From IMG/VR virus record IMGVR_UViG_3300031622_000011, positions 1 through 30,152 of that record: a stretch of DNA of 30,152 nucleotides; one strand, 5' to 3'. This document shows, one piece after another, positions 1-30,152 of the stretch (position 1 is its first letter; the number at the start of each line of letters is the position of its first letter). Position numbers and translations under genes: made by a program. Source of the DNA: a virus. The notes below the pieces were generated by a model. That model was not told the DNA's origin. It was given only the letters and a program-made list of their open reading frames with translations, and made no database searches.

Positions 1-289
1 CTACGAATAAATTATTTGTTGTACCTTCTGGCGCTGTTACCTGAAGTACGTCTTTTTGATCATATGATTTTTTCTTCTTATGTAAATCCATTAGGCGGTC
101 ATTTACATCTGAAACATTTTTAATCATACCAGACACAACTTCAAAGGCTCTTGGATGTTCCAAAGCTCGAGCTACTTCAATCATATCTTCAAGCGCGGCC
201 TGGCCCTTTTCGATTAAATCGTAATAAGTTCTACGAGAATAATCGAAGTCATCTTCTGGTAAATTGTCTGATTTTTTCCAATCGCTCAT
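1..289 (-). CDS. 16: Terminase small subunit, T4 gp16-like (partial, C-terminus beyond window)
   Basis: Small terminase subunits recognise phage DNA and stimulate the large-subunit motor during head filling. I translated 96 codons from the ATG at 287-289 before the sequence runs off the left edge. The visible part carries the pattern I associate with marine T4-like gp16: an acidic start (PEDDFDYSR, residues 11-19), a helical GQAALEDMIEVA (29-40), the signature HPRAFEV (45-51) and a following charged helix ending in KKKK (71-74). The ATG directly abuts the TAA of the preceding 79-codon gene, so translation is probably coupled. Position downstream of gp13-14-15 matches the T4 gene order and supports the call. 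The gene lies too close to the edge to judge its full length. Confidence 0.87.
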   Translation of the reverse strand, partial: MSDWKKSDNLPEDDFDYSRRTYYDLIEKGQAALEDMIEVARALEHPRAFEVVSGMIKNVSDVNDRLMDLHKKKKSYDQKDVLQVTAPEGTTNNLFV

Positions 290-529
290 TTATTTAGCTT
301 TTCTTGTTCCGCCAATTAAACCAGCCATAGAATTTTCTGGTCCTGTTGGTCCGCTTTTCATTTTATTCATATGGTCACGAGCAGCTTGTGATATATCAAT
401 TCTATCTGGTTGCACATCTCGCGCTTTCTTAGATTTATTTGCAGTAACATTTGGTGGTTGATTTCTGCCATAAGGATCCATTACGCCACCAATAACCGAT
501 TCTGTAGAATATTTTTTAAATGATAACAT
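290..529 (-). CDS. Small basic protein with capsid-targeting-like leader (unknown function)
   Basis: The 79-residue product matches no family I recognise. It is polar and lysine/arginine-rich (NKSKKAR at 31-37, C-terminal TRKAK) and has a short helical-looking stretch, ISQAARDHMNKMK (46-58). Its first residues, MLSFKKYSTES, align without gaps with the T4 internal-protein leader MKTYQEFIAEA: aromatics at 4 and 7, Glu at 10, a small residue at 11. A gp21-type cut after E10 would be non-canonical because P3 is Ser rather than Leu or Ile. The start is supported by an AAGGA Shine-Dalgarno about ten bases upstream. It lies between a 207-codon gene with a similar leader and gp16, in the same late operon. 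A head-packaged minor protein is my inference; an unrelated small late protein remains possible. Confidence 0.75.
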   Translation of the reverse strand: MLSFKKYSTESVIGGVMDPYGRNQPPNVTANKSKKARDVQPDRIDISQAARDHMNKMKSGPTGPENSMAGLIGGTRKAK

Positions 530-550
530 TACTAATTCCTTTATATTTAT

Positions 551-1174
551 TTACGGCGTTGGTCGACCAGTTACAGCTGAACGTGCATTTTTATACATAT
601 TTCTAACAGCCTGTACTCGTACTGCCGGCGCCGCCGCTTTTCTTTGAGCTGTTTGCTGAGTTCTCCAATCATTAGTCGCTCTTTTTGCAGCATTTTTTAC
701 TATTGCTACATGTTGCTTAAAATCAGAATTATCATGAGAAATAGTTGTTGGTTTACCATCAACACCTCTTAAAACTTTATTTCCAGTAGAAGTTGTCATA
801 ACTTTACCATGATCTGGATGAACTACTGATGAAGGTGGTGTAGGTTTCATTGCTTCCATACCAGCACGACCAACGCTAGTTGCTACTTTTTTAATTCCTC
901 TTCCGGTTGCGTTTACCGCTCTTTCACCACGTTTTCCATCACCAGTAATAAAGTCACCAATTTTTCCTCCAACATTTCCACCAACATTTCCACCTGCAAC
1001 ACCGCCCGCGCCAAATCCAATAGCATTACCAATTCCAGGAGCAACCAAGCCACCTGCAGTGCCACCAGCAATTGCTCCACCTAATCCACCAACAGCCGTA
1101 CCAATCCCTGTGCCAATAGCTTTACCTATTTTGCCTTCATTAAGTTCTTCTCTTAATTGAAAATATGTTTTCAT
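551..1174 (-). CDS. Putative internal head protein: capsid-targeting-like leader, glycine-zipper region, basic tail
   Basis: The 207-residue protein begins MKTYFQLREELNEG. The first four residues are identical to the T4 IPI/IPII/IPIII capsid-targeting leader, and L11-N12-E13/G14 fits the known T4 prohead-protease gp21 rule (Leu/Ile-X-Glu, then Gly/Ala). Residues 14-73 form an extreme glycine/alanine tract with many GxxxG steps and no charges from 19 to 70, which could be membrane-active or pack as glycine-zipper helices. Residues 80-207 are strongly basic, poor in acidic residues, and end in a Lys/Arg-rich helix (about 155-200), consistent with DNA contact. Its ATG overlaps the gp15 stop (ATGA), with GGAG upstream. 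I infer a protein packaged with DNA and possibly ejected with it. A tail or tape-measure accessory is the alternative. T4 has no gene at this position. Confidence 0.72.
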   Translation of the reverse strand: MKTYFQLREELNEGKIGKAIGTGIGTAVGGLGGAIAGGTAGGLVAPGIGNAIGFGAGGVAGGNVGGNVGGKIGDFITGDGKRGERAVNATGRGIKKVATSVGRAGMEAMKPTPPSSVVHPDHGKVMTTSTGNKVLRGVDGKPTTISHDNSDFKQHVAIVKNAAKRATNDWRTQQTAQRKAAAPAVRVQAVRNMYKNARSAVTGRPTP

Positions 1175-1968
1175 TGTGATGAATCTCCGTAATATTCTGT
1201 AACAGTTGTAAATCCAAAATCACTAAATGGTTGAGCATTTGCTGGGTTAGGCGTAGTAATTTGTTTAACATATAAACCATCAGAATCCCCTCCAGAAGTT
1301 AATAATGTGGTTTTGTCTATATAAACATCGGTTGTAGTTTTCTTAATAATTTTACTTTGACGAATTGGACCATGAAAATTAACTCTCATTCCAAAATCAA
1401 GAGTATAAATTATAGTTCTTCTTTGTTCTAGCGATCCTTCGAAATCATCTTGAAATGATACTGATTGCAATGTAATTGGAACATCTTCTTTTATATCTTC
1501 AAATCCGGAAAGTGGTTTAAGAGTTAAAGTATACTGTGGATTAAAATACGGAATTATTTGTTCAACAATTTGAAGAGCATCATCTTGTAATTTAGCATAG
1601 ATGTTCAATGAGAAAAATATAGTATATGGAGCTGGTGAATATATTTTATTTGAATGAGTAGTACTTGCACCATATGCTTTATTATAATTATTATTTTTTG
1701 GAAGAATTCTTTCTGGATCATAAGCTAATGAAGTAATTTCAAAAGACATTCTTGGTAACTTTAAAGCCACTTTAGTATTGTCAATTAGAGATGGATTTTC
1801 TCTGATTCTTTCTAAATATTTGTCTTTCGGCGCATACGCTAAAGGCACTTTTGTTTGGTCTATTATAGAACCATTTTGTGCAGTCCTTTGAACATGAATA
1901 TCGTTAAATATTGTGCCAAATGTAGCAACAGCTTTTCTAATTCTTTCGTGATAAAAATATTGAAACAT
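1171..1968 (-). CDS. 15: Tail sheath stabiliser / tail completion protein, T4 gp15-like
   Basis: T4 gp15 forms the hexameric ring that caps the finished tail tube and sheath and provides the head-joining surface. The 265-residue length is close to T4 gp15 (272). Several T4 landmarks are visible: the N-terminal MFQYFYHERIRKA (T4 MFGYFYNSSFRRY), a central SPAPYTIFFSLNIYAKLQDD (111-130), then the signature IVEQIIPYFNP (134-144; T4 IVEQILPYFQP), and a late EGSLEQRRTIIYTLDF region like T4 NLSRRRIEWSLTF. The start codon shares one base with the gp14 stop (TAATG), with AGAGGAT as ribosome-binding site. The next gene starts within its stop codon. It belongs to the gp13-gp14-gp15 neck cassette, and its identity is secure. 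Confidence 0.95.
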   Translation of the reverse strand: MFQYFYHERIRKAVATFGTIFNDIHVQRTAQNGSIIDQTKVPLAYAPKDKYLERIRENPSLIDNTKVALKLPRMSFEITSLAYDPERILPKNNNYNKAYGASTTHSNKIYSPAPYTIFFSLNIYAKLQDDALQIVEQIIPYFNPQYTLTLKPLSGFEDIKEDVPITLQSVSFQDDFEGSLEQRRTIIYTLDFGMRVNFHGPIRQSKIIKKTTTDVYIDKTTLLTSGGDSDGLYVKQITTPNPANAQPFSDFGFTTVTEYYGDSSQ

Positions 1969-3020
1969 TATGGATCCTCTGCATCACCAAATGGGTTACC
2001 TTCAGAAAAATCTAAAAAGTCTATAGACGCTGTTGAGTTAGCATCAAATATATCGTTTTGTGCTGAAAGATAACCAGTGTCTTCATTGATTGAAAGAATA
2101 GTTCGAACTCTAGGATATAGGAACGTATTTGAATCTACATTTCTTCCATAGAATGCATTGAATGGGAATATGCCTTGATCATGAACTCTATCATTTACAA
2201 CTTTCTTACCAACAGTAAATCCAATTAATCCAGTTACTCCCGCGCCAGTAGAATCAAGTGCGCTATCTACGCCAATATGGCCAAGTGTTAGTGTTTTAAT
2301 ATCCGGTCTATATTCAATAACTTCACCCAATATTCTAGGATGTTTTCCAGTAATAGATATAAGTGATGAATCGATTTGATATACAGTTTCACCGACCCAA
2401 AAATCAACACCGCCTTCATCAGCTAGTGTATCTGATTTTAGTGTACCATTTTGATCTCTTGCTGAATCAAGAAGAATTGTGATATTTGCTGCATCATTTT
2501 CAATACCATCAATTGTTTCAATTCCAGTATCAAGATCTTCTCCACTATATACAAACAACTCACAACGTAAATTATATGTTGGGACATTATTTAGCTGATA
2601 AAACGGTTGCTCATGTTCGACATGCATAATTTCAAACATTGAATTAGAAAGAGGAAGATATAATACATCACCTTCTCTTGGTCTATCACCAGTAATTGTA
2701 TTTGAGTTTTGCTCGACAGTATGACGCCATCTTCTTCGTGATACTACGAAATTAGCTGCGTCTCGAATTTCAACACCAAACTTTGTAAAGAGATCTCCTT
2801 CTCCATCAAAGCCTTGTTGATTTTCAATATACATTTCAATTTTATAAGCGGTTGAAAATTTAGATGGAACATCTTCACCAAAAATTTTATCCTCATTTAC
2901 TATTTCACGTGGCATATAGTAAACGTCTTGACCATAGATCTTTAACGATTCTATGATTATGTCTTCGTATAAATTTTGTTCATTTGCCGGTTTATCAGCA
3001 AAAAATAGATTCTTTGCCAT
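1968..3020 (-). CDS. 14: Neck protein, T4 gp14-like, long form
   Basis: T4 gp14 joins gp13 in the collar that seals the filled head and binds the tail. The N-terminal half aligns clearly with T4: LKIYGQDVYYMPREIV (26-41), FGEDVPSKF (47-55), GEGDLFTKFGVEIRD, a GDVLYLPLSNSMFEI segment and PFYQLNNVPTYNLRCELFVYSGED. The C-terminus FLDFSEGNPFGDAEDP resembles the acidic, Phe-containing tail of T4 gp14. At 350 residues it is about 90 longer than T4 gp14 (256). The extra sequence lies between the YSGED motif and the acidic tail (about 180-330) and looks like an added beta-rich domain. An AGGAT ribosome-binding site lies just upstream of the ATG, three bases after the gp13 stop. Confidence 0.95.
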   Translation of the reverse strand: MAKNLFFADKPANEQNLYEDIIIESLKIYGQDVYYMPREIVNEDKIFGEDVPSKFSTAYKIEMYIENQQGFDGEGDLFTKFGVEIRDAANFVVSRRRWRHTVEQNSNTITGDRPREGDVLYLPLSNSMFEIMHVEHEQPFYQLNNVPTYNLRCELFVYSGEDLDTGIETIDGIENDAANITILLDSARDQNGTLKSDTLADEGGVDFWVGETVYQIDSSLISITGKHPRILGEVIEYRPDIKTLTLGHIGVDSALDSTGAGVTGLIGFTVGKKVVNDRVHDQGIFPFNAFYGRNVDSNTFLYPRVRTILSINEDTGYLSAQNDIFDANSTASIDFLDFSEGNPFGDAEDP

Positions 3021-3023
3021 AAA

Positions 3024-3788
3024 TTATCCTACATAAAAATCAATTGGTAATTCAAACTCGAGTCTTAGTTTTTCTTCAGCAGCTTGTATTTCAATATTAG
3101 CATCATCGTATATCTGTCTACCATTTAGCATTACTCCGCCTGGAAGTGTCATACCCTCAAATTTCATAAGGTTTGAACCCCATTGCCTTTTAATAAGAGA
3201 TGCTGCATATGATTTTAACCACAAATCATTGTAAATTGATTTAGTTCCAGATGTTGATTCTGGATCTACAAGCGCATAACATTCAGCTACAAGATAATCA
3301 CCTGCCTGAATATCTTTATCTGAAAAGTCACCAAATATTTGTAATCTATTTTGTCTACGCTGATATGATACTTGAGGAGTTCCATTTAGAGTCATATTAA
3401 TAAGATCTAAATACTGTTTCATTTGTACAAAATAGTCTAAACCACCAGTAAAATTATTTAAATTAACCATATCATTAAGCATCATTTGGTACTTAATGTC
3501 AAACATTCCAGCGCCACTTGACGAACCAACTCGAATAGGAAACAAATGAGTCACAAATATAATATTATTTGCAACTGGAATATATTTGTTTGTAACATCA
3601 GTCGCAGTAACTAAATGTTTAAAATAAGTTTTGACTGTAGCATCTGAGTGATATTCTTGATATACTTCTAGCGCTTCATCGATTCTATCGTCGATTTGTT
3701 CATCCGCAACATTAATATCAATTACAGGAGAACCTAATTTACGTAAACAATATTCCTCTAATTCAGTTCGTGTGGTTACTATAGCCAT
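3024..3788 (-). CDS. 13: Neck protein, T4 gp13-like
   Basis: gp13 forms the first ring of the head-completion neck in T4-like phages. The 254-residue product has both family ends: an N-terminal ELEEYCLRKLGSPVIDINV followed by DEALEVYQEYH (37-47; T4 has RALELYGEYH), and a C-terminal ASLIKRQWGSNLMKFEGMTLPGGV stretch with LPGG at 215-218, then an acidic helix and the terminal IDFYVG (T4 FGILVG). It is shorter than T4 gp13 (309), with the difference in the middle. The ATG is preceded by AGGAT, and a TATAAATA late-promoter box lies about 30 bases upstream, so this gene probably opens the unit gp13-gp14-gp15-207-79-gp16. Confidence 0.95.
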   Translation of the reverse strand: MAIVTTRTELEEYCLRKLGSPVIDINVADEQIDDRIDEALEVYQEYHSDATVKTYFKHLVTATDVTNKYIPVANNIIFVTHLFPIRVGSSSGAGMFDIKYQMMLNDMVNLNNFTGGLDYFVQMKQYLDLINMTLNGTPQVSYQRRQNRLQIFGDFSDKDIQAGDYLVAECYALVDPESTSGTKSIYNDLWLKSYAASLIKRQWGSNLMKFEGMTLPGGVMLNGRQIYDDANIEIQAAEEKLRLEFELPIDFYVG

Positions 3789-3818
3789 ATTGACATCCTA
3801 TTTAAATAGTCTTTGTAC

Positions 3819-3826
3819 TATTTATA
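3819..3826 (-). promoter_or_regulatory. T4-type late promoter box TATAAATA upstream of gp13
   Basis: The minus strand reads TATAAATA exactly, the late -10 box used by the sigma gp55 of T4-like phages. It lies in the 66-base gap between the 464-codon gene and gp13, 31 bases before the gp13 ATG. The box sits inside the dyad ACTATATAAATAGT (3817-3830), and a 12-base perfect palindrome CTATTTAAATAG (3798-3809) lies between it and the start codon. The location and exact match make a promoter likely; function of the dyads is unknown. Confidence 0.8.
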
Positions 3827-3854
3827 TAGTTTTTTATCTCAACATATTATTAAA

Positions 3855-5249
3855 TCATCCATCAGACCATGATTGCGCTTCAGCTCCAGTAGGTGCTGCG
3901 GCACCACCAGTAGCAGTAGCTAATACAACACCAGGGTCATTGTCAACTCTTTTTCTAAAACTTGAACCTCGATCTTTAACATATTCAAATGTTTCAACTC
4001 CGTCTCTGTTAAAATAACCAGACTGTCCTATTATTAAAAATTCCTTACTTACTGCATTACATACAGTAGTAACATTTGAACCGTACTCTTTTCCAATTGC
4101 AACAGTAAGATGATCATACCTAGGATTAACAGGTATTTTTATAAATCGATTACTTCCAACACCGTTACTATAACTATTCAAATAAGATCCGTCGTCAAGT
4201 GCAATCATTGGACTCTGCGGTACTGCTCCTCCTCCAAATGGAGTGTCGGTTACAAGTTCAACACTTCCTACTCCACTGATACTAAGCGAATTTGATGATA
4301 AGTCAGTAATTGCGCCTTCGTTGTCTGAGTTGCCTGTTAATAATAATGTATTTGAGTCTGTGGTAAAATTTGCAGATGATGGTGTAAAGTTTGCAGTATA
4401 TCTTGCATTGTCACTAAATCTAATATTTGACATTTTACCATTAAAAAGATATGCTGCACTACTATATTGGCCTCTCGCACCAAGTCGACCAGCATAGGGT
4501 GCATAATTATACGTATCACTAAATGTACCTTCGGCAACACCGTTTTTGTATATAGTCGAAGTTCCTGAATTTCTTACTATAGCAATATGATACCATGTAC
4601 CAGCAACCACAGACGAAGTAGTTTTCATACGGGTTCCGGCTGATATATACCAATAAAATTGAAGACTACTTGACGGATTCCAATAAAGGGCAGGAGTAAC
4701 ACTATTGGCTGCACTACGAGCATCATATATTGCTTGATCGCCTGATGTAGTATCAAAATTAATCCACATTTCATAAGTAAAATCACCAGTACCACTAGCA
4801 TGTGCAGTACTTGGATATGAAATCGTGCCGCCGGAAAAATCAATTGAATGTTTTTCTATAAATGTAGTTTTTTCAGAAGCAAATATAGGATTAACTGAAG
4901 ATTCATTGCCAAATGGCGCATTGGCTCTAGCTGCAGTATCGCCTTTTATTACATATCTTAGCTGTGCTAAACGAATAAATCTTGCAGTTTTGTCTCCAAA
5001 TCGACGGAAGCGCCATTCTTCAGAGTCGGTATAAGTTGAACTTCCGCCAACTAATACATCTTCTGGAAGTCCTGCTTTAATTTCAACAGATGCAATTTTA
5101 ACAAATGTATTTGTCTTGCCATTTTTAATTTTAAATTCCAGTAAATCTGAAGCTCGAAAATCTAACGGATAGTCGTTTACAGTTTTTGGAGCCCGCTCAA
5201 CAGGCATTGCTACTTCTGTAACTGAAATATCTACTGGAATACTAGTCAT
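3855..5249 (-). CDS. Virion appendage protein with LamG-like lectin domain
   Basis: The 464-residue protein has three parts. The N-terminal 1-130 contains KPxTVNDYPLDFRASDLLEF-type sequence with a run of basic aromatics (EEWRFRRFGDKTARFIR, about 77-93), perhaps the virion-docking part. Residues 134-305 are a LamG/concanavalin-A-like jelly-roll: FTYEMWINFD (158-167), GTWYHIAIVRN (217-227), STIYKNGVAEG (231-241) and the closing NGKMSNIRFSDNARYTANFTPS. This fold commonly binds glycans. A C-terminal beta-rich segment contains FLIIGQSGYFNRDG. The gene starts three bases after the stop of the 604-codon gene, with only a weak GAG-type ribosome-binding site, and ends just before the gp13 promoter. 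No signal peptide is present. A host-surface adhesin role is inferred from the fold and context. Confidence 0.82.
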   Translation of the reverse strand: MTSIPVDISVTEVAMPVERAPKTVNDYPLDFRASDLLEFKIKNGKTNTFVKIASVEIKAGLPEDVLVGGSSTYTDSEEWRFRRFGDKTARFIRLAQLRYVIKGDTAARANAPFGNESSVNPIFASEKTTFIEKHSIDFSGGTISYPSTAHASGTGDFTYEMWINFDTTSGDQAIYDARSAANSVTPALYWNPSSSLQFYWYISAGTRMKTTSSVVAGTWYHIAIVRNSGTSTIYKNGVAEGTFSDTYNYAPYAGRLGARGQYSSAAYLFNGKMSNIRFSDNARYTANFTPSSANFTTDSNTLLLTGNSDNEGAITDLSSNSLSISGVGSVELVTDTPFGGGAVPQSPMIALDDGSYLNSYSNGVGSNRFIKIPVNPRYDHLTVAIGKEYGSNVTTVCNAVSKEFLIIGQSGYFNRDGVETFEYVKDRGSSFRKRVDNDPGVVLATATGGAAAPTGAEAQSWSDG

Positions 5250-5252
5250 AAT

Positions 5253-7067
5253 TTATATCTCTACACTAGCACTCATGTTATTATATCCAGCACCAGTAAC
5301 TAGGGTATTCACTGTCAAATCGCCAGAGGTTAGCGTAGTTACAGTTTTAACCGTTGATCCATCTGCAAATGTCATTGAACTTCCTTCAATAACCAGCTTA
5401 ACACTTGTAGCAATTCTCACGCCTGAAGGATTAAGTGCTGACACAGTAACAGATGTTGCAACATTTGATCCAGCATATGTGTATGCTGTACTTGCTGGAA
5501 CTAGTGTAATAGTAACTGGCAATGTTGGAGTTAATAAATTAAGGTAACATCTTAGACCACCCGCAAAAGTTGATGAACGAGTAGTATACCATATTCTATC
5601 TAACGAATCTCGGCCCATATCGTATACGTTTTCAGTAATACTAGTAGCCAATGCCCAGCCACCTCCAGAAGTAAATGCGTATATATATGTAGCTCCTACA
5701 CACATAACTCCCAACAAAGTTCTCGAATCATTTAACCATACTATGTTATTTGCAGTTTTAGGAATAGTTGCAGTGCTATGATGCGTAAGAGCCTTAGGAT
5801 CAGAACCTCCAATAGAGTATGTGCACCAAGTTCTTAAATTTGATGTAGTATCTAGCCTAGTTCCTCTTTCAAGGTACATAAATGTGATATATCTTGTACC
5901 ACCAGAAACAAAAGTTTCGTTATAGATTGTGGTACCGCCATAAGTAAGATTGTGACTATAAACATTGCCTCCGTCAAAATGAGTTGAGCTATGACCACCA
6001 GTTACAGTAATATCAGTTTCTCTTGTAAATGTATCGTCGGTGGTATCCCATCCTATAATAAATGGATGGAAATTATAAGCAGTGTCAAAATATGGAGAAT
6101 AAAATAATTTTTTGTCAGCATCTCTAGGATCAGTAAATGTTCGTGAACTTGCACGATTATACCATTTACTATTCATGTTGACACCACCGGGTGACGACCC
6201 AGTTGAACCAGGCGCCGCAGTAAAGTTTGCCTTTGTAGTAACAGTACAGGTGCTACTATTCCAACTAACTTCCTCAACTTTGTTTATAGTTGATGCAGCA
6301 GCATCTTGTTTCTTGGTTGTAGAATATAAATGTTTACCACTTACAGATGATTTTCCAAGATGTTGAGCATGCCAATAAGATCCAATATTTGTAGTACTTT
6401 GAGTCCTTGAAGTGGCATTTCCAGGCCATTGGCCGTATCCCATTGTCATCCAAGCCGAATTTGGATATTGATATGAGCTAGTACTGTAATTGCCAACACC
6501 GCTTGTGCCAGTATTAGTTTCGGTTTCTCCATGCCACCAAACATCATTAAATCCTGCTTTGTTATGATCGGAAACTGATCCTTGTTCATGTAGATAGCTA
6601 GTATCACTTATAGTACTCCAGTATTGCCCGCCTCCATCATCATATGTAGTATTCCGCCAATTCATATCAACGGTTTTGTCTGTTCCATTAGTAACTTCAA
6701 CAATTCTTCCTTTTTCGTATGTAGTATCTTGAGTGTTCCAAGGATTAAAATCCTGTACATTTGCAATTGTATTTCCAGTTGATGTTTGTGGAAAACATGA
6801 AGTAGAAGTTGTCATTTTTCGTAACTGTAATCGCGCTCCAAATTTCACTGCTTGGTTGTCAGTAGCTATAAGTTGATTGTCATGATAAATGGCTACACGA
6901 TACTCTTCGCCTGCACGGCCAAAGTTAATTTTTTTATTTAATTCTGGTGCAAGTGTATTCTTATCATATTTTTCACCATATAAATAAAATCCATCGTTGG
7001 TTGCTCTAGGATCTTCTATTAAAATCGGAACTTGGTTTTGTCCTCGATAATCTAAAATCTTTGCCAT
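5253..7067 (-). CDS. Putative tail-appendage protein with C-terminal bacterial Ig-like domain
   Basis: I do not recognise a named homologue for the 604-residue product. It begins MAKILDYRGQNQVPILIEDP. Residues about 100-330 are rich in Gly, Ser, Thr, Tyr and Trp without charged clusters, as in beta-structured fibre proteins. Residues about 330-510 contain spaced motifs such as NNIVWLNDSRTLLGVMCVG and DMGRDSLDRIWYTTRS that resemble propeller blades. The last 94 residues (511-604), beginning LLTPTLPVTITLVP and including TVSALNPSGVRIATSVKLVI, look like a bacterial Ig-like (Big1/invasin type) domain. The start has a strong AGGAG (7074-7078) six bases upstream. It follows the 78-codon gene closely and precedes the LamG gene, in a probable three-gene unit. 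A structural role is inferred from context and composition. Confidence 0.75.
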   Translation of the reverse strand: MAKILDYRGQNQVPILIEDPRATNDGFYLYGEKYDKNTLAPELNKKINFGRAGEEYRVAIYHDNQLIATDNQAVKFGARLQLRKMTTSTSCFPQTSTGNTIANVQDFNPWNTQDTTYEKGRIVEVTNGTDKTVDMNWRNTTYDDGGGQYWSTISDTSYLHEQGSVSDHNKAGFNDVWWHGETETNTGTSGVGNYSTSSYQYPNSAWMTMGYGQWPGNATSRTQSTTNIGSYWHAQHLGKSSVSGKHLYSTTKKQDAAASTINKVEEVSWNSSTCTVTTKANFTAAPGSTGSSPGGVNMNSKWYNRASSRTFTDPRDADKKLFYSPYFDTAYNFHPFIIGWDTTDDTFTRETDITVTGGHSSTHFDGGNVYSHNLTYGGTTIYNETFVSGGTRYITFMYLERGTRLDTTSNLRTWCTYSIGGSDPKALTHHSTATIPKTANNIVWLNDSRTLLGVMCVGATYIYAFTSGGGWALATSITENVYDMGRDSLDRIWYTTRSSTFAGGLRCYLNLLTPTLPVTITLVPASTAYTYAGSNVATSVTVSALNPSGVRIATSVKLVIEGSSMTFADGSTVKTVTTLTSGDLTVNTLVTGAGYNNMSASVEI

Positions 7068-7076
7068 TTATTTCTC

Positions 7077-7313
7077 CTATTCGGGTGTATGACTGTTATT
7101 TTCTTGAAATGCTGATACGCCTTCGTTTTCTGCACTCCATTCACGAATACTTCCGTCTAGATTAAAATCATGAGGCTGAAGCCAAAGAATATTACTGTCT
7201 GAGTCTCTTACTTTGATTGTATTGCTATCTAATTCACAAGTATAGTTTGTTATAATATATTGTTCTGTATCTTGTTCTAGATCGCGACTTCTAACCGAAA
7301 ATGCTGTAGGCAT
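7077..7313 (-). CDS. Small conserved-looking protein of unknown function, first in its late unit
   Basis: The 78-residue product is acidic and mostly beta-predicted by eye (YIITNYTCELDSNTIKVRDSDSNILWLQP, residues 19-47, forms alternating strands). No signal peptide or membrane segment is seen, and I cannot assign a family. The ATG has a clear AGGAG ribosome-binding site at 7324-7328, and the gene lies downstream of an exact late-promoter box (7406-7413) with a leader of roughly 85 bases. It is followed after nine bases by the 604-codon appendage gene. Being first in that unit, it may be an assembly partner or chaperone for the large appendage protein, in the way T4 gp57A/gp38-type factors serve tail fibres. 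That role is only inference. Confidence 0.75.
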   Translation of the reverse strand: MPTAFSVRSRDLEQDTEQYIITNYTCELDSNTIKVRDSDSNILWLQPHDFNLDGSIREWSAENEGVSAFQENNSHTPE

Positions 7314-7343
7314 GACGTGTTTTCTCCTAATTATATGAGTTAC

Positions 7344-7386
7344 TGCAATTGATTTGTCACATATTCATGTGTTTTTGTAAATTGCA
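7344..7386 (-). promoter_or_regulatory. Nested inverted repeat in the 5' leader of the 78-codon gene
   Basis: Between the late promoter at 7406-7413 and the ribosome-binding site at 7324-7328 the transcript could fold. The outer arms TGCAATT / AATTGCA (7344-7350 with 7380-7386) pair over seven bases. Inside them CACAT and ATGTG (7358-7362 with 7367-7371) pair over five bases around a four-base loop. This is the longest untranslated leader in the window. The stems are AT-rich, so stability is modest, and no known RNA family is recognised. Confidence 0.3.
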
Positions 7387-7405
7387 TATTGACTCCACTT
7401 TATTC

Positions 7406-7413
7406 TATTTATA
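7406..7413 (-). promoter_or_regulatory. T4-type late promoter box TATAAATA upstream of the 78-codon gene
   Basis: Exact TATAAATA on the minus strand, overlapping the TAA stop of the 588-codon gene (7409-7411). It lies 93 bases before the ATG of the 78-codon gene and would drive the 78-604-464 unit. It is one of four exact boxes in gene junctions, all followed by G, giving TATAAATAG. Confidence 0.75.
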
Positions 7414-9175
7414 TATATGTAAACGTAACAGTAAGATCAGATCCAGCGGTGCCACTTCCGACTTGAGTTATATCTACTGTTAAATAATCATCTTCTGCTA
7501 ATGTTATACTCGGCGAACTATTTATAATCTTTGTTCCACCATCAGCAATTACTAAAGTCGCTCCGGATGAGCCATTCTTCTTTACTGTTATATTTATAGC
7601 TGCTCCTACCGGAGCTGTATTTACTCTTGCTACAATTTTACTTATAGTCACTGCTTTTGGAGCGTACCATCTTTTAGTTCCAGTTGTAACTGTCAAAGCT
7701 CCATTTTGAACTAGATTTGTAAAACCTGAAGATACTGTTGCTACTTGCCAGCCCGTACCGGTTTTAAAAATATGTAACGTACTAGTATTTTCTGCAAAAG
7801 CTAAGTCGCCATTAACATTACCAATCGCTGGAAGATACGTAGCGTCCGCATAAATGCTTACCGAAGCGACTAATGATGTTCCATCCGGAGCAACTAATGT
7901 TGCAGTACCAGCAACTTCTTTAATTTTATTCTTAAATGAAGGTGTATTTTCTACATACGTTGCCATATCTTGAGGAACAAATTTACTATTTGTTGCATCA
8001 TATACAATACACATTTGATTAACTAAAGAAGGAATAGGTCTTAATTCAATCGCGTTAGAATGATTTTCTTGATCATGCTGGCCGTAAATTACATAGTTGC
8101 CATTTGTATTGGTTTCTACTGCTAAATCTTTTATAACAATTGTTCCACGCATTGAAGAGTGAATTCCGCATTGATAGTATAAAGTATCAGGTGCGCCGGC
8201 AGGAACAGTAATTACTAATGCTCCGGTTTGATTTCTTGAACCAGTTACACCAGTCGTATATTCTCCGACATAAGATCCAGAAACATAATTTGTTCCATTA
8301 TCTGTTGTCAAGTAAAAAGGATGGCCAGTTGCAGTCAAATTGAATGTATAGGTACCGCCTCTACGCAGCGGGCCTATTTCTGGATTATCTCCTGATCGTG
8401 TTCCGCTAAATGTATATACACCAGAACCAGAAGCTACAGTGTATGCCACTGTTGGAGCAGTCAAAGTTGGTGGTGTAATACTTGATGGCACTGTAAACGC
8501 TAATCTTTGTACTGAAGTAGACGAACCGCCATTAATACTTGCATGTGTATGATTCACTGTCGTAGTTGTTGGCCAACTTACTAAATTTTGATCACCGGCG
8601 CCTTCAATCCATTTTAATTTAAAATCATGACGTTGTGTCATACTTCCATATTGAGTATTTGCAAAGTTATTAATTTGATATGTACCTTGCATATAAAGAG
8701 GAACATTTGTTTGCACTGCATTTGTAATAGAAGTTCTTGCATAAGGAAGAGAACTTGTTAACCATGTCCATATCCAAGCCGTGCCATGTCCAGCTGTTGG
8801 ATCAGCTACTTGAATTTCTAATACTTCTGGCGCAATAGTTAAATCGACATTGTCAAGTTGTTCAATTTGCTCAACTGCAGGTTTTGATGCCTGTTCAACA
8901 CCACCAACCGTAGATTTAGTTTCAAGTTTACCAGACGCAGATGCTTCTAATTTAATAGTATTCGCACCAGTACCAATACTAATTGCGGGTAAAGAGATTG
9001 ATCCTCCGGTACCTGCTGAAATAGATCCACTATCTCCTAAAAATATTGTACTACCACTCAAATGAAGTGATTTCCATTTCTTTGTCGATGACCCTAAATC
9101 ATACGCAGAATCAGCATCTGGAATCCAAGATCCATGCGGCGTTAAATTAGCTAATGATCTACCTTTAGTCGACAT
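7409..9175 (-). CDS. Tail-fibre-type protein with an embedded cupredoxin-like (blue copper) domain
   Basis: The 588-residue protein begins with a fibre motif, ADSAYDLGSSTKKWKSLHLS (21-40) followed by GSTIFLG, also found in the giant fibre of this window. Residues about 252-350 resemble a cupredoxin domain: a start YTFSGTRSGDNPEI, then THPFYL-like GHPFYL with H285, a valine-rich strand VITVPAGAPDTLYYQC, and C336, H339 and M342 in CGIHSSM. These four residues are the type-1 copper ligand set, with the Cys-x2-His-x2-Met spacing of amicyanin. The C-terminal 490-588 is a separate beta-sandwich (NITVKKNGSSGATLVI...DDYLTVDITQVGSG) common in phage fibres. A ribosome-binding AGGAT precedes the ATG, and a late-promoter box lies 30 bases upstream. 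Adhesin or appendage function is inferred; copper binding is not shown by sequence alone. Confidence 0.82.
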   Translation of the reverse strand: MSTKGRSLANLTPHGSWIPDADSAYDLGSSTKKWKSLHLSGSTIFLGDSGSISAGTGGSISLPAISIGTGANTIKLEASASGKLETKSTVGGVEQASKPAVEQIEQLDNVDLTIAPEVLEIQVADPTAGHGTAWIWTWLTSSLPYARTSITNAVQTNVPLYMQGTYQINNFANTQYGSMTQRHDFKLKWIEGAGDQNLVSWPTTTTVNHTHASINGGSSTSVQRLAFTVPSSITPPTLTAPTVAYTVASGSGVYTFSGTRSGDNPEIGPLRRGGTYTFNLTATGHPFYLTTDNGTNYVSGSYVGEYTTGVTGSRNQTGALVITVPAGAPDTLYYQCGIHSSMRGTIVIKDLAVETNTNGNYVIYGQHDQENHSNAIELRPIPSLVNQMCIVYDATNSKFVPQDMATYVENTPSFKNKIKEVAGTATLVAPDGTSLVASVSIYADATYLPAIGNVNGDLAFAENTSTLHIFKTGTGWQVATVSSGFTNLVQNGALTVTTGTKRWYAPKAVTISKIVARVNTAPVGAAINITVKKNGSSGATLVIADGGTKIINSSPSITLAEDDYLTVDITQVGSGTAGSDLTVTFTYI

Positions 9176-9204
9176 ACTTTGAATCCTATTTACTTAGTTA
9201 ACTC

Positions 9205-9212
9205 TATTTATA
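9205..9212 (-). promoter_or_regulatory. T4-type late promoter box TATAAATA upstream of the 588-codon gene
   Basis: Exact TATAAATA on the minus strand, overlapping the TAA stop (9208-9210) of the 870-codon gene. It lies 30 bases before the ATG of the 588-codon fibre gene, the same distance seen at gp13. It probably gives the 588-codon gene its own late transcript. Confidence 0.78.
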
Positions 9213-11820
9213 CACTTTTAATGCTATAATTATTTTTAACAGCAAAGCTTTGAACCGTACTTGTTGAAGTCGAAGATAAATCAGATCTTCCAGTAGTAAT
9301 TAATTCAATACCATCGCCATTCCAATCCACACCAAATGCTGCGGCTTGAGATGGAGATGCAAGAGTTAAAATAGCAGAATCTAACACACTACTATTAAGT
9401 CTATTATGATTGATATCTATTTCACGTATTTTATTTTCACTAGAAAAATTTAAAGTGTTATTTCTTAAATTCAGTCCAGACATCCCGAGGACTCCTAAAG
9501 AGTCCTCTTCCCATATACTATCAAGAGACATACTAGAAACACCAGCATTAGCATTAAAACTATACTTGTGTATTTCAAATCCAGAATTTCTTGCTATGTA
9601 AAATTTAGATCGATCACTGTCGATTGCTAAACCACTTACGTCAATAATGTATCCATCTGCTCCAACATTTAATGTTTTAATTTTATTTGTGTGTTCTCTT
9701 ACTGCAGTTGAGGGATCATTTGTTGTTGTCATCTTCCATTGATTAATTGTTCCACTATCGTTATGAACTAATATTTTGTCTTCGACAATATTAACCCCAA
9801 TAATAGAATTTGAAGAATCCATACTTACATTAGCATCAGATTGTATAAGACTAGATACTAAATTAAATTGATTCAATTGAACCGTATGTAAATACTTATC
9901 TCCGGCTACTATCATTTGACTTGAGTCTATAATATTAATAGTATTGAATGTTCCAAGATCTTGTCCAATTTTAGATGTAGAAGAACCTAAAGAATTTAAT
10001 TCTATTTTTAAATCCCATCCTCCATCACTAATTTCTTTACTTAAAGATGTGATAGGCTGAGTTAATTTTGATATACTGAATAAATCAGAATCAATTGTTA
10101 TGTTTAAATTATATTGATAAATTTGATTTAATTTTTTATTTAATACATAAAATTTATTTCCATCTGGATTGAATCTTATAGACTCAGGTCCATGCGGTCT
10201 TCTAGTTGCAAATCCATCTGATTGCGATATATCTACTCCAAAATCAGGACTTGGATCTTCTATGGATAGATTATTCATTTTAGTGCCTATTTCATGTGTT
10301 GCAGAATCAAATGCAACTGCAGTACTAATATCCCAAGGCGACGTTAGAGTATATTGTCTAAATTTTCCGTCAAACGCTGCTATAGCTTCACCAGTATACA
10401 TTTTAGTTCCATCATAATTAAAGCACATAGATTGAGGCAAACCATAATGTTCAAATGTAGCTATGTATGTGTAGGGATCGGCGTAGTTGAAAATGCTTTT
10501 TATACTTGCACCTGCTGTAGTTATCCCTAGTGCTGCAGTGGTCAACAGCGCTTCATCTTCAGCAAAAGTGTGTGTGTAAAATCCTGTTTCAAAAGATTTT
10601 GTTATAGCATTTGAATCAACTGATAGTGTGTGTATCTGCCCAGGATCATATAAAGTATATCTTTTGATTGTACCAGCATCAACAACTTTAGGCATGCCTT
10701 TACTACCTTCGAAAGTTTTGTTCCCACCATCACCTTCAAGATTTATAACCGGTGTTTCTAATGTGTAATAATATTTTCCATCAGGACTTACATAAGTATC
10801 TTCAATATTTTTTAATTCAGTTGTATTAGTTTTAAAATTGTCTTTTCTAATAGCAGTGTTTATATCCCATGGTGTAAGTAACCAATATTCTGCTATTTGA
10901 TTTAATGTTTTATCTAAAATAAATAATCTATAACCAGTGTTATTAAATTTAAATGCCGATGGATTTTCAGCATTCCAGCTATCATTCTTTAAATTTAATA
11001 TTTTTTCCTGTGAGTGATCAATTTCTCTTAACGAATATGGATTAGTCATGGGATAAGATAATAGCCTATTTTGATTATCATCCAATAAAAAGATAATTGA
11101 CCCAGCCGAACTTCCTGTGGAAATTTGCATATCAACGTATTGATCAGTAGTTCTTAGCGCATCTTTAATTTCTAAAAATTGTACATCTGGAACTGTAAAT
11201 GTAGAAAGCTCTATTGCTTTATCATGATTAAAATTAGAAATAGTTGTTTGTTCCCAATTATAAAAATATTTTATTTCAAGATTATCTATAAAATTATTTC
11301 TTAATCTTAATTCATCTAATGAATCAGCAGTAAATCCGGCATTGATGGATGGTAAAGAATTAATTTCTTTAAATTTAGGAGCTGAATCTACTCCAGACAC
11401 GTTAATTACACCATTAAATATAATTTCATTTGATAATGAAGTATCTCCAAAATTCTTTCTAGGAATTAAATCAAAACTTGGAGAAGTACCACTAACATCT
11501 ACTATAATATCATCCGGACTAGCTACAACAGTTTTTATTGCCCCTTCAACAGTATGTGTCCAAGTAATAGTATTTCCATCGCTATCAACACCAGTTAAAT
11601 TTATTCCAGTTGACATTGATCTTTTTAAAGTATCAAAAGTTGAATCATAACCAAAATTTAAACCATTAGGCCCTATACTGCCACTTATATTTTGTGGATT
11701 AATTATTCCTACTGAAAACCAACTAGTAGATAATTTACTATATTGATAAATTTGTTTTTCTTTTTGAGAATAAACTATTCCACCATTTTCTTTGACTTTT
11801 GCTATATCAACAATACTCAT
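9208..11820 (-). CDS. Beta-propeller-type phage appendage protein
   Basis: The 870-residue product opens with a linker, IYQYSKLSTSWFSVGIINPQ (24-43), then an Ig/cadherin-like module at about 65-125 (VDSDGNTITWTHTVEG). The body contains degenerate propeller blades of the form 'F-x-x-DG-x-K-x-Y ... QYxLxxPWDIxTA': about 287-323 (FKFNNTGYRLFIL then TPWDINTA), 461-503 (FNYDGTKMYTG then TSPWDISTA), 546-572 (IRFNPDGNKFYVLNKKLNQI) and 727-755. These are the YVTN/NHL-like repeats frequent in marine phage tail proteins and usually suggest protein or glycan binding. The ATG overlaps the stop of the 1735-codon gene (ATGA), with GGAG upstream, so the two are likely translationally coupled and may act in one appendage. 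The exact position in the virion is unknown. Confidence 0.82.
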   Translation of the reverse strand: MSIVDIAKVKENGGIVYSQKEKQIYQYSKLSTSWFSVGIINPQNISGSIGPNGLNFGYDSTFDTLKRSMSTGINLTGVDSDGNTITWTHTVEGAIKTVVASPDDIIVDVSGTSPSFDLIPRKNFGDTSLSNEIIFNGVINVSGVDSAPKFKEINSLPSINAGFTADSLDELRLRNNFIDNLEIKYFYNWEQTTISNFNHDKAIELSTFTVPDVQFLEIKDALRTTDQYVDMQISTGSSAGSIIFLLDDNQNRLLSYPMTNPYSLREIDHSQEKILNLKNDSWNAENPSAFKFNNTGYRLFILDKTLNQIAEYWLLTPWDINTAIRKDNFKTNTTELKNIEDTYVSPDGKYYYTLETPVINLEGDGGNKTFEGSKGMPKVVDAGTIKRYTLYDPGQIHTLSVDSNAITKSFETGFYTHTFAEDEALLTTAALGITTAGASIKSIFNYADPYTYIATFEHYGLPQSMCFNYDGTKMYTGEAIAAFDGKFRQYTLTSPWDISTAVAFDSATHEIGTKMNNLSIEDPSPDFGVDISQSDGFATRRPHGPESIRFNPDGNKFYVLNKKLNQIYQYNLNITIDSDLFSISKLTQPITSLSKEISDGGWDLKIELNSLGSSTSKIGQDLGTFNTINIIDSSQMIVAGDKYLHTVQLNQFNLVSSLIQSDANVSMDSSNSIIGVNIVEDKILVHNDSGTINQWKMTTTNDPSTAVREHTNKIKTLNVGADGYIIDVSGLAIDSDRSKFYIARNSGFEIHKYSFNANAGVSSMSLDSIWEEDSLGVLGMSGLNLRNNTLNFSSENKIREIDINHNRLNSSVLDSAILTLASPSQAAAFGVDWNGDGIELITTGRSDLSSTSTSTVQSFAVKNNYSIKSV

Positions 11821-14800
11821 AATAGATCTCCAAAACTATCTGCAATACCAAAGAATGGACCGCCTTCTTCATAAGAGTCAAAATTACTAATTCCTTCTGC
11901 ACCAAATCCACCTTGAACTATTTGATCCATAGACATAAGTCTTAATACTGATTGGTTTGAAGTGCTCACTATATTAAACTCATTTCTATTATATGCAGTA
12001 TTGATTATTACTTCCTCACCGGGCATTTTCAACCCATCAGCATTTACATATAATACTGGCATTTCATTTGTAATTTTATTCTTTCCAGTAATAGTTGAAA
12101 ACGCGTTCGTAGGTCTAGAAGCAAAAGAGTCAGTCGAGCTAAAATAATCATTAAAATAGAAATTAGTATAATCGTCTGTACTATCTCGAATAGTTTCAAC
12201 TATTGGTTCAAAAAGCTGTGAAGTTTCTATTTGCCAATCAATAGGTTGCAAATTATCATCTTTGTTATATATGCTAAGCTTTAATTGTAAACCTGGTATG
12301 TATCCAATTTCTCCAGATTCTTTTAGCTCTTCCCAACTTGGATAATCGCTATCAGATCTTCTAATATGTAAGAAACCGTATGAGTCGTCATCTATGTCTA
12401 AACCCAAACCATCTAATGCATTATCAGTTTTATTTACTACACTATCCGCATTAAAATCTATATTATTTGTATTAATAACTCCAACCTTAAACCATTCTAT
12501 AGATGCTGCTCCAACCTGATATGGACTCCATTCAAAACCTCTTACTATGTCACCTGTAATAGTATCTTTTTTTATCTTACTAATAGGATTAAAAATACTT
12601 ACACCCGAATTTGGTATAACACCAGGTATAGTTGCAATAGTATTAAAAGCAAATGTATTACCTACTGCTGTGATTTGATCAGTAATAGCTAAATTAAAAC
12701 TATCACCAGTAAATTGTATTCCGGTTTGTATTCTAAAATCTTTTATATTACCTTGATATGTTCTAAATAAATTAGGTTCACTTCCAGCTATTTTAGGTAT
12801 ATCATTGAATGGTCTACCTTTAACTTGATTTCCAGCTCCAATAAATAATTTAGAATTTTTTATTGGAAGGTGAGTGGTCATAAATGGTCCATATGGAGCT
12901 CGGCCTCCAGCACTGTCAATCTGCACCCCGTCTTTCCATAATCTTATTTTATCTTGCTCAACCACTATTGCATTATGAACCCATTTCACGCTTCTTCCAT
13001 ATGCTAATGAAGTAGAATCTTGAGCATGAATTGTCAGTAATTCACGTTGGTCTACAGTATAATTGTAGTTTACATTCTTAGCTACAACCATCTGACCTAA
13101 CGTATCAAAAGAAAGTAATGGTCCACCTTTAAGTTCCCCACCGCCTTTTGCTTGGATTCCACCCATTATTTGTAATGAAGAATCTTTTGAAGCGAGACCA
13201 GATAAATCATTATTCCAGTTATTAATATGAAAAGAAGCATAACTATCATCTGGAAGTCCAATTCTTGAGCCACTATTAGGAGATCTAATATATGAATAAA
13301 CTACATATGAGTCAAGTTGTTGATGAAAATTAATTCCTGAGTTCACTACATTCCAGCCACCAGCTTTACCGCTAGAAATTCTATTATCAGCAATATCATT
13401 AAATAAATGAAAATCTTTCATATGACCTTTAAATGGTGAAGTTACAAAATTTGAATCATTAATTGAACTAAAATCGTTAGTATTCCACCAAGGTTCTAGC
13501 TCAGTATGGTCAAATTTCGGCTGATCTATACCATCAAGAATTTGATTAGAAATACCGCTTCCCTTAGAAAATATTGGATCTATAACTTTAGCGTTCGCAT
13601 ATGGTATGCCACTATAATAATCTTCTTCATCTTTTAAATTCTTATAGTTTGAAAACACACATTTTTCAAACACATTTCGGGTACCTGGCTTAAACTTATT
13701 ATTTATTAAAGCCCACGACCAACTGAAAAGATCAGCACCAGAAAAATCAAAATGTACTTTATATGCTTTTGCTCCAGTTGAAGCATAACATAATGCTGTT
13801 TCTCCAACGGTTTCATTTTTCTTTGTCTGTATAAATTTCTTAAATGTTAAAAATGCTAATTCTGTATTTTCGTCTTGATTCGGACCAAATATAGGAGAAA
13901 TTCCATCATAATTATTTCCACTTGCTACATAATTAATATGTACAGCTGCAATATCATTAGTATTACCGCATATCATAATATTTTTCATACCAAAAGGTGT
14001 AGATAAACTATCTGTACCTTTAGGTAAAGCTGTTTTTGGTACGCTAGTGTTAACACCAAAAGCACCGCCTGGAGAAGCGGTAATGCTATAATTACCTGGT
14101 TCTAACAATAAACAATTACCATCAGATAAACCTGCTATAACAGAAGTTATATCTCCTGCCGTGGAATGACTTACTACACTTCCACCAGTTCTTAAAATAT
14201 ATGACCTAGCTTTATTAATTCCGTGATCAGTTCCTTTATGTGTTGCTACTCTTCCTGCCCAACTAGCTCTAGCATTTTTATATTCATCAGTTTCACCTGT
14301 TAAATTAGTAACTGCCCCTGTGCTAGTAGCTGGATTATATGCTTCTTTATAATATATTAAGTGATCAGCGAGTGGCCAAGAAAATTTCCCTGTTCCCCAT
14401 ACGCTATTTTTTAAGTAAAAATCTCTTACATTTGTATTCGGCGCAACACTATGATCTATAAATGGGTTAATGTTATTAGGATTCGTATTACCGGTAGTGG
14501 AATTAAATATTCCATCATTAACAAAAGCTGGAGTACTGGTAGCTGTTCTTGCTGCGTTAATCAATTTAGCTGGATCATAAACCCAATCTTTTGCTAAAAA
14601 AGCAACCTTTGCTTCATATTTTTCTGCTTCAGTTGCAAGAAAATTTCTAAAACCATTTGGAGCAGGGTTCCCGCCTGAGGCGTCGTATCCGCCGTTATAG
14701 ACTACTGGGGGATCAAACGTTACTGCAGGATCTGGGTGATAGCTAGTGCCAATGTTACTTTGAATTGCAGATGTCTGATCACCAATTGGATTTACATTAT

Positions 14801-17024
14801 AGACAGGGCCCCACCATGTATTTCTAAATTGAAATCCTAATTCCATAATAGTATCAGTTCCTGGACTTAGATTAAAATCTTTACTTCCTATATAAGCGCC
14901 ATCTTTAAAGGTATGTAACTGTCCGGTTTGTTCATCAATTATGAAACTACTTAACGATTTGTCTAGAGATTTAGTAACTACATCAGTATAAGGAAATAAA
15001 TATGAATTTGGAGAAGATGCATTATCTAATATTTCAGCGCCGTACTTTCCAGCGGCCCCTGGATTCATTACGTTGACTGTATCTGCTGCATCATGCGGAG
15101 TATCTTGATGTACTATATTAGTAGAAGCAATAAATGGTATAATACGCATTATATCTGAAATGCCGATGACGATTTGATTAGGATCTCCTGCACTATTTTT
15201 ATTATGTATTTCAAAATAAATTATTCTACCAGTTGAATTTGGGCTAGATTGTGTTCCACAATTATTTAATAATACTTTATCATTAAATCCACCGTCACTT
15301 TTTAAAATAGAATACCCAAAATTAGTTTTTTCAAATAACCTTAAAAATAAATTACCAACATTATCTGTTCTAAAAGGATCTCTTCCTGGAAGACCATAGT
15401 GTATCTCTAATACCGCATCAGACCCAGAGGTATATGTCCTTTGATCTCCCTGATGCTTAACTCCCATATTTGCTTGATTTTTCCAAACTTTAAATTCACT
15501 TATTCCAGTATTATTATTATTAGCCCATCTTAATAGTCCTGAAGAACTATTAGGCCGATGGCTAGATATTCTTATATCGTCTCTGCCATTTGGATAATAT
15601 TTTTTTGAACCTTGTTGACTTGGCAAATTGCCAATTTTTTTAGTCATTAAAGTTATTTCTGCTGGAAATAAATTAACGGAGAATCTTACTTCATGCCATC
15701 TATTTCCTCTTTTTCTTTTAGAGGCTCCAGACGGAACTGGATATTCGGTATAATCAGAATCTATTTCAATATTATTATTACCTGAAGTAGTTGGTAAAGG
15801 CAACTCACATGATAAAGCTCCATTTCCAGCAGAAAGATTTAATTTAGGTGCACCACCAGAATTAATTACTTTTAGCTCTAAAGCTTCATCATCACCACCC
15901 GCTTTAAATAAAAGTTTATCATTAATAGGTGAACTATCAATCCAAAAATACGCAGCAAAAGTTGCATCGCTATAAACATCAAAATTGTTAGTAATAATAT
16001 TGCGTTTACCAGTAAGATAAGAACTATTCATAACATCATTTGTGGCATATAGTCTATCACTGTCAGGAACTAAATACCCGCCACTGAGATAATCATATTC
16101 TTTAACTGGATCGCTAACAGAAAGATAACCCATTTTTGGAGCTGTCATATCTATATCAGTGGTAATTTGTTCCCATTTTAAATTATTTCCAATTCTATAT
16201 TCATATGGTGCACTATCGTGATAAGACCAGTCTAAACCTCTAATACGAATACCATCTGTATGTACCATTGCAATATTATCTAAGCCGTCGTCTAGACTTT
16301 GATAGGAAAAATTAGAAGTATTATAAGTATGTTTATTATCGCCTATTGTCGTATTCGATATTAAATTATCATTTTTTCTATACCAAGCGCCCATTGTAGT
16401 ATGAGTTGATTTAGATGAACTTAGTGCATCAGATGAAAATATAGCATACATCCCAGAATCTTTTCCATCCGGAGATGCTCTTTCATGAACAGTGTCTGTT
16501 ATAGGAGAAATTGAAGGAGTTGTATATCCACCTGAAGGATGTGAGGTGGTGGCATGTAAACTTTTTCCAAATAAATATGAGCTTCCTCCCCAAGAATCAT
16601 TGTAAGGATTAACACCTCTATCAATTTGTACTTCACCGCCTGCTATTTTAATTGAATGACTTCTATCTGGAATTAAATTTATTGGTTCACCAATACTTGA
16701 ATCATTTTCTACAATATCAAAAATAACCGATGCGTGATCTCGTGTATCTAAGGTAGTAAATTGCCAAAAATCTATACTAAAATCATCAGTAATTTGATCG
16801 TAACCAGTAATTGGAACTTTAAATGCGCTATCAATTCTTAAGTGCGCGCCGATTGGATTAGATAAATTATGACCAGAAAAAAACATGCTCCTACTAGGGA
16901 GGATGTTTAAATTTAATTTACTTCTAATAGATCCGTCTTCTTTAACAAAAGCTATATTATCGATATCAGCCGGATCTGATGGAAGCGATAAATCGCTTAT
17001 TAAATTTTTAATATAATTTACCAA
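11817..17024 (-). CDS. Large multidomain tail-fibre/tailspike-like protein with LamG-like domains and a possible beta-helix
   Basis: At 1735 residues this is the second-largest protein here. LamG-like pieces are visible at about 45-135 (ITDDFSIDFWQFTTLD), 340-515 (FAAYFWIDSSPINDKLLFK then NRWHEVRFSVN then ISEFKVWKN) and 1230-1440 (SVKWVHNAIVVEQDKIRLWKDG then LFIGAGN then GNIKDFRIQTG). Between them, about 950-1190, SVIAGLSDGNCLLLEPGNYS begins a stretch resembling the start of pectate-lyase-like right-handed beta-helices of tailspikes. No catalytic residues can be assigned. I keep the TTG start: AAGGAA lies eight bases upstream, the late-promoter box just before it, and the next in-frame Met is residue 47. 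A WFKVGVINTNNI motif near residue 1510 echoes the N-terminal linker of the following 870-residue protein. A receptor-binding role is inferred. Confidence 0.82.
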   Translation of the reverse strand: MVNYIKNLISDLSLPSDPADIDNIAFVKEDGSIRSKLNLNILPSRSMFFSGHNLSNPIGAHLRIDSAFKVPITGYDQITDDFSIDFWQFTTLDTRDHASVIFDIVENDSSIGEPINLIPDRSHSIKIAGGEVQIDRGVNPYNDSWGGSSYLFGKSLHATTSHPSGGYTTPSISPITDTVHERASPDGKDSGMYAIFSSDALSSSKSTHTTMGAWYRKNDNLISNTTIGDNKHTYNTSNFSYQSLDDGLDNIAMVHTDGIRIRGLDWSYHDSAPYEYRIGNNLKWEQITTDIDMTAPKMGYLSVSDPVKEYDYLSGGYLVPDSDRLYATNDVMNSSYLTGKRNIITNNFDVYSDATFAAYFWIDSSPINDKLLFKAGGDDEALELKVINSGGAPKLNLSAGNGALSCELPLPTTSGNNNIEIDSDYTEYPVPSGASKRKRGNRWHEVRFSVNLFPAEITLMTKKIGNLPSQQGSKKYYPNGRDDIRISSHRPNSSSGLLRWANNNNTGISEFKVWKNQANMGVKHQGDQRTYTSGSDAVLEIHYGLPGRDPFRTDNVGNLFLRLFEKTNFGYSILKSDGGFNDKVLLNNCGTQSSPNSTGRIIYFEIHNKNSAGDPNQIVIGISDIMRIIPFIASTNIVHQDTPHDAADTVNVMNPGAAGKYGAEILDNASSPNSYLFPYTDVVTKSLDKSLSSFIIDEQTGQLHTFKDGAYIGSKDFNLSPGTDTIMELGFQFRNTWWGPVYNVNPIGDQTSAIQSNIGTSYHPDPAVTFDPPVVYNGGYDASGGNPAPNGFRNFLATEAEKYEAKVAFLAKDWVYDPAKLINAARTATSTPAFVNDGIFNSTTGNTNPNNINPFIDHSVAPNTNVRDFYLKNSVWGTGKFSWPLADHLIYYKEAYNPATSTGAVTNLTGETDEYKNARASWAGRVATHKGTDHGINKARSYILRTGGSVVSHSTAGDITSVIAGLSDGNCLLLEPGNYSITASPGGAFGVNTSVPKTALPKGTDSLSTPFGMKNIMICGNTNDIAAVHINYVASGNNYDGISPIFGPNQDENTELAFLTFKKFIQTKKNETVGETALCYASTGAKAYKVHFDFSGADLFSWSWALINNKFKPGTRNVFEKCVFSNYKNLKDEEDYYSGIPYANAKVIDPIFSKGSGISNQILDGIDQPKFDHTELEPWWNTNDFSSINDSNFVTSPFKGHMKDFHLFNDIADNRISSGKAGGWNVVNSGINFHQQLDSYVVYSYIRSPNSGSRIGLPDDSYASFHINNWNNDLSGLASKDSSLQIMGGIQAKGGGELKGGPLLSFDTLGQMVVAKNVNYNYTVDQRELLTIHAQDSTSLAYGRSVKWVHNAIVVEQDKIRLWKDGVQIDSAGGRAPYGPFMTTHLPIKNSKLFIGAGNQVKGRPFNDIPKIAGSEPNLFRTYQGNIKDFRIQTGIQFTGDSFNLAITDQITAVGNTFAFNTIATIPGVIPNSGVSIFNPISKIKKDTITGDIVRGFEWSPYQVGAASIEWFKVGVINTNNIDFNADSVVNKTDNALDGLGLDIDDDSYGFLHIRRSDSDYPSWEELKESGEIGYIPGLQLKLSIYNKDDNLQPIDWQIETSQLFEPIVETIRDSTDDYTNFYFNDYFSSTDSFASRPTNAFSTITGKNKITNEMPVLYVNADGLKMPGEEVIINTAYNRNEFNIVSTSNQSVLRLMSMDQIVQGGFGAEGISNFDSYEEGGPFFGIADSFGDLL

Positions 17025-17052
17025 TAGGAATTTCCTTAATAGTATAAAATAC

Positions 17053-17060
17053 TATTTATA
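17053..17060 (-). promoter_or_regulatory. T4-type late promoter box TATAAATA upstream of the 1735-codon gene
   Basis: Exact TATAAATA on the minus strand in the 67-base gap after the 538-codon gene, 28 bases before the TTG start. The box overlaps one arm of an eight-base AT-only inverted repeat with a three-base loop (17038-17045 with 17049-17056). It probably drives the 1735-870 pair. Confidence 0.78.
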
Positions 17061-17091
17061 TAATTAGAATAGATAATATATTAAGGTTCAG

Positions 17092-18708
17092 TTATTGAAC
17101 TAATACTTTCATAAGATCTCCTGATCCAATTCCATAAACACAAGCAGTTAATCCATCTCCACTTAATCGCACATCTCTTCCCATTTGAGTGTTTGCTGGA
17201 CCCGTATAAGTGCCTTCTTTAGTCCAAGTTGATCCGGATCGCCTAAAAAATTCTACTATACCATTTGATGATCCACCACCACCTTGTTGGCCAAATGCAG
17301 CAACATTTCCATCATTACTTAAATGGGGACGAATCTGTGTTGTTTGGTTGAGAGTAAGAGTTGCTTGTAAAGAATTATTAACCCAATTATCTGCTGTGAC
17401 ATAAATTTTATTACCATACACAAATGTGTTTCCATCGCCAGAAATAGCGCCGTTTAATCCTGTCCCAGAATTATAAATGGCTGCTCTAGTCGTCCAAGTT
17501 GATCCACTGCGAGTTGCGATAGTGTGTTCGCCTGCACGAGCCTGATACATATATGCACTATGAATTACATTACCGTCAAAACTTATTCCAGAGTTAAAAT
17601 AGGAAAAGGCATTATCACCGCCCATTTGTGCATTATCAACAAAACTATGAGGTCCAAATTTTGATTCGTATGCCCAATTGGTACCAGTTCTTTTATAAAC
17701 TATAATTGCACCTGCTCTGTTTCCATAAGTACTACTTTGGTGATCTACTACCATAACTGTTGAACCATCGCCAGAAATGGCGGCTCTTGTTGCATAATTG
17801 GTATGTGATGTAATACTTGCATTAAATTGTTGAGTCCATGACGAACCATTGTAATACCATATTTCAAGATATTGATTATCCTCATGCATAGCAGCAACAT
17901 ATAATCCATTTGCACTCATATCTGCTTGCCTGCCTCCATAATGAGTAGATGAAACGGTGTGCGCTAATGAGTGATTTGTCCCAGAATTTGCACGATTATA
18001 TATGAAAAATTTTGTAGCAGGGTAGGAAGTGCCACTTTGACCCGCAATACAAAAGCTATTACCATTAGTATTAAGAGAAAAAGTAGTGCCGTTTGCAGCG
18101 CCGGCTGTCGTTTCTAAAGCGATAGCTGGTGTTGCCCAACTTGCAAATGCCAATGTAAATCCACTTACTGCAGTTACAGTTCCATTCACTCCATCAGTCA
18201 CGTTAAAAGTTAAACTAAAAGTTCCAGCATGTGCTTCTGTACTGGATGGAGTAATAGTAAACACATTATCTGCTTGAGATACAGTTGCTGTACTACCAAG
18301 AGAACCTGTTGTGACTGCATAAGACCAAGTTAATGGAAATCCTTCTGGGTCGACAGAAACTGCAGTAATTGTGGTCGCGGTTCCATCAGTCGCTAAATCA
18401 TAAGTTGCATTAACTCCTGAAATTGCAGATGGTGATGCATTTGTAATAGTAGCAATTAAATACCACCCTGTGCCATCAAAAATATATAATTTATCAGTAT
18501 TAGTTACAAGAACATTATCACCAGCTTTCATTCCTGTTAATGATGCTAATTCACTAAATGCAGTGACAGTTTTCATTCCATTAGCACCTGCCGCCATAGA
18601 ATTAGCTGTTATTTTTCTATTTTCTGCAGTTAATGACTCATCGGCTATTGATGCCAGCGCGCCAGATTTTCCAAATGCTTTTGAGATAAGAGATGCTCTC
18701 GATACCAT
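17092..18708 (-). CDS. Phage appendage protein: Ig/cadherin-like module plus FG-GAP-like beta-propeller
   Basis: The 538-residue product has an N-terminal head (1-60), then a short module seen in marine phage tail proteins, NTDKLYIFDGTGWYLIATIT (70-89). Residues 91-190 form an Ig/cadherin-like domain (DGTATTITAVSVDPEGFPLT, then NVFTITPSSTEAHAGTFSLT). From 195 to the end there are six to seven blade-like repeats carrying '(I/L)SxDGxxxxV' and 'YxRxGxxW': AISGDGSTVMVVD, ISFDGNVIHSAY, AISGDGNTFVYGN, LSNDGNVAAFG and LSGDGLTACVYG. This resembles FG-GAP/integrin-type propellers. An AAGGA ribosome-binding site precedes the ATG, twelve bases after the giant fibre stop, and no promoter is seen between them. 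The two probably share a transcript, and the protein may be a fibre tip or partner. Function is inferred from folds and context. Confidence 0.82.
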   Translation of the reverse strand: MVSRASLISKAFGKSGALASIADESLTAENRKITANSMAAGANGMKTVTAFSELASLTGMKAGDNVLVTNTDKLYIFDGTGWYLIATITNASPSAISGVNATYDLATDGTATTITAVSVDPEGFPLTWSYAVTTGSLGSTATVSQADNVFTITPSSTEAHAGTFSLTFNVTDGVNGTVTAVSGFTLAFASWATPAIALETTAGAANGTTFSLNTNGNSFCIAGQSGTSYPATKFFIYNRANSGTNHSLAHTVSSTHYGGRQADMSANGLYVAAMHEDNQYLEIWYYNGSSWTQQFNASITSHTNYATRAAISGDGSTVMVVDHQSSTYGNRAGAIIVYKRTGTNWAYESKFGPHSFVDNAQMGGDNAFSYFNSGISFDGNVIHSAYMYQARAGEHTIATRSGSTWTTRAAIYNSGTGLNGAISGDGNTFVYGNKIYVTADNWVNNSLQATLTLNQTTQIRPHLSNDGNVAAFGQQGGGGSSNGIVEFFRRSGSTWTKEGTYTGPANTQMGRDVRLSGDGLTACVYGIGSGDLMKVLVQ

Positions 18709-18720
18709 TACTTTTGTCCT

Positions 18721-21700
18721 TTATTTCTCTGTGAATAACCAACCATTAGCTACGTTATAATATACCAATCCAAATGCTGCTCTATCAACATCAACTATTA
18801 AATCTGAATCTCCGCCTTCAATTTTATGACCATTTCTTCCAATTGTAATATTATTTGTAGCAGCTTGGCCTGTTCCATCAATAATTCTAACTTCATCTCC
18901 AAGCGTTGCAGCCACTGGAAGATTAACTGTTTTAACAGTGCTTGTATTAACAATTAATCTTTGATTAGTAAGTAATGTTACTGGTGTGGAAGTAACTTCT
19001 GTCCAAGTACCAAGAGCAGTAGTTCTTGCAGAGATATAATCGCTATCAATTAATGAAATTACTGTGGCCGAATCTGTCCCGGCAGATACCCTTGCAGAGA
19101 TATAATCGCTATCAATTAATGAAATTACTGTGGCTGAATCTATCCCGGCAGATACCCTTGCCGCAATATATGCACTATCAACTAATCCAGCAAGCGCTAC
19201 AGCATCTACTGTAACATTTGAAGCTTTATTTTCAATTGCAGTAATTGTGATTTCATCAGATGTGGAAGCACCTGTTGTTAGCGTAATAGTATTGGTTATT
19301 GGATTAGATGTAAAGTCATCTGAATCCATAAGTTTAATACCATTTTGGAATACATTAAAGTTACTCGAATCAATTCCTAATGTCTTTGAATTAGCATCTG
19401 TACCAGTAAATGATGTTTGACCACTTGTAGCAACAAACTTAAAGGTATTCATAAACGTATCGCCAACAACTATATGCGATTGCGTAACAGTTTGTGATAA
19501 AGTATTAATTACGAGATCATCGCCTGAATCAGCAGCAAATCCATTTAAAGTTAATGAATTTGCAGTAGCATTAACTGTATAATCTATGCCAGATACTAAT
19601 CGAATACCGTTATTAAATACTTGGTAATTAGCGGTATCAATTGCAAGAGCTTCACCATTAGCATCATTTCCAGAGAATACTGTTTGACCAGAATCTGCTA
19701 CATAATAATAATTAGCAAAGCTGACAGCATTTGTAAATGTTCCACTTGATGCTCTTGCTTGAACATAATCACTATCAATCATTCCAGTTACAGCAGCTGA
19801 GTCTGTGCCAGCTGGTAATACACCTGGAGCCCAATAACTATTTCCATTATCCCAAATTAATATTTGACCTTCAGTTGGTGTAGCTGTATGAACATCAGCT
19901 AATAAAGTAATTGAAGATGTATTATCTAATTTTGTTGCAAGAGCTGCAGTTGTAGTAGCAGCATAATTCGAATCATCGTTAATAGCCGCGGCTAATTCAT
20001 TTAAGGTATTTAATGTTGTAGGAGCAACATCTACCAGAGCAGCTATAGCAGAATCGACTATACTAACAACAGCGCTACTACTAAGACCTCCTCCGCCTCC
20101 TCCGCCAACTATAGCATTAAGACTAGTAATAACTAAGTCATCACCTAAAGCTGCTCCTGTAGTAAGGACTAGCGTAGTTGTTCCAGTTATGGTATAATCA
20201 ATATCTTTTAATAAGTGGAAACCATTTAGATATGCTTGCACTCCCGAAGAATTTATAGCAAGTGTATTACCAGCAACATCATTTCCAGTAAATGATGTTT
20301 GAGTAGCAGTTGCAGTAAATCTAAAGTTAGAATATGCAGATTGCCCTGCCCGCGCGATAATATAATCACTATCAATTAAAGCTAGTATTGTCGCACTATC
20401 GGCAGAACCACTACCTGAAGTTTGTCTTGCTTGAATATAATCGCTATCAATTAAAGAAATAGTGAGTGAACTATCAAGGCCACTACCAGCACCGCCTGAA
20501 GCAGCACCTGGAATCCATTTACTTGATGCGGTATTATATACTAATGCTTGACCATTTGTTGGAGATGGGGCATTAACATCTGTAAGAGCACCGAGCGTTG
20601 TTATTCCTCTTGCTTGAACATAATCTGAATCAACCATACCACTTACTGCTGAACTATCAATCCCCTGCGGAACAACTCTTGATTGAACATAATCTGAATC
20701 GACTAATGTTCTTATACCAACAGAATCATATTTTTCTCCAATAAGAGCTGTAATAGTAGTTGAGAAATTAGCATCATTTCCAAGTGCAGTTGCAAACTCA
20801 TTCAGAGTATCCATAGCAGCTGGAGCGCCATCAATTAAATTATTAATAGCAGTGGTAATATCAGCACCAGAAGCAAGATCCTGCCAAGCGCCAGCATGAG
20901 CAAAATATGCTTTGCCAGTTGCATGTACATGAGCAAACATACCATGATAAGATGAAGCACTTGGAAGATCACTCAGCGCCGCATAAACATTAGAATATAG
21001 GATCTTATTCGCACCCATATCCAGATCTTTACCGGTAATATTGCTATCAACCCGTAAATCTGTATAATATAGATTTGAATCTTCAGTAAGATTCTTGGTA
21101 GTTGCTCCACTTAGATCAATTGGAAGAGCCACACCTAAAGAATCAGTAGTAGTAAATACGTTATTAATGTCTTTAATTCTTATTCCACCAAGATGGATAG
21201 TTGAACCACTTAAATATAAATCTTTCCATGCAGCGGTTGAACTACCAAGATCAAATAATTTATCTGCACCTGGAAGAATAGTGTTAAATGTTACGTTAGT
21301 ATTTTCTAACGGAATGCCTTGCCAATTTCCACTTTTTGCTATTCTTGCAGTATTATCACCTGTAGTAACTGCAACCATACCAGTATGTGTAGAGGCATTA
21401 GGTAATGCACCTGTATTAGTTGCACTTGATCTAAATGTAATATTATGACTACCAAAATCAATAGGCCGTGTACCAATTCCAGTTACACGATTAATGTAAT
21501 CGCTGTCAATAATATTAATAATGTAATCACTATCAGCTACAAATTTAATATAATCACTATCAGCTACTGATTTGATATAGTCACTATCAGCTACAAATTT
21601 AATATAATCACTATCAACAATTGATTTAATATAACCTGAATCTGCTACCGATTTGATATAGTCACTATCGGCAATTGATCTAATATAGTCACTATCGGCA

Positions 21701-24700
21701 ATTGATCTAATATAGTCACTATCAGCAATTGATTTAATATAGTCTGAATCTACTGCTGATCTGATATAATCTGAATCTGCTATTGATTTAATGTAAACAT
21801 TATTAGCAATAAATTTAATATAATCGCTATCAGCTACTGATTTAATATAGTCGCTATCAGCAATTGATCTAATATAATCGCTATCTGCTATTGATGCGAT
21901 ATAGTCACTATCAGCAATTGATTTAATATATTTAGAATCAATAATAAATTTAAAATGATCTGAGTCGAGTTTACCATCAGCAATTAAATCTTCTTTTTGT
22001 ACTCTTCTGTTAATAAAGTCTGAATCAAGAATGCCGTCAATAATATCAACACCATTAATGAAATATTTCATACCTGCAGCGATATTAATACCGTCTTTTG
22101 CAACTTTGCCACCAGTAGGTATGCCTATATCAAGTGCAAAGTTGCCAGATGGAGCTGTGCGATCATAAAGTATTGGTGATCGAGTTGTTGTAGCGTTTTT
22201 ATCAACAATATAACCACCAAGGTCTTTTGATAAAATATTTGCTGTATCTAAGGTAACACCATTCAATATTATCTTAGAATTATCTCCGATATTCCCAATT
22301 TCTAAATTTCCGGCTTGGCCATTTCCAGGTACAACTTTTGTATTACCTTTAACTATTAAATGATAATTGTTATCAGCAATTTGGCCAATACCCATTTTAA
22401 AGCCAGGAAGATTGCCATTAAATACGCCGCTAAGTTCACGCTGCATGAATTTGCCGTCAGCTAATATTTTATTAATTAAACCGATTCCTTCATCGGAATT
22501 TAAATATGCGGTGTCGTCAATATTTGCCATGATATAATTTTGATCAATCGCCTGGTAATACTTTTGACCTTTTGCGAATCCATATTGCTCTTGTCTTTCA
22601 TATACGTAGTCAGAATCAAAATATTCTGTAGCAGAATCTGGGCCAATATAAAATTGAGCAACCTGGTGTGTAAGATAAACTTGATTGCCTTGATTTGAAT
22701 CAAGAATTTTATCACCTTGCCAATATAATGATTGAACATTTAAACTACCATTAACATCTAAATCATAACCAGGTGATGTAGTTTTAATCCCGACTCTTGG
22801 AGCAGTTGTATAAAGATAACCAGTATTTACATCATTGTAAAAATACATTGATGCTGGCATGGTTGCCCGATAGTGTGTAGGATCAATATGTGATTTGACC
22901 CATCCCGCATCAGCATTAAATCTTATCCAAGATTGATTAGCAACACTGTTTCTAATGTAATGATAAAGAGTTTGACCATGGTGATATGCATCGCCAGTCC
23001 AATTTATACTTCCGTCAATATCTACCATATAAGCTGTGTTAGGATTCGTTTTATTAATCCCTACTGATCCACCCATCAAAGCTATGACATTATTATCTGA
23101 AACAGTTGCCGATACAGAACTACTTGTATATGCACCAATTGCAACAGAATTTATTCCAGTTACTCCAACACCAGAACCTATCGCCACTGACCCATCAGCC
23201 GAAGCTTGCGCGTATGATCCTAGAGCCATACCACCATTGCTGACAACGTTTTCTTTACCAACCGCAAAGGCATTTTCGCCTACATTATTTTTATTACCAA
23301 ATGCATAAGCAAGATTAGATGTACCGCCGTCAACTGTGTTTTCGTAACCATAAGCATGACCTCCATTAACAATAGTATTTAGATCACCATAAGCCCAACC
23401 AAAATCAGTAATTATATTGTCTTTTCCGTAAGCATCACCAAATCCAGTAATGTTATTACGAGAGCCGTAAATATTCCCGCCTTTAGTTTGTAAGTTTTGC
23501 CCACCAAATATATAGTTACCTTGCCCTCCATTTGCGGCACTGGTTCTACCAGCAAGATTCACATTGTCTGAACCATATACTCTTGTTGCATACCAATTCT
23601 CATTAGAAGATCCATATATTTCTGAACCAAATACGATATTTTTATTAGTAATACCATAAACTTTAGCATTGTTGTTTATAGTTTCATTAGTACTACCATA
23701 AATTGTAGCAAAATTATATGTATCTTTATTTGCAACTCCAAACACTTCTGATCGAGAAATAGTAGTATTATCGGTACCAAAGACTTTGGACTCTCTACCA
23801 GTGGTATTGCTAACTCCAAATGTAACTGAGGTATTACCATTTCCAATATTAGTTCTACCAAAGATAGTGGAACTTCTGCCAGATGCTGTATTAGATACAC
23901 CGTAAGATATACTACCGGCACCAGTTGCTTCGGTATTTAAACCAATTGCAATCGAGTTATTACCGGATGATTTGCTTCCGATACCCATTGCAGCAGATGT
24001 GGTACCGCTTGAAACAACGCTTGCACCAATTGATACTGCACTTTTCCCAGCAGCTGAGCTATGGCCTATTGCTAAGCCATTAGCACCAGTAGTATTATTT
24101 TGACCTATTAAAACAGAGTTTTTACCGGGTGATGTAGTTCCAGAAACAGGATAATTATCTCTACCAATATTTAATCCTGCTTCTCCACCACTTAAATTAT
24201 ATCCAATTACTACGGCATTCTTACTTGTATTAACAAGTAAAGATCCAATAGCAGTATTATCTACGTAAGCAGTTTGAGTGCCATCATCGCCAGTAATATC
24301 TCTACCAATTACAACGCCGCGACCAGTTTCAAGTGTTTTACCAATTGCAACTCCGCCTTCATCTGTTTTAGATGTACCTTTTGCTCCTACGTTAGTGATA
24401 CCGATACCAAGAGATAGCGAATTTTGCTTATTGCTATTTGTAATATCTTTACCTACCGCAACACTAAATTGTCCAGGATTGGTAATTGTATGTCCTATTG
24501 AAACAACTCTGGTAGTATGTAACGGTTGTTTTGTATATCCATTAGAAGCATAATCAACATTACCAGCAGATACATTATAACCGATAGCTGTTGAATGATC
24601 AGTAGCTAAGGTATTTGCACCAATACCTTGTGAGAATATACCAATTTCTCCACTATCCCAAGTTGCCTTTTTACCATCGACATAACCAGCTCTAAAGGAT

Positions 24701-27700
24701 CCATAGCCAGGAATCCACATTAATCTTGCGCCAGAATCGATTTGTTCACCACCGCCTGTTCTTGGAACTATACCAGCTTTTGGATGATCAGCGCTATCAA
24801 TTAGGATTGAGCTCAGAAATAATACATTCCCAGAATCTACGGCAAATCTAGTTTGATCAAATGGATCGATCATATCTCTTTTACCGATAATCACTCCACC
24901 TTCTTCATCGTAGAATATTTGTTGATTCGGAGATGTGCCTATTCTATTCCAAGGATCGGTAATTCTTGATCCAATATAATCATCATTGACAATTCTTATA
25001 ATATTAGAATCAAAAGATCTTCCAACATAAGGATTAACTAAATTAAAACCTCTTGCTGAATCATAAGATCCTGGATAGTATGGACCAAAATAGAATTCAG
25101 CAGATTCGCCAGATGTCATGGTTTTTGCAGCAAGGTCGTTGTACACAGTTCCACCATGTGCCGCTACCCAAGCGTCATCGGCTCTGCGCTCTTTATAACC
25201 AAATAGCAATCCGCCATTTTGGATTTTACCAATACCACTGTCTAATGTAAATCCAGTTTTAAATATAGCGCTATCTTCAAATGTAAACTGTGTAGTAGCT
25301 TTTGCTGAACCGCTATCACCTTCGCTAGCAATATTTAAATTACCACTTAATAAAATTGGTGGATTGCGAAGATTTCTATCGGCAATAACGGAAAGAGGAC
25401 CTTTAATTGTAAGAGATGCATCATTCTTTCTGCTTCTTGTTTCAATTCTGATCTGATCACCGACTGACAATCTCGTATTATTTTCTGAATCATAGATGTG
25501 TATAAGAGAGTTAGTTACTTCTTCCCATTTCTCTCCACCAGATTCAAGTAAATCGCCATTAATATATACGTGTGTTAAGCCATTTTTAACATAGTTAAGA
25601 ATTTTACCTTTAGAAGGCGATCCAATCATAGTATTTGAACTATCTTGAAGTCTTAACGCGCTGAGTGTATTACCGCTTATACCGTGTGATACGGTATGTA
25701 AACCCCTATTAATAATGTCAATAGAATGAGTATGTGTCATCCCAGCCCGTGCAGCACCTAAAGCATCAACGCCTATACTGTCCCATCCAGGAATAGATTG
25801 CTCACGTATTTGAATAGTAGTACCATTTTGCCAAACCCAATCGCCGGTAGCTATTCCATTTCCAATAGCGTTAAACGTTCCTTTTGTTAGAGTAGTAGAA
25901 TCAAAACCACTACTTAATGGACTAGTAACAAGTTTAGGAGTAACTAATACTACACTCATAAAATCTGAGTCTAGGCCAGGTGTTCCACTGATAGCAAAAG
26001 ATGCTGCAGATTCACCATATGCCATACCAGCATCAGTATTGCTTAACATTATTGAAGAAAGCGCAGCTTGAGTATAAATTTGTGAATTAGGATGCGTGAT
26101 GAAATAGCTATCAGCCGCATTTACAGTAAAATCATATACAAATGTATCATCTAATGTTATCTTAGATCCTTCAATAACACTATGTCCACCAGCACTAAAT
26201 CCAGAATCAACTCTTACATCACCTTTAACGTATAGCTTAGATCCTGGAAGACTAATAGGAGCACTATCTGCACCAATTGCAACATTAGTACCTTTATTAA
26301 ATCCAAGTCCGCCAAAATAAAGAGTGTGGCCATCAGCGGATCTTCTCCAATGTGAACTATCATTAGCATGATTAAGAATATAGTTAGGACTAATAATAGT
26401 TTTCATATAGCCAGAATCAATGACAGAAGCAATGATTGCTGAGTCAATATTCATTCTATCTTTCACATAATCACTAGTAACAATTGTTGAGATATAGTCT
26501 TGAGTTGGCCAAGCAGCTGGGTTTCCAGCTTGATTAGTAGTAATAATAGGAGATTTATGATTAACTGCAGCTAGTTCAGAAACCGCGTCTTGTGCTGGTC
26601 TAGAAGCATAATCAACTGGAATATCTATTCTAACTTTACCATCTATATCAAGCTGGTATTGCCATCTTGCATTACCAATTGCATCGACTTCTTCATAACC
26701 CGCATCAGCATCTATATTATTTTTATTAATTACGACTGGATTTGTTCTAGGGCTTTGGTGATTAATAAGCTGATTGCCACCTTTTAATGCCCAGAAGTTA
26801 TCAATAGAAACTCTTGCTTGAACATATGCCGAATCAAGATGAGTTTCTAAAATTGGAATAAGTCCACCAGTTGGTCTTACAACAAAACTGTCAAATGACA
26901 TTCTTTCGCCAGTACCAGGATTATCACCAATTGTAAATGTACTGCCTGAAACAGATTGTCTAAAATGAACTGACCCTTCTACAGTAGCGCTATCACCGAC
27001 AGTTAATGCACCTAGAACATTTAAATTAGCACTTGAAGTAGTTTTTTGTTGAGGTATGACATGAATATAATTTGCTGAAGTAGTAACTGGAGTTCCAGTA
27101 TAATCTGCGCTTAAAACTGGAATTGTTAATACATCATCTGTAAATAATTCAAATTTATTTGCATGCCCAGCATCTAGTAATCCATCACCATTTGTATCAG
27201 GTCCAACAAAATATGTATTTCCATTTAGATCTGTAAATGTTCCGCCAGTAATACCTGATAATCTAACACCATCACCTACTATTAGTCCATGAGCTGCTGT
27301 TGTGGTAATTGTTAAATTTGTTCCAGTAGTATCAAGTGCCCATGCTGCTGAAGCGCCAGAAACAGGTTGTACAACTGTTACAACTTCATATGATCCAGCT
27401 GGGGTGGCACTTGGAACAACTAAGGTTTCGCTTGAAGTATCAAGTGCGGTAGTACATGTTCTATCAGTAAATAAATTAAAATTATCAGCGTCAACTTCTT
27501 GAACAAAATATACATTATCGGCAGCAGGCGTATAATTAAAACTACTAGTAGGTCCACCAGCTCCATCAGTAAGGTTACTAAATTTAACACCTAATCCAGT
27601 ACCCCCACCACCGGCTGATCCAAGTAAATGGCCGCCAGTACCAGTAGGTATGGCTACGCTTGCGGTTGCAGCTGAAGAAATAGTAAACGTTGACGTTTGT

Positions 27701-30120
27701 GTAGCAACTGTGGATGTTTTTATTACACCAGTAACAATAATTGTTGGAGCAGTTCCAGCAATAAAGTCTTTAATATTAAGACCACCAATGTGAAGTGTAG
27801 CACCACTATCAATATTTACATCACCGTGAATATCTAATGTATATTTTCTATTAAAGCCAGAATTATAAATTGCAGAATTATTATGCGCAACCTGCGCAGT
27901 TTTACCAATCATAATATTGGTATTATTTAAACCTTTATTAACAAGAGCACTATCAAAAAGACTTGATCCAGAATCGTTGAAAATTGCTGGCTTCATAATC
28001 ACAATGCCGTTTTCTAATCCTGTAGGAATAAACGCATTTCCACCTATGAAAGTTGTATTTTTAGCTCCACCGCCAGTTATTCCACCATATTGTGGATTTA
28101 CATGATGGACGGAATGTGAATCTTTCCAACCAGCGCCAATAATATAATTGTTAGTAAAATTATCATGGAAAACTTCATTGCTTTCGCCAAATATAAAATT
28201 TTGACTTCCATTTGTATAAAGAGTATTACTTGTTCCTATTACGTAAGATTTATTTGTACTTCTTACTGTAGAAGTATTTGCCCGCTTTGGTCCGAAAAGA
28301 TTATCTTTACCTATAGCATAAAGATGTGTTCCGTTATTTATTGAGTCTTGAATATTATTTTGGCCAAGAAATAGATTATTATCTGTTAAAATAATATTTT
28401 CTTTACCGATAGCAACACTGTTTTTACCTTGTGTAGTGGTAGTAGTGCCTCTAAGTACTATCTTTCCTTGACTTATTCTTTGCCCAACTTTATTTTTTTC
28501 TCCAAGAGATATAGAATTTTTACCTCTAGCATAAGGCTCTTCACCCATACCTATAGAGTAGATGCCTAAATCAGAATTTACATGCTCCTCAAGTAGAACC
28601 TTACCAGCTCTAATAAGCCCAGCTGCTGAGCTATACATAAACATATTATTATATGTGTTACCTGGAAAGGTACCAGCCGAATCAAATATAGAAGAATCTG
28701 TGGATGCATAAGTTAATGATGTAGTTCCATCGACTTGGAAATCACCTCTAATATCAAATTCTGTATTAGGAGTTGTTTTTCCGACACCAATATTCCTTGG
28801 TGTTGCCATAACAATAAATGCGCCATTGTCTTCAAATGGATTGCCGGCGATTGGTGGTCCGCCAAGCGGATTTAATTTCATTACATCGCCGCCGTAAAGA
28901 ATATCGCCTCCAACGAATAAATTACCAGCACCTTGAGTAGATACATCAAACATATCAGATTCTCTACCAATCGATACGTTACCACCTTGAATAGCTAAAA
29001 GATTTTCGTCATCAACTTGGCCTACAATATTCCGAAGTGTATTAGTTGATAGTTGTCCAGCACCTGGAGTTGCTGCCGATGGTCTTAAACTAATATTCAT
29101 GCTGTTATTGGCGACAACTTTACCACCGCCACCAATAGCAAACGAGTTAGCTCCCTGAATAATTTGATCATGACCTATAGCAAAAGATTGATTACCAGAA
29201 ACTTTATTATCGTAACCAAAAGCAAACGCTAAAAGACCGCTGACCGAATCCTGATAACCAAATATGAATGAAGAATTTCCAGCGGCTGTATTATTAACAC
29301 CAATTACATTATTAAAATCACCACCAAGTGACTTATTATTATCGCCAATTAACAATGTTTGATTACCAGTCGCCAAAGCTATATTGTTTCTACCAAACAT
29401 ATAGCTTTTGTTTCCGGCAGTAGTATTATTATGACCAATAAGAACACTATTAACACCAATTGCTGTTGCAAACCCACCACTTCGATCTGAGTTTTGCATT
29501 CCTATTAATACGTTATTTCCGCCTTTAACTATATTGCGCTGACCCATAGCAATTGAATTAGTAGCGCCGGTGTTAACACTACTACTATCACCTACAACAA
29601 AACTAAAGTCAGCTTTAGCTTTAACATTTTTACCAAATGCTGCGGAATACTGGCCAATATTGTTCCAGCTATAATCATTATGATTTGTAAAATATCCACC
29701 GCGAGTTGCAGCTTTACCAGGAATGAATGAAAATCTTGGGCCTTTATCTGAATCTATATCAGCTTCGTCATAATTAGTTAAAGTACCATATATAGTACTT
29801 GCATCTTTAGTCATCGAAATCTCGCCCGAAGTTTGGGCAGAATAACCAGCTTCTCCATTAAATGGACCTTTAACCTGGAATGGCCCGCCATGTACTTCAA
29901 ATCGTGCTTTAGATCTAGTAGTTCCTACACCTATTCTACCAAATCCACCAGATGGATTTGTAGCAGTAAAATCTCTTGGCTCAAAATAAGCATTATCTAT
30001 ATTATCAGCTGTAAATAGACCACCGCCAGTAAACGGAATTCCGTTTTGCATAAGCGCGCCTGTAAAGTTGACAGTACCATCTTTATGAACTTCAAATAAA
30101 GAGCTGTCTTCAAGAGACAT
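18721..30120 (-). CDS. Giant modular tail-fibre/adhesin protein (5' end probably beyond window)
   Basis: The visible frame is 3,799 codons. Order of modules: fibre linkers of the 'VGIxTTxPxxxLDVxG' type at several places; YadA-head-like repeat blocks at about residues 156-342, 519-666 and 1828-2335 (motif SxAIGxxNxxxG); two FCCH-like domains at about 820-1015 (AHGL..GD.V.LSG..GG...LNG.TYFV); an 18-copy nonapeptide array at 2718-2879; a DLGSSTAAWKDLYLSGSTI module; three copies of a roughly 75-residue fibre domain (about 3263-3340, 3470-3545, 3560-3632) joined by DSDY linkers; and a C-terminal tip with VRIIDGTGQ, ITIGRNGHKIEG and GLVYYNVANGWLF. The frame stays open to the right edge, reading DSDVSVLIRA before the first Met, and that ATG lacks a good ribosome-binding site, so the true start is likely upstream. 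It is probably a trimeric host-binding fibre. Confidence 0.85.
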   Translation of the reverse strand: MSLEDSSLFEVHKDGTVNFTGALMQNGIPFTGGGLFTADNIDNAYFEPRDFTATNPSGGFGRIGVGTTRSKARFEVHGGPFQVKGPFNGEAGYSAQTSGEISMTKDASTIYGTLTNYDEADIDSDKGPRFSFIPGKAATRGGYFTNHNDYSWNNIGQYSAAFGKNVKAKADFSFVVGDSSSVNTGATNSIAMGQRNIVKGGNNVLIGMQNSDRSGGFATAIGVNSVLIGHNNTTAGNKSYMFGRNNIALATGNQTLLIGDNNKSLGGDFNNVIGVNNTAAGNSSFIFGYQDSVSGLLAFAFGYDNKVSGNQSFAIGHDQIIQGANSFAIGGGGKVVANNSMNISLRPSAATPGAGQLSTNTLRNIVGQVDDENLLAIQGGNVSIGRESDMFDVSTQGAGNLFVGGDILYGGDVMKLNPLGGPPIAGNPFEDNGAFIVMATPRNIGVGKTTPNTEFDIRGDFQVDGTTSLTYASTDSSIFDSAGTFPGNTYNNMFMYSSAAGLIRAGKVLLEEHVNSDLGIYSIGMGEEPYARGKNSISLGEKNKVGQRISQGKIVLRGTTTTTQGKNSVAIGKENIILTDNNLFLGQNNIQDSINNGTHLYAIGKDNLFGPKRANTSTVRSTNKSYVIGTSNTLYTNGSQNFIFGESNEVFHDNFTNNYIIGAGWKDSHSVHHVNPQYGGITGGGAKNTTFIGGNAFIPTGLENGIVIMKPAIFNDSGSSLFDSALVNKGLNNTNIMIGKTAQVAHNNSAIYNSGFNRKYTLDIHGDVNIDSGATLHIGGLNIKDFIAGTAPTIIVTGVIKTSTVATQTSTFTISSAATASVAIPTGTGGHLLGSAGGGGTGLGVKFSNLTDGAGGPTSSFNYTPAADNVYFVQEVDADNFNLFTDRTCTTALDTSSETLVVPSATPAGSYEVVTVVQPVSGASAAWALDTTGTNLTITTTAAHGLIVGDGVRLSGITGGTFTDLNGNTYFVGPDTNGDGLLDAGHANKFELFTDDVLTIPVLSADYTGTPVTTSANYIHVIPQQKTTSSANLNVLGALTVGDSATVEGSVHFRQSVSGSTFTIGDNPGTGERMSFDSFVVRPTGGLIPILETHLDSAYVQARVSIDNFWALKGGNQLINHQSPRTNPVVINKNNIDADAGYEEVDAIGNARWQYQLDIDGKVRIDIPVDYASRPAQDAVSELAAVNHKSPIITTNQAGNPAAWPTQDYISTIVTSDYVKDRMNIDSAIIASVIDSGYMKTIISPNYILNHANDSSHWRRSADGHTLYFGGLGFNKGTNVAIGADSAPISLPGSKLYVKGDVRVDSGFSAGGHSVIEGSKITLDDTFVYDFTVNAADSYFITHPNSQIYTQAALSSIMLSNTDAGMAYGESAASFAISGTPGLDSDFMSVVLVTPKLVTSPLSSGFDSTTLTKGTFNAIGNGIATGDWVWQNGTTIQIREQSIPGWDSIGVDALGAARAGMTHTHSIDIINRGLHTVSHGISGNTLSALRLQDSSNTMIGSPSKGKILNYVKNGLTHVYINGDLLESGGEKWEEVTNSLIHIYDSENNTRLSVGDQIRIETRSRKNDASLTIKGPLSVIADRNLRNPPILLSGNLNIASEGDSGSAKATTQFTFEDSAIFKTGFTLDSGIGKIQNGGLLFGYKERRADDAWVAAHGGTVYNDLAAKTMTSGESAEFYFGPYYPGSYDSARGFNLVNPYVGRSFDSNIIRIVNDDYIGSRITDPWNRIGTSPNQQIFYDEEGGVIIGKRDMIDPFDQTRFAVDSGNVLFLSSILIDSADHPKAGIVPRTGGGEQIDSGARLMWIPGYGSFRAGYVDGKKATWDSGEIGIFSQGIGANTLATDHSTAIGYNVSAGNVDYASNGYTKQPLHTTRVVSIGHTITNPGQFSVAVGKDITNSNKQNSLSLGIGITNVGAKGTSKTDEGGVAIGKTLETGRGVVIGRDITGDDGTQTAYVDNTAIGSLLVNTSKNAVVIGYNLSGGEAGLNIGRDNYPVSGTTSPGKNSVLIGQNNTTGANGLAIGHSSAAGKSAVSIGASVVSSGTTSAAMGIGSKSSGNNSIAIGLNTEATGAGSISYGVSNTASGRSSTIFGRTNIGNGNTSVTFGVSNTTGRESKVFGTDNTTISRSEVFGVANKDTYNFATIYGSTNETINNNAKVYGITNKNIVFGSEIYGSSNENWYATRVYGSDNVNLAGRTSAANGGQGNYIFGGQNLQTKGGNIYGSRNNITGFGDAYGKDNIITDFGWAYGDLNTIVNGGHAYGYENTVDGGTSNLAYAFGNKNNVGENAFAVGKENVVSNGGMALGSYAQASADGSVAIGSGVGVTGINSVAIGAYTSSSVSATVSDNNVIALMGGSVGINKTNPNTAYMVDIDGSINWTGDAYHHGQTLYHYIRNSVANQSWIRFNADAGWVKSHIDPTHYRATMPASMYFYNDVNTGYLYTTAPRVGIKTTSPGYDLDVNGSLNVQSLYWQGDKILDSNQGNQVYLTHQVAQFYIGPDSATEYFDSDYVYERQEQYGFAKGQKYYQAIDQNYIMANIDDTAYLNSDEGIGLINKILADGKFMQRELSGVFNGNLPGFKMGIGQIADNNYHLIVKGNTKVVPGNGQAGNLEIGNIGDNSKIILNGVTLDTANILSKDLGGYIVDKNATTTRSPILYDRTAPSGNFALDIGIPTGGKVAKDGINIAAGMKYFINGVDIIDGILDSDFINRRVQKEDLIADGKLDSDHFKFIIDSKYIKSIADSDYIASIADSDYIRSIADSDYIKSVADSDYIKFIANNVYIKSIADSDYIRSAVDSDYIKSIADSDYIRSIADSDYIRSIADSDYIKSVADSGYIKSIVDSDYIKFVADSDYIKSVADSDYIKFVADSDYIINIIDSDYINRVTGIGTRPIDFGSHNITFRSSATNTGALPNASTHTGMVAVTTGDNTARIAKSGNWQGIPLENTNVTFNTILPGADKLFDLGSSTAAWKDLYLSGSTIHLGGIRIKDINNVFTTTDSLGVALPIDLSGATTKNLTEDSNLYYTDLRVDSNITGKDLDMGANKILYSNVYAALSDLPSASSYHGMFAHVHATGKAYFAHAGAWQDLASGADITTAINNLIDGAPAAMDTLNEFATALGNDANFSTTITALIGEKYDSVGIRTLVDSDYVQSRVVPQGIDSSAVSGMVDSDYVQARGITTLGALTDVNAPSPTNGQALVYNTASSKWIPGAASGGAGSGLDSSLTISLIDSDYIQARQTSGSGSADSATILALIDSDYIIARAGQSAYSNFRFTATATQTSFTGNDVAGNTLAINSSGVQAYLNGFHLLKDIDYTITGTTTLVLTTGAALGDDLVITSLNAIVGGGGGGGLSSSAVVSIVDSAIAALVDVAPTTLNTLNELAAAINDDSNYAATTTAALATKLDNTSSITLLADVHTATPTEGQILIWDNGNSYWAPGVLPAGTDSAAVTGMIDSDYVQARASSGTFTNAVSFANYYYVADSGQTVFSGNDANGEALAIDTANYQVFNNGIRLVSGIDYTVNATANSLTLNGFAADSGDDLVINTLSQTVTQSHIVVGDTFMNTFKFVATSGQTSFTGTDANSKTLGIDSSNFNVFQNGIKLMDSDDFTSNPITNTITLTTGASTSDEITITAIENKASNVTVDAVALAGLVDSAYIAARVSAGIDSATVISLIDSDYISARVSAGTDSATVISLIDSDYISARTTALGTWTEVTSTPVTLLTNQRLIVNTSTVKTVNLPVAATLGDEVRIIDGTGQAATNNITIGRNGHKIEGGDSDLIVDVDRAAFGLVYYNVANGWLFTEK
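19025..19156 (-). repeat. Two tandem 66-base near-identical units in the fibre gene
   Basis: Two adjacent 66-base units (19025-19090 and 19091-19156) differ at only about two positions. They encode a 22-residue unit containing LIDSDYISAR and DSATVIS. A third, degenerate copy follows at lower similarity. The near-identity suggests a recent duplication within the linker region before the C-terminal tip. Confidence 0.9.
19225..20334 (-). repeat. Three diverged copies of a ~75-residue fibre domain
   Basis: Copies lie at about 20107-20334, 19487-19716 and 19225-19444. Each has the frame 'QTxFxGxDxxxxxLxI', then 'V..NGxxLxxxxDxT', then 'LTTGAxxxDxxxI': for example QTSFTGNDVAGNTLAI and QTSFTGTDANSKTLGI. 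Copies are separated by linkers with DSDYVQAR-like sequence and by the 'G(Q)xLxWxxxxxxWxPG' motif. The domain recurs in marine phage fibres; divergence suggests old duplications. Confidence 0.8.
21484..21969 (-). repeat. 18-copy, 27-base tandem repeat encoding a nonapeptide (A-D-S-D-Y-I-K/R-S-I/V)
   Basis: Exactly 486 bases make 18 in-frame units of nine codons, residues 2718-2879 of the giant fibre. Most units are ADSDYI(K/R)(S/F)(I/V). Three units deviate more strongly: LDSDHFKFI at the start, IDSKYIKSI and ANNVYIKSI. Two neighbouring units (21661-21687 and 21688-21714) are identical at the DNA level, while others differ at several bases, mainly silent or conservative ones, indicating both recent copying and selection on the peptide. 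Isolated DSDY motifs occur elsewhere in the same protein, so the array looks like an amplified linker forming a rod. Confidence 0.95.
23115..24640 (-). repeat. YadA-head-like repeat block III (longest)
   Basis: Residues about 1828-2335 of the giant fibre consist of short repeats, many of 14 residues, built on 'SxAIGxxxxxxGxxS' (STAIGYNVSAG, NSVLIGQNNTTG, GLAIGHSSAAG, NSIAIGLNTEATG, GSVAIGSGVGVTG). The middle part shifts to 'xxYGSxNxxxx' variants (TIYGSTNETIN, KVYGITNKNIV, RVYGSDNVNLA). This repeat is known from trimeric autotransporter heads, where it forms a left-handed beta-roll trimer. Confidence 0.85.
28123..28566 (-). repeat. YadA-head-like repeat block II
   Basis: Residues about 519-666 of the giant fibre repeat the pattern 'xSIGMGEE', 'NSISLGEKNKVG', 'NSVAIGKENIILTD', 'NNLFLGQNNIQ', 'SYVIGTSNTLY' and 'NFIFGESNEVF'. 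The repeats are less regular than in block III and contain insertions. Confidence 0.75.
29095..29655 (-). repeat. YadA-head-like repeat block I
   Basis: Residues about 156-342 of the giant fibre contain about a dozen units such as SAAFGKNVKAKADFSF, NSIAMGQRNIVKG, NSVLIGHNNTTAG, KSYMFGRNNIALATG, QSFAIGHDQIIQG and NSFAIGGGGKVVA. The spacing is close to 14 residues throughout, and the block ends before a GIGTT-type linker. Confidence 0.85.
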
Positions 30121-30152
30121 CGCTCTTATTAGAACCGATACATCTGAATCGT

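Follow-up and report, generated by a model that had tools for sequence, protein, structure and literature searches.

The window analysed here is a virus record of 30,152 bases, and the protein under study, of 588 residues, is encoded on its minus strand (Table 1). The order of genes on that strand is a 3799-aa tail fibre-like open reading frame (ORF), ORFs of 538, 1735 and 870 aa, the 588-aa protein, a 78-aa ORF, two further ORFs of 604 and 464 aa, the second of which contains a Laminin_G_3 domain, and homologues of the head-tail adaptor, the T4 neck protein and the gp15 tail sheath stabiliser. This gene order matches that of the host recognition cluster that adjoins the neck gene gp14 in pelagi- and cyanomyophages (PMC7029224). 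Gene position, a fibre-like N-terminal part and a C-terminal beta domain together suggest a tail-fibre role for the 588-aa protein. Elsewhere in the window, the 3799-aa ORF (18721-30120, minus strand) is of tail fibre type with weak YadA-head and beta-roll-like matches, and the 1735-aa ORF (11817-17024, minus strand, TTG start) is without Pfam or PHROG match.

Table 1. Positions in the window of the 588-aa protein, its regions and the putative copper ligands.
Feature	Position	Strand	Basis or remark
ORF of the 588-aa protein	7409-9175	minus	ATG start
Putative tail-fibre-type virion protein, 588 aa, with predicted cupredoxin domain	7409..9175	minus	Between the 3799-aa tail fibre ORF and the gp13/14/15-like neck genes
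N-terminal region, residues 1-100	8876..9175	minus	Varies among homologues; model confidence low at residues 1-35
Conserved beta-rich core, residues 105-235, ahead of the cupredoxin domain	8471..8863	minus	Invariant alignment columns and model
Predicted cupredoxin domain, residues 241-352 (~112 residues)	8120..8455	minus	AlphaFold2 and cupredoxin PDB matches
H285, putative first Cu ligand	8321..8323	minus	Profile alignment and homologue conservation
C336, putative thiolate ligand	8168..8170	minus	Profile alignment and homologue conservation
H339, putative second His ligand	8159..8161	minus	Profile alignment and homologue conservation
M342, putative axial ligand	8150..8152	minus	Profile alignment and homologue conservation
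Linker/neck region, residues 353-483	7727..8119	minus	Full-length model, partly low confidence
C-terminal beta domain, residues 484-588	7412..7726	minus	pLDDT about 70-93; probable C1q/BclA-like trimeric jelly roll

The full-length model of the protein, built as a monomer, is of modest confidence (pLDDT 73), and in many homologues the alignment starts only at about residue 104. Short local structural matches of this model to Cbln1, BclA, the C1q head and Ena3A probably belong to residues 484-588, and the protein may form a trimer. The original prediction had placed a blue-copper domain with a full ligand set at 8126-8422. This stretch corresponds exactly to residues 252-350, and the domain delineated by homology and fold is slightly longer. 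The four proposed ligands, H285, C336, H339 and M342, were found in the translation at the positions claimed. The protein contains only 2 Cys, 11 His and 6 Met residues, and CGIHSSM is its sole C-x2-H-x2-M motif. Such a motif arises in only 38 of 100,000 shuffles of the protein (expected 3.8e-4), which rules out a chance origin. The proposed likeness to amicyanin spacing stood in part: the seven-residue loop and a gap of 51 residues from first His to Cys are both present, but the gap is unlike that of amicyanin. This gap is ~39 residues in amicyanin, ~47 in plastocyanin and ~53 in rusticyanin, so that the phage domain is closer to either of the latter two.

Single-sequence searches with the window protein gave no match in Pfam, NCBIfam or the PDB sequences, and only profiles and structure resolved the identity of the domain. 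In particular, the window protein has no match to Pfam Copper-bind (PF00127, plastocyanin/azurin) above the gathering score and none to the amicyanin family TIGR02657. A single-sequence search of a genome collection returned ten matches, mainly to Flavobacterium. PF00127 does match 11 of 42 homologues at E values up to 1 (best 2.5e-7), and one homologue, L375, scores 21.2 against TIGR02657, for which the cut-off is 110.2. Membership of the window protein in a copper-protein family rests on profile and structure: in profile alignments, the four ligand columns coincide with the copper-binding residues of plastocyanin (1kdi), and the C-H-M segment aligns with its counterpart in a copper nitrite reductase (CuNIR; 9cck).

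AlphaFold2 modelling of residues 238-352 with 51 homologues gives an eight-stranded Greek-key beta sandwich with a mean pLDDT of 95.6 and a pTM of 0.88. Rusticyanin and copper nitrite reductase occupy the top Foldseek ranks for this model, and all of the PDB matches listed (50) are copper proteins of cupredoxin fold. With VIA-align 2, the model superimposes on domain 24-134 of 2dv6 with a Z score of 11.2 (r.m.s.d. value of 1.9 over 93 residues), and on rusticyanin with Z scores of about 10, up to 10.7. In the predicted fold, strand 4 begins directly after H285, strand 7 ends with C336, and H339 and M342 lie within the loop that connects strands 7 and 8; His, Cys, His and axial Met are thus predicted at the canonical positions of a type-1 site, rather than far apart as a mistaken assignment of the ligands would have it. 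The structure comparison that the original prediction had proposed accordingly came out in its favour. On this modelling, the domain almost certainly has the cupredoxin fold, and sequence and model together make it quite probable that it binds copper in a type-1 site. In a database of predicted viral structures (BFVD), beta-sandwich proteins of the Marseillevirus LCMAC and Pithovirus LCPAC giant viruses also match the fold of the domain.

The ligand residues are strongly conserved. Among close relatives, H, C and H are kept in all 69 distinct sequences and M in 68, the remaining one being cut by a contig end. Homologues aligned over more than 380 residues retain all four ligands in 93 of 94 distinct proteins, and the exception, L237, has lost all four. 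In this protein (an ORF from position 476, 1018 aa), which shares 54% identity with residues 111-587 of the window protein, the ligands are replaced by D, S, T and R; copper is therefore not indispensable. In a wider set of 383 distinct domains, 309 carry four ligands, 54 none and 20 an intermediate number, with no domain carrying exactly two. Homologues do not freely lose the ligands, in keeping with the original prediction. One of the domain scans used the C-x-x-H-x-x-M motif itself and was checked against scans that used only the sequence before the motif, each of which still held the first His in one pattern. These motif-independent scans recovered 263 domains, of which 195 keep four ligands, 51 none, 13 one, 4 three and, again, none two, which counters an explanation of the conservation as mere search bias. 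Alignments A1 and A2 were made from rows chosen for keeping the ligands, so that the invariance of the ligand columns in them carries no independent weight.

The loop from Cys to Met is seven residues long in all 313 domains compared, and the gap from the first His to Cys varies from 41 to 76 residues across the family. In 297 of 313 domains, Pro follows the first His. Known type-1 sites usually have Asn or Ser there, and the redox properties of the phage site could therefore be unusual. Two domain copies (L342 and L316) have Gln, the axial ligand of stellacyanin-type sites, at the position of the axial Met. Six large multi-domain proteins (L344, L346, L347, L349, L350 and L352) contain one domain of Y-C-Y-Y type (GYPF ... 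CSLYSGY), in which Cys is kept and both His and the Met are replaced by Tyr, alongside normal H-C-H-M copies.

Loss of the ligands is mostly all-or-none. Clustering at 60% identity yields 67 clusters, of which 60 are of this kind, as compared with 17.7 +/- 2.6 expected when ligands are shuffled independently, in a test that ignores ancestry. When the ligand columns are omitted from tree building, each ligand changes ~8 times on the resulting tree (Met 10 times), and C336 and H339 show joint change in ~5 of the ~6 pairs that are independent and supported (sign test, p of ~0.06); this tree-based co-loss is consistent with behaviour as a unit, although underpowered. As judged from these sequence comparisons, computation shows purifying selection acting on the H-C-H-M set, and the pattern says that the four residues behave as a selected unit and that the fold can apparently outlive their joint loss. 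Because some copies have lost the whole site together, the metal would not be needed for the fold in every copy.

Ligand-free copies, for example the second domain of the protein that follows gp9 and those of L237 and RN05-S, also speak for a simpler reading, in which the domain is a plain Ig-like beta-sandwich spacer or adhesin whose ligands bind Cu or Zn for stability only, or are kept by recent ancestry. Ancestry alone cannot explain why the ligands are kept at 36-50% identity while other columns drift, why their codons vary synonymously among homologues (CAT/CAC for H285 and H339, TGT/TGC for C336), or why half-sites are nearly absent, with zero domains carrying exactly two ligands. We regard this plain scaffold as rather unlikely, though as the strongest of the competing readings.

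By tblastn, 352 phage records contain the domain; nearly all come from phages of Synechococcus or Prochlorococcus, and most of these records carry the label of baseplate wedge tail fiber connector. The domain also occurs within tail fibre, subtilisin-like and LamG-containing proteins; 372 of its copies are internal and 106 C-terminal. The copy of phage Syn9 sits C-terminal to a T4_gp9_10_N domain, and the Prochlorococcus podovirus P-SCSP2 has the domain as well. The domain is thus a mobile virion module that is common in marine phages, carried on gp9/10-like baseplate connectors and in tail fibres. Its proposed location inside a tail-fibre protein is in keeping with the gene context, but the module is not peculiar to that protein, being widespread in marine phages and often found on gp9/10-like connectors. 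Among cellular organisms, relatives of the domain occur in Flavobacterium, in proteins that also have a CHRD domain and keep the ligands. Eight such records (L365-L372, from Flavobacterium and one Urechidicola MAG) all have a C-terminal cupredoxin domain with ligands, and both of the two proteins scanned have an N-terminal CHRD domain. Virion proteomics of phage S-SM1 reported 41 proteins (PMC3037559); for S-CREM2, whose virion proteome table is known, the cupredoxin domain was not found in the 75-107 kb region searched.

Retention of all four redox-tuning ligands, including the axial Met, together with the location of the cyanophage module on baseplate connector proteins, would suit a redox-sensing trigger, in which a Cu(II)/Cu(I) change or a thiol swap at the reducing periplasm or host surface aids rearrangement of the fibre or baseplate. 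However, type-1 sites are built for little change on redox, no partner or conducting path is visible, and the variable position of the domain among proteins is a better fit to a generic module; we consider such a trigger improbable. Still less probable is a copper lure, by which a metal-loaded fibre would be recognised by, or compete at, host metal-acquisition receptors, as a copper analogue of the Ferrojan Horse strategy that has been proposed for tail-borne iron. Nearly all annotated matches do come from phages of marine hosts, and a role for metal in tails has been put forward in the case of iron; a buried type-1 copper, however, is a poor release site, and there is no sign of a common receptor.

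Plastocyanin (petE) is a well-known auxiliary metabolic gene of cyanophages, and one homologue, from S-SCSM2R, is annotated PetE in GenBank (L375:2794-3300). This could suggest that the domain is an electron-transfer protein of PetE type made during infection. The PetE-labelled protein itself consists of a fibre-like N-terminal part of ~168 aa and a cupredoxin domain and is not an ordinary plastocyanin. The module forms part of large virion proteins, whereas true cyanophage petE is a gene of its own, 324-369 bp long (PMC3037559). Auxiliary metabolism of the PetE type was rejected on protein architecture and is extremely improbable; the same architecture disfavours soluble electron transport, in line with the preference of the original prediction. 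With at least one tail-type domain already labelled PetE, some of the plastocyanins annotated in viral metagenome sequences may really be structural modules.

Computation establishes the homology, the cupredoxin fold, the canonical H-C-H-M set and the selection that preserves it, and the recurrence of the module in both tail and baseplate proteins. The best overall explanation, which we hold to be reasonably probable, is a type-1 copper cupredoxin module within the trimeric tail fibre of a marine T4-like phage; its copper loading and function are what we infer. The protein would fold in the host cytoplasm without metal or with Cu(I), and the exposed virion would then pick up copper at the high affinity typical of type-1 sites. 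The metal would stiffen the ligand end of the sandwich and form a docking face for contact between fibre and host envelope. Since some copies retain the fold after loss of the whole site, the metal would be an addition that selection favours on a scaffold for adhesion, rather than an electron carrier. The most likely role is docking or adhesion, by a module that copper stabilises and that sits on a trimeric fibre for host recognition, and copper-dependent docking or stability is, tentatively, the reason for which the ligands are selected.

More broadly, the baseplates and fibres of marine tailed phages might bear functional type-1 copper centres whose metal is required for engaging the host or for keeping the particle stable, a proposal that we advance with similar caution. 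If it is true, this class of metalloprotein virion is undescribed in the literature searched, in which no description of cupredoxin domains in phage tails was found, with thin coverage of subscription journals. Should copper be bound, a large fraction of the T4-like phage particles in the sea would count as copper metalloproteins, their infectivity would be tied to trace-metal chemistry, and metal-in-tail ideas, so far argued mostly for iron, would gain a direct test.

Cupredoxins as such are familiar proteins, and PHROG 677 already brings the phage domains together without identifying what they are. The last ~115 positions of this family (baseplate wedge tail fiber protein connector, cyanophage gp9/gp10-like) are the shared domain: profile positions 297-411 of 412 match residues 234-351 of the window protein (1.5e-19). 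The cyanophage isolates S-SM1, S-ShM2, Syn9 and P-SSM2 have the same domain with the same ligands. The window protein and the PHROG 677 members have only the cupredoxin domain in common, which is internal in the former and C-terminal in the latter, and the T4_gp9_10_N domain that is present in Syn9 is absent from the window protein. The label of PHROG 677 therefore reaches the window protein through the shared cupredoxin domain alone. Of the 42 aligned phage sequences, 19 match the Pfam family PF25489 (At5g54830-like domain), which is named for a plant protein (best match 5.7e-7), with the window domain itself unmatched. The best structural matches of the phage domain, the cupredoxin domain of Hyphomicrobium denitrificans CuNIR (2dv6) and rusticyanin (1rcy), share only 21-25% identity with it and are redox enzymes or electron carriers, in contrast to the predicted part of a virion fibre described here. 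With amicyanin and plastocyanin it has the H-C-H-M set in common, with a C-x2-H-x2-M loop of amicyanin length, but it differs from them in its His-to-Cys spacing of 51 and in the Pro after the first His, and the window protein has no match above either curated cut-off.
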